Origin: Heliopora coerulea
Taxonomy: Eukaryota > Cnidaria > Anthozoa > Scleralcyonacea > Helioporidae
Assembly: GCA_030142905.1 (NCBI GenBank)
Contig: JASJOG010000002.1
Location: forward strand, 552,501 to 616,500
DNA length: 64,000 nucleotides
Reading direction: 5' to 3'
Part shown: positions 1 through 64,000 of the stretch, one piece after another
How the letters are laid out: every line of letters starts with the position of its first letter
Position numbering within the stretch: the stretch's first letter is position 1
The notes under the pieces: generated by a model
The model's database searches: none
Seen by the model: the letters and a program-made list of their open reading frames with translations, nothing else
What the model was told of the DNA's origin: nothing
Made by a program: the position numbers and the translations under genes

Positions 1-613
1 ATTGGTATTGGTATTGGTATTGGAATTGATCTCAGCCTGCTACGGGCTCCCAGCACCCCGCCAGGTAAGGCCGCAACAGACATTGCACATTTCAGGGAAC
101 TTGTGGAGAAAGTTTAATTTTAACATTAAAATGGATTTTAAGAAACATCCACAGGCCAGCCCTTACTCGCCCAACTTATCCAGTCAGGAAGGAGTAAGAG
201 ATGTACTCTTCGATGCGCATATCCAGTTTGACCTTAACAGTACTCTCTTGCACTTCTCCAACCAGTTGAGGTCAATTTAGGCGTGCCATTGCAAGGGTTA
301 AGTCTGAATATTGTTTTATTCTTAGACTAGAGCAGATCTGTTTCAGCATTTAAGGCTGGTTTATCCTCAACCAACTAAGGTTAAGGGCATCAGTTTGATT
401 TACAGATTTTCTTTTAGTCCTTGGGCAAACAGGGCAGGTTTGCCAACACCTGAAGGTAGTGTACTTGCAGCTGCCAGCCAATTAAGGCAAGCTGGGGCTT
501 TCGGCTACTTCTCTACCCAGTTGGCAAGGCAGAGGCGCCACTCCCCAGGTCATCTGATCAAAGCCTGCTCGTTTAATGGAGGTCTCTGGCTCCGAATAAA
601 TGCCCTGTCTACC
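1..613. other. Non-coding start of window
   Basis: No supported gene. The first 25 bases are a short (ATTGGT)n-like repeat. A 92-codon open frame at 2-280 has no recognisable domain and no splice context. The part next to the (ATT)n run may be the 3' untranslated end of the minus-strand retrotransposon or an older repeat. Confidence 0.6.
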
Positions 614-647
<34 letters not shown>

Positions 648-648
648 T
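614..648. repeat. (ATT)n microsatellite at the 3' end of the retrotransposon
   Basis: A pure ATT run sits about 80 bp beyond the stop codon of the minus-strand endonuclease reading frame. In the element's own orientation it is an (AAT)n tail. A second ATT run lies at the element's 5' side (4171-4212), so the element is bracketed by the same repeat. Confidence 0.9.
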
Positions 649-729
649 TCTCCGCATGGTTTGCTGTGGATCTGGTATTCATCGGTGCAGGTTGTCTACA
701 ACCAGTGGACTAAGGTGGCACTGTTACAA

Positions 730-3700
730 CTAGTTTTCTAGCACTCTTCTTAAAATTCTTGCTGTTCCAAGAAGTGACGTTTTCTGGATATCCTCAACGT
801 TCACTGCTATTCCAATCCTCTCAATCCATTGTTCAAACTTTATGCTTGCACAGCCCAAGGCTCCAACGACAACTGGTTTTACTTCTACCTTTCTCATTGA
901 CCACAGGTTCTTAATGTCTCGTTTCAATGCTTGATACTTTTCTATCTTTTCTGTTTCTTTCTCGCCAATTCTGTTGTCTCCTGGTATGGCTACATCAACT
1001 ATTGCACATTTCTTTTCTGCTTTGTCTACTACTACTATATCTGGCTTTCGGTATTCTATCTGGTGGTCGCATTGGATCATAAAATCCCAAAGAACTTTTA
1101 CTTTATCCGACTCTACTACTCCCTGGGGGTTATGTTCGTACCACTTGCTCGCTCTTTCTAGATCGTGTTTTCCACATATTTTCTAATGTATAATTCTTGC
1201 TACATTATCATGTCGACTTTTGTACTCTCGTTGTGCAAGTTTTGTGCATTCGCTAACTCTGGTAAGCGAATGCACCTTCTCCTTTTTCTGAATTCTCCTT
1301 TTTCCCCACAAAGTCTACATAGCGGTGAGTCTACAGATTTATCAATTTGGAACTTGATATAGTTAGTTCTTATCGCCTGTTCTTGAGCTGCGCATATTAG
1401 GGCTTCCGTTTCCGGTTTCAAATCACTCTTTTGTAGCCACCTCCATATCTTTTCCTTGTCCATGTCTTCACTTTTCTCCCTGTTGAACTGTCCATACGTT
1501 CTCTTACCTATCCATCTTTGTTCTCTTTCTTCGACTTCTCTCCTCTTATACTGTTGCTTTGGCATACTATCTTCAGTCGTGATAACTTCTCTTTCTCTTA
1601 CTTCAACCAATAAAGGTTCTACTGCATTTTTGATGTACCATCCAACACCGTTCTCCTCTGATCTAATACTTGACTCACAGCTTATCAATCTTCTACTACC
1701 TTTTTTTCTTGGCAAATATAACCTGTCTACATCACTCTTAGGGTGAAAAGCTCCGTACATGGTCAATATTTTTCTTGTTTTTCTATCCAAGCTTTTTATT
1801 TCTTGATCGTTCCAGGTAACGATTCCTGCACCATACCTAAGTAATGCGACTGCCCACGTGTTCACCGCTTGCATTTTGTTTCTGCCGTTTAATTTCGACT
1901 TCATGACCAACCTCAAGCTCGGCACATACTCCTTTTTGAACTTTGATCTCATTTCCTCTTCCATTAATCTATCTATTTCCAAGATACCCAGGTATTTATA
2001 TCCCTTTTGTTCAATCACTTTCATTACTTCTCCGTTCGGCAATACCACTCCGTCATTCTCGGCAATCTTTCTCCTCTTTAGAATTAATACCCCGCACTTC
2101 TTAATTCCAAATTCCATGCCGATATCCTTACTGAATAGATGGACCGTCTTCACAAGGGAGTCGATCTGTGCCTTGCTCTTACCATATAATTTGAGGTCAT
2201 CCATATACAGCAAATGATTGATCTTTTTCTTTCGGCCCTTGAATTCATATCCTGCCTTCACTTTCCTTAAAATAAGGCTAAGGGGTGCCACACAAAGCAC
2301 GAACAACAGCGGTGACAATTTTGTTTTCCATTTCGTCATGCTATTACATACAAACTGTTCTACGTTTTTGGCAATTCCAAACATTTTCAAACACTCCTCA
2401 ATCCATGAATGTGGTACCATGTCGTACGCTTTTTGATAATCTACCCATGCCATTGCTAGGTTAGTGTGTCTTTTTATGCAGTCCTTAAGCACCAACTTAT
2501 CAATGAGCAACTGGTCTTTAGTTCCTCTGAATTGTCTTTTGCAGCCTTTCTGTTCGTTCGGTAGAACTTTGTTGGAATCTAGAAAATCGTACATACTTTC
2601 TGCAATAATACCAGTCACAAGTTTCCACATCACTGGAAGACACGATATAGGTCTAAAATTGTCAACAGCGTTGCCTTTTGCGGGGTCTTTTACACAAAGC
2701 ACTGTTCTGCCACATGTCATCCATTCCGGAAGTTTTTCACCTTCATTTAATATCCCCTCCAATTGCTCTGCTATTCTCTGATGGCAAGCTGTTAATTTTT
2801 TAAACCAAAACCCCTGCACCCCATCTGGCCCGGGCGCTTTCCAATTAGGCATCTTTCTGCACTGCATCTCAACCTTAGTTTGGTTAATATGTAGGTCTTC
2901 TTGTCTAGTATGGTCTATATGCTCTTTTAATTCATGTAACCATTCTGCCCTGTCATTATGTTTCTTTTTGTTGTCCCACATACTTCCCCAAATTTCCTAC
3001 TTTCTTCAATGTCAGGTACAATCTTCTCCTGTCTGCTAGCTCCGTTCAATTCTTGATAAACCATCTTCTGATCCACATTGAACATTCTATTCTGCCGGTA
3101 TTGCTTTATTCTTTGTTCGTATCTATTTACCTTTGCTTTCTTTGCAATGACCCTTTGCTTTAGCTCTTCGAGTACAATGGTCACACCTTTACTTTTGATC
3201 TTATATCTTCTCTCCAGCATTTGATACTTCTCTTCTTTTCTTAGTTCTCCTCTTTTTCTTCGTTCTAATACTCCAATGTCTTTTCTTAATCTTTTGATGT
3301 CTCTTTCGATCCTTCTCTTCCACCATGGTTCTCCATTCCTCTTTCCTCTTTTTTCATTCCCAATCCTTAATCTTTCTGCCACATATAAGCCGACAGCTTT
3401 TAGCAATCTGTTTATTTCTGTGATATTGCTTGTTTTGATGTACTTCATTACCTTATTTGCCCTTTTTGTTTCTTTTAAAACTTTCATCCTATCTACTTTC
3501 TTTAAATTGCAACTTCTATCATCTTGCTCGTTCATCAGTTCTATAATTCTGTGAACTATGTTTTTCTCCTCTTCTGTGGCTTGTTCAATCTCATCAGTTA
3601 CACGTCTCTCTGCTCCGACGTTCTGCTCCTCCTCTGTATCATCTCTATCTATTCTTATATGCTCTTCTTCAATGTCTGGCTCCCCACTCAATTCTTGTTC

Positions 3701-4102
3701 TGGATTTTGTATCTCTCCATCCGTCTCTTCCTGTAGTACACGTCTCTTTATTTCTTCCAGCTCTACTGTTGTTAACCACTCATTTTTTCTAATTGCTCTC
3801 GCCTGGTCAGCTAGTCGCTGTTCCGTTATAGAGAACAATCCTCTTTCTTGCCACATCCTGTACATCCTTTGGCGATACCCTCGAATTGGTATTCCATCAT
3901 CTGTAAAAGGTCTGCTTAGGAAGAAGCATTCCACAACTATAACATTGACATCCTTAGACCATTTCAATCTAGTATTTGCAGCAGTAACATGATGACGACC
4001 GGGCCAGCGCTGCTGCTCCACTTGGCACCTGCCGGGCGAGACACCTTCACATGAAGTTCCGGTTTCATTTACGCCGTTATTCGGTATATTACTTTCTGTC
4101 AT
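730..4102 (-). pseudogene. Retrotransposon polyprotein (N-terminal region, reverse transcriptase, REL-endonuclease), broken
   Basis: Three pieces read on the minus strand. 4102-2985: an Arg/Lys/Glu-rich helical region with no known domain, starting at the first ATG. About 2981-1270: reverse transcriptase, with WKAPGPDG near its start, FRPISCLP, the first catalytic Asp in [10 protein letters not shown] and the YMDD box at residues 259-262 of that piece. The usual QGDxLSP motif is missing because KWKT runs straight into [10 protein letters not shown], so an in-frame deletion removed it. 1270-730: Cys motif CRLCGEKG, then endonuclease residues RKPDIVVVD and AIVDVAIPGD, ending at a TAG. The frame shifts near 2985 and again near 1300, and a stop lies between the Cys motif and the endonuclease. 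Not expressible as one protein. Confidence 0.75.
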
Positions 4103-4170
4103 TTTTCACTCATTAGAAGTTAGTGAGTTTTAGGTTACACCACCACCACACCAAGGCAGTAGTCCTGAGG

Positions 4171-4212
<42 letters not shown>

Positions 4213-4349
4213 GAGTGAGAGGAGCAACACGCCATCAAAGTGACGTTGGGGTACAAATATACGTTATTATTATTGTTATTATTATTGTTATTATTATTGT
4301 TATTATTATTGTTATTATTATTGTTATTATTATTATTATTACTATTATT
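4171..4349. repeat. (ATT)n followed by a period-12 ATT/GTT minisatellite
   Basis: 4171-4212 is a pure ATT run at the 5' edge of the retrotransposon. After about 50 bp of unique sequence, 4264-4349 is a second array built of the 12-mer ATTATTATTGTT repeated with almost no variation. Confidence 0.9.
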
Positions 4350-5482
4350 CGTGATTGAATGACAGAAAGGAATAAACCATGCAGTAAGAAGTTATGTGAA
4401 CTCAATTTTCTTAAAAGACCAGGCCTAAGAATTGTAATCTAACAAAACCATTGATGGTGGCTTTTTAGGAAGTCTACCAGTGTGTTGTTTGTCAGGTGAC
4501 CATGAACATCTTTTCTTTTTTTGTTATTTATCATGCAAAAATCTTTATTGAAAGTAAGTTATGCCATTTTTCATTTGTAATAATGAAGATACAGCAGGAT
4601 AAAAGTGCATTTTGTTCTGTCACAAACTTATGTTGCGCTAAATCTTCATCATTCAAGCAAACATTTAGCACGAATAACTTTAAAATGATTTTTTCTTGTG
4701 GTTTGAACTGGAAATCTGCTTAATACGGCGTTTTCTCGAACAAGAAATTCGTTGTATTCGTGTGACAACTTATAAATTAGACTTATTTTCCTTAGCCAAT
4801 GCAACTTTTGAAAATAAAAACTCCACGATTTAACAATAAATCACCACCTTGTTTACTCTTTCTTAGTTCATAATGCCATATCTTCTGCTTTAAGAGGTTT
4901 GAAGTCACGTGACTTGTTAGTGCTAGTGGTCCATTATGCACTTAAGGGATAACTCCGTATTCCGAGGGGGGCTATCGTAGCCTTTTAAAAGTGGTTCTTC
5001 TGAACTCAGGCTGCATGAACCGGCCTTCGCCGCTTGATCTTCGTCGCGGAAAATGTTGTCGGAAAATTTTGCGTTGGTCCTCAGTACATACTTACTTCAT
5101 ATAAAGGAAGACACTTCGCGGGAGGGGGGTTGTGATTGGCAATGTTGGAGCGCAGCTCCTCAAAGAGCTTTCGTAAACTTGGACGTAATCAGTGTAAGAA
5201 AAAGAATACAGTTTGAAGAAAATACACCTGAAAGCACAATGCATATAGAATATACATAACATTCTGAAGTGGAAAGGTACTTTTCCGCCCTCATTTTACG
5301 CCGCGGTTCCTTATGATACCACGAACCGTTAAGCGAACTTATGCAAGACTTTTTCGCAATTGTTTTTTTTACTATAAATTCCGATTTGAGTGATTTTCAT
5401 TTCAAAACGGTACTTCTTGCATGGTAAAACGTGAAGCTGTTCATTCATATTGACCTGCTATTTCTAGTTTTAACCTGCAGCG
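4350..5482. other. Upstream region of the RdRP-helicase gene
   Basis: No coding exon recognised. The open frames at 4496-4723 and 5053-5259 show no domain and look like chance. A CCAAT box at about 4796 and the perfect palindrome GTCACGTGAC at 4904-4913 are candidate promoter elements. A pyrimidine-poor but acceptor-like AACCTGCAG ends two bases before the RdRP start codon, so a 5' untranslated exon or an extra N-terminal exon may lie here. Confidence 0.45.
4904..4913. promoter_or_regulatory. E-box palindrome GTCACGTGAC
   Basis: A perfect 10-bp palindrome containing CACGTG, the core bound by bHLH-zip factors of the MITF/TFE and USF type. It lies 570 bp upstream of the RdRP start codon. A function for this gene is inference. 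Confidence 0.3.
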
Positions 5483-8344
5483 ATGAGTACCGCTAAGAGA
5501 AATGTCGGGGAAAAAGTTCCTCAAGTAATGTTTTCTCAGAAACTGAAAGAGAAGATGAACAGTAAGGGCTCGAAGATCCCCATTAAAACCATGGAAATAG
5601 TTAGGACGACCAATGAATACAAGAAAGCAAAGGAGATGACGTTGGAGGATTTTGAAATCAAAGCTAAAGACGTAGCCGAAAACCAAACCTGTCCCCTCTT
5701 TCGAAAGCATAGCCCTAAGAACTTCATGATTGCCAGATTCGATTCAAAATGTCCTCAGAAGATAACAGCAATGATTTTGGAAAATGGTGTCGACGTTCGT
5801 TACGAGGGAGAGGAGGACGTTGAGCGCTATGTCTTTTTCGGCCACAGTGCCAGTCAACTACGACAGCGCGTGTGCTATCTATATAGCATTAAACTGGAAC
5901 CTGCAGAAAATATCATCAACGAATTCGGAGATTTCAGTCGGATAAAAACTGTGGCAAAACGTGCTGCCAGGATTGGATTACTGTTCTCGACAGCAGGTGA
6001 GACAGTCAGTTTACGTGCGGAAGATATACGTAGGATAGACGACGTTGAGAGGAATAGTCACACATTCACGGACGGTTGTGGATACATTTCTCCTGCTGTA
6101 GCCGAGGAAGTAACGGTACTTCTTGGTATTGCTGACAAGTACAGACACCAGAAGTACAAGTATCCTTCAGTATTCCAAGTACGTTTAATGGGTTGTAAAG
6201 GCGTGTTGGCGGTCAAGCCATCCTTAGAAAAAGGCGTGGAAATACGAAAGTCAATGGAAAAGTTCTCTTGGTCATTACCCGAACCATTTCCTCTTGGCGT
6301 TGTCGACAAGGGGTACTCTAAACCCTACGAAGTTGGGTCTTTGAACAAGCAGTTCATATGGCTTTTGTCAGCTCTGGGAATAACTGATGACGTATTTCTT
6401 GAAAAACAACAAAAGTATTTCAAAGACATGGCTTCCTTGACGCATGACAAGAAAACTGCATTTACGTATCTTTGTGCCTTTGGCGAGATTTCCATCGCAG
6501 AGCGCCTCTTGGAAGCTGATAATTTTGACAGCGACATGATAGCGAAGGTAAAGTGTATTCAGCAGCGAGCCTACGGTGTAAATAGCGAGAAGTCGCCAGC
6601 GGAGAAGCTAAAGATCCCAGTAGAACAGTCTAGAAATGTTTATGGCATCAGTGATCCTACCGAGGAGATGTTACAATACGGAACTTGTTTTTTCCAGCCA
6701 ACCATTCGTGGGCACACAAAGCCAGTTCTTGGTAAAGTAGTTGTGGCGAAAAACCCATGTTATAGTCCCGGCGATATCCGAATCTTGAAATGCGTAGACG
6801 TTCCATCCTGTCATCACCTTGTCGACTGTATCGTTTTTCCGACGACTGGGAAAAGGCCACATCCAGATGAAATTGCCGGTAGTGATTTAGACGGCGACAA
6901 GTTTTTCGTCTGCTGGGACTCAGATTTGATTCCCTATGAGGAGAAGGACCCCAGTTCATATCCGCCTGCCAAAATTCTTCCAATGAATCAAATCCGACAA
7001 AAAGATATGATTGAATACTTTGCTAGATATTCTAACGCTACAGTGAGTAAAATAGACTCACTGTTCGCTTCGTGGGCTGATAGGAAGGGAGTCCTATCCA
7101 CTGAGTGTAAAATCTTGTCGGCGTTGTTTTCACGCGCGATTGATTCAGCCAAGACTGGAGAAAGAGTTAACATTCCAAACCATCTAAATCTACCAACGGA
7201 TGCAGCACCTCAAAAGGGCGAAGAAACGTTTGTTTGGCACAAAATGGCGTCACGAGCTCGTTTGTTCCTGGAGGACAGAGTAAAGGACTTTAAAGTGAAC
7301 AACCTGATCCAGCTGACCGACGATACCGTAACAAGTATCCTTCGCAACCAAGAAATCAATGTTAGCGAATACCAATTGTTCAGGTTTCTTTACAAGTGGG
7401 CTGAACAGGAGCGAGCCGCAGAAAAACGTGTAGACGACATCGCTGAAAAATACATAGATTTTACGGAATTCACATCAGAACAACTACGACTTGCACAAAT
7501 TGATTGTCCAGGGTTAAAGCCACTAGTACTCTTTAACCCTTTTGTTCGTTCAGAAATCCTGTCAATCGATGATCAACAGATTCTAGTTTCTGAACTTGAA
7601 AATTATCCGCGGTTCTCAATGGTGTACAGAGCTGATGCAGAAAGCCTTTCTTGGGGTGTTCTGAACAACGTTCTGACATCGATTTTGGTGAAAATTTTGG
7701 TTTTCAAGTTCCTCCTCGGGAGCATGGAATGGGTATTTGCATTAAGCCTTTCCCAGAAACTCGCATCCAGGGAAACCTTAGAGTTTAACGAGGCTGAAGA
7801 TCCGCTTCCGTGCGCATTCCTTTTCATCCATCAAGACAATCCAGTTAGCGAAAGACTGCAGCTGAAAGAAGGTTATTCCCTCTCATTAGATGACAAGCGT
7901 TTGCAAATTTACCAGACGACAAAAAACAGAACCTTCATAAGCTTTAACATTAACGACGCGAATGATCTGTCCATTGTGAGTATTGACTTGAACCGCTTCA
8001 ACCCAAGATTAGCAAACAAATACGGCGTCCGCTTACGGAAAGAAGCTTTTATTTCTCTTGAAGTGTACTGCCTAGACCCGATGGGCGATCCTATCCCCAG
8101 AATCCACCCAACAGACCCGCCAACAGTCAAGCAAGTGCAAAGCAGTAGACAAGATGCTGCCAACAACCTATTTACTGCCACGAAGGAAGATTTCCCTTCC
8201 TTAGGACAGGAACATGGCGGAATATTTATGGAGAGCGAACGAGAGTTATCCAAGCTATACGACCTTTATGAAAGTGGAAAATTAAAAACAAGAGATTTTC
8301 AGGAAATGAAAGAGCTATTGGTGAAAATGAAAGAATATCCTCAG
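5483..8344 (+). CDS. Exon 1 of the fusion gene: cellular RNA-dependent RNA polymerase domain
   Basis: One uninterrupted coding exon of 954 codons. The RdRP core starts near residue 110 (RYVFFGHSASQLRQR) and contains DGCGYISP at about 196, a GCKGVLAVKP block and the catalytic loop SDLDGD with D468, D470 and D472 all present, matching the DxDGD signature of eukaryotic RdRPs. No frameshift or stop, so it looks functional. The open frame runs on past 8344 into low-complexity hydrophobic residues, but CAG/GTAAGC at 8344/8345 is a strong donor, so the tail to 8560 is intron. The start at 5483 is the first ATG. Many family members have a longer N-terminus, so an upstream exon is possible. Confidence 0.85.
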
Positions 8345-11300
8345 GTAAGCAATGAAACAGCCCCTACCCGAAGCGGAGAAAAAAATGGGCGAGGTTCTGG
8401 TCTGTTACTTATTTCCATCGTTTGTTTGTTCGTTTGTTTGCTTGAGTGTGTTCGTTTTTTGTTTGGTTCACCTGTTTATCTGTTTGACTGTTTGATTGTT
8501 TTTGTTCCAATTAGATTGAATCATTGTGTTGGTTTGTGGAGTGTGTGGCTCAGCTGGTAGATCCCCATTGGGTCGGTTTTCAATCCATTTGTTCGACCAA
8601 TATATTTAATGGTTATCAAGCAAATGATTATTTTAAAACGTGTTTCAAAATGAAGCCTTCGCGAATGATGGCATAGTTTCGACTGAAGTTTAATATGCCA
8701 TGCGGAGAGTTTCCACATTTTGAAAGCGAAGAATGAAAGGTGTTCAGCTGTACATGTGTTTACTTTAATTATCTCATTAAGAAACCATCGCTTTAGCCAA
8801 TTCTCAGACTAATGGACCTAGGATCGTTCTAATACCGAAGTACAAAATATGCTTTTCGCTCTGGCTTGCGAAGTGAATGCTTTTGAACACAGAGAATGAA
8901 ATAGTTTTCCGACTACTCTGTTGTAATCCAGCTCAAAGCTCTTACGATGCCTCTAATAGTGTAACCCCCATTATCATTATCATGGAACTAAGCTGTAATT
9001 GCGATTGTCGCAAGCTTTCATTTGGACAAATCAATCGCTTGAAAGTCACCGACCGTTCTTCGAACAGCTTATCGACTTATTTCTTCTTTGTAAGAGTTGC
9101 GATCATGCTCGTTACGTTCGACATCAGACACACAAAGCTGTGATGTGCATACGTAGTATAGCGTCGCTCGACCATGTTCACTTTCCCACGCCGCGCGAAC
9201 CTCGTCGCTGTGATACATAATTAACACCAATAACATCAGAAAAGTAATATAAACAAAATATGACATTTGTGGAACAAATAATGATCCACCGTTTCCACTG
9301 CTCTCAGGACCCCTGGTCTATATTCTACTCCTGCGGCTACCATGGAGAATATCCCTGGTGGTAACATGTGTGGGGTAACATGAACTGTGAAACTGTGGGA
9401 TACATGAAGCTTCACCAGACTAAACTAAAGGGGATTCCTTAATACATCTTCTAGGTCGGCCCGTCCTCACATTTAAACACAGCATAAACGTATGCGATAA
9501 ATTAGTTCTGTCGAATTAAAAGGTTTAATTATGATGCTCATATCACCTAGAATTTCAATTTCTGCATTCTTGGAATTGCACTATAATATAGTTTGTGATG
9601 TTGATCGTAAATCTGTGTGTAAAGTTAATATAAAATCATATTCAATTAATAACATTCTATGTTTTGTCATTTATTTCTTAGGAAAGACATGAATGGGCAT
9701 GTAAGCTCGAGTCATTGGTTGACAAGAGCGCGATTCCTCTTGGAAATCCGGACGACTATTTGAGACTCCTGATATATCTCTTGGAAGGATTAAGGAAATG
9801 CAGTCTGAGTACTTTAATCGGGAACAAGGTCAACGTTACTCTACTTGACAGGATGCGTAGAGTCCTAGAGAACATGGAACAGAAAGAGGTCCGTTTTAAT
9901 GTGGAGAACGTTTTTGAACTGTTTGACACACTGCTGTTTATGCACGACCGGCATACTTCAGTGTTCGTGGTTCAATTACTTAAACAAGGTAATGACGTTA
10001 TTTCACGACAGAACAAGTTTTGTTCCGATTTCAGTTTCAGCCCGGGCTGAAATATTTCATGTAACCAGGGCTCTTTTCAACCCAGTCTGCCGGGCTGAAA
10101 TTTTCCCATGTAATCAGCCTCTAAAATAGCAGAGTATTTATCCTTAATCGTGAAGTGCTAAAATCTGTGAACAGTCCAACGTGTGCATGCGCTTAGGATT
10201 ACCGGTTGAACTATTGCTAAGCCAAAACAAAAAAAGCACCCAAAAGCCCCAAAACATCCCAGGACTCATTTAAAAGGTGCATGGTTAGATTATGATCCTG
10301 GTTAAAAATGCTAAGGCTAGAATTAGGGTTAGATTAAGATTAACGTAAGGATAAGGATTTGGGTAAAGGTTAAAGTGCTTTTACTAATAGGTGAGATTGT
10401 TTTATCTCGCAGTTTTAATTTTGGTGCATGAAATATTCTCAGGACAGCGTCGTAGCAAATGGAGGGCTAAGAGACTTGTCCCTGGGCATCAAAATAAAGC
10501 GTCAAATTGAGATATCCAGGGTATTTTATATATGGATATACATGGAAATTTTAAAATATATATATACTCTGGCGGTCAAAAAGAACTGCTCAGGCTCCAT
10601 TTCTTGGGCAATGAAGGGTTACAACAATGTTTTTTGCTCACTCCTATGGCAAAACAGTCAATTTCAAAACTAATTTTAACCACAAGTTTTGATAGAGCTC
10701 CAGTCATTTTAAGGAATTTTTTTATGGGGAAGTCAAGATGTATTCCTGGTTCCCCAGGGGATTACCTTTAATTGTTAGTAAAACAAGAATTTCAAGCAAC
10801 ATGCAAAATCATGGATCTAAGGCCAAGGATCAGCCTTGAAAATGGAGGGAAAGTTACTCACAACAGGAGACTGCTGATCAAGTGGGCTGTAGCTAAAGTG
10901 TCAGCAATATTTTGAAGAAGCCGAGACTTACTCGAAGTGTTGAAGATTCGAAGATCCCTGGACGAAAAAAGGAAAACTACGAAGAGAGAGGACGGAATCA
11001 TGGTGAGAAAAGCATGTCCAATCGCTCTAAGACTGCACCGGAAAATTAAGCAGAGATGCAGATTGAACATGGTGAGAGTGTCTCTACTTCCACTACCCGA
11101 CGGAAACTGAAAGAGGCTGGTCCCAACGGCCGCAAACCAAGTTACTATCTGCACCACAAGTGAGCAGTTCTTTTTGACCACCAGTGTATAAAAAGGTAGA
11201 TGAACGATCTTCAAGCTCGATACTCAGAAAATGATTTCTGAGCCCCAGACCGGGACCGAACCCGCAACCTTCTGCTGACCGGTTAGACGCTCTAACCATT

Positions 11301-14271
11301 GAGCTACCGAGACTCAGATGGTGAGCTAAGGTGTAAATTCTGAGTATCGAGCTTGAAGATCGTTCATCTACCTCAATATATCCAAGCTCTCACGTTTTCT
11401 CAAACATCAAACTACCTCAGTGTATAAAAACATATCGCAAAGGCCATCACAGTTTCGTCCTCCCGAATATTTTTATACCGTCTTCGGCATCATTCTCGTT
11501 ATACTTCAAGTTAGTAACAGTGAAGTTGCTTAACGGGTGGCTGCACAAATTAAAATTTGACACCGAGTGCCGATATTGATTATATAAGCAGTTGCCACGA
11601 TCGTCATCCTGGTGTATGCAATTGTAAAAAATACGGATTGATTAAAATATATAACTTTATTAACAAAAACAAGGGGTCATGACAACCGCGTGACACCGTT
11701 AAGAATGACATGACGACTATCGAATCGCCAGTTTATCTACGCTAGCAGCTGCACTACAACTTGAGCACTCGTTATACTCAAATGCTTAAAACTCTTTTAC
11801 AACACAATGACCGCTGGACAGTCTACCCGGCAAGATTTCTGCTCATGATTCGCTCAAGCTCTTCCCCGAGGGTCTTGTGAGTTTTATGCTTACATCAAAA
11901 TGACAGTCGCAAGGCACAAAGTTGTACCTCTAACGGTGCCTTTAGGTTAAGTATTTGGATTAGTATTTGGGTTGGTGTCATTCAGCTCTAGTGGGAAGTG
12001 GCCAAGGTCTTAGAGGTCACTTTAGCCCGATGGGTTAACAGACCTAGAATGGACAACGTGTGAACATGGTCAGAAAGAGTTGAAAAAAGAATTGGGCTGT
12101 CCTTGCGGATAGTCCTTCGTTTATGGACAATCATTAGTAAAAATAGTCGTACAAAATTATAATATGGTTTTCTATGCCTAGGTCGTTTTCCGATTGCAAA
12201 AGACGAGTTTTTGCCACATGAGAATGCGGTAGCGTATTTCTTCCACTGGACAAGTCTTGTATATATGGAAATTCTTGAGGAAATCAGGGAACAAGAACAG
12301 CTGGAACTCAAATACACAGAGACTCAGTCAATAATCCAAGGTGTTGCCACGGGAAAGAGCGAAGCCGATTCCTCAGAATGCACTATCTTTGTCGAAAAAG
12401 GTGAATCCAGCTTTTTGCCAGGAGACTTCCTCGCGCTTAGTCCAACAAACTCGCGTTTTGTGTTCAGTGAACGCAAATACATTGCAGAAGTCAAATCAAT
12501 TTCAGGAATGCTGATTTCAATCGACATTGTCTGGCCAAACGAGGAATCCCTGATACAGCACGTTATACAACAGCACCGCTGGTATATCACGCCTTTTCCA
12601 AACCTCGTATCGTGCAAGAGAATGCTGGATTCATTGCGAAAATTGTGCACGGCAAAGTCGCTAAACGATGTTGGGGTGTTCTCCAAACTCTTAGACAAAT
12701 GGAAACTGAAGGTAGAGGATCGCCGAGAAATACGTGATAGTGCACAAACGTTCGACGAGCCAGCCCAGGTGCCATGTGATCTTAACAATAGTCAAAGAAC
12801 AGCTGTGCAACAGGCTTCCAACAACTTCCTGACGCTCATCCAAGGCCCTCCAGGAACGGGGAAGAGCAAGACCAGCGCTTACATAATTCAGACCTTTCTT
12901 GCACAAGATTCGGAAGGGAAAATCCTAGCAGTCGCAGAAACAAACGAGGGAGTGGACAACCTGCTAGAAAAGATCATCGACGTTGGAAGGTCAATTCCCG
13001 ACCACGAATTACTTCGTCTGGGTAGTTCTACGTGGACGGTTCGAGAAAATTTAAGAAAGTATACGTTGGAGACGAGGTACGCCGAACGTTCTGAAGGAAA
13101 ACGAGTAAAAGAGAATAAAATGGACTCTAAGGTTGTCAAAGCAATATTAAAACAAGCAAAAGTCGTTTGCACGACGTGCATTAGTGCTGGGTCGAAGATT
13201 CTCGAAAAAACTCAGTTTCCGAGACTGCTTGTTGATGAAGCGTCCCAAGCAACTGAGCCAGCCATTCTAGTTCCTATTTGCAACGAATGCAAAGTCCTGG
13301 TGCTTGTGGGAGATGACAAGCAACTACCGCCCACGGTCAAGTGCCAAACGGCAAAAGAACTTTCCGAGACTACGTTCAATCGACTGCGCCAGGCAGGCGA
13401 GCCAGTCTACCTCTTGGACACTCAGTATCGCATGCATCCGGCAATCGCAGCCTTTCCGGCAAACCAGTTTTATGATGGAAAGCTTAAAGATGGCGTGAAG
13501 GAAAAACAACGCCCAGCTCCGGCAGGATTTTGCTGGCCAAACTCCAAGCGTCCTATTGCTTTTGTGGAGATGGGAAACGATGCCAGGGAGACGGGTGGAC
13601 GATCCAAAAGAAACACGAAAGAAGTGGCAGTGGCTAAACGCATTGTAGAAGAGTTACTTCAAGATGGTAATTTACGACCTGAAGAGGTCGGTGTTGTGAC
13701 GCCCTACAAAGCACAGGTTAAATTGCTTACGGAGAAGTTACAAGGACGCTTTCCCAAAGTTTCCGTCAGGACTGTGGATGGATTTCAGGGTCAAGAACGA
13801 GAACTAATCGTGTTTTCTGCAGTGCGTTGTAATGCTGGTGGTCACCTTGGGTTTCTCGACGATGACCAAAGAATGAATGTACTTTTAACAAGGGCTCGAA
13901 GGGGGCTTATTATCATTGGTAGTGGAGATACCTTGAAAAGCGACAATAGCTCAAGTTGGAGCAAGTGGGTTAACTGGGTTGAACAAGAAAAGTTGACCGT
14001 TGATTCAGGTAATATATGTAAGCAAATGGTTTGTAGAATTGAAGGCATGGCCACGCTAAGCTTAATTGTCGTAAATAGAGCATATCAATATACACATTGG
14101 TTGTTCTTACTTTATCTTTCAGCCACGTTCCTGCCTGTTACGAACGCATCTGTCGAGCACGGTGGACAAAGAAAAGGGCAAATCCAGGAAAGAGGAAAAA
14201 GCCATGGACGAGGAAGAGGACAAAAGCATGGAAGAGGAAGAGGCCAAGGACGAAGAGGTGGACGACAGTGA
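5483..14271 (+). CDS. RNA-dependent RNA polymerase fused to SF1 (UPF1/MOV10-like) helicase
   Basis: Predicted four-exon gene, about 1,714 aa. Coding exons: 5483-8344 (RdRP, 954 codons), 9682-9988 (102 codons, helical linker), 12182-14008 (helicase, 608 codons) and 14123-14271 (Gly/Arg-rich tail and TGA stop). All three introns are GT-AG and the phases agree: 0, 1 and 1. The RdRP belongs to the cellular RNAi family that copies RNA into dsRNA; plant RDR6 acts with the SDE3 (MOV10) helicase. A covalent RdRP plus SDE3-like helicase would place both steps in one enzyme. The first in-frame ATG of the helicase exon lies inside conserved helicase sequence, which argues against a separate helicase gene starting there. 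The alternative is two genes with an unseen helicase first exon in the 2.2-kb intron. An ATTAAA poly(A)-like signal is at 14407-14412. Confidence 0.65.
8345..9681. other. RdRP-helicase intron 1
   Basis: No gene seen. It begins with GTTT/GTTC-rich simple sequence (8410-8500). Around 8540-8580 there is a weak tRNA-like A-box (TGGCTCAGCTGG), too degenerate to call a tRNA. Confidence 0.6.
9682..9988 (+). CDS. Exon 2 of the fusion gene: helical linker
   Basis: Bounded by an acceptor (TTTCTTAG) and the donor G/GTAATG. It reads in phase from the RdRP exon and encodes 102 codons of mostly helical, Leu-rich sequence (for example LLIYLLEGLRKC and VFELFDTLLFMHD) with no domain I recognise. Its last base supplies the first base of the Gly codon completed by exon 3. 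Confidence 0.7.
10032..10120. repeat. Dispersed repeat, CAGCCCGGGCTGA family, copy 1
   Basis: Contains the palindrome CAGCCCGGGCTGA (10038-10050), then TTTCATGTAA and TTTTCCCATGTAAT. The same order of motifs recurs at 31325-31432 and, more diverged, at 15600-15730. Confidence 0.7.
10567..11186. mobile_element. MITE with Tc1/mariner-like terminal inverted repeats
   Basis: The left end (CTCTGGCGGTCAAAAAGAAC) and the reverse complement of the right end (CACTGGTGGTCAAAAAGAAC) match at 18 of 20 positions, and both are flanked by TATA. CAC/CAGTGG-type ends in a TA target are typical of Tc1/mariner. The 620-bp interior has short open frames but no recognisable transposase. Confidence 0.7.
11195..11417 (-). 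mobile_element. tRNA-like SINE-type insertion with internal 36-bp inverted repeat
   Basis: Flanked by a perfect 13-bp duplication cagtgtataaaaa (11182-11194 and 11418-11430). It lies at the right edge of the Tc1-like MITE. Positions 11194-11229 and 11338-11373 are perfect inverted copies. Between them, on the minus strand, is a tRNA-like sequence (11238-11317) with A-box TAGCTCAATGG and B-box GGTTCGGTCCC. The long duplication suggests retroposition, while the inverted arms suggest a foldback. The cloverleaf is too imperfect for a functional tRNA. Confidence 0.65.
12182..14008 (+). CDS. Exon 3 of the fusion gene: SF1 helicase, UPF1/MOV10-like
   Basis: All SF1B helicase motifs are present in order: Walker A GPPGTGKS (fusion residues 1278-1285), an N-terminal TNEGVDNLL motif, Walker B VDEASQ (from 1408), VGDDKQLPP (motif III), DTQYRMHP, VVTPYKAQ, TVDGFQGQE and NVLLTRAR. 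This set is typical of UPF1, MOV10/SDE3 and ZNFX1-type RNA helicases, with ATP-driven 5'-3' unwinding expected. No lesion is seen. The upstream part of the exon (FHWTSLVYMEILEE) is also conserved-looking, so the nearest ATG would give a truncated protein. The donor is CAG/GTAATA. Confidence 0.85.
14123..14271 (+). CDS. Exon 4 of the fusion gene: Gly/Arg-rich tail
   Basis: After acceptor ATCTTTCAG the frame gives a tail with HGRGRGQKHGRGRGQ and a further RR/GG segment ending at TGA 14269-14271. RGG-like tails bind RNA and are common on RNA helicases. The intron before it is only 114 nt, a multiple of three, with no in-frame stop, so intron retention would insert 38 residues without changing the tail. 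Confidence 0.6.
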
Positions 14272-16186
14272 ATGGAAGGAAAATAAGGGAGAGGAAGCTG
14301 ACAACGAATCACTAGCGTAGTGATGATATGTGAACGTATTTTATCGAACTTATTCAACCTTCTAAGTTTCGAAAACACGTCTAATAAGCGAGCTAACTTG
14401 AGCTGAATTAAAAGATTTTGAAATTCTTCAACAGCTGAAGTTGTTTTACGGACTTAAAAATGCTCTCATCGTCATCCTTTGGAAAACAAAGACGTTCATG
14501 ATACTTTCGCCTCAGGATTTCGGATGATCGATCAACTTTGTTCTGCATGAAAAAATCTAATGAATGGCGTAGCAGACTCGAGACGAATTTTCATTTAGTG
14601 GAAAGCAGTCAGGCGCTATCGAAGCCGAGGTCGCTATGAGCACGATGGGCACTGTGCCCGAATATTTAATACTCACAATGAGTACCGTTTATGGGGTGAA
14701 TTCATAATGTACAAGAATTTTAGCTCGGGAAAGGGACTGATTACATGGAGACCTTTAGCCCAGAATTATCTGGTAAATACCGTACGTTACGAAAATTTGA
14801 GCCCGACTGAAATCCTTCTACGCGCACAACCTCGAAAGGGTTTAAAATTGCATAAGCTCAGCCCGGTGTCACAGGAAATCCGCCCTCCCTCATCTCACTT
14901 AAAAATACAGTGAGGATACAGCATTTATTTTAAGCTCTTTTTTCATCTTTTCTATCAGCTTCAAATTCCATGATCCATATCCTCAGAAACATAAGTATAA
15001 TTAGCACTTCTATACCTTGTTTTTGGCACAAACCGCATGCCATTACATGAGTCATATCGTTGTAATTCTAATTAATAACTATTACGCTTTCCTTGGAAAC
15101 AAAAATTCGCTTGAACTACTTAAACAGAAAAAAAATAAAGATAGTTCTAAAACGAAGTTAACCCTAACCAGGAGACAACTTTAAAAAGTGTAAATCAAAA
15201 TATATTCCGACCAATAATGACATCTTAAAACTCAATATTTGAGTTAATAGCAAAATGAGACTTGCGAAATTATATTTCAACTTTATTTCAAAGTCATTAT
15301 CATACAGAATGAGTGCATTAGCATGCATAGGTCTATACATACGAGTGACAAGTAAATAGTTAATAGACTTATTTGCGAGTAAAGAATTTTATAATCGTTA
15401 AAGATAGGATTGGGACAAATTTCCTAGAGGAGGAAGAATATCCCAGGAAATTCGACTTCATGCGGGGCGAGATTCCTAGGAATCCTTTCCCCGGGGAGCG
15501 AGATTCTTGGGAAATTAGCCCTCTACGCTGAAAGGAGGGCGAATTTCCTGTGACACCGAACTGCAATTTTGGTCTTGCAATCGTAAGATAGTTTTCAAAG
15601 GAAACTCTTCGTCATCCCGTGCTGACAATTAAGCCTGGGCTGAAATTCCCCGTGTAATCAACTCCTAACCGGCCTGAAATTTCAAAAGCTCAGCCCGGGC
15701 TGAGATTATGAGTTATGTAATGGCAAGATGATTTTCTAGGGCTGTCATTTCAACCCAGCATACAGTATGTGCAGGTTACATGGAAGGATTTCAGCCCAGA
15801 CTGACATCTTCGTCACGCAATCGCAAGATAATTTTTCACGCGATATTTTCGTTAACCCAAGCTTAAGTCTCAGCGTCGGGCTCAAGACGAAACTCTTACA
15901 TATAGGAAACTGAAATTCGTTTTCATAGGTAGTGCCTTACTGCAATTAAATCTTCTTTTCCATCTAGTTAGACTCTTAAAAAACAGAAGTCGCCCCCGAC
16001 GCTTTTTACATTCCGTGAAAATCTAATTTTACCGAATTATAAATTTAAATTCAGCGATATTTTGCCTAGTCTTAGTAAAATTCAAGGCCGTAGTCTACCT
16101 TTCTAGTACACTTAAGATCCATCACACATCAGTTCAGTTTGACATTTATAGTTTTAAATAAATCCTAGTATAATTACAGCTAGAGT
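14272..16186. other. Intergenic region between convergent RdRP-helicase and MOB4
   Basis: No coding exon seen. It is largely made of dispersed repeats around 14.7-14.9 and 15.4-15.9 kb. The two genes are convergent, so this region holds both 3' ends. Confidence 0.6.
14715..15870. repeat. Cluster of CAGCCCGGGCTGA-type repeats, partly inverted
   Basis: Multiple diverged units, with the intact palindrome CAGCCCGGGCTGA at 15691-15703. A segment at 14863-14888 (GGTGTCACAGGAAATCCGCC) recurs in reverse complement at about 15538-15563, so the cluster includes inverted copies. Confidence 0.55.
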
Positions 16187-19100
16187 TCACGCGTCGGTCT
16201 CGGTTTCAGGCCGGTTTTGATCGGTAGGTACGATGAGATTTTCCCGAGCCATCAGCTCGTACTTCAACACATATGCCGTGAATCGCCTGCATAAGTTCGT
16301 TTTCCCCTGAAAGAATGAGGTAGAAAGGGCAGAAAAAAGAAAATTAAAAGAAAGCTTTGATCACAGAACATCACGAACAACGAAATTATGTCAAAAATGC
16401 TACTGGGCCGGAATTTGTCTTGGTTATTTTGATTACGTGGAATCGATTTGACTTGGTTAAAATTAAGAAAAGCATGCAGGTGCCAAATCATTTTGTCAAA
16501 CGTGCTGGCGACTTCTAGCAATTCTTCACAAAGATGTTACTTCACTGTACTTGGTGATAAAAATAAGCTTACCTCGAATTCGTCATATATCCTCCTATGA
16601 TGATAATAAGCATGTGAAAATATCCTGTAAATTCTGCGACAAACAGATCCAAGCTTTGAAATCGAAGATTCTTTGATACTGACTCTGAAAGAGGCAGCAC
16701 AACGAACCATTACCCAAGTCTTACGTAGAAGATTGGTAAGATTGAATACAGAAAATAGGGTGTTTGGTTTTCAGAGCCAAATCCAGCTAAAATTATAACA
16801 GTTACTGTACATGTATATGGGCATCAAAACACATAGGTACAATATAATACCTGCTAGGGAAGTATTTATTGCTGTTTAGAAGAGAAGCTGCACCATCCAA
16901 TGTATGCCTCGTGTAATCAAGGGCAGGACACTATAATTTAACAGAGAAAAAAAAATTAGTAAGAAATTGTCGTTGTCAAAATTCATTGAACAAGTATGTC
17001 ACATAGCATAAAGGCATATTATCTTTAGGGGCGAAGGAATGGGGAAGCTAAGGAGATTGCAGCACATTGTACGTAGCTGCACATTGCATGTTACTTCACA
17101 CACAGTTATTGCAAGCATCCCGAAATTTCATGGGGAACCATGCACCTTACCCTTCAACAAAATGTATACCTTGTGTCTACTACAGTTCATTTACAGCCCC
17201 CTTCCCCTTCAGAGTAGTTTTATTTATTTATTTATTTATTTATTTGTTTGTTTGTTTATTTAATATATTTCGTCGCTAGTAAAAAAATCGAACAAAAGAG
17301 ATGAAAGCTAAAAAAAGCGACAGGCGGAAGAAAGAGAACAAAATGTCCCAATTGAAATCTACCTCCTAATAAATAAAACACAAAAGTAATAGAAGCTGTT
17401 TACTGATTTACAAATTCGAAAATATAGGCTAAATAAAACCTGGAAGATCATACTCAGTTTCAAGTTTTTTCATATAAAAATCAAGAAGTTTGTTTTTAAA
17501 CATATTTAAATTAGTAATACGTTTATAATCTTTGGGTAGTTTATTCCATAATAAAACTGCTCTATTAATATAAGAATATTTCAAATAGTCTTGTTTAATA
17601 AAACTGACATGGTAATTATTAGGATCAAAATTCCGGATATTGCATCTGTTGTTTGACATTGGCTGAAAAAATTTAGAATAATTTATGTTTATTTGGCCAA
17701 GTTTTGTTTTAAATAGAAGGACCAGATCGGCTATTTCTCTTCAGTATTCAAGCGGTAACACTGGTAGCTGTACCAATTTCTGCTTATAGGTTATTCCTTT
17801 AGGCTGGGTTGGAAATAGCAGCCGGCTGCCGACGATAGCCAGCAGTTTTAGGACCTTGCCGGCGATTTCTAATTTCAAAACATAACTCAATTTTGGGTTA
17901 TCGGCAAAATTGCTTTTGCCAAGATCAAAATTAATTATGGTAATTTGTTTTGATTTCTCTGTATATGATCGTAAAAGAAATGTATAAGAACGCAAAAGAC
18001 AATATGTATATGATCGTAAAAGACAATAGCATCAAACTTGTTAAAGAACTTTTACATTACAAAATAAATGCATTTAATTTTGGTTTGCGTTACATTTTAT
18101 TTGGGCCTATGTCCAGAACGTAACTTTGCCGCTTGGGAAACAGCCTGCAAAAATTTTGACCAACAAAAAACAGCCTACAAAATTAGGTACATTTTCTGAA
18201 CGTTATTTCGAACCCTGTTTAGGATACCCTAGTATGAACTTCGTTGCACGACGTTGTACGTTTTCAATTTGTAATTATATTTTGTTGGATAAGGTGACCA
18301 AACTTCACTAGCGTACGCAAGCTGTGGCCTGACTAGAGATAAATAAAGTAGTTTTCTTGTTTGCTCCTAATGATCAAGCAGTCTTGTGACAGAAAAGATG
18401 TTGGTTATGTTAGATTGCTAAAACTTTTTTTTTCAGCAAATACAACCAAAATAACCACTGGATAATCATGCTACAAACTAAGACATCACGTAACAACCTT
18501 TACAAACGTGCAGAAACGCAAAAAAGCATACGTATGCACCAGCATGTCAAAACATCTCTAAACTCCGAGGAATTTGGCTTTTAAAAAAATGTTTTATCAA
18601 TTATACTGTACATGTATATACTGCCAGTTGTTTATATAGCCCCGTACATTTAAAGTCTTTAATCAGCTTTTTTTGGCCCATTAAAGTAAAAGAGAGAACG
18701 CCATGAAAACCCAGGATTTTAGGGAAATAGCGCATGCATGTTCACTGTCATTAATATCTTTTTCTATAGCTGCATTTGTTTGTTCTAATTGCAAAAGCTC
18801 AAATGACAATAGGAATCAAATGGGCAGTATTCATCTTTAAGCGCTCTTATAAACGCGAAAAAAGTCGACAAATCACTCTAACCGAAAACATAAAAGGGAT
18901 AACCAACCTTTGGCGGGGTCTGTTGTCGATCGCAAGATTTACTTTGAGTGAACGAAAACGATTTTCTTGCTAATAAATCTTTAGAATTTTGTTATTGACA
19001 ACCGATCTGACAAACGGTAAATTTAGTTGTCGATTACTATTTGTTTCTGATAACCATTAGTTGTCAACAATCAATTCTTTTCGTCTGTGATGGTCCAACA

Positions 19101-22100
19101 GGCCCTTTTTTCAGTCAGAAAAAATTATCCCAGACAGGAGATTTTTCCATCTGGAAAAACATAAAAAGTTAAAACCTTTTACAAGTCAAAAACTGGGTGA
19201 GGGATAATATCTAGTTTCCGTATATTAATGCCCGCCATCTATTAAGGTTTTGCGGCGTTTTTCAATGAGTCCTCAAAAAAGAACTTGTCCCCGAAATGTT
19301 CCAATAAACACGTAAGTCCCTTTGGCCTTCCTGCTTGCTGACCCCGCAGAGAAATTAGCTCAGGGGAATTTTATTTTAACAAACCTCTTTTGGTGTTTTG
19401 TGTGCAGCACACAGAAATATCCACTGTTCTGTTGCTGTCATCTGAGTACATACTTCAGGATTGCAGTCTGCCTAAAAAAATTTCAAAAAATAAAATTACT
19501 GTTACAAATTATGAAAAGTTAAAGAAGGCTGTTTTGCTTAAAGCAGGAGGTATATTCACAGCTCCTGTTATATGCGAATATACTGTACACTGTATATCTA
19601 CATTGGAATGACAGAAAACCGGATACTAGGTTATTTATGTGTAGTATTGACGGTCATTTCTACTTAAGTTGAAGGTTCACAGTACGTTTGTTTTTTATAC
19701 GGCAGGGATGGTCTGTAGGGCTCATCCCGTGTGATAACGACTCCAAACTAGGGCCCAAGTCGACTGGAGTCCCAATTTTCGGTGAACCGACTCGGTTTGA
19801 ATGTTAAGTAATAAATGACTTGACTCGAGTTCGTAACGTCAAACGACTCGATTAAAAATTGCGTTGGTGAATGTCTAACGTAAATGATTTGATTTGACTT
19901 ATAGTCATATACTCATATATATATTTGACTAATAATTCGTGAGAACCTCTTGTGCACTAAAAATGGATTAAACGAGCATATCGTTCCCAGCTGACTCGAT
20001 AGTTCAACTGGTTGTGCGTTGGTCTGGAAACCCGAAGATGCAAGTTCAACACCCGCTCAAGCCAACTCACTTTTTCGAATTGACCTTGCAATGTACAGTA
20101 CTGTAGGTCAATCATGAAATTTTCTCTTCATGTTACCCTGAGGATGGTTCTGAAAAACCTGGAGAAAACTGAACGGCGATTTAAAAACCTCCAAAAGGGC
20201 ACATAAACGTAGTCTCCGGGTAGATTCTGTAGTGTTGGCAGGTAAATAGAATTGAATATTAAAGTTTCAAAGAATACAATAAAATAAGTGCTAACAAACC
20301 TGCAAGTTTACGGCCAGATCATTCAACTGGAGACAAAATTGTCTAGTTAGAATATGAAAATCAGACAGTAGAAATTAGCACAAAAATAAATGCAAGAAGA
20401 ATAAGACAGCTACTAGACAATGTAGCTCTGAATGTCTGAATATTCATATGATGTCGTCAAGAAAGTCGGCTACAAGCAGCGGTAGGTCTTGACAAGGGAG
20501 AATAAGAGTTGTAACCTTGAAAGTCAATATATTGAGGTGTGACCACATATACAATTTTGTTTTTGGATCAGATGTCTTTTTCTTTATTTTCACCAACAAT
20601 ATTACATGTATTTGCTCTCTCAGATTTGCATGGCGCAGTGCCACACAAAATTTTGCGCTAAGTATAAATCCTACTTGAGACATGAAGGTAGAGGTGGCAT
20701 TTACCTGCTATGAGTTATCTTTACGTTTTACAAGTGAATGATCAAATGGGTGGATGATCTCTCCCTCACTACATACAATCAAAGTACAACCTCAAGATGT
20801 AAACATTCAAAGGAGGAAAAGATAAATTTTTGTTCCATATTGTACAGTATCTACTGTACAATTCTAATCCATGCATCATTACTAAAGACCATTGGCTATA
20901 TGGCAGAAAACATTTCTTGCCAAATGAAGACAGTAAGCATAAATGATACAGATTCTGTCCACAGTGTTTGTAGTCAAAGACATTTTTTCCCAACAGCCCA
21001 ACAATTTTGCATATCCCCTTGAAAATTGCCAACCCCATTCTGGAATCTCTCCTGTGGGAAATGACTACATTAGTGCTACTATTGCTATTGTGACTAAGAA
21101 AACTGTACATGTCCATCCTGGATTCCATAATTTAGACCTAGACAGAATTGACATGGTCTCTTTAAATCTTTCTATATTGCATTTATGAATGTCAAAATGA
21201 CAATGGCTGATGTTAAATACTCTTCCATTGATTTGAGAGCCATCATAAGACCAATGCTAGGATACTTTATACATTATATGGATCCAAATCTGATAAGCAA
21301 ACTTAAGTGAAGAACAAAACAATGAAACTAGTAAAACTTTAAAATATATGCAAATAATAATTTGCCCAAAGCATAAATACTGCCAGTCATGCCAAGAAAG
21401 CAACTTGAAACCTTACAGCAAGATTGAAAAGACAATTTATGTCCCTGAATGAGTTAAACAAGTTGGTACTCAACAAAGCAGGGGTCTGGCAGTCCATTTT
21501 GCCATTGTCTGGCATTAACCAGAATAACATTTCAAAGGACTACAACTTTGCCCTTTACTATATGTATGTTAATTTAGCAGGTTTTATCCTAGTTACATGT
21601 ACAAAAACAAAATCACCAAAATTACCAGTTTATCAAGGACAAAAGAATCACAAACTTTATGTAAATATGTACTCATAAAGTAGCCATTCATATTATTCAT
21701 TCAAACCCTTCAAACAATCAACAATTCTATATATAAAGAAGTTGGAAAATTATTCTGTTCAACTACTGTACTGCACTATGCTGTAACAGCTCAAGTATAT
21801 ACCTTAAATGTTCATACTTCCAAACACCCTCATCCTGTCCTTCGGGTGGCTCCAGAATTAAAGCAATGTCTTCATAATCAGCTTTGATCAACTGCTGTAT
21901 GTACTAATAACACAACAACATAAATCACATTGTAATGTTTTCACATCCTGCACATTCATACTAAGTATAGTATTAGTATGTTTGTTTACCTGTTAAAGGG
22001 CAGGCCCCCACTGTGTTGAATAAAATCAACTAGCATTAGTCAGGATACATTTCTAAACTGCACACCCTTGTCCTTTTAATATGTACAGTAAACCAGGTTT

Positions 22101-25100
22101 GCAGTTAAGCCACCATTAGAGGGGAAAGCATGTCATTATGCTGAATAAAATTGTCAGGCATTAGCCAGAATAAAATTCCAAAGTGCACCCTTGCCTGACA
22201 AAAGCAATCTAATCCACATGTCAAAATAAACAAGCAAACAGTCGACAACTTAATATGTAGAAATCTGCTGTATGTTCAAGGTTGTAAAAGTCTAAATTCC
22301 TTTCCTTTTTTGTATAATCTTATAGAATTTAGTGTTAATGAAAAGAATCGAGTAATGATGGATAATTCTGTTTTTGTCCCATCCACAACATCAAAAACAG
22401 CTGGTCCCAGTTGTTTGCATGGAATTAGAGTTAAGCTAAAATTAAAACCTAAGCCAATGCTTTATTTCTTTGAATTGTGATGGCTTAAATTCACACTTAA
22501 AATTTAGAAAACAACCCTTTATGGCTATAAGCAAGCCTGGATATTAGCATCCAGTCATGGACATTGTCTGGCACAAATTTGTCATTTATAGAGTTTTGAC
22601 AGTCACAAATTTGACTATGTCTGTCACTTTGTCCGGAACGGTTTTTGGTAACATTGATTTCCAGTTTCATTACAAAACCAATTATTATTTGTTTTTAATC
22701 AATCACTCTCTTCATTTGTATATTAAATTAGTGAATGTGCATGGGTTGCTGCGAGTAGTTTTGCGTGTTACCTGCGAGATTGTGTGCGGGTGAATATAAA
22801 ATGGTGAAGTGTGACTGTCTTGGATATTGATTGTTTGTGATCATGCTAGCATTAAATTATATACAACATATTGAAGAAAGTAACTTCATTTTTTTTATGT
22901 CTGCTGACATAAATAGTGTTAGCAATGATAGCCATATTGATCAAGACTTGACCACTGACAATGACTTACATGAGAAACATTTGTGATTTGGATGATAGTG
23001 ATTCTAGTTTTGCAGGTTTCCTTCCTGGAGATTTACTGTGACTTTGAGGATTTAAATTGATCAAAGAGACATATGATGGTTCAAGAATAGATTAATTGTT
23101 GATGATGATGATCTTTTTGTAGTCGTATACTACATGTATAAATCTATATGTATAATACTTTTAAATAAAATTGTGTGCAGTGCACATATCATTCATACTT
23201 TTAAGTTTTAATATCCCATACCAATGCTTGTATACAATAACAATTATTAATATACGGTGAATGTACGAATATCAATCAAATTATAGTCTTGTTAAGTGAC
23301 AGGTACATTTTGTTTTGTGACAGGCACAATCTGATTGATGCTGGTCATCTTGACAGCCAGAGCAAAAAAAAATATATCCAGGCTTGTCCTCTTTATATTC
23401 TAGCCATTCTCAATCCCAATTGTTGTTGTTGTCACCCTTGAGTTCTGTCAATACATTCTTTAGAGTAGTTATCAGCTTTGCTCTCAGTTCACAAGCTGTT
23501 TACACCTAAATTGACTGTACTAGCAGTGGCTGTTTGATCAAAAGAATTAGTGGTATTAGTTGGTTCATTAGTTGGTACACTGCAGAGTTTGAACTAATTA
23601 TTGAAAAATAGTTTGTGATTTTTCAGGGATTTATAGGTCTATTATGAACATTATACTACCATCATAATAACAACAATAATAAACTTCATTAAATTTAAGC
23701 AAACATCTAATGTTACATCTAAGTTATTCCTCACCCACAAAAAATTGAGCAGAAAGTCTCATTATATGCTTCCAAAACTTCTAGTTAGCAACAGATGTTT
23801 TGGAAGTATTAGGCAGGATTGCAGCAAGGAAATAATAAGGAAGGATTTCCTTACATGATCCAATTTAGCAGTGGTAAGAGGTAATGAGCAGAATTTCAAA
23901 TAAATCAAGGACAATTTCATAGTTGCATGAAATATTATGTTCATTAAAGCCTTTTTGCAAACATTGAATTCAAATCAAATTCAAATAATTTTGCTGCTTT
24001 GTTAGAGTATCTATACTTGTTTCTTTTGGCATGTTTATGGGCTAGAATACATGTAATTGCTCGAAAAAAACTTTGCATAGCGGACAAATTTGAGGGCATC
24101 AACAATAATTCTGCAAAGAAATATGACAAATTCCCATTATGAATATGTTCAGTAAACAATCACATCTTGCTTGCAAAATATACCAGTGCTCACAAAAAGA
24201 TATCCTTGTAGCTAGTGAGACATGTGCATGCTTTCCTGAAATACCCACTGGGGCCAAATCTTGGCCCCAATGGGTATTTCAAGTGGTCTTGGGATTTTAA
24301 GTCCAATTTCATTTTATCAATGGCCATTTTTTCCTTATCAGAGGCCATGACCATGATGGCCACAATAAAATTTGAACCTTGAAATTTGGGCAAGGTTTGC
24401 CTAAAACCTATGGCTAATTTTGTCATTCACCAGCCCAAACTGATATCTTTGCATGCCATGTGTCCATGGTTGCCTCCCTACCATTTTAGTTTTCTTTATA
24501 AATTATTTCCACTTCTTCTGACACTTTTTCCACTTGATTTTACACCACATTTTCTCCAGATGTCACGATTCACAAACAATCAAACTATAGGTACAAGTGT
24601 TGCATTTTTTGACAGAAATGGTAGGGCTTTGCCCTACAACTTTAAAAGTTGGGTGGGCTCAAGTCCCCCTAGCTCCTCCTATGTCTCCACTCCTGGTTGT
24701 ACTTGTGAAACAAACAATTCACGTTTCATGTGAATCAATTTAAAAGCATCTGCAGTGCTTTAGATAACTGCAGGAGCTTTTATAACTCGGGGACTCTAAT
24801 GGAACATAATTAGAAGAGGAAAATGACCTCTTAAAAATCTTGCATACTTTGCCACTTGCAGGTTACAAGCTACCTGGACAGAGAGATCAAGGAGATGGGG
24901 AACACTCAGGGGGTTTCCTTGGAAGCTGGCTACTGCCAATGCTCTGGTGGCTGCTGTGAGTCACTGAGTCACTGGCTGCATTTCCATATTCATTGTTTTG
25001 GTTAATAAAAATTTAATATTCATCACTGAGTTAACTACAAGTAAATTTAATGTCCAGAATGGTGGAAATTGCATTTCTAAGCATCTAAATTTCAAAATTT

Positions 25101-25768
25101 TCTTGGGGTATGCCACCAGACCCCTCTTGGAGAAAGTGACCTTACAGCTTCCTTGATTGATACAGCCACCTAATTTAGAATGGGCAGATGCCTACTGTAC
25201 TCCTAACCTTAGTGATAGCCCTGAATAATGCTACTGAAAATTTTTGAAACTTTCAATCAACACTATTAGGGTCCAGTCTGACTTGCATCTTCTTATGACA
25301 ATGGTCTCTTTAACACTGTTCATGGTAAATAACTAATTACTTCAAGATAAATGTACTTCCCTTCTTTGGATTTATATACAGTACATGTACTTACATTATA
25401 AACTAGCAAGAAACTGTGAGACTTACTGCACCTGTTGAACAGCCAGTGTACTGTCCATTTCTTCAAATGGCTCATCAGGCCAGCTGTACATCGCCTAAAG
25501 AAAGTTTAGTCAAACAAAAAGATACTTACGCTGACAGTATTACAAAACGTGTCATATCAAATAACTTAAGGTTACCTTTGCATTGTCGAGTGAAAAGAAA
25601 GAAATGTATTTTAGAAGATGAAATCATTTTTAGACGTTGAAGTATATGCCGACTTTACAAGAATCACTAAAAATTAAAACTCTTACACAGTTATCAAAAT
25701 ACCTCGGCTTTTGTTCCAGGTCTGTTCCTACGAATAATTGGAGCACTCAAATGTGCAGCCGTCGCCAT
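16187..25768 (-). CDS. MOB4: MOB kinase activator-like 4 (phocein), complete
   Basis: Eight coding exons on the minus strand, in transcript order: 25703-25768, 25432-25494, 21803-21903, 20300-20342, 19385-19471, 16851-16930, 16573-16684 and 16187-16306 (TGA at 16187-16189). All junctions are GT-AG and the phases agree, giving 223 aa, close to the roughly 225 aa of animal MOB4. Diagnostic stretches are [42 protein letters not shown] and [18 protein letters not shown]. The Mob zinc ligands are present as C94, C99, H171 and H176. MOB4 is a non-catalytic core subunit of the STRIPAK phosphatase-kinase complex, in the cytoplasm and at membranes and dendrites. No stop or frameshift. Its start codon is 99 bp from the divergent SUGCT start. 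Confidence 0.95.
17220..17263. repeat. (TTTA)n/(TTTG)n microsatellite
   Basis: A TTTA run passing into TTTG units. Confidence 0.9.
17429..18370 (-). pseudogene. LINE reverse-transcriptase C-terminal remnant
   Basis: Two minus-strand pieces have the typical end of LINE reverse transcriptases. One piece at about 18240-18340 reads [19 protein letters not shown]. The other, at 17429-17659, reads [16 protein letters not shown] and ends in a stop. About 300 bp of unrelated or decayed sequence separates them, and stops interrupt the first. It is a dead fragment lying in sense with MOB4 inside its intron. Confidence 0.7.
19991..20068 (+). repeat. tRNA-like (SINE head) sequence
   Basis: Resembles a tRNA body: an A-box-like GATAGTTCAACTGG, an anticodon-arm-like GGTCTGGAAACCCG and a B-box-like AGTTCAACACC. 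The stems do not close well, so a SINE-type relic is more likely than a functional tRNA. It lies in a MOB4 intron. Confidence 0.4.
20343..25431. other. Large MOB4 introns (20343-21802 and 21904-25431)
   Basis: Non-coding apart from the MOB4 exon at 21803-21903. The second intron contains a strong short hairpin at 24236-24283. AAGCCTGGATAT occurs near 22532 and, inverted, near 23390, possibly the ends of an old element. No other exon or RNA gene recognised. Confidence 0.55.
24236..24283. repeat. Near-perfect hairpin palindrome
   Basis: Arms of about 21 bp (GAAATACCCACTGGGGCCAA and its complement with one mismatch) around a 3-base loop, inside a MOB4 intron. Confidence 0.75.
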
Positions 25769-25867
25769 CTTGAGCAAGCAACACTTGCGTATACCGAGGG
25801 AGGGGAGAGACAGTTGGGAAAATTTGAAAGAAAGGCGAGTGCAATTATTACTATTTTGATCGAAAAT
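25769..25867. promoter_or_regulatory. Bidirectional MOB4/SUGCT promoter region
   Basis: Only 99 bp separate the MOB4 ATG (25766-25768, minus) from the SUGCT ATG (25868-25870, plus). The segment has a purine-rich stretch (GAGGGAGGGGAGAGA) and no TATA box, so both 5' untranslated regions and the core promoter must share or overlap this space unless upstream non-coding exons exist. Confidence 0.7.
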
Positions 25868-28800
25868 ATGCTAAGATTACGTGCAAAATTAGCAGTGTTT
25901 CCTGGATTGCAGTCGAAAAATGCTCTTTTATTCAAAAAAGTGTTTGCATCCACGATCGATAATATAGGTACTGTATGATTTTTACAATAATGATAATCTT
26001 TTTCGGAGTTCTTTATTCTTTATATCTTTACCAGTAACATTAATTGCTATGATTGGTTAGTTTGGATGATTTTAGTGGTTGGTCACTAAACATGATTTTA
26101 GTGGCTAGTAACTAAAGCATGCTTGAGTCCAGATGTGTCAACCAAGGTCTTTGGCAGTCGGTGCTTGTGCATTGTACATTGTGCATTGTGCATTGTGCAT
26201 ATTAACTACCGTTCACAAATGGGAATTTATGGTATTCATATTCCGCAGTTCACTGAGTAGTCTTAGGTACAGTACATGAATGGACCTTGAACAAGATATG
26301 GGACTGGATGGAGATCAACCCATCCCCACCCCCCCTACTAAAACTACAACCCAACTTGTATATTAGTTGTTCTTGTTCATGTATGATGACTCTGAAAAAA
26401 ATTAGAACCTGGGTTCAGACACACCCATTCAATACTTTCTTCTTGCAACCTGCAACTGCTGTATATATTAGTTTGGCCTTACAGCCTGTTAGGAAAGTAA
26501 GCCTTTAAATATTTTTTATAGAATCCATGTGTTACAGTTGATTAGGAAATTTAAATCAAAAAGCCAAATGAAAAAGAAAAATCTAGATATCAGAAGCTAA
26601 AAATGCTCAAAAATATTTATTTTCTGTTTATTATTGTTCTTATTCACAGACTTAAACTATAGTTTTCTTCCCAAGACTAAACTTAAGGTTACAACAATTA
26701 CAACCATTGTGTAATACTTGTCTTGAAATTCTACCAACTATCACAGCATGTGGTGACAGTAATAAATAATCATGTAGATAACTGTAACTCATGGACAGTG
26801 TGAAAACTGCTCAGTTGGCTTTGGGTGGCTGTACTCTTAAAAATACATGGGGTTCCAGGTGAGGTAGATTGATGGTGGAAATCAAAGATTTTCATTCTTG
26901 TAGGCATGGAAGATTCCTTTATTATGTGTTTGAGGGACACTCTCTTGATATGTATAAATGTAACACGGTCCCACTACTTCCTGAATATGAATATATGCCT
27001 GTATATTGTACAATTAATATTAGTCAATTGTGGGAAAAATTTTTAAAAATCAAGAGCTATGAAAGAATGGTAAACTTATTGGATAAAGATATAGTGGGAA
27101 AAGTTTGTGTTTCAATGCAAACTTTTAACTTTTTAATATGTAGATGTACAGAACTATCATCATAGCAGTTATTAATTATGTAATTCATTCAGTTGGATTA
27201 TAATTAAAGAATTAGTTTTGGGTTCAAATGCCAACAGAGGTGAAGGTTTAGTTTGCTTCTCTTTGTGATCTAGAAAATCAGAGTCAGTGATCTACACCAG
27301 GTGGCAGGTGCATCTGATAATTAATAATTCCATTGACCATTATATTATTTGAGACTCAACACTTCATGTGTCATCACTAAGGAACCAGAACCAGTCCTAT
27401 AGGTAAACCTACATGTACCTGTCATCATACAAATGTCATTCCCATGGTCTGCTGTCATCGTTCAGGCCCTATAACTTGGTATTCTTGATATTCCACTTGG
27501 TACAGTGAGTGTTTCCTTCATTATTAACCCAAGCACATGTGGTTATGTTCCCAATTAACTGCTCTCTTATGTGGAATATAAAATATCATTAAAAAGAAAA
27601 AAGAAAACAAAAAGGAAGAAAGTATTTAGGGTTCTGACCATTTTTTGAAGAAGTAAGAAGATAATTGCAGTTTTAAAAACCTTTTATCATTACTGATTAA
27701 ATCATTTCAGTGCTCGACCTTAGCAATAGCTCACTATAGTCCAGAACTAGTAAAAATTGGGTTTGGGCTACTGAAATTTAAGAACTACTAGTCACCAGGC
27801 TAGTCCTATTAGGAGAGGTTTTGGAGAGGTAAGTAAAGAAATAAACAGATTGCTGTGATTACTAGTAGAAGTATGTATATATCCATTTGACAAATGAACT
27901 GTTACCCTATCTGTCTTGACCTGACTTATACTTTCAACTCCTCACTAAATATTTTCATTTTCTGTAATTGTTCATTGACATTCAACAGGCTAAAGACCAA
28001 GGTCCATAGTTCAGGAATTGGCTACTAGTTGATGCCTCTTAGCTAGTAAATTTTAAGCCTTACTAACCCAGTGACTTGTTACCAAAAAAGTTAAGGTTGA
28101 GCACTGCATTTGATTAAACTGGTTAAATTGATTAATCATTTTTGTAGTATAATTTATACTGTCTGGTACAATTTATTATACCTTACTACATTGTCAAAAA
28201 ACAATAAAATTCTGCTTAGATAGTATTGAACTATTTGTAAAAAGCCAAAAGGTTTAGATTGTAGCTGAAGGGGTGTGTGGGGCACAGCACCTCCAAGAAT
28301 AATTCATTTGGGCACTTGATGTCTCAACCTGCAGACCAAGGAGCATTAAATAACAAGTGGACAAGAAAATGAAAATTACTGACAAAAGTTCAAAAACAAA
28401 CCAGGTTTTAGCTTTTATTTTATTTTACTTTATGTTATTTTGTTTTATTTTGTTTTATTTTATTTTTTCAACTCAACAGTAAGAGATATTCACAAATATG
28501 GCCACTTTCAGATTGCTGAAAATGGATATCTAAAGATTTCAAATCTTCAAGTATTCTTGGCAGGTGGATGTCCCTATTAAACACAGTAGCAATTTTGCCT
28601 CATCAGGTAAAATGACTTAGCAAAATTATATAATTTTTAGTCAATGAGGCAAATACGTGAGGTACATCTAAAGATTAGAAATCTTTAGATAGCAATCTTC
28701 AGCACTCTGAAAGTAGCCATATTTGTGTATCTCTCTTACTGATGTAAAGTTGAAAAAATAAAGTAAGATAAAATAAAAAAATAAAACAAAACAAAGCCAA

Positions 28801-31800
28801 AATAAAGTGAAATAAAATAGAATAAAATGAAATACGTAAGATGAAATAAAATAAATTTAAAAAACCTAAAACCTGGCTTTGTTTTTGGGATATTGGTTTT
28901 GTGCATACTCCAGGTGGTTTTGTATTGATAAAACAGAGAAATCTGAGGGTCCACACAATCTTGACAGTCCACAAAATTTCAGACATGCGTTATTTCTCAC
29001 ACACACACAAATTCTTACCACTGATCAAGACTTGGTGACGTCCGTGCAGGAAACTGAAATACAGGTACTACCGACATTGAAAATAGAAACTCATCTCGTT
29101 TCAAGAGGAGTTGCTTTGTCGGAGAGTCAAGCCTGAAGAACCCTCGCTGAAAACGTTAAGATTTTAATTTTGCCAGTTTTTCCTTCCTTTTGTTTTTTCT
29201 ATTGAGTCACATCTCTTGATATTTTAAAATCACAAATTATCTTTAAAGACGTTGACATTCTTAATTTTATGAGAGACGATGAAAACGTTTGTTTTTCATT
29301 TCATCAGGTGAAAATGATGCTGCTGTTCACGAAAAGTCACGGCAACTTTCAGGAGTTCGAATCTTGGACATGACCAGGCAAGTAAAATCTATCTTTTTTA
29401 AACTGAACGCTAAAAGATGTGTCAAATGTATAATTAATAGAAAATCTTCAGCCAGTGTTATACTGTGCAATTTTTCTTGCAAGTCGTATGTCGCGAAAAG
29501 GCTCTTGCAAGTTGCAAGAAAAATTACTTTGAAATCTACTGTAACATGCTTTCTACAACTAGTTTTTCAAAACTGCAAGTTTCAAACTTTAAAATGGATC
29601 TACAGCAAACTTCAACAAGTTACAAGACCATTATAGCGTGTATGGCAGCCCTTTACGCGATTGCGGCAATTTTTTAAGACACGAGGTACATGAATAATTA
29701 TTGCGCCACGTGACAAGGCCTTAAAAACGTACTTTATAAATTTTATAGGAGTTTTCAAAATTGGTCTTACTTCCATGTGGTATACATGTAAGGCCGCAGC
29801 CAGTAGATTTCCTTTAAAAGGCGATACATTGTTATTCAGGACGATTTTTAATGAAAATATTGCTACGAAAAAATTTCTGAAAATTTCGGGTTGCATCGCA
29901 TTAAGAGCTAGGGAAAATTCACTGGGCGCTTAAATTCAATTGAATCAAGAGTCTTTAATACTTAAAGAAAGCCTTTTCTAAACGAAAACCGCGTATAAAA
30001 CTTCTTCCAAATAAGGTGATTGAATGGAAGGAAATTTTATATCGAACATACAGAAATTTAAGCTGGTGGGAAATATCATTGTGATGACTAGCAGCACTTG
30101 CGAACTTTAGATGTGATTATCCGAGTTGAAAGCTAAAACTTCCCACATAATTATACAGATACATAATTCTTAAAGCAATTTAGTTGCGTTACAATGCGAA
30201 GGTAAATAGATTGGCCAGCTGAGAAAGTTTTCACTGACAGTAAAACTCTCTAAACCGTCCTAAAACCCTCACAAAAATATAAAGTCGAAACTTTTTAGGA
30301 TAGAAAACTGTGAACTGTGTAGTTAATTTGGAGAAGCGAGGATCCTTTACTGCCGTATGGCAGTATGTTACTATTTCTTTTTATAAAATAACACGCGTCC
30401 TTCGTACGTTCTGATTGGACGAGCCTCGTTTTCTCTCGAGTACAAAGAAACGCCGACGTCATTTTCACTTTGTATTAGTCCAGAGTCATAGAATGGATGA
30501 TGTAAAGAAAACTCGAGAAGAACTTGGCTATTTTCTAAGACAACTAGAAAATTGCTTTCGTATCTTTATACTGTGACAGAAACATTCATGACGCCATTTT
30601 AACCGAGAAAATACCAGAAAATACTCGAAAATACTCGGCTACCCCTCGTTTTCACTAAGCATTTTTCTGGTTGTAATGACGTCATTCATGTTTCTATCAC
30701 AACACAGAGACATTCAAGGAATTTTCTATTTGTTAACTGATGCATCAATGCCGTACGGAAGAATGCTATTTTTTCGCCGAATGCATGTAAAATTTTGGAT
30801 TTTTATGTAATTGTAGCGACTGTTTCGTGTGGCGACTCGGTTTTCGAAACGTAGTTGACTTTCGCGTGGGAACCCTTAATATATACATAAAAAATCAGTG
30901 CAAGATTCGCACAAAATTCAATCGGGGACTGATTTATTGTGAAACATGGATTTTAGAAGTTGAGTTGAAAGAAGGTGCGAGGGGAGGCATCGTTGCGGGA
31001 TTGTTTTTTCTTTATAATCTCTCAAATCCCACTGCTAAGTTGAAAGGTTTGTCAAATTAGAGGTCGATTACGTGGAGATTACCAGGCCGCACAAAGGGGC
31101 TGAGATTGCATCTCGGCCTTCCGGTAAAATACTGGAAAAACGGAGCTTGCGATCACACGAAGAATTTTAATTCCAGGGTTAAGATTTAGCCCAGGTTGAC
31201 GTACTAGTGATGAAATTTTTAGCTCGGTCAAGCGGACTGAAAAGAGGATTACCACATATAGAAAGATACAAACTCCTAAGACAACAAAGGCTAGCAAGAA
31301 ATATCTGCATGGGCTCACTTCTAATTTCAGTTCCAGCCCGGAATGAGATATCTTATGTAATCTAGGCCTATTTTCAACCTGGTCAGCCGGGATGAGTTTC
31401 CGTTCGTTGTGAAGTTTTCCCATGTAATTAATCCATTACAGTACCCTTCCAAGATTAAAAATCATCTGATTTACAAAATGTTTAGCCTGACTAGGTAAAT
31501 AAACTTACAAGAGAATGATTCCCTATTCTTTAGGGAATTGGTTTCCGCTCACCTTTTGTGCGCTTGAATTCTGTATACCACCAAATACGTGGCACTCATT
31601 CCGACTTGTAAATTCTCCCATGTATTTGGGTTTTTTTCTGCCTGTCTGTCAGTTTTGTTTTTGCTTTCTTGTTATTTTTTTGTCTGTTTGTTTTGTTTGT
31701 CTTTTTTTTTTTTTTCTTTTTTTTTCTTTCGTTTTTTTTTGTTTTTTGTTTGCTCATTAGTTGGTTTGTTTTCGTTACTGTTTTAGAGTGCTTGCAGGTC

Positions 31801-34800
31801 CATATTGCACTATGGTTCTTGGTGATCTTGGTGCTGAAGTAATAAAAGTTGAAAAGCCAGGTTAGGATCTTGTATAAGCTCCTACCTTCTTCTAATTTAA
31901 AATTGGATGATTGCAGTGTAGAATTCAGCCGACGAAAAACAAATTCCTTAAGTGAGTAAAAAATCTAGGGGTTTGTTTTCGTGCACTGAGCTGTCTGATA
32001 AGTGACATATTATCCAACTTTATCAAAACATTAATTGTTCTTAATAGCTGGTATAAATAAATTAATTGATTTGTATAAGATGTTAATTGACTTTATAAAT
32101 ATATTAATTCAATTTAATTGTATAAATAAACGTGAGTTCTAGTCCTACTACAATTTCAACAATGATCAGCCACGACACAAGTACAACCGTTACTAGTGAA
32201 AAGCTACTTGGCGAAAAAATAATCTAAGCAACACAGATCGTGTGCACTGTCCTTGATACTAAAAACTGTTCCTTTGATATAAACAAAACAATGAGAAAAG
32301 ATTTAGTCACATGTAGAACCTATGAACTCCAGAGGACAATTTTTGACAAACTTTTCATATTGTCCTCGGTGTGCACACAATCATATTAGTAGAGTATTCG
32401 TAGGATTAAGACTTTTCAGTCCGAATCCGACTTCGGCTAAAGCTAGACGATTTTACTCGTCAAGGGAAGACGTATCGGAGGAGACGGAGGTAAAAAAGTT
32501 GTCATTTTAAGCAGATTATTAAGGAAACTTCCAACATTTACATGGCATTAAGTAAAATTAATAATATCGTTAGAATATTTTTGAACATTTGCAATTGTTC
32601 CATTCTTCGCTTTGATCTATTAGTCTTTGCTCTGCATTTATATTTCGTGTTTGCCCTGCTGGGAGTTCAGCAGTTTTTCTGAAAATATGAATTCTTCTGC
32701 CAAAGAAGTCGGAGGACAGGCTGGAGTCACTGAGAATCATGTCCACGAACAAGTAAATGATTCTGTAACTAAATAATCGGATATTATCGTATTTTTCCAT
32801 TGAAAAGGAGTTGGTGATGAAACTCGATCTTGGGGCCCACCGTTTGTTGGAAATGAAAGCGTCTACTTTCTCTCCATAAACAGAAATAAAAAGGTCGGTA
32901 GCTTTTAGAGTCGTGCGTCGTAGCGCTTCTAGTGTGAAGTCACTAGTAAATGGATTCGGTGCACCTTTTCCTGCGTCGTACATATGGCAACCTGAATACA
33001 TCGGACAGAACATGGTTTTTATCTCGTGGGATTATTTCTTAACAACTACTTAAGTTAGTGACGATAAATTTTCGCGGTCTTTAGTCCAATCAACTGTGTT
33101 TAAAAACTTGACCATAAGCTAGGTTCACGTATTGATTACTCATTAACCGAGTGTACGTAAGGTCTGTACGGGAAATTATTATATGGCTGCGGTAGCAAGC
33201 GGTCCAAATACGGAAATCCTGCAATGTGATTGGTTCTTAAGCGGTCGGATATTTCTCGTATTGCCAACTCAAGGGGGGATTAAAAAAAGTCTGGTGTATG
33301 TCGAATAAAAATTAAAGATTTTGACAATATATGAAGTGAAAATGTATTAAGAACAATCAGAAAAAAAAAGTAACCATGAAGATTGAAGTTGGTGAAGAAA
33401 TTCTGTATGAAATGAAGACAGAATTGCAAGTTTTTATATTCATCACAGCCATATAGTGAACTACTTATTGACCTCGCTTGTTCGGTCTGTACTAGTGAAA
33501 TGTCGGTCCGATATTTCACTGGTACAGACCGAACACTTGGCCTATAGGTAGTAAGCATTTGTCTGAGGTGCTCGTTCAGACCGAGCGACGAAGGAGCGAG
33601 GTTTATTTGGAAAAAACAAAGGGAAAAGTCTTTTCTGTACCGACCAAACAAATGAGGCTAATTAGGAATTTGTTATATGGGTTTTGGTTCCTTTCTTCGT
33701 CGCTTTTAACGCGCTTTGTCAAACGTACCTGAATTTGGTTTGTTTAACTTTCAATCAGCTCGAAGATTTTCTCGCTAAAACTTGCCAGTCTGTAAAACGT
33801 ACCAGACCAGTTTAGTTTTTGTGTTTTTTCGCATTAGTACATCGCAGAACATATTTTTTGTGACTTTTCTTCGGATGTAAGTAATCTAGAAACTTAGTTA
33901 AGCACAGAACTCTTACACGGCCCGAGAAGTCAGTTAATAAATTTTCTGTAAATGCATTTTTTTACTTGTAGCAGTAAATGGTGTATATTGTTACAGCCTC
34001 AAACAGTGCATTTGACGACTTTGAACTACATTTCATCGTGCTTGCTTTCTTTTCTTCAGCCAACAATAAAGTAGCTTCTACTGATTATTTTGTGGCTTTT
34101 TCGGCACCCAGGTAAACTCTTGTGATTTCTCTACAGCCTGACTGAGTTTTACCATACGACGTCAAAATTTGTTTTTGTATGAGGATCCATTTACACTATA
34201 CGACTGGCCTTTACGATGTAGATTACTTCACCTTTGATTCATTACAACAAGTGAATAAAATTCGGACAAGCGAACCAACCAAGAACTAATTTGTTTCTTA
34301 TACGCGTACTGTGATAAACATTTTTTATAACAGGTAATGGGGCAAACAATCCTTTGAGTTCCTCTCCCCGACAAGTCGTATATAGACAACATAAAAGTTA
34401 GAAAATGTATTTATTTTTACCGATACTTAACAACAAGATACGTATGAACACAACGTAATAAAGATGATATTTGAGAGCAAACAAAAAATTCAGGCTGTAA
34501 AGGTTCGCTTGAGCTATGGCGGGAAAAGTCAGTACGCTTTTCTCACTAGTAGCGAACAATAGTATGGGGCGTCTGGTTGGTGAGACGATTGTACTCACGA
34601 GTGGGAAATATCGTCTGACGAATCAGGATTGAACTTCACCTGTAAGAGACGACTTTTATCTTTGTCCTTGCTGAGGAGTTTGTCATAGGACGCATATAAT
34701 AATGTCCGTTCTGGAGTAAATGTTGTCTCAAAGGCACAATTCCTGCTTTCGATTCACTTACTAAAGTAGCAATACGTCCGCAAGACTCTAATCAGGTAAT

Positions 34801-37800
34801 CTGATACTTCCGAACGAATACTGTCATGCGACAATTGTATCGTGTAAATGGACCCTTACACATGAGATTGGGAACAAGTCATAGGGCCGCAAAGACTACA
34901 GGACCGGAAGTTGTAAGATGGTGGCCACTGTCATCACGATTTTGATGGAAATATTGACATTTTATGACGTTTTATGATATGTTATGAAATTGTATTTGAT
35001 TTTTACATTTTAAGACCCATGCAGAACTAATTACGAAAAATGCAATTATAGGACTTCCGGATGGGAATCGAATCCGTGACCCTGCGAATCTAGTGTGGTA
35101 CTCTGGCAACTGAGCTACGAAGGCTGTTGCCGAGTTTCTGTTAATAAATTTGGGCATCTGCTCATGTATAGATTTGTTCGTTTATAAGTTTGTTCGATTT
35201 TCTGAAGCGGAATTTCTACTTGGTGTTGGCTTCTTGATGGGCAAATTTCTGTCGTTCTGCATCGCTGCCCTTATTAATATTCTTGGGATAAAGACTTGCT
35301 GTGAGGCGACCGAAGCTTATTGCATAATTGGCCAGTGTACGAACAATGATTGAATGATTTTTCCTCGTATTTTATAATGCATTCTTGAAGAGGATTTGAA
35401 TATTGTAAACAGCCGTAACTATTGTTTCAGAGTGTCGCTGTCAACATCAAAGATCCGGAAGGAAGAAAAATTATTCAACAGGTGCTGGACGTGACTTATC
35501 TTTCATTTAACAATGCTACCGTATTTGCTACCATTGGTTTTGATATGGATTGATGCCCTCGCTGTTTTTGTACGTTTTAAGTATTACTCTCTTGTTTTAG
35601 CTTTTCTTTTCATATCTTTTAGTATTGCTCATTACGTTCAGTGAGTTCTTTAAATGAAACTCTCCTTGGTAAAAATGTTACCCTCGTGAACAGTAGTTCA
35701 TCTAGGATTTGAGTCGAGTGGGTGATGGACAAGAGTAATGTAATGTCCCACGCCATATCTCGTCAGTAACAAAAGTATCCGGGGAATGCTCTCCTAATAG
35801 ATTTTTAAATTTATTTATTCCCGTATGAAACAGCATTATTAGCGATTCCGCAGAGATGACAAATCAGACATTCGCTATGCTTCATTTAAGGGACGCATTT
35901 TGCCAAACAAGAGTTGCGCATGTGCCGTACATGGGACAAAGTAAGATGGAGTGAACTGGTCACCGCATCCCTCCTAAATCAGCCCATGCCCACGAAAAGT
36001 TCATGCGCTTATTCACTTTATTCCATAATTCTTATATTGGCATTCCTTTCGTCGTTGTCTCTCGCTTTTTACTATTTTAATTTTGTGTCCGTCCGTCCGT
36101 CTGTCCATCCATTCATTCGACTGAATTAATTTATTAATTTTCTGAGCGTTTCATTTGACATCATAACTTCCATCCAGCTTCCTTTGTTCGATACAACAAC
36201 GCGACTGCCATACCCTTGGTATTTTGACACTGGGATTGATATAAAAAGCTCTGTTGGTTAAAATTATTTGTTAGTTTGATAAATTTTATTCATTCCGTTC
36301 ATTTGTTTGTTTGTTCGTTCGTTTCTTGGTTTGTTTATTCGTTCATTTCTTGGTTTGTTTGTTTGTAATAGTTAAAAACCTGGTCAGGAATGTTTCACGG
36401 GATGCCAAACGCAAGGCTTCCATAAATTTTTTAAATGGCTGCTAAAACGGACCCCTTATGTGTTAATTGACAAAAGAAGTTCGATAGTTAATGCTTCATG
36501 AACCGTGAAAATTTAGCGAGAGGAACGAATGGGATCCATGTCAGATATGTGCATGGTTTGTAACCAGTCATTTGAGACTTAGAGATACCCAAGGTCATGA
36601 TTTTCCTGTGTGTTTTCCTCAAACATTGTTAATTAGTTCATTCATTTATTTATTTATTTATTTACCGAATTATTTATTTATTTATTTGTTTATTTATTAA
36701 TTTGTTTACTTTAATTGTTTCTTTTATAACTGCATTAATTAATTAGCTAATTAATTTTTTCGTTAAGCTGTCTGAGTGTAGCGATGTCCTTGTCGAAAAC
36801 TACTTACCTGGAAAACTTGACAAACTTGGTCTTGGATATGATACTTTAAAACGATTTAATCCGAAGTTAATATACTGCTCCATAACGGGGTATGGTTCTG
36901 ATGGACCATATGCACAAAGAGGAGGTTATGACGTTGTGGTCTCTGGTATTGGTGGATTAATGCACATTACTGGACCTGAGGTACTGTTGAAGATCCGTCG
37001 TCACTTTCTTTGGTCTTTTGTCAAGATGTGGTACTATCGCAATTGCACGAAAAACTTAAGATGTTCTCTTTGAAGAAGGTGAAGAAGATAAACTCTCACT
37101 ATAGACTTCATGTTTTACGTGTAAAAATGGCCCAAATAAAATGCAACTAAAATGTTCCCATTGTAGTATACATAGGCGTCGCTAGGGGGGGCCCAGGGAG
37201 CCCAGGGAGCCATGACCTCCCTAAACGTAAATTTTGGGGCCTGCCACCCATTTCATACCAGTATATGAACCCGTTGAACAATTAAATTATTGTCGTGTTC
37301 TGGATCTCGCCAATATTCGTTCCTACAATCAAGCTTTTCTTGGTGCGAAATCGAACAAACACTAGTCGCCATTTACCCAGTGATGCCAAACGATTTTACT
37401 TGGTGGTGAGAACTGATTTCATCATTAAAAAGCTGTAAAACCTCAGAGTATGCCACAATTTTGGCACCCCAATAAATTAACCCCAGCAATGCCTCTGGTA
37501 GTACACCTTAATGTCCATGTTTTCTTTATTTTATAGTTAGTGGAGGTGAGAGGGTGTTGTATCTTGTGATAGTTTACTCTGCAGTGCAGTTATAATTAAA
37601 ATGCTATAATAAAGTCTGTTGTAGAAATGATACATACATGTCACAGAAATAAAAAGAAATGCCCACCCCTTCCTCCTCATGACAAACTGGCCCAGTTTTA
37701 ATCCAGGCTCACTTCCCAACCATTGTGCCGCTCGAATCTTCACGTTCGAATTTTAGGGTTGAGGTGACTCTATTTTAACTTAGAAGTACCCTCTCTCAAA

Positions 37801-40800
37801 GCTAAAAGCCTTTTTATCCAACTAGGCCACAAATTTAAACTAACCTCAACTTGCCTTGGTCAAAATCCTCTTCAAAAGAGCTCATAAAATAACGTATATC
37901 GTACGCGACTTCTGATTGATTAATACCCGTTCTTGGATCAGAGCATTCAAACACGGAAAATTTCCCACCAAAAGTTTACTGAAGTTTGTGTTGCACGTTC
38001 AGTCTTGTTATTTGATAAAAGAAATACGAGATGCTTTAGGTATGTTTGAATATTGTGATTCAAACACTTGATACGTAGCTTGAATTTAGAATAGCTAAAA
38101 AACACTTCATTTTTTTTCTTTTTACCACGTTTAAGTGGCTTGACTTTGTTGACCAGGATTCGATCTTCTGAAACTTGTCTTACATCGGTAGTTGATGATT
38201 TTTGGGGGAATTGCCTACTTCATGGATTTGTTAATCAAGTTAGCAGCTTTTCGTTTGTTTTTAATTTATAAAAGAAATACCAGATAGATTTCCAGTTTTG
38301 GATAGCATGATCCAAACATGTGGGAAGTTGCTCGACTTTCGTAACGGTAAAAACACTTTTTACGCATTTCGCAACATCCTGTGTGCTTAGATCATAGTAT
38401 CCAAACACAGTTATCCATTTGGTATTTCTCAATTCTAAATAGCCGTTATACTTATTTAACCTTTGAATTACTCTAATGAAGGGCTCTGTCTTTTAACGTC
38501 ATTCTCTATTTGACCGTTTTATTTTTATTTAATAAACATACCCGATGCATTGTGTGCCAGTTTCGCTTGTCAATTCGAAGTGGTAATAGAGACTACTTTG
38601 GACTTAGGGGGAGTTTATATGGAGGAGAACCAGCCCTCTTTGTAGGGCCAGCCCTAATAAGAAGGCTGAATTTCACCTCGCTTTTGCATGGGAATTTTCT
38701 ACCCCTTCTACCAGGGCTGGATATAGCACGCATGCTAAGAGGAGGGCCAGCCCTTCTGAGTGTGTTTATACAGAAAATTTCCAGCCCTTCTAGGCGAGAT
38801 CTCGGATCGTCATTAGGGAGATCTTGCTTAGGAGGGTTGGCCCTCCTCTCATGTAAACGAATACAAATCTTTCAAGGGAATGCACAGGAAGGCGAGATAT
38901 CGGCAAAAGGTAAACGTCACCTAAGAACTCATCCCCTTTTGTTTTGGTTGAAAGTTTGCTATCGAGCCAACCCTCCTGCACGAATCTGTCTCTGAATTAA
39001 GGGCGCCTTTTGTGGGACTTTCCCGGAATTTGGAATACCCGGAATATTTTTTACGTTTATTTTTGGACATGTTTCGGTTAAGAAATGTAAAGACTGGTAT
39101 TCGGGTTACTCTACTTAGAGCAGTAGAATAGCCGTAATATAGACACTCACCTACCGGCAATATTGTAGAATAGCGTAGTTTCCATCAGCACATTTGGCTG
39201 CTACTGGTCGACATTCGACAAGAATTAACTCGTTATCAGAAAAGAATCCTAATTACAAAGATAAAAGGAGTAATATCCTAGTCTACTGAGATGGTATGGT
39301 TTTGCTGGAGAGGAACAAATTCTATGAGCACCTGTTTTTGTTTTTTTTTTTTTTTGTTTTTTTTTTGTTTTGTTTTTCTGGAAGGTAAACCGTAAGAGGC
39401 ATGTTAACTGCAGCACATTAGAGATCAAATCACTGCTGTTTTTCTCGTTCCCTATTTGAAATATCTTTTCATTTGGTACTCGGTATTCTACCTAATCTTT
39501 TATTCGTATTCTGGTAGAATAGTAAAAATAGGTCCAAAAATGTGCAACCTAAGTGTCTGCATCAAAGATCTGGATGCAAAATGATGATTGGCTTGTAAGC
39601 CTGCGAACATGCGTTGCATTGATCTTACACGCTTCAACTCTACATGCTAACACCAGAACACAAAAAAGCCGGACTGTAACCACTGACCTATCACCTATGT
39701 ATAACTGGACTGCTGGATGACCACAGTAAAGTGTCCACAAACTGATGGCGTCATGGATATATCCTTGTGTTCATGGTACCGACCATCGACGGAACTGACT
39801 CGCTTGAGTTATCATCAACGACTAATGAACTGTCGTGTAATATTTTCCGGAACGGTCCGTTTAACGGAATGAATCGATGTTAAGATAGTTCCTTGACAGT
39901 TGATTACCAAACGAGTGTTTGACATTTCAGAAAGTTGTTGGACAAAGCAATAAATTGAAAACTCCTTTACTTTCTTCTGATAATTTCAAGCGACTACTTC
40001 TTAAAACCCTAGTTTCATTGACTGGTCATACTGAAGTTACAGAAAACGGCTCGAATAAGCCGCTTAACGTAATAAGGGACTCTGGGCTTAGCAATAATGT
40101 GCGAATGTGCGGTACAAAACAAACTTTCATCCCATGTTGTACACTGGTCTCTCCGTAAGAAATTTAGTGGGAAAAAGAAGTTCTCGTGCATTTTGATCGG
40201 AAAACAAAGTTTAGCATTCGGGCTGTGACATCAGAAGAGAAATCAATGGCAGCTAATTTCAGCTTTTGCTTGATCTAATCGAGAAATTGCTTTGGAAGCG
40301 ATTCTTGGACTTTTCAACAGTCAACTGGCATTTAGTCTTATGTCGGTATCGCCGCAGCTGCGGTCAACGAATTGCATAAAAGTGGAAATGTAAGCGGGAA
40401 AAAGTTGGCATGTTCAACTGGTGGCTTGAATTGATTCGTTTTTTTACTTGGAATAGCACTTCCACTTACATTGGCTGGGCAATTTTGACAACTCACGCAC
40501 AAAGACAATTCATATTTCCGTGAGGTCTTTACAAGCTTTACTGTTTTCAGACAAACGGATAGCCTGTTTGGAAGACATGAAAAACTCCGTTTAAGACACC
40601 CATTGTTCACGTCACTGCAAAGTGTTAAAATCCTATTGAAATATGAAGATACTCTACTTATTTTGCCAGGTATCAAATTTGTGCAAAGAATAACCCTAGT
40701 TTTTAGTAATATAGTTTGGAGCTTATATAGCTGATTTAGTTTAGCTAGTTATACAGCTTCATTAAGATGTGTTACATTAAATGTTTTTTCTCCCCGTTAA

Positions 40801-43800
40801 ATATAGGATGGGGATCCCTGTCGAGTTGGAGTTGCTATGACCGACATTGCGACGGGTCTATATGCCCATGGTGCTATAATGGCCGCTTTGCTTCAAAGAC
40901 AAAAAACTGGAGAAGGAGAAAAAATAGAGTGTTCACTGCTGTCTACTCAGGTGGGTTGTGCACCAAATAGATTACCTGACTAAACACTGGTATAACTTGA
41001 AAGCTAACTGAAGATCAAAAAGTGAAACCAAAAACGGCAGACATCAGGGATTTTTAACCGTGTGATTTCTGTCATTCATCCATTGAATAATATATATGCT
41101 GGAACGACAACTCCAGGTCAAATGTCAGTTAACCGACTATCAATTTCAGTCTTCTATAATACACAGTTGACCGAGCAAGGACCCGAAACTGACCTCTAAA
41201 GTGGCCGCGTTGTTCGTAATTTTTGGCTTCACTCTTGGGGCCAATCATTGAGTTGATTCATCAGGATTCTACTTGGTTTTCTTGGAAGTCAGATTTACTC
41301 CTCTATAAACCGCAGCCAAACTTCATACGCATGCGTTGGCAGCACACTCGTAACTGGGAGCAGCTAGGGAAACTTTACTGTGTTTTAAAGCTAAGCACGC
41401 GTTCTTGAAATACCAGAAAACATCTCAAAAGGTATGATCAGTAGTCTGTACATGTCTTAATTGATAACATTTTAAACTATTCTGAATTTACTCATTGGTA
41501 ATTTTCAGCTTCCATGTTGGAAAATGGTGAAGAATATTTGAGTTTAACCCAGTCTTCTCTTACAAAAATAACTAAGATCTTCAGAGAAGCGGGCATGCGC
41601 AAGCTTATGACAGCACTGTTGCCCACTACTGAGTTTTGAACACCCGTCGTAGTCCTCCACCTCGGCCGTAAAAGGGGAAAATTTGTTTTTAAACTTCATC
41701 AGCTGTGCACCACTTGGAGAACCAAACATTACTCAGGAAGCATCCAACCGTCTGTCCATCCATACGAAAGATGACCCGTTACCCCTTTTTCGTTGCCTCT
41801 TTTTTTGTTATTGCTTTTCCGTTATTGTTTCGTCCGCTGTCCTTTGTACTCCGAATATCCGTCCTCCACGCATCCGCCCGTCAGTCAGTCGTCTCGTTTG
41901 TTGGTCAGTCCGTTCGTCCGTACATCTGTCGATCCATTCAATCTGCCAGCTAGCCAGCCAATAGTTCATCCGTCTGTTCCCCCATCTGTCCCTCCGTCAG
42001 TCCATCTGTAGATGGATGGATCATGTCGGATCCAGTCCGTCACCGACCTACCGGACTAAAGAATCAAAATTACAAAATAGAGCACAAGTAAAAACACTGG
42101 CTGCTTGTCATTCTTTGCCGCTTCAATCAACATTCTAATTTAAATCTGTCTCTTTGTGTCTATTCGTTTTTACTTTCATGATAGGTGGCAGTCCTGAGTC
42201 ATTTAGCAGCCAACTATTTAAATGTTGGACAAGTAGCGTCACGTCTTGGGTCAGGTCATACAAGTATCGTGCCGTACCAGGTATGGTTGCCATTGCTCAG
42301 TTAACTGTAGACAAGTATTACTTCTTTTTTTTTACTCTTATCAAATTGTAAGAAACATTATTTATGATATATATGTGGATACCCAACTGCTCTGCAATTC
42401 TTAACTGCGTATCTCAAGAATGCGGAACATGCAACAAGATTGTTTGTTCAAAACTATATACGTCGGAAAGCTAGGTTTTAGTTTTTTAGTATACTGTTAT
42501 CTGGTTGGAAGAAACAAATTATTTATAATAAGTAAGTATAAAATACCTACGGAGAACTTTATTTTTGGTCTTTTTTTGTGGACCAAGTGGTGGAGAAGTG
42601 GATTGAAGCAATATTTTAAATGCTTGTTCTGTAAAACAAACATCTTAAAGTTGAGCTTGACAAATGTTATCATCCGTCACTCTCCAAGCTCACGCATGCA
42701 TGAGATTAGTGCTCAACACTCCTTTAAAGTCTGTTCATTACCTACTATTCTTCTGCACAAAATGCTGTGTGGTGGTTTCATTTCTAATAAAGATTTTTCC
42801 ATCTTAACCTCCGGCTTCTATATCAACTTGATGATCTCACACAAACCTTGTTCATAGCCATAATAAATGTTATTTTTAGATCATTTCTTTTAACCTTAAT
42901 CTGATTTCTTCACCTTTCCCCTGCGTTTTCAGTCACGTTCTCTCCATTCAAGGGGGAACGGAATAACGGCGCTGCAAGGGCAGCCGGCCCGCGGGGGCAA
43001 TCGTGCGTCTTGGGCATTAAATAGAGATGAAACCATTACGATATCTTATTCTTCTTTTTGGGTTTATTTTATCGCCGTTAGCAAACCGGATAAAGAAAAC
43101 AAAAATATTTTAAAAAATGTTGTGTTGTTTTTGCCAAAGATGCGTCTGCTTAAAAACTTCAATTAGCACAAAGATTGAACTGCAATGTATGTTGATTTGA
43201 ACATTAGTCTTTAAAAGCTGTAACTGACTTATTGACAAACGTTCCGTGGGTGGACCCTCAAGTGATGGATATTCATTTAATAAAGACACCTAGATGGTCT
43301 CTCTTGCTGAATTAAAAATTTGCTTTTGCTTGTTTCCCAAGTAAAGTTAAAGTGCTCTTTTTCGAAATTTTGAAGCCACTGCTGGACGTTGCGTCTGGCA
43401 CACCTGCCTCCATTCTCATTCTCGTTGATTATTTTCACCCTTAATGTCAATTAGACCAGTCTAGCCCGTTCATGTCGAACAAACTTTACATACAGAATCA
43501 CTCTGACGGTGCTACTTGCCAAGTGACCAAAATGTTAGATATTAAAAGAGCATACTACAGACTTAAGGTATGTTCAAAAGATTCCATTCATCGACGTTCC
43601 CTTCATCAAGGTTCGTACCATCTTTATGATGCTTTCGTCTTCTCCAGATATTTCATTCTTTTTCATATAGGCTTTTAAGACGTCCGATGGTGATTTAATT
43701 ATTGGAGCTGGAAATGACGAACATTTTAAAAGATTGTGCAAGGTTGGCCTGTTGCTTCACGTATTTGTTGCAAGTTTCTATTGCGATCTTCGAAAGTTGT

Positions 43801-46800
43801 CTCTCTAACATGTGCAACTTCTACAGGTGCTAAATTTGGACTACCTGGCTGAAAATCCGTCGTACGCTCACAATAAGGACAGAGTCAAAAATCGCAATGA
43901 GCTTTTAAAAGTTCTAGGCAACAGGTTTGACAATATGTGTCTAAAATTCATTAATAACTCGATAGGAAATTTAAAAGAAATCAATGATGGATTAGTGTTT
44001 CTAAATCTACTTATATTCATGAAGAAAAAACAAGAGAATGTGAACTATGAGTCACTGTAAGCGTGAAACAACACACGTGTTGTATATCTGTGAAAAGACT
44101 TCAGTCACATCTCAAGCGAGAATACCGAAAATGGCTCTTCTAATGACTTTAGAATTCAAAATTTTCTAAGGTGTTATATCTAAACCCTCTGCAGCAGAAC
44201 CACTCTGAATACCTTTCAATGAGGTTACCAAACCGCGAGCTTCTCGAGAATGGTTCCTCCCAAAATTATCAAGAAGCTTTTTGATAGAGTTTCAAATCAG
44301 ATAATATTCACAATTATTTAACTACAGAGACCAGACAATGAACACATTCTCTACTATTTTTTGAAATTATTAATTTTTTGAAATTGATCTTCAGTATATT
44401 CAAAATTCAACATTACGTGAACCAAATTTTCAAGCAAGAAAAAGATTTGTTGATATCAGTACATTCAAAATAAAAGCTTTAAGCTGTCAGTTTGCGATAG
44501 TTTTCCCCTCAGCACCACAGACATGGCATTCAAGTAACTTTTGACACCTGAATTGAGAAATCCGTATTACTTGAGCCTTTCACAAAGGAATTTACCTCCA
44601 ATAAACTTACTTAAAGTTGAGTGTCATGCAGCGGCGTAGACTATGGGTGTGTGTGAGGAGGGGGGATTACACCCCCCAAAGTTTGCCAAAAAATAGAAAA
44701 TTTGGGCAAAATTTGGTCGGCTAAAGTAGGTCAAAATCCCTTTTGGTTACTCGTTTATATTTAATTTACGTATTGTGGTTGAGGAAGAAACGATACACCA
44801 TACATGGCCTGAATGCTCGTCAAAATAAAATTAGGACAATTTTTGAAAGTATACAATGTTCGAGCAAATTAAGCTGGACACACTCTCCCAATCAAAATGG
44901 GTTAACTACGCCCTTGGTGTTGTGTAAAATGTATTTTTAGACGTATTTTCCTCACACTTTTCGTTTCCTAAACACTTCCAAGGCTCAAACAGAAATCTAC
45001 CAGTGAATGGATGGAGTTATTGGAAGGAACCGATATTCCATACGGACCAATCAATGATATGAAACAAGTGTTCGACGATCCACAGGTAAAGGCATTTGTT
45101 AAATTAACGAACTGTATAATGAAATACAAACTGAGTGGATTTAGGATAGTGTTGATAAATGTTTTTCCTTCAAAATACTAAAATATACTCTAACTATCTG
45201 TGAAGGAACAACAATGATTGCATCTTTTCAACCATATATTTCTGTCGGTGCTGTTTATTATATATCCTTATCTCTTTGCACGTTATAATTGGGTGGTTTT
45301 ACGGAGCGTATTTTATTGTACTGCTCAAAAACAACGCGTTCGAAATTTTGATAGAAAATCGATGATAAGGTGCAATAATTAATCGTTCGCACTTTTAGCT
45401 CAAAGAAATTTGTTTGGAAGTCAATGAAGTTCATTCGTTCCTTTCCCTTGAGCCAGAGATGTAATAAATCTCTTCGTAACTTTCGCACGGTAAATAAATC
45501 TCTTCGTAATAATCCCCCGCTTTGGCCTTTGGCCATAAATTAAAAAGAAGAAAAGACTTCGAATTAGGTTAATGAAATAGTACCATGCATGATCAGCTCG
45601 GATTTTATGGTTCCCCATGAATGTTTAGATCTCTAATTTTCCTCATTTGTCGTGAAAGGAAAATATTTCACCCTTCAGTGTACGAAATTTACCTGTAAGA
45701 TATGAACTGAACAAAATTTAGAAGCAGTAAAATCTTTTGTCCTGCTATAACTTTAGCTCATGAAATATCGGAAAGATTTGTAAAAGTACCTCGGGCTGAC
45801 GCCATTGAGACTTCCACAAACCCTTACTCAGCATTCGTTCAAGCTATTTTCTATTTGTTAAAGGTGCAGTTTTCTTTCAGGTACGACACAAAAATATCGT
45901 GCAGAGCATACAACACAAAACCGCTGGCAGAGTTAACGTTGTTGGTAATTATTTCTTGATTTTCTTAGAATTAACATTGCGTGTTTAATTAGAAGACTAT
46001 AGATAAGGTTGCGAAGTGTTTTCAATTTACCGGATTGAATACCACAACCTCACGTCCACATAATGAAAGCAACCGATATGAGGACTTCCGAAAATCGCGG
46101 CGTTGTATGAAGACGTTTTTGCTCGAGAGGCGCCAACGGAAACGAGAGTAGATGATGACGTGAGAGGGATTAAGCCCAACTTAATGGAGCATGTCTTTGA
46201 ACGTAGAAAAGTGAAGTAACAAGTAATATTTAGTATAAAAGGGTGGTGGATTAGGGAGTAATTATATTTCTAGGCCTTGGACTAAAAACTTGTTTGTTTC
46301 CTTGCTTAGCAAACGGTGTGAAAACATTCTATCCTTCCTTGGTTGTTCACTAGTAAGATTTAAGAATGAAAATGCTATATTAGATATCTTTTTGTTTGGC
46401 TCCTTGGAATTTACAGGGAGGCCAACGAAACGCATCCCTCCTGTCCTAATTTATCAAGAATTAGTCTCTCCAATAAAAAGACGGTCCACCGCTAGTTTTA
46501 GTACAAGGAACGTCAACGTGTCATTCTTATCACAAAACGGATTGATGCACTAATAGAAAACACATAACTGTAAGCAGTGTGTTGGTATAAGTGAAGATAA
46601 ATGAAGTTAATTTAACTATTGAAATAGTATACTGTAGGTGATCTGATGGGGCCAAAGTATCGTAAGAATTAGTTTCATGCGGGCTTTCACCCTTCTGATT
46701 CTCCCAAAATTGTCCGATGTCGCAAGCGATGAATGTTAATTCAATCCGCTTGGATGAAGATGAAGATGAGGGTGAGGGTGATAGTGATATCTTTTGTTGT

Positions 46801-49800
46801 ATCACTTTAACGAATGTAAAAACTAAACAAGGAGACCATTTTTGTTGTCAAATATTCTTTGAAAATGCTATTTGGAATGTTTGTATGCCTGTAAGCATGC
46901 AACGGAGTTTGTGTTTGCCATCGGAATAAGTGCATTAAAATCAGATTTCAATCTCTCATTAAAATTACATGGAGTATAAATACAGTGAACGCCCTCTTAA
47001 CGAACACGTCTTTCAAGACGGAGATCACGTTCGGTTCCGGCCGTTCATCCGTAATTTTACTGTTACCAAATTCTCTCTTAGACAGACATCTTTGTAAAAT
47101 GGACAACGGACCCTTTTCGGGTGGAAGAAGGTTCAGGGCGGACACGTAATGAGTGTTAAATAGACTTGGATAGTGAAATATGAAAATTGAAGCCTCTCGC
47201 TCGAAACGTCAGGAACTTTTGTTTTGTGGTTATGAATTCATGGACTGACTCGTATTTGATGAAAAACATGATTTGGAATCGGAGGAAAGGTTTCTTCATT
47301 CATTGTTATTGAAACGAAGGCAGAAGAGAAACAACAAAACCAGATGCATCTACGTTCATGATATAAAGTAGACCGCCGCTTGGTTCTGGCAAATTTCATA
47401 ATTTTGTGAGAGGATGAACTTGTTACAATAAACGTTAAATTCTACCAGTGTATTAGATTGTCACTGCATCAATTCCACGACATTTTAATTCTTATGAAAA
47501 TTGACATTGGGAAAGAATTCACGTACTTAAGGCGCCCTATTAGCGCGCCAGAATCACTGGTGCTGATTGACTGAGTCCTAACCATTTTAATCCTGATGGC
47601 CGCTGTGAGATTACTTCACTAGCAATGGGAACCGACCGAAAGTTACCGCACTTTTTGGAGGCCTTAAAATCAGATTTAGCGGGGTTTTGGAGGACCTGGG
47701 AAATTTTTGACAACTGGGGAAATCGTAGTCGAGTGCGAATTTTCAGCTACCAATTAAAAAATGCTATTTATGGAGAACCATGAAGTGGAACCTTATGGTG
47801 AATAAAAAAAATAGAAGTGTTAAAAACGGGAGTGGTAGTTGAAATTCGTTTCGTACTACCCCTTTGTTCCTTCTTATGATGAATATATCTCAGTTGAATA
47901 AGTTGCAGTTTCAATGATTTTTGTTGAACTTTCATGCAATCCATTGCTTTAGCGAGTGATATTTTTCCATAGCGCTTGGTAACTTTGACCCTTTTCCCAC
48001 CATTTTGAAACTGGATATTAAGTTCTTTATTCTTTTCATCGTTTTTGATTGCGATCATTTTTTCTATTCTATTTAACAGATCTTCCTCTTTTTCTATTTT
48101 GAAATTGTATTTGATTTCTGGTTTTTCTTTGATCTCTTCATTTCCTCGTTTATTGAGTACTTTATTACCATGGTTTTGACGTAATCGTTTATGTGTTTCT
48201 TTTCTGTCTTTTCTAATTTATGTTTATTTTCGCACGAGCAATCTACAACTAGTGATATTTTAGGATTTTTGTCTTTATTTTTGTATACTATAGATTTGGT
48301 GTCAGATAAATGCTCTTTTAGTCTGATTTCTATGGTCTTTATCGTAGATCCAATGTAAATGGTTCCGTCATCAAATTCTATTTTATAAATCTTACCTTTT
48401 TGATATTCTGTGTGCCCTATTGAAACTACTTCATGTTTGTTCTTAGAATTGTACGTATATTTTGCATTCAAGTTTTCTGCATGTATGTATTCGAATTTTG
48501 TTGTCCTACTTAATACTGTACATAATTGTTTCTTGTTCATGGCCTCTGTATCAAAAATGTTATAGTGTTGGTCTATCTCTGCTCCCTGGTATTTGTATAC
48601 TGTCATACAGAATGCTAGATTAAACTTCTTTGTAAATTCGTCCAAAGAGAACTTTTGGTCATTTTCCTTTATACTTACTCCATTTATACTTATATCTTTG
48701 ATAGTGAACTGCTGAGAGTTAAACTTACCACGGTCCTTCATGTTATCAATACATATCACAGGAGTGCCCGCACAGACTTTATATTCTTCTTTAGATCCAT
48801 TGTAGGAGAAGTTAAATTTTAGGTGGTTCTTACCTTCGCAAAATGCATCAGAACACATTTTATTGATCTCCTTTCTAGTGCTATTGAAGTAGCATATATT
48901 GACAAATGTGTCCGTATAGTTGGTCAATTTTTAGTTCAAGCGACCGGTCTGTAGGAAGTTAGTCAGCATATCAAAAGTTTTCTTGTCATATCTAGCACTC
49001 TCTTCAATATATTTAAGTTCAATAGTTTTCGGACACATCTCCAATATAGCAGGACTCTTTGTATAGTCATACTTTAATCTACTACTGCCTTCAACAGGGT
49101 CACATTGGTTTGCATCTCCATAAAGATTTACTTTCAGATTATTTGCAACATAACAGTAATAAATCAAAGTGATTCATCTATTTGGAACCATGGAGAATTC
49201 GTCTATAAATACATCTTTATTGGCTAATACTTTGAGGTTTTCTGCATCTGATATATATTCATTGAAGTAACTATCAAATGTATGCACTTTATTTTTCAAA
49301 CTATCGTCAACTCTACTTCTGATGTTATCCACAGCCTTGTTGGTGAAGCTGAATATAATAGGATTGTTACTTTCTTTGACATCATTTATCAGTTTTATAG
49401 TTTTGCCACATCCAGCACCTCCTGTTATTAAGCTTCCTTTTCCAGGTTCTATTATATAGTCATCTAAGTCAATATTCTTTCTATAAGATTTGTCAATCAT
49501 AGAAGGGGTCTCCCCTACCTTTTGATAAACTTTACCGATCATATCAGTAGTGAATTTCTGTTGTTTGTCTTTTATTAGGTATTCTATACATGGATTTTCA
49601 CGGTAGACAGCATCAGTATTGTATCCATCAGTATAGTATGCTTATCACAAGCTTCTTCTATAATTTCCAAAAGCTTCATAATGGATCCCGAAATCACGTG
49701 TCTATTAATTGAGCAGTTTTCAACCATCCTTCTTTTAATATCTATTTTGCGGATTAGAAAGAAATCATCTTCCTTATGGATACTCACTTTTTCGTTATTT

Positions 49801-52800
49801 TCAAGAGCCTCAGTCCAAACAGCGCAAGCAGTGTCATAACGAGTGGAAGTAAAACCTTTGCTACTTTCCGATTACTAATGCAGCGTCATAAGCTTCGTTC
49901 ATCAATTCTTTCTTGTTTACTGTTGTCATTTGGTATATAATAGATTATATTTCATTTTCTTTTATTACATTGTTTTCAATGAAGTATTTTTTAATGAATA
50001 TTTTCTTGCACGATATAAATAATATCTTTCTTCTATTATTCTTATCAATAATGATTTATCGATACAATGTTTTGGAACATGATTGAGAAAACCTTTTACG
50101 ATATCTATGTTAGGATTGTCGGGTAATATTTTTAGAAGTAAAGATTCATTGATTAATTCAGGATTACAGTAATTCAATAATTCATAATTACAAAAAAGAT
50201 CATGTTTCATTGATGAAAATACATTCTCAATCATTGAAACAGTTTGATCTTTATGTTTGATATATTTTATTTTTTCAGGATTGTCTTTGAATGAATCTAT
50301 GTATTTTTCATATTTATCAAGATTTTCTTCTATATTGAGGTTTTTTAATATTCTCTCTTTTGATTTTAAATCATCTACTGTTTCTTTCAATGGTTTCATT
50401 TCTTTCATTAAATTATTTTTTTCACTCATTAAAATTTCATTTTTTTTCTTTTTTTCAATACATTTGGATTTTAATATTTGATATTCTTATGTTAGTATTT
50501 CTATATCATTGAAATCATTAAATTCTGCTCTACAGTATGGACAAGTTTCACTTTGTTTTAACCATTTATCAATACAATCAGAGTGGAATAAGTGATTACA
50601 GTTTAATTGTGATATAGGTTTAACTTCATTAGTCATACAAATGTTGCATTCAAAATTCATTTTATCTATATACTATATACAGATAAAAACTTTTTAAACA
50701 ATTTTTCAACATATTCTGTGGAAATACTTAACATGTCTAAATAATGTATTCTTGGATATGAATTTCCGTCTACAGTATTTACATCTGATGCGAATATCAT
50801 GCCTATAGTCGTTTAATTCCTTTATTATTAGGTCATAATCGTTGGAGACAATACATTTATACCCATTTTCTTCATATCTGTCTATTAGTTCTTTCTGTTG
50901 GTCTGTAATAATACCACTACACTGAGGGGTTTTGAACTCTATACATAGACCATTATAATTCTTATGAAGATTTTGAATAATCAAATCTGGTTGACCTTTC
51001 ATATAACCCTTTTTGAACGATTTGATGCGTTTGTCTTTGGTGTCTTGATTCTCTCCAAGTCCAGCTGTCATTAATATAGCTGGATAAAATCGCCTAATGA
51101 ATTGAACCACTTTAGTATGCAGGTCATACTCATCTTCTATTTTAAAAGTGAGTGTGTTAGGATTGTTGAACATCCTGTAGTATCCATACTTTCTGATGGA
51201 TGGAAGTGCGTCTTTTGTAACCCATCTTTTGAACTTTTTCGCAGTTTCTAATCTTGAGCGTAATATTAACGAATAAAGTCCACTTTCATTTATATAAATA
51301 AACCATCTGACCTGATCCGGCGTTTCGCCGGTTGAGGTATTATTGGATTTTAAGGATCTTTTATCCTCTGTATCGACGACATGTTTTCTTATAGCATCGT
51401 CTGTATCCTTATAACCCAATAATGTGGCAACCTCTTTACCCTTGAACCAAATATTCTGCTTATTATCGTAATAAGCATCAAGGGATATATTTAGATCTTT
51501 GTTACCAAATTTCTTGACTGTTAATGACATATTATACACTGTTATATAATATGACTTTTCAAAGCTACCTATTTTGGTCGCCTTTAATTCTCATCCCTTA
51601 AAGATGGTAAAATAGCTCTGTATAACCATCTCTTCAACTGTTTTTTGTGTTCATAGTCAGACAGAAATATCAATCTATATAATCCAGGTTCATTGACCAT
51701 TGTGATAACAGTATCTAACAATTTTCCATTAGAGAACTGTATTTTCTTGTCGACTGTCATTTTTTCATCATCAGGGATATTGTATTTGATGACAGGTGTT
51801 CTATTTTTATACTTCAATGCTGTTGCTATTTCAAACGCTCTGAACCATAAATCACCATTATGTTTATAAACATTTAAAGTTATACCGAGAAACTCGTTCG
51901 TCACAGTTTTTAAATGTTCCATATATACAGTATTATTTTATATTTTATGGACCTAAAATGATGTTTTAATCAAATGTATCAAGATTATTATTCTTTGTTT
52001 TTATTTTTACACTTCTTTCAATTTCGACGTTTTTTGGCTCTGGTTTTGTACCCTCCTCTTTGATAGTTTCTGGTCTTTTGGTCTCTCTTTCATAATCTTT
52101 TCTTGTATAATAGAGTGATCCAATAGCGACTGCTGCTCCTAAGAATCCGAATAAAAATCCATAATTGATTTTAAATCCAGAACTATCATTCTGACTCTAT
52201 TTTATCTCGCATTTTTCTCTCTTTTGCAGCCTTAGAAATGGCAGCCAAACGCCTACCAGCCTCGACCCTGTTAGGGTCTTTTTCCTTTTTTGTTGCTGTT
52301 ATTTTAGGTGCAGTCGTCGTCTCTTCAATCGGTGCTGTCGTTTCTTGACTCATCTATATAGTAATGTATATTTTATTTACAGAATATCTTTGAGACATCT
52401 ATGAGATCGTCTGCAAGTCAACCACCATCTCTTTTATCACTTGGTTGATCCTCCAAATGTATTCTATTTATATCCTTTAGAACACTGTCTATCTCTATTG
52501 TCGTATTTTTAAAACATCGTACAAATTCTCTGATTCTTTTGAAAATATTCCTTAATTTAGGATTCATTATATATTACATTATATATTATTTCTTGTTTTT
52601 CCTACTGTATAAATATATCAATGAACCACCAAATATTAAATATAAATGATCACCAATGAAAATTAAACCTTTACCAGAGGCTTCTTCTACATCAGTTCAC
52701 GGTATGACATCTCTTTTTTCTGCAGGAGTTAATTTTTCTGCTTTCTTTTGTTTATGTTTAGCATCGCGTGCAGCATCTGATCCACTGCGCTTTAGACCAA

Positions 52801-55800
52801 GAGATAAACCAGTAACTAATGTAATTATTGTTAATCCAATTGCGGTTGCTATTCCTGACCTTTTTAATATTTTATTTAGTTCTATTTTTGGTACCGTATA
52901 TCGTCAACTATTTGATTTAATTCGTTTGGATCAGCTATATCTCCGTCTATGGACGGACATCTTCTCTCCTCCTTCCATTCTTCTTATCAACCTCCTCACA
53001 GTGAAATACAAATGGAAGCGCATAAGTGATGTTATAATTGGATGTACATCTTTTGATGGGGTTAGATGCTCTATTGACACTCCACAGCAATAAGATGCAC
53101 AATAAACTGCAAAACACACTTGATAATAATTTTCATTATCATCCCAATCAGCTTTATTATAATCAGTGGTTATATTTATTTTTGGAAGCTTTGATGGAAA
53201 ATACTCACTACTGTTGATGTAGATTTTGAAGTCATTAATGTCGTAATCCAATATATAATGATCTGGGTATTTATCAGTCATATGATATCCTTCAGCATTT
53301 TGAACATTTGATTCAGGAATTTTTTGTATTGAACTGTTAGATTGCCAGATTTTTTGAAATTTATTATTTTCTTCTATCACAACACTCTTTGTTTTTATTA
53401 TTGTTGGGAAATTTGAGTGTCTAACATTAGAGTAGAGATGTTTTGTCATAGTTTTGTCATTAAGGAATGTGCTACTGGTGATGTCTGCGCTTAATATATC
53501 TGATTTTTTGAAGAATATATTGGTGGAGTCTAAGTACCATCCTGATTGAGATACACTTCAAAGTCAAACTTACTTAAGTCAGCGTTCGGATAGTTTCTAA
53601 GAAAGTCGTTTTTCATTCTTATCTTCATTTGTTTGACAGTTTTCATAGCCTTGTCATAGTTCTTTCCATAGTATTTTCTGGTAAGATCTTCCATGTTATA
53701 ATACATAATATATTATATATGAAGAAACTAACAGTGTTTATTGAAGACGATAAGAAGGAACTTGATCTTGATGAGTCTTTGGTCATAAACCACGATTCAT
53801 TCATTTATGTTAAAACAGTGTTCATATTTTGGGATTACAATAATGTTTACTCTGGAGAAAATGACGAAATCGTATATGGTTCTACAACAGTTAAATTTGA
53901 ACCAGGATATTGGACCTTTGACTTATTAAAAAAGAAATTTGAATCACTTAATGGAAATTTATCAATCACCGCAAACTTGCACCACAATTCTTGCACAATA
54001 ACATCTGATGCCAAACTACAGTTAAAAAGATTTGGAGAACTTATTGGTTTTGATAATAACATCACCATTAATTCTGGGGCTACAAAGACTAGTAAAACAA
54101 TCGACATAAACAGCAAATTAAGATATATCAAAATCAACTGTGATGCGGTGGACCGTATGAGTAATATTGATAATAATGGCAAACGAAGTTCAACGATTTC
54201 CACTCTTCCAATTACAACAAAAGATTCATTAAAAGGATGTGTTTATCACTACACAGACATTGAGAGTAAAATACCAATAAATAATGGTGTTTATAACAAA
54301 TTATGCTTTGATGTGGTGACAAACACTAACAAAACACATTTCGGGTCAACATTAATGGAACTATATATAATGTAACTTATATGGATAAAGACATCGAGTC
54401 AGAACAAGGATTAAGAGATATTTACTATAACCCTAAAACTGGTTAACAATCTGCAGAAAGATTATATCAAAAAACATTAGAAGATAGTTTAAATGTCAGT
54501 AGAGAGCAGGTAAAAGACTGGTTAAGATCGCAAGACACATATACCAGATATAAACAAATTGTCAGAAAACATAAATTTAGACAAACTAAAGTTAACTATC
54601 TTGGCGAGCAGATACAGATGGATCTCGTCGACATGGGTTCATATAAAAACAAAAATAAAGGTTATTACTGGATACTAACATCTATTGAAATTCTTAGCAG
54701 GTATTCATTTGCTATCCCTGTTTACAGAAAAGATACTAATAATATGACAAAAGCAGTCACAGAACTATTGAGACAATTTAAAGAGAGATTTGGTGATTAC
54801 CCTAAATTAGCTCATTTTGACGATGGAAAGGAGTTTTACCATGTTGGTGTTAAAACATTAGAAAAACATGACATTAAGTATTTCTCCACAAAATCTGATA
54901 AAAACGCAGCTGTTGTAGAAAGATTTAACAGAACACTTAAAACCGCTATGTGGAAATACTTCTATAGTAAAGGAACTTATAAGTGGATTGATGTGTTGGA
55001 CCAATTGGTGTATAATTACAATAATACCAAACATTATACTATTTTAATGAAGCCAAAAGATGTTAATAAAAAGAATGATGACGAGGTTTGGACCACTTTA
55101 TATATGGTCATCTCTATGCTGAGTCACCATTACCTAAATTTAAGGTAGGAGACACTGTCCGAATATCAAAATATAAAAGCACTTTTACTAAAGGTTATGA
55201 AGCCAATTTCACTGAAGAACTGTTCAAAGTGGTCAAGGTTATACGTGGTGACCCAACTGTTTATGAAATAGAGGATCTAGAAGGTGAACCAATTATTGGG
55301 AAATTCTACGAAGAGGAGTTGTCAGGTGTTGATAAAAAGGACGATGTCCATAAAGTTGAAAAAATACTAAAAAGAAAAAAGGGAAAAGGCAAAAAGCTGA
55401 TTCTTGTCAAATGGTCAACTTATGATAGTAAACATAATAGTTGGATTCCTGAGAGTGATATACAAAATATATAGTAATATATACATATCATGGCTGAACG
55501 AGGATTTGATGATTTCGAAATGCAAGACTTGGGTCAAAAGTACCCAGAATACGACAATATGAATTATGGGAATTTAGATTATGAATATAATCATATACAA
55601 GATCTATTAATAGATGACCAAAAAATCATAAATGATGAAGAAAAGAGAGAATATACAAAAAGGTCTGAATATTTACTCAAACTAATTCGTCAAAAGGAAC
55701 AATAAACATCATTTATAGAAAGTGATGATGGTAAAACAGTAACTATCAATAAAAAAGGGAGCGACACTCAAGTCAAAGCCCCTAGGGTAAAATTTGAAAA

Positions 55801-58800
55801 CCCAGAAAACTATGGTGATGTAGAAAAGCAAAATTTCGATCTAGCATTTAAAGAGCAAGCCGACATAGAGTCTAGACTAAAAAGACTAAGTGACTTCAAT
55901 AGAGAACTAGCGGAGAATCAAATAAAAAGGACTCAAATTATAAATAAAAAAATCATAAAATTATATAAAAAATCTTTAGGTGAAGACAAAATATCGAAAG
56001 AGATCGTTGATAGGTCATTTGCTAACGATAATGGTAGTATAATTTTCAAAGAAAAATGTAAAAACGGAATTTTATTGGAACCAAAACTAACTATAAAAGG
56101 CAAAGACAGGAATTTCAGCAGAAATAAAAAAAATAAAGAAGCCATAAGACATTTTAAAGAATTAGTACATAAAACACCAGACGCCGAGAATAAACAACAA
56201 ACAACTAGAAACGACATTGAAGAAGACTATGACGACTACCCATTAGTCAAAATAAATACAAGGTACACTGATGTAGACGGCCTGACCAATAATGAAAACA
56301 GGGAGTTAGAAGGTGTACTAAACCCCGAAAATAGTATAGACCCACAATCAAAGATTGGAGACAACGGCGCCCTACAAATTTAGGCTGACCATTTCCAAGA
56401 GGCTATAAATAAAACAATAGAACAATGAGACCAAACAGAGAATCCAGAGGAGTTCATTGAGTTGGAGGAAAGAATTGTCGGTCTAAGACAAGCGAGAGAC
56501 AAAACTTTAGAACAAAGACAACTAGAAGAAACCAGAGAACAACAAGAAGAGGACATAAGTAGACTACAAAAGTTCAAAGAGTGGGCTAAGGAAAACTTAG
56601 TCGGTCTAAGCGCTTTGGCAATCTCTGTCGCTGGTAATATAACAACAATCATCGTGGGCGCAAGAAAAGCATTAATAAAAGGTGCACAGGGTACTGGAAA
56701 ATTTCCAAAAGCTGTCTATAACCTGGGAAAGAAACTTGGAGCATTATTAGCACCAATATTAAATGTCATCGCTCAAGCATTGTCATGGGGTGCTTCTCCA
56801 AAATCGTTTACAAATCAGGCTTGCAGGGGAAACTGTTTACGACAATAATGGTGAGAGTTTATAGTGTCTACAAGGACCTGTATAAAACCAATTCACAGAG
56901 AGACAACATGATTGAATATGGTATCGGATCCCAAAATCTGAGAAAGCTAATTAGCAAAGACGACTCTGGTGCCACATCAGGTGATGCCACAAAAGTCTCT
57001 GAAAAGTTAATGTTTGACATTTTTGGTACAAAGCAGATGGTCTGTTTAGACAAGATAATCAGTGACCACGGTTTGTATGCACAATTTCAAATGAACAATA
57101 ATTTTAGATATATCATTACATTGCCCAAATCAAGTGAAATATTAGTTGCTCAAAGTGGTCAAAGACTTGGAAATTATAGTCTTGAAAACCTTGAATTAGA
57201 ATACGAGACAATCGAAAACCAAACTATTGCAGATGAGGTGGCATCAATGTATGCGGTTGGTCGTTCTTTGTCATTTGAACACGTTACTCTTATGACGAAT
57301 GTTATATGGGTCGCCGCGTCCACTCTCATTAATGAAAACATTAACATACCTCGCAAATCCATGAAAGCTGTCGTTATGCTTTTTACGAAGACATCGAGGA
57401 CAGATAGTGAAGAATTCCTTTATCCAAATATTACAGAGGTTAAAATAACAATTGAAGGTGTTCCAAACCAGGTATACTCACAAGGAATCACAAAGTCACG
57501 CTTCTATGACGTAGCTATGCGACTATTTGGATCAAAAGATGAAAAGGATCAGTTCGTGACACCTCAAAAGTTTTTACAAAGACAAGTTCGCTTTGGTCAT
57601 CGATTTAAGATCTACCGAAGAGATCAACAAAACAGGTCATGGCAAAAAGATAGTAAACACTCAGAATGGCATTCTATTGGAAATTAAAAAGACAGCACAC
57701 ACTGGTAACGTTAATTGTAAAATATTTGTTGTATCTGATGGTCTTGTCAATTTCATGAACAATGATTTGCGGAGCATTCAGAATTAAGTTATATTGTATT
57801 ATATAGATAGAGTCACCTTTCAACATGATTATATGTGGTATGACAAATTGTGGGAAAACTTATTATTTGCTAAATATGATTGAGAAACATTATAAAAAGC
57901 ACTTTGATTATATCATTTTAATTTGTCCAGCATTCAGGTGGAATAAAACATACCAAGATTGGAAATACATCAATGATCCTGATTTTAGTGCTGTGGAGTG
58001 TGATCAAGATAATGTAGATAAAATTGTCCAAATTGTCCAAGTGGTTTACAAAGGAACCAATAGTTCAATAATCCTGGATGACTGTGCAAGTAGTCAGGAT
58101 GTCAAAAATAGAACCAGTGAGTTGGTCAAATTGGCATTTTCTGCTAGACATTATGGTCTTTCAACAATTGTTATCACTCAGCAATTAACCGGTATAGGCA
58201 AACCTTATATAGAAAACATTTCTAAGGCTGTCATATTTCACACTCCAAATAAAAATACAACTAAAACAATTTTTGATGAATTTTTAGATGTCAGCAGAGA
58301 AGAAAAAACTTCACTTAAGAACAAACTTAAAAATACTAAATACGCAACATTGGAGACCAATTTACGCTATCCATTTGACTATAAAATAAATACACTGCAA
58401 AAATAAAATATATGTTATCATATACAGAATGCCTAGACGCAAGAATACAAAACCTGAAACCATTGATGAGTTATTCGAAGTTACAACCGCAGAAAATATT
58501 GTAGATGAGGAAATCAATAATTTATCCTCTGAAAAACCAGAAAACGTTGAACCACAAAACGATAACAATGATTTAGAAAAAAAGAGAGATGAACTTCTGA
58601 AATTAGCAGAAGATGATGATTTGGATAAATCTGTTGCTTACATAAAGAAGGCTAGTCAAAAGGTCATCAATAAACTATACACTGAATATGAACGTAAACG
58701 AATGCAAAAAGCTAACGAGTTCCTAACTGATCTATTAATAAGTAGATTTGTCAATACTTTAGGTCTTGATGCTATTGAGTCCACTGAGGAATCAACAAAG

Positions 58801-59936
58801 GAATCAGATGAATTGTTAAAAGGAGATGTTCACTCATTAGTTGAAAGAATTACCCCACATATCCCATTTCTTGGTATCATATCAGGTGGGATTACCACTG
58901 CTAAGCATCTTTACGGTCATAAAACTAATAAAGAAGAAGAGCCTAAAGAATAGGTTTTTTGTATTCATAAAAAGGAACAAAGGGGTAGTACGAAACGAAT
59001 TTCAACTACCACTCCCGTTTTTCACACTTCTATTTTTTTATTCACCATAAGGTTCCACTTCATGGTTCTCCATAAATAGCATTTTTTAATTGGTAGCAGA
59101 AAATTCGCACTCGACTACGGTTTCCCCAGTTGTCAATCTGATTTTAAGGCCTCCAAAAAGTGCGGTAACTTTCGGTCGGTTCCCATCGGTAGTTACTTCT
59201 CCCTTTAAATCCTTTAACTCCTAATGGTTTTTCTTTTTTTATTTTTTCTGTCTTTGTTGTTCCTCTGTCCTCTCACTGGTTTTTTTGTTCTTAGGTGTCC
59301 GATATATCTGACACTGGGCGTTAAAGTGTTAAGACAGAGACCTCTCTAAAGGGTCGTTCACACTAGCGTGTTAGATCGATCTCAGATCGATCTAAGTCAA
59401 AATCGATCAGAGTGTGAACGCTTGAATGCGAACTGAGATCGATCCAAACGAGTGTGAACGCCTTCACCAAGCGAACTGAGATCGATCTCCGATTGGTCTC
59501 AGATCGATTCAAGTTAGATCGATCTCAGTGTGAACGGCCTCTAAGACGGACTGAAGAGGGGTTTCGAAGGTGTCTGTCTTAGGGAGGAGTTCGCTGTAAC
59601 ATTTAAATCTTCAGCCTCGGAAAGCAGTTCTGGTCAGCTTTTGTCACAAGAAAGTCTAAAGTATTTTAATTTACATCCTCGCATTTAAAGTTTGCGTTTA
59701 ATTGTGGAGTAAAAAAAATAACTATATATTCGAACTTATAACCATTTATTTATTTTGTACTTTGTGGTGTAGGACCAGCTGTAGAATATAGTACAGTCCG
59801 TCACGTTGTCGAACCTTCTCCTCCACCGCTTCTTGGGCAACATACAGTGGACGTTCTAAAGGACCTGTTGGGATACAGTGAAGAGACTATAAAAACCTTG
59901 CGAGATCGTCAGGCAATATACCTTCCCGAAAAGTAA
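25868..59936 (+). CDS. SUGCT: Succinyl-CoA:glutarate CoA-transferase, mitochondrial, complete (13 exons)
   Basis: Exons: 25868-25967, 29308-29377, 31787-31860, 32808-32893, 35431-35481, 36768-36980, 40807-40950, 42185-42280, 43671-43742, 43827-43936, 44983-45085, 45881-45944 and 59773-59936 (TAA at 59934-59936). Phases agree throughout, giving about 448 aa, near the usual vertebrate length. Residues 1-33 ([15 protein letters not shown], Arg/Lys-rich, no early acids) look like a mitochondrial targeting peptide. Family III CoA-transferase marks follow: [41 protein letters not shown], the catalytic Asp in [10 protein letters not shown] (D211), IPYGPIND and PPPLLGQHT. The enzyme moves CoA from succinyl-CoA to glutarate in lysine/tryptophan breakdown; human loss causes glutaric aciduria III. 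Intron 2 is GC-AG. The exon 10 end is uncertain (43936 or 43924). Intron 12 holds the Polinton-like element. Confidence 0.93.
25968..29307. other. SUGCT intron 1
   Basis: No exon or RNA gene recognised. The only clear structure is the long inverted repeat at 28391-28887. The open frame at 26869-27165 shows no domain. Confidence 0.6.
28391..28887. repeat. Long inverted repeat (foldback/MITE-like), arms of about 150-200 bp
   Basis: The left arm runs from CAAAAACAAACCAGGTTTTAG (28391) through an A/T-rich TTTTA track to AAATGGATATCTAAAGATTT. The right arm (about 28679-28887) is its reverse complement with scattered changes, ending CTAAAACCTGGCTTTGTTTTTG. The loop is about 130 bp. A transcript through it would form a long dsRNA hairpin. 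Confidence 0.75.
29378..31786. other. SUGCT intron 2 (GC-AG)
   Basis: The donor is AG/GCAAGT and the acceptor TTTTAG follows a long T-rich tract (31630-31760). A copy of the CAGCCCGGGCTGA-family repeat is at about 31150-31440. Sequence at 30575-30600 recurs inverted at 30674-30703. No other gene seen. Confidence 0.65.
31150..31440. repeat. Dispersed repeat, CAGCCCGGGCTGA family
   Basis: 31325-31432 matches the 10032-10120 copy motif for motif: TTTCAGTTCCAGCCCGG, TTATGTAAT, TTTTCAACC, GTCAGCCGGG and TTTTCCCATGTAAT. The preceding 170 bp contain further TTAGCCC/GCTCGG units. Confidence 0.65.
32322..32489 (+). other. Orphan exon-like open frame with mitochondrial-presequence character
   Basis: ATG at 32322 opens a frame with Arg/Ser-rich, presequence-like residues ([12 protein letters not shown] and then [14 protein letters not shown]). 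It ends at GAG/GTAAAA, a possible donor. It lies in SUGCT intron 3 on the same strand, but its phase (0) does not fit the next SUGCT exon, so it is not part of the predicted transcript. It could be a first exon of a nested gene, a duplicated exon relic or chance. Confidence 0.25.
33480..33533. repeat. Hairpin palindrome with 22-bp arms
   Basis: GTTCGGTCTGTACTAGTGAA at 33480 pairs with TTCACTGGTACAGACCGAAC ending at 33533 with one mismatch, around a loop of about 10 bases. It is part of a larger repeat containing further CAGACCGA units to about 33640. Confidence 0.75.
35051..35126 (-). repeat. tRNA-like SINE relic
   Basis: On the minus strand, a good A-box (TAGCTCAGTTG) and B-box (GGATTCGATTCCC) are spaced as in tRNAs, but the acceptor stem does not pair. 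It is typical of tRNA-derived SINEs. It lies in SUGCT intron 4. Confidence 0.5.
36981..40806. other. SUGCT intron 6
   Basis: Contains a repeat cluster at 38595-38870 with CCAGCCCT units and a repeat at 38230-38435 that recurs at 61005-61105. A poly-T/TTTTG tract lies at 39333-39380. No further exon seen. Confidence 0.6.
38595..38870. repeat. Repeat cluster with CCAGCCCT units
   Basis: Units such as GGGCCAGCCCT, GCCAGCCCTTCT and CCAGCCCTTCTAGG recur five or more times in both orientations (GGGCTGG), with GTAAACGAA near the end. It may be a distant relative of the CAGCCCGGGCTGA family. Confidence 0.5.
40951..43670. other. SUGCT introns 7 and 8
   Basis: Non-coding apart from the exon at 42185-42280. 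A GTCC/GTCA-rich simple repeat occupies about 41745-42015. Nothing else recognised. Confidence 0.6.
43937..47616. other. SUGCT introns 10-12 (left part)
   Basis: Non-coding apart from exons 44983-45085 and 45881-45944. A short acidic GATGAAGATGAG track is at 46738-46775. No gene recognised. The Polinton-like element begins at 47617. Confidence 0.6.
47611..47616. repeat. Candidate left target-site duplication TTACTT
   Basis: TTACTT occurs immediately outside the left inverted repeat and again at 59193-59198 immediately outside the right one. Polintons make 6-bp duplications. The outermost ten or so bases of the two inverted repeats differ, so the exact edge could be off by a few bases. Confidence 0.6.
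47617..47887. repeat. Left terminal inverted repeat of the Polinton-like element
   Basis: Reverse complement of 58961-59192 with high identity, for example ATGGGAACCGACCGAAAGTT near the outer edge and ACGAAACGAATTTC near the inner edge. The left copy has 32 extra bases (about 47677-47708) absent from the right copy. Confidence 0.92.
47768..49929 (-). pseudogene. PolB-like remnant + SF1 helicase + GIY-YIG nuclease, broken
   Basis: Starts at ATG 49927-49929 after a TATATA-rich stretch. N-terminal piece: KKELMNEAY resembles PolB motif B (Kx3N..Y), and a later open piece (49584-49787) has [19 protein letters not shown] just before a YTD-type segment, as in PolB motif C; no exonuclease or earlier palm motifs are present. 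Next comes the helicase: Walker A GGAGCGKT and Walker B IDEFSMVP (49174-49542), [11 protein letters not shown] (48931-49167), then [10 protein letters not shown] and [11 protein letters not shown] (48094-48927). The last piece continues into GIY-YIG ([16 protein letters not shown]). Breaks seen: frame changes near 49863, 49640 and 48097, a TGA at 49174-49176 and a TAA at 48931-48933. The terminal piece runs into the inverted repeat. Helicase and GIY-YIG calls are firm; the PolB link is tentative. Confidence 0.75.
49965..50660 (-). pseudogene. RING-H2 protein with coiled coil, interrupted by one stop
   Basis: ATG at 50658-50660. Residues 5-43 form a C3H2C3 RING (C5, C8, C21, H23, H26, C29, C40, C43; [18 protein letters not shown]), expected to act as an E3 ubiquitin ligase. 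A TAA at 50487-50489 stops the frame after 57 codons, but the same frame continues into a Lys/Glu-rich coiled coil and a helical region to 49965. The neighbours are a BRO-N gene on one side and the helicase gene on the other, all leftward. RING genes are accessory in large DNA viruses. The downstream part has no domain I recognise. Confidence 0.75.
50706..51539 (-). CDS. BRO-N domain + VRR-NUC-type nuclease + C2H2 zinc finger, intact
   Basis: 277 aa, uninterrupted. Residues about 5-115 form a BRO-N DNA-binding domain ([16 protein letters not shown], then [17 protein letters not shown] and [17 protein letters not shown]). Residues about 175-245 look like a PD-(D/E)xK fold of the VRR-NUC type: KGQPDLIIQ gives the D, CIEFKTPQ the ExK, followed by [17 protein letters not shown]. 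The C-terminus has one C2H2 finger (CKYCRRKF, then HVKYFH). It is presumably a DNA-binding nuclease for replication, recombination or resolution of the element; the role is inferred. It follows the second BRO-N gene in the leftward block with a TATATA-rich gap. Confidence 0.8.
   Translation of the reverse strand: MYNMSLTVKKFGNKDLNISLDAYYDNKQNIWFKGKEVATLLGYKDTDDAIRKHVVDTEDKRSLKSNNTSTGETPDQVRWFIYINESGLYSLILRSRLETAKKFKRWVTKDALPSIRKYGYYRMFNNPNTLTFKIEDEYDLHTKVVQFIRRFYPAILMTAGLGENQDTKDKRIKSFKKGYMKGQPDLIIQNLHKNYNGLCIEFKTPQCSGIITDQQKELIDRYEENGYKCIVSNDYDLIIKELNDYRHDIRIRCKYCRRKFISKNTLFRHVKYFHRIC
51584..51922 (-). CDS. BRO-N domain protein, intact
   Basis: 112 aa, almost entirely one BRO-N domain: [20 protein letters not shown], then [14 protein letters not shown] and [21 protein letters not shown] is a DNA-binding domain common in baculoviruses, other large DNA viruses and phages. 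It is a single-domain form lying upstream of the BRO-N nuclease, suggesting duplication of the domain within the element. The start ATG is preceded by ATATATACAG on the coding strand's upstream side. Confidence 0.8.
   Translation of the reverse strand: MEHLKTVTNEFLGITLNVYKHNGDLWFRAFEIATALKYKNRTPVIKYNIPDDEKMTVDKKIQFSNGKLLDTVITMVNEPGLYRLIFLSDYEHKKQLKRWLYRAILPSLRDEN
51966..52353 (-). pseudogene. Small single-pass membrane protein, frameshifted
   Basis: ATG at 52351-52353, Thr/Lys-rich N-terminus with the basic helix [15 protein letters not shown], then a TGA. In the neighbouring frame (change near 52190) the sequence continues with a hydrophobic segment [19 protein letters not shown] and a charged tail to the TAA at 51966-51968. 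Small basic membrane proteins occur in Polinton-type elements, but no specific function can be named. Confidence 0.55.
52373..52567 (-). pseudogene. Small unknown ORF with in-frame TGA
   Basis: A 64-codon frame starting at ATG 52565-52567 right after a TATATA-rich stretch. The N-terminal part is basic ([16 protein letters not shown]). A TGA at codon 50 interrupts it; the same frame continues ([12 protein letters not shown]) to a TAA. Not recognised. Confidence 0.4.
52586..53694 (-). pseudogene. Putative structural/membrane protein of the element, frameshifted
   Basis: ATG at 53692-53694 ([13 protein letters not shown]), first gene of the leftward block. The frame changes near 53545, giving the long piece 52931-53449 with the Cys-rich stretch [11 protein letters not shown] and [14 protein letters not shown]. 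After further frame changes near 52950 and 52870 come two hydrophobic segments ([17 protein letters not shown] and a second one near the C-terminus with a TGA between), ending at the TAA 52586-52588. Its position opposite the putative minor capsid gene and the C-terminal membrane segments suggest a virion or membrane-associated role, but no family is recognised. The hydrophobic part may belong to a separate gene. Confidence 0.5.
53695..53718. promoter_or_regulatory. Central divergent promoter of the Polinton-like element
   Basis: Only 24 bp lie between the two outward-reading start codons: ATATTATATAT-type sequence with no room for anything else. It matches the TATATA-rich gaps that precede the element's other genes. 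Confidence 0.6.
53719..54375 (+). CDS. Putative minor capsid (penton-like) protein, intact
   Basis: 218 aa from the ATG at 53719, chosen because it directly follows the TATATA-rich gap; the open frame extends further upstream to 53629 but without promoter sequence. Features include [40 protein letters not shown] and a C-terminal [12 protein letters not shown], an all-beta-looking protein. This type of protein recurs in Polinton-like elements, and I associate it with the minor capsid or penton role. Confidence in the family being element-encoded is good; the exact virion role is inferred. No breaks. It is followed five bases later by the integrase start. Confidence 0.55.
   Translation: MKKLTVFIEDDKKELDLDESLVINHDSFIYVKTVFIFWDYNNVYSGENDEIVYGSTTVKFEPGYWTFDLLKKKFESLNGNLSITANLHHNSCTITSDAKLQLKRFGELIGFDNNITINSGATKTSKTIDINSKLRYIKINCDAVDRMSNIDNNGKRSSTISTLPITTKDSLKGCVYHYTDIESKIPINNGVYNKLCFDVVTNTNKTHFGSTLMELYIM
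54381..55474 (+). pseudogene. Retrovirus-like integrase with C-terminal chromodomain, broken
   Basis: ATG at 54381. A TAA at codon 22 (54444-54446) breaks the N-terminus. The rve core follows with the D,D(35)E residues: Asp in MDLVDM (about 54618), Asp in HFDDGKEF (about 54815) and Glu in AAVVERFNR (about 54920). The frame changes near 55085-55100. The next piece to 55474 contains [13 protein letters not shown] (SH3-like) and a chromodomain ([15 protein letters not shown], then [17 protein letters not shown]). This is the integrase type that inserts Polintons with a 6-bp duplication; chromodomains guide targeting to chromatin. Confidence 0.88.
55490..56848 (+). pseudogene. Coiled-coil/membrane protein of the element, three in-frame stops
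   Basis: ATG at 55490 after TATATACATATC. One continuous reading frame carries TAA 55703-55705, TAG 56381-56383 and TGA 56426-56428 with no shift until near the end. The N-terminus is acidic and Tyr-rich, the middle is a long charged coil, and the last part ([20 protein letters not shown], then [20 protein letters not shown]) is a coiled coil followed by hydrophobic, glycine-rich segments. It lies directly upstream of the capsid gene. The family is seen in related elements but its function is not known to me. Confidence 0.6.
56848..57787 (+). pseudogene. Hexon-like major capsid protein, one frameshift
   Basis: The first in-frame ATG giving a conserved-looking start is 56848 (the open frame itself begins at 56785). 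Marks I associate with Polinton/adintovirus capsid proteins: [39 protein letters not shown] and [11 protein letters not shown]. The frame changes near 57575-57590, and the neighbouring frame then continues with [12 protein letters not shown] and [10 protein letters not shown] to the TAA at 57785-57787. The remainder is open. It would form the capsid shell; here it is broken by a single indel. Confidence 0.7.
57825..58406 (+). CDS. A32/FtsK-HerA-type genome-packaging ATPase, intact
   Basis: 193 aa. Walker A GMTNCGKT is at residues 5-12 and Walker [11 protein letters not shown] near 85, followed by [15 protein letters not shown] (sensor-like Gln) and a conserved C-terminus. This family pumps DNA into capsids of Polintons, virophages and NCLDVs. 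The ATG used sits unusually close to Walker A. Six further in-phase codons (57807-57824) lie upstream before a stop, without an ATG, so the true start may have been altered. The gap before it contains TATATTGTATTATATAG. Confidence 0.85.
   Translation: MIICGMTNCGKTYYLLNMIEKHYKKHFDYIILICPAFRWNKTYQDWKYINDPDFSAVECDQDNVDKIVQIVQVVYKGTNSSIILDDCASSQDVKNRTSELVKLAFSARHYGLSTIVITQQLTGIGKPYIENISKAVIFHTPNKNTTKTIFDEFLDVSREEKTSLKNKLKNTKYATLETNLRYPFDYKINTLQK
58429..58953 (+). CDS. Conserved Polinton-type protein of unknown function, intact
   Basis: 174 aa from ATG 58429, last gene before the right inverted repeat, preceded by AATATATGTTATCATATAC. It has an acidic N-terminal half ([16 protein letters not shown]), then a helical region ([20 protein letters not shown]) and a weakly hydrophobic segment near the C-terminus ([19 protein letters not shown]). 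No catalytic motif. Co-orientation with the capsid and ATPase genes suggests a virion or assembly role (inference). Confidence 0.65.
   Translation: MPRRKNTKPETIDELFEVTTAENIVDEEINNLSSEKPENVEPQNDNNDLEKKRDELLKLAEDDDLDKSVAYIKKASQKVINKLYTEYERKRMQKANEFLTDLLISRFVNTLGLDAIESTEESTKESDELLKGDVHSLVERITPHIPFLGIISGGITTAKHLYGHKTNKEEEPKE
58961..59192. repeat. Right terminal inverted repeat of the Polinton-like element
   Basis: Pairs with 47617-47887. The terminal bases are followed by TTACTT at 59193-59198, the candidate target duplication. Confidence 0.92.
59350..59538. mobile_element. Palindromic MITE rich in GATCGATCT
   Basis: 189 bp with ends GTCGTTCACACT and AGTGTGAACGGC (inverted), flanked by the 6-bp repeat CTCTAA (59344-59349 and 59539-59544). 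The interior consists of several AGATCGATCT-type palindromes and internal GTGTGAACG repeats. No coding capacity. Confidence 0.75.
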
Positions 59937-61004
59937 ATTCAGACATGTGCATTAATTTTATGAAACAAGAATGTGGACAAGAATTCAGTAGTGATATCTT
60001 ACTGGTGGCTTACCGATCTCAGCTAAATTGCAAAAAAAGAAATTTCTTTGTGGACAACTGCTAAGGATACTTAGGGTAAACTTTTTCGTACGCAAAGTAG
60101 GGGTCTTGGCGCTCGTACTTTAATTTTTGGAACTTTATTCGTCCACCTTACACCTTTCGGGTACGCTTATATCTTTTTTTAGTTACGGCAGTTCATCTAA
60201 CTTTTACTCTTTACATTTCCCTACTTTGCTGCGATCCCGCAAGTGCTTGTTCCTGATTGGTTAACTTGAGAATTACCAGCCAATGAGGGCACTTGGAAGT
60301 CATTACAAGGAACAAATTTCTTCAATACTGGGGCACTGAAAACAAATTGTGCCCAATCCTGGGGTTCAAACATCAAAGACCTTATGCATCTCCTTTTAAA
60401 AGAAGAACTTTGCAGCTGAAACTTAAAGTCATGAATTCACTAAGCTGACATTCAACAAATACAGTTCAGTAAAATGACAACTCTGACGTTCTCTGTAGCT
60501 TGACTGGCTCAAGAACTTGAATCGTAAACTAGTTAGTGTATATGGCACTTCACCTCCCAACGTCTCGAGGTCAAAAGCAAAGCCACATATGAATAAAGCA
60601 AAATGTTTAAAATGAAATTAAAACATGCAGGAAATATCAAATGTCGTTCAGCATTAACGTTTGTATTCCACGATGACTCCGAAACGAGCCTGGTTCCTTG
60701 CTTGAGTGAACTCCCACTGGACACTGCCACATTTTATCTAGCAACTAGATATTGCCGAGTTATCTTCTCCTCGACCAGCCTTGAAACAATGTAGACTGGA
60801 TATGTCTGATGAAAATTGTTGCGTATTTCTATCTCCCAATCTCTTAGTACGCCTAAGAGTGTTGTCCCTGACTGACTTTTATAAAGTAGTGTTAGCATTT
60901 AGGTAAGTTAGTTGTCGGTGACTTTTTTATAACTTTACAACATTTTATAAAATAAAGTTTCGACTTTCGAAAAGCTAAAAACACCCGCCTAGCGGCTCTT
61001 TTTT

Positions 61005-61105
61005 TTTTACGCTATTCTCTAGTCTCGCAACATTCCACGTGTTTGGATCACAGTATCCAAACACGGGTAATCCATTGGGTATTTTTGAAATCCAAAACCA
61101 GCGCT
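61005..61105. repeat. Repeat shared with 38230-38435, containing a perfect hairpin
   Basis: ATCATAGTATCCAAACACAG at about 38390 corresponds to ATCACAGTATCCAAACACGG here, followed in both by TTATCCATTTGG/TAATCCATTGGG. The hairpin CGTGTTTGGAT-cacagt-ATCCAAACACG has perfect 11-bp arms. Confidence 0.6.
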
Positions 61106-61565
61106 AAACATAAATATATACATGCAAATCATATACCATTTTTTAGTCATAAAACAATGGCACAATTCATCTGTCATATAATCCAAACGAAAATTTCTGT
61201 GCTTTTAAAGGTAAGCTTAAGTCTTATTTCGATATTTAGGGGTATCTAAACATTTAAGCTTATTTTGGAAAATATAAACAGTAAGCTTAAATCTTATTTG
61301 GATATTTTGATGCTTTTTTTACTCTACCTTGATTCTCTTGAAAACATAATTGAATTCTATTTTGTACGTAAGAGTATGTCAGATTATCTATTGTGTGTAG
61401 TTTATTTCATTACATTTTTTGTTACAAGATTCTCTCTTGTTGCATAAAATTCACATAAATTTATGGCGTCACCAACGCAGATTCCGAAACAGCGCTAACT
61501 TTTACGCATTTCTCCATCCACTTACACTACACAGTTTAATCATAAGGCGTTCTTGGCTTTCAAAC

Positions 61566-61886
61566 TAAAGCTACATTTCCATTTGTACGGATACGGGTAC
61601 GGGTACGGCAAAAATCGCGATGAATTAAAATATAGGAGGTGTTTCCATATGTACAGATGTGGATACGGTATGCGGGCACGATTTTAAGAATCGGATCACG
61701 TACCGACCCAGCCATTGCCGTATAAGGATTTCTATGCAATTGCGTATAAATTATCTTTAAAAATAGGGGAAATCGCAATCGAGATCGCGTTTGTGGGAAC
61801 AAAAGAAACGTGTCCGTAATCAACGTACAAATTCGTATCATGATCGTATCTGTATCCATGTCCGTACAAATGGAAATTTACTTTAA
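61566..61886. mobile_element. MITE-like element with TTTCCATTTGTACGGA ends
   Basis: About 320 bp. The left end (ATTTCCATTTGTACGGA) is exactly inverted at the right end (TCCGTACAAATGGAAAT), and both are bordered by TAAAG/CTTTA. It contains several degenerate GGATACGG and TACGTACGG-like units. No open frame. Confidence 0.7.
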
Positions 61887-62042
61887 GAGAAAGTGTTAAT
61901 CACACTCATAATTACAATATACGGTATTCCGTTTAAACAAGATAATTAGTCAAAGCAATATTAATGTAGATGTGAGTACATGTACGTAAGAGTCTGGAAC
62001 TCAGTTGCTATGTATAAAAATTGTATGTACTAAAGGTTAAAT

Positions 62043-62807
62043 ACTACACATTTTGCTCTTCATTATGAGAAAATATACTATCATTAGTGCCAACCTTAAA
62101 CTCTTTAATGCGAAAATACATTCATTTTATTAAGTCGACATTCATTTACGCTTTTGTCATGTTCAATTAAAATTTTTGCACAAGAAGTGACAATCATTAG
62201 CATCGACACCATTTTACTTTACATTAGGGAGAATAAACTTTCAAAATTGCGCACGACGTTTTTCCAGTCTGTTGCAGGGTCAATTTAAGGTTATATGAAA
62301 TCCTCACATGTATAATTCAAACTGTTATTGAACTTTAGTTTACAGTTCTTTGCTAACACACGTCATCTTTTACGTTTTCACCATTAAAGCTTTCATGCAG
62401 TGCGGCCGCATACGTAAGCTTGGATCGCAAAATATTTGTCTGAAGACCTAAAAGTTGATGTGTGTTAGCAAAGTGTTGTGAACTAAAGTTTGTTAATAGC
62501 TTGAAATATACATGTCAGGGAAAATGTAGTACGATGGGCAAATAATTTTAAAATATCTGTTTAGTAGGGTAAAGACGACACCACGTTTAAAAGATTAGGC
62601 AATCAAACTATCAAGATTTGTCAACAAACCGGTGAACGTTTGGTCAGAGGTTGAAAAGCCATACTTTGCAAACAAGACGTAGGTCCAAGAAAGGAAGAAT
62701 GGAGTTACTCTCTGACACACTACACCTTTTGCTGTTCATTGTCGGAAAATATACTATCACTAACGCCAACCTGAAACTCATTAACGCAAAAATACATTCA
62801 TTTTATT
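62043..62807. repeat. Direct repeat pair of about 89 bp
   Basis: 62043-62131 and 62719-62807 share order and most bases, for example AAAATATACTATCA, GCCAACCT and AAAATACATTCATTTTATT. They flank the foldback at 62331-62490, so both may belong to one larger element. Confidence 0.65.
62331..62490. repeat. Foldback with about 40-bp arms
   Basis: AACTTTAGTTTACAGTTCTT... (62331-62374) is inverted at 62449-62490 (...TTGTGAACTAAAGTT), sharing GTGTGTTAGCAAAG. The loop is about 75 bp. Confidence 0.65.
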
Positions 62808-64000
62808 CAAAGTTTTTATTTTTAACAAAGTTCATTTTGAAGATCTATATTATTCTTAACTTTGTCGAGCGAGCTGTTGATGCAGGAATAAAAGTGTTCA
62901 ACTTATAAACCCCAAACTCTTCCTTTTCTGCAGGCTCCTTAATATTAATCTTATCAATTATCGTAATTCTAACATCGATCAAACCTTTGTCCTTCCTCCA
63001 AAAAAATGGGAGTACAAATGCTCCCCCGGAATCCCCCTTTGGCCCCTTTCATATCTCTTAATACTACTTTTATGGTTATTCAATGTTTATGGTTCGAGAC
63101 GAAGTAATCATACTTCCCACATAGAGTTTACAACATTGCCTACACTTCATCAGATAAATCACTTCCCCGTATCACAATCAAAAGAGTAATTTATTTGATA
63201 AATGCGTCCATTAACTCCAAATTCATCAACTTTGTAAACAAACTCACATATGGCATGGAGCCTTACATTTCTTCATATCCCAGGCTCCCCCCTTACTTCT
63301 TTCAATTCTTGATCTTACCAAATTGTCTCCTATATTACAAGGTCTCCTAAATGACACCAAGGATTTCTCAACAAAGGTGTCCTTAATACCATCCGAAGCA
63401 TGTAAAAATTCTAAAATCCTAAAACTAACAGAATTGTAGTCAACTCCTTTCTCCTGTTACCCCCTTGATCCAAAAGGCTTGTCCTGCTCTTCTCTTTGGC
63501 CTTCTTAGACTGAAAATCAATTACTTTTCTTAAATCCCCTTTTAAATGCACAGTGCCAGACCTCTAGCAAAATCTAAAGGCTTTACCTTTAGCAATTTAA
63601 TTGCACATTCAAGAGTTTTATCCCTTATTAATGGGTTTACCTAAATGTCTGATTCAACTCGTCCATTAGAACAAATGTCAAATGTTATCAAGCAAATTTG
63701 ATTTGGACTAGAAATTCTTAGATTGCAATACTTGGACGTATATACGTTGACCCTCTTCCAACGCATACGCTCATAGCCCTTTACAGATTTAACAGTCATG
63801 TTACGTATCTGCTACTAATGGAAGAAGTGTACTGGCATTGGTGACGTAATGTGGTGACATCATCACAATTCATGTAAAAATGAAAAACCATTTTTAAGGT
63901 TTACTTGAATCCGGTCCTCTGTCACCCATTTTACGTATGGATTTCTTAAATTTATAAAAACATAACCGAGATCCAGGGTGTAACAATCCTCTTCAAAATC

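Follow-up and report, generated by a model that had tools for sequence, protein, structure and literature searches.

The locus described here raises the question whether a cellular RNA-dependent RNA polymerase (RdRP) and a UPF1-like helicase, lying one behind the other on the + strand, belong to two genes or to one, and if to one, what such an enzyme might do. It lies in C112:552501-616500, a stretch of 64,000 nucleotides (the window) from the 430-Mb genome of Heliopora coerulea. The locus consists of four exons with GT..AG introns and compatible phases. Exon 1 (5483..8344, residues 1-954) is an open frame of 954 codons that ends in phase 0, with a donor that reads CAG at the exon end and GTAAGC in the intron. 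Intron 1 (8345..9681, 1337 bases) leads to exon 2, the linker (9682..9988, residues 955-1057), and intron 2 (9989..12181, 2193 bases) to exon 3 (12182..14008), which encodes the stalk, 1B-like barrel and RecA domains of a UPF1-like SF1B helicase. Intron 3 (14009..14122) is short (114 bases) and in frame, and exon 4 (14123..14271) encodes an RG-rich tail and the stop codon. The joined frame of exons 1-4 is open until the stop at 14269-14271, which confirms the series of RdRP, linker and helicase with matching splice phases given in a preliminary description of this DNA. The RGG-like tail of that description exists as an RG-rich tail, but it is placed on the fourth exon and not on the helicase exon. 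Such a tail is also present in the relatives P0003, P0004, P0008, P0029 and P0035 (numbers of proteins collected for comparison). P0003, P0004 and P0008 are continuous across the site of intron 3 and carry no insert; in alignment with them, retention of this intron would add 38 residues without counterpart. Inside intron 2, a tRNA match, perhaps a SINE head, was seen on the - strand (11241-11313; 31.3 bits against a threshold of 29).

The spliced protein was compared with its relatives. It aligns end-to-end with Dendronephthya LOC114538372 (P0003, 1773 aa) at 60% identity, with all three junctions covered, and likewise end-to-end with P0004 and P0008; the longest contigs listed for these two measure 5453 and 5860 bases. 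As introns 1 and 2 of the window gene measure 1337 and 2193 bases, these contigs are most simply taken as transcripts. Residues 955-1200, beginning with the linker, match P0003 and P0004 with E values of 1e-78 and 4e-80. The end of exon 1 was examined by eye, at the protein level, in 27 of 46 RdRP-only proteins. In 24 of them, homology reaches the exon-1 end and is followed by a valine codon at the place of intron 1 (one codon early in P0015) and then by a stop; P0027 reads on into the next exon, and P0007 and P0037 have neither pattern. A valine at this position is what a phase-0 GT donor yields when read through, so that these fragments of exon 1 indicate the same splice. The helicase exon, as had been noted before, has no suitable start of its own: the earliest Met in frame, at codon 35 of its open frame (12265), already lies within the predicted stalk helix (residues 22-51 of the helicase model). 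The predicted joined protein has the RdRP first and the SF1 helicase (AAA_11/AAA_12) last. These comparisons strongly support the earlier proposal that RdRP and helicase are one fused gene with a putative joint transcript. That they are two adjacent tandem genes without a shared transcript is very improbable, for while the parts are separated by introns of 1337 and 2193 bases and the joined transcript is predicted from the splice sites, there are fused relatives across animals and fungi, the linker and the exon-1 end are conserved, and no start codon precedes the helicase stalk. Chance juxtaposition is likewise ruled out by the end-to-end relatives and the conserved exon end.

Domains of the predicted protein

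The RdRP catalytic region occupies residues 11-600 (5513..7282). Pfam RdRP PF05183 matches residues 114-571 of exon 1 with an E value of 7.5e-112, and the DLDGD catalytic loop was located by motif search at residues 468-472 (6884..6898). With PF05183 above cut-off, a DxDGD loop and an RDR-type fold, the protein has the features of eukaryotic cell-encoded RdRPs. In the structure model of exon 1 (pLDDT 82.6, pTM 0.81), fold matches to RDR2 (7w82, 7roz) and QDE-1 stop by model residue 646, short of the TLDc-like part. Plant RDR2 differs by a long extra N-terminal part, the match beginning at RDR2 residue 276, and to our knowledge it has no fused helicase.

The preliminary description took exon 1 for a complete RdRP with an intact loop; the RdRP stands, but the exon is predicted to hold a TLDc-like module besides it. 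A helical stretch, perhaps weakly BACK-like (residues 613-684, 7319..7534), precedes the TLDc-like domain at residues 685-866 (7535..8080), where the predicted structure shows the TLDc fold over the whole domain. Pfam TLD (PF07534) gave no match in this region of the window up to E 10, a PDB profile search with the region gave none up to E 10, and TLD was absent among the best 25 of 70 families listed in a further profile scan. Among relatives, PF07534 appeared below cut-off in 1 of 15 (E 0.011) and in 3 of 33 (best 0.022). By profile count, on which the absence of the TLDc-like region from other RdRPs is also based, this region occurs in two helicase-only proteins (P0200, P0253) beside the 118 fused ones, and is absent from the four DEAD-bearing RdRPs collected (P0260, P0263, P0265, P0269). 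P0005 (1730 aa), P0087, P0117, P0238 and P0243 combine the RdRP and the TLDc-like region with no helicase match; in the long relatives of this kind the helicase may be truly lost or may be missing from an incomplete model. The V-ATPase is reported to be bound by the purified TLDc domains of Ncoa7, Oxr1 and Tldc2, not by those of Tbc1d24 or Tldc1, and conserved glycines of the NCOA7 TLDc domain are reported to be required for this binding (PMC8608904). Such binding by some TLDc domains makes docking of the TLDc-like module a lead and no more.

Exon 3 matches AAA_12 (1.4e-58) and AAA_11 (1.1e-44). Motif search located Walker A (GPPGTGKS) at 12844..12867 and DEASQ, GDDKQLPP, QYRMH, DGFQGQE and LLTRARRG within 13234..13905. 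In the window gene DLDGD and all seven motif strings searched are intact. DLDGD is kept by all 118 fused relatives and GxxGxGK[TS] by 114 of the 118. Other helicase motifs have been lost here and there: both Patella proteins lack DEA, GD..QL,.YRM, QG.E and TRA, and.YRM is missing in 20/118 and TRA in 13/118 fused relatives, some of these proteins being incomplete.

The helicase had been called UPF1/MOV10-like in the preliminary description. Its nearest solved relative by sequence is human UPF1 (250 bits; senataxin scores 179 and ZNFX1 110), which also tied for first by fold. MOV10 was absent among the helicase matches listed (best 120 of 4004; best 50 of 1671). The SF1B core, stalk and 1B domain of UPF1 are present in the window helicase. 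It differs from human UPF1 in that the CH domain PF09416, which binds UPF2 in UPF1, gave no match at E 0.01 in the three exon translations, and the Pfam UPF1 1B model PF18141 none in the window protein, though the fold shows a barrel there. Lacking a match to the CH domain, the window helicase is UPF1-like and not UPF1.

Relatives and history of the fused protein

Among the matches listed, the nearest named relative is that of the octocoral Dendronephthya gigantea, with 64% over the RdRP. In a search with the RdRP part, 89 of the best 120 of 300 relatives carry a helicase behind the RdRP and 31 are RdRP only. A total of 269 proteins were collected by similarity to the window protein and to P0132 (best 120 of 300 with the RdRP part, 120 of 4004 with the helicase and 45 of 45 in a search of fungi): 118 have the RdRP followed by the helicase, none has the reverse order, 46 are RdRP only and 105 helicase only. 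Being drawn from best matches, these counts measure co-occurrence and not prevalence. RdRP and AAA_11/AAA_12 in one protein, for which a search of cnidarian proteomes had been proposed, were thus found elsewhere, in Dendronephthya, Stylophora, Actinostola and Hydractinia among others. Further animals include Branchiostoma, Anneissia, Antedon, Patella, Mya, Mercenaria, Dreissena and Brachionus. Fungi with both domains include Gigaspora, Diversispora, Funneliformis, Trichoderma, Podospora, Venturia, Aspergillus undulatus, Pisolithus, Coprinopsis, Pleurotus and Rhizoctonia. A single animal enzyme, as first proposed, is therefore too narrow a description, and a fusion restricted to this genome or to animals is ruled out.

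In a tree of 49 RdRP cores, covering 33 of the 118 fused proteins and the window gene, all 34 fused rows (22 on the animal side, which includes the window gene and some unnamed rows, and 12 fungal) fall on one side of a branch. The well supported deep split (99/94) sets the fused rows, and with them two long chytrid DEAD rows, apart from the remaining 13. These chytrid proteins, P0263 and P0265, have the RdRP first and a DEAD helicase behind it, with no TLDc-like region, and sit on long branches on the fused side. The helicase tree of 49 rows covers 29 of the 118 and the window gene, and omits P0040 and P0041, which are long, and P0036 and P0039, which are incomplete; its 30 fused rows lie on one side, against UPF1 and the other unfused helicases, with 83/86 (short of a star). 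In a quicker, larger helicase tree of 93 rows, fused and UPF1 rows form one group without resolution between them, and P0040 (by its name a transcript-derived EukProt frame) and P0041 lie outside the fused rows on very long branches. Two animal subgroups are seen in both 49-row trees, one with the window gene, Dendronephthya and Branchiostoma, the other with clams, Hydractinia and Actinostola; P0029 of Branchiostoma falls in the first in both of these, as do P0029-P0031 in the 93-row tree. Distances in the RdRP and in the helicase are correlated over 29 fused proteins (r 0.87, a value that none of 2000 permutations reached) and over the 17 animal rows (0.78), as common descent predicts. The simplest reading of these comparisons is that the fusion arose once, before animals and fungi parted, and was then passed on by common descent; the helicase tree supports this with 83/86. 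That animals and fungi share these parts and their order suggests a likely ancient enzyme. An extra P-loop domain, PF13521 AAA_28, was noted in P0076, P0087, P0117 and several clam-type fused proteins of the second animal subgroup (3 of 33 scanned, with E values down to 2.4e-15), and in many rows of RdRP-part relatives too.

The fusion has been noticed singly before. Fusarium graminearum Fgrdrp5 has an RdRP and then a C-terminal helicase (DEXDc 1277-1478, PF13087 1475-1677) and forms a separate branch among the fungal RdRPs of PMC11237814. It differs in being fungal and in being described as a DEAD-like helicase with an AAA domain, and the available text of PMC11237814 mentions neither a TLDc-like module nor animal kinship for it. 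Fgrdrp5 was compared by description, the fungal sequences compared being Trichoderma and other relatives; it is the sole protein of this layout for which we found a knockout (PMC11237814). Branchiostoma lanceolatum BL02069 is an animal RdRP with an extra AAA_12 according to a figure legend of PMC6396948, in whose available text the fusion is not discussed and no TLDc-like module is mentioned. We found no description of a joint animal-fungal family, or of a TLDc-like module in an RdRP, in mostly open literature; TLDc and RNA-dependent RNA polymerase occurred together, among the matches listed, only in a firefly genome paper.

RdRPs also work with helicases that are separate proteins: fission yeast RDRC, in which an RdRP works with an SF1 helicase, consists of Rdp1, Hrr1 and Cid12, and plant RDR6 works with SDE3. 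Compared by description, RDRC and the window gene both have an RdRP and an SF1 helicase, but those of RDRC are separate. Hrr1 is mentioned in PMC11237814. A helicase and a cellular RdRP in one protein are also reported from Dictyostelium, oomycetes, Hydra and Nematostella (PMC4791657, PMC3661229); these differ by an N-terminal SF2 DEAD/Helicase_C in place of the C-terminal SF1 helicase of the window. The window protein is not a DEAD-RdRP of the Dictyostelium/Nematostella kind, and it shares its starting point with P0003 and P0004.

Possible mode of action

A gene with an RdRP, a predicted TLDc-like module, a conserved linker, a UPF1-like SF1B helicase and an RG-rich tail would, rather probably, encode one RNA-unwinding, RNA-copying enzyme. 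The RG-rich tail and the helicase would load on RNA, and the helicase would use ATP and move 5'->3', the direction in which UPF1-type helicases translocate. As the polymerase reads its template 3'->5', the two would not travel along the same strand, and the opposed polarity on the template would place the helicase most likely on the non-template or product strand, moving in the polymerase's direction. There it could melt duplexes or RNA structure in front of the active site, or strip the product away so that the template is free for another round of copying. The long dsRNA or antisense product would be passed to Dicer in fungi or to another dsRNA pathway in animals, and the TLDc-like module could be a docking site that places the enzyme within the cell. 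The strict DLDGD, set against the loss of some helicase motifs, suggests that copying is the core function.

Animal RdRPs pose a puzzle, since intact active sites persist and yet no siRNA amplification is reported in lancelets or Nematostella (PMC6396948, PMC12768352). With polymerase, TLDc-like region and UPF1-like helicase retained in one order in animals and fungi and DLDGD in all 118, the puzzle can be put to the test. Instead of producing secondary siRNAs, the enzyme may serve to copy RNA that is structured or duplex, and its TLDc-like module may be a clue to its place of action in the cell. Relatives of the window gene are present in Hydractinia, lancelet and Trichoderma, which are editable organisms.

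The role in siRNA amplification or antiviral defence first proposed is a candidate role. Fgrdrp5 is reported to contribute to Dicer-dependent exonic siRNAs in Fusarium (PMC11237814), whereas siRNA amplification is reported to be absent in Branchiostoma, which has the fused RdRP (PMC6396948), and in Nematostella (PMC12768352); animals may thus use the dsRNA otherwise. The fused protein could accordingly be made for products other than amplified siRNAs, such as dsRNA for RIG-I-like receptors, or for RNA surveillance. This we hold a little less probable than its opposite: secondary siRNAs are missing in these animals, Nematostella RdRP1-3 rise after poly(I:C) (PMC8476169) and the helicase is of the surveillance (UPF1) type, but the effect of Fgrdrp5 on Dicer-dependent siRNAs speaks for an siRNA product, and the Nematostella RdRPs may or may not be of the fused kind. 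It is unlikely that the helicase part works as an RNA clamp or regulator instead of a motor, recruiting the polymerase to UPF1-type RNPs without unwinding. Such a role would fit the decay of helicase motifs in Patella and in some further relatives, beside a DLDGD kept throughout, but the motifs are intact in the window gene and Walker A is widely kept.

The widest form of the preferred reading, a single unwinding and copying enzyme, would be a one-polypeptide cellular RNA replicase of single origin before the animal-fungus split, with a TLDc-like dock (for example on the endolysosomal V-ATPase) and a UPF1-type motor opening the duplex ahead, which copies structured or dsRNA unaided and many times over, in the manner of viral polymerase-helicase complexes, and serves as a hidden antiviral arm in corals, clams, lancelets and fungi. 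This we regard as doubtful.

Other RdRPs of the same genome and the rest of the window

In the same genome, 19 PF05183 matches fell in the window gene, a broken partial copy and three tandem copies at C41:504-564 kb. The broken copy, about 107 kb downstream of the window gene, has RdRP pieces (C112:665138-666392) and a linker exon (C112:670780-671046) that is 71% identical to exon 2; no helicase exon of it was found in C112:650001-700000. Between exon 2 and this copy, 54 codons are the same, 9 have silent changes and 26 are replaced, which gives no sign of constraint on the copy.

The tandem genes are of the DEAD kind (C41:504-564 kb; L010:6064-7569, L010:3027-4940 and L014:4093-8235; - strand), that reported for Hydra and Nematostella (PMC4791657). 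In one copy, a single open frame 1381 codons long contains DEAD, Helicase_C and the start of an RdRP. The helicase and RdRP parts of the DEAD-RdRP protein P0269 match all three copies, and the stretches of C41 fetched gave no match at 1e-4 to the TLDc-like and helicase parts of the window gene. The animal thus carries both opposite arrangements, the helicase behind the RdRP in the window gene and in front of it in the C41 DEAD-RdRPs. In another C41 copy, PF11648 (RIG-I C-terminal regulatory domain) matches before DEAD with an E value of 4.6e-7, above cut-off, which would make this a RIG-I-like sensor fused with a cellular RdRP; a match to PF25359 (metazoan RdRP PH-like) is below cut-off (E 7.9e-4). 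P0269 and P0260 (2599 and 2366 aa) have a DEAD helicase, an RdRP and a poly(A)-polymerase-like central domain in one protein, with PF22600 at E 7.8e-4 and 7e-6, both below cut-off. Fission yeast RDRC has three parts, as are here combined in one chain.

Upstream of the gene, at 1200-2996 of the window (-), lies a reverse transcriptase frame, probably of a LINE (RVT_1, E 1.8e-21). A Maverick/Polinton-like element occupies 48097-58950, with a Bro-N protein (-), a piece of an SF1 helicase (-), an integrase with rve and chromo domains in neighbouring frames, and a Pox_A32-type packaging ATPase.
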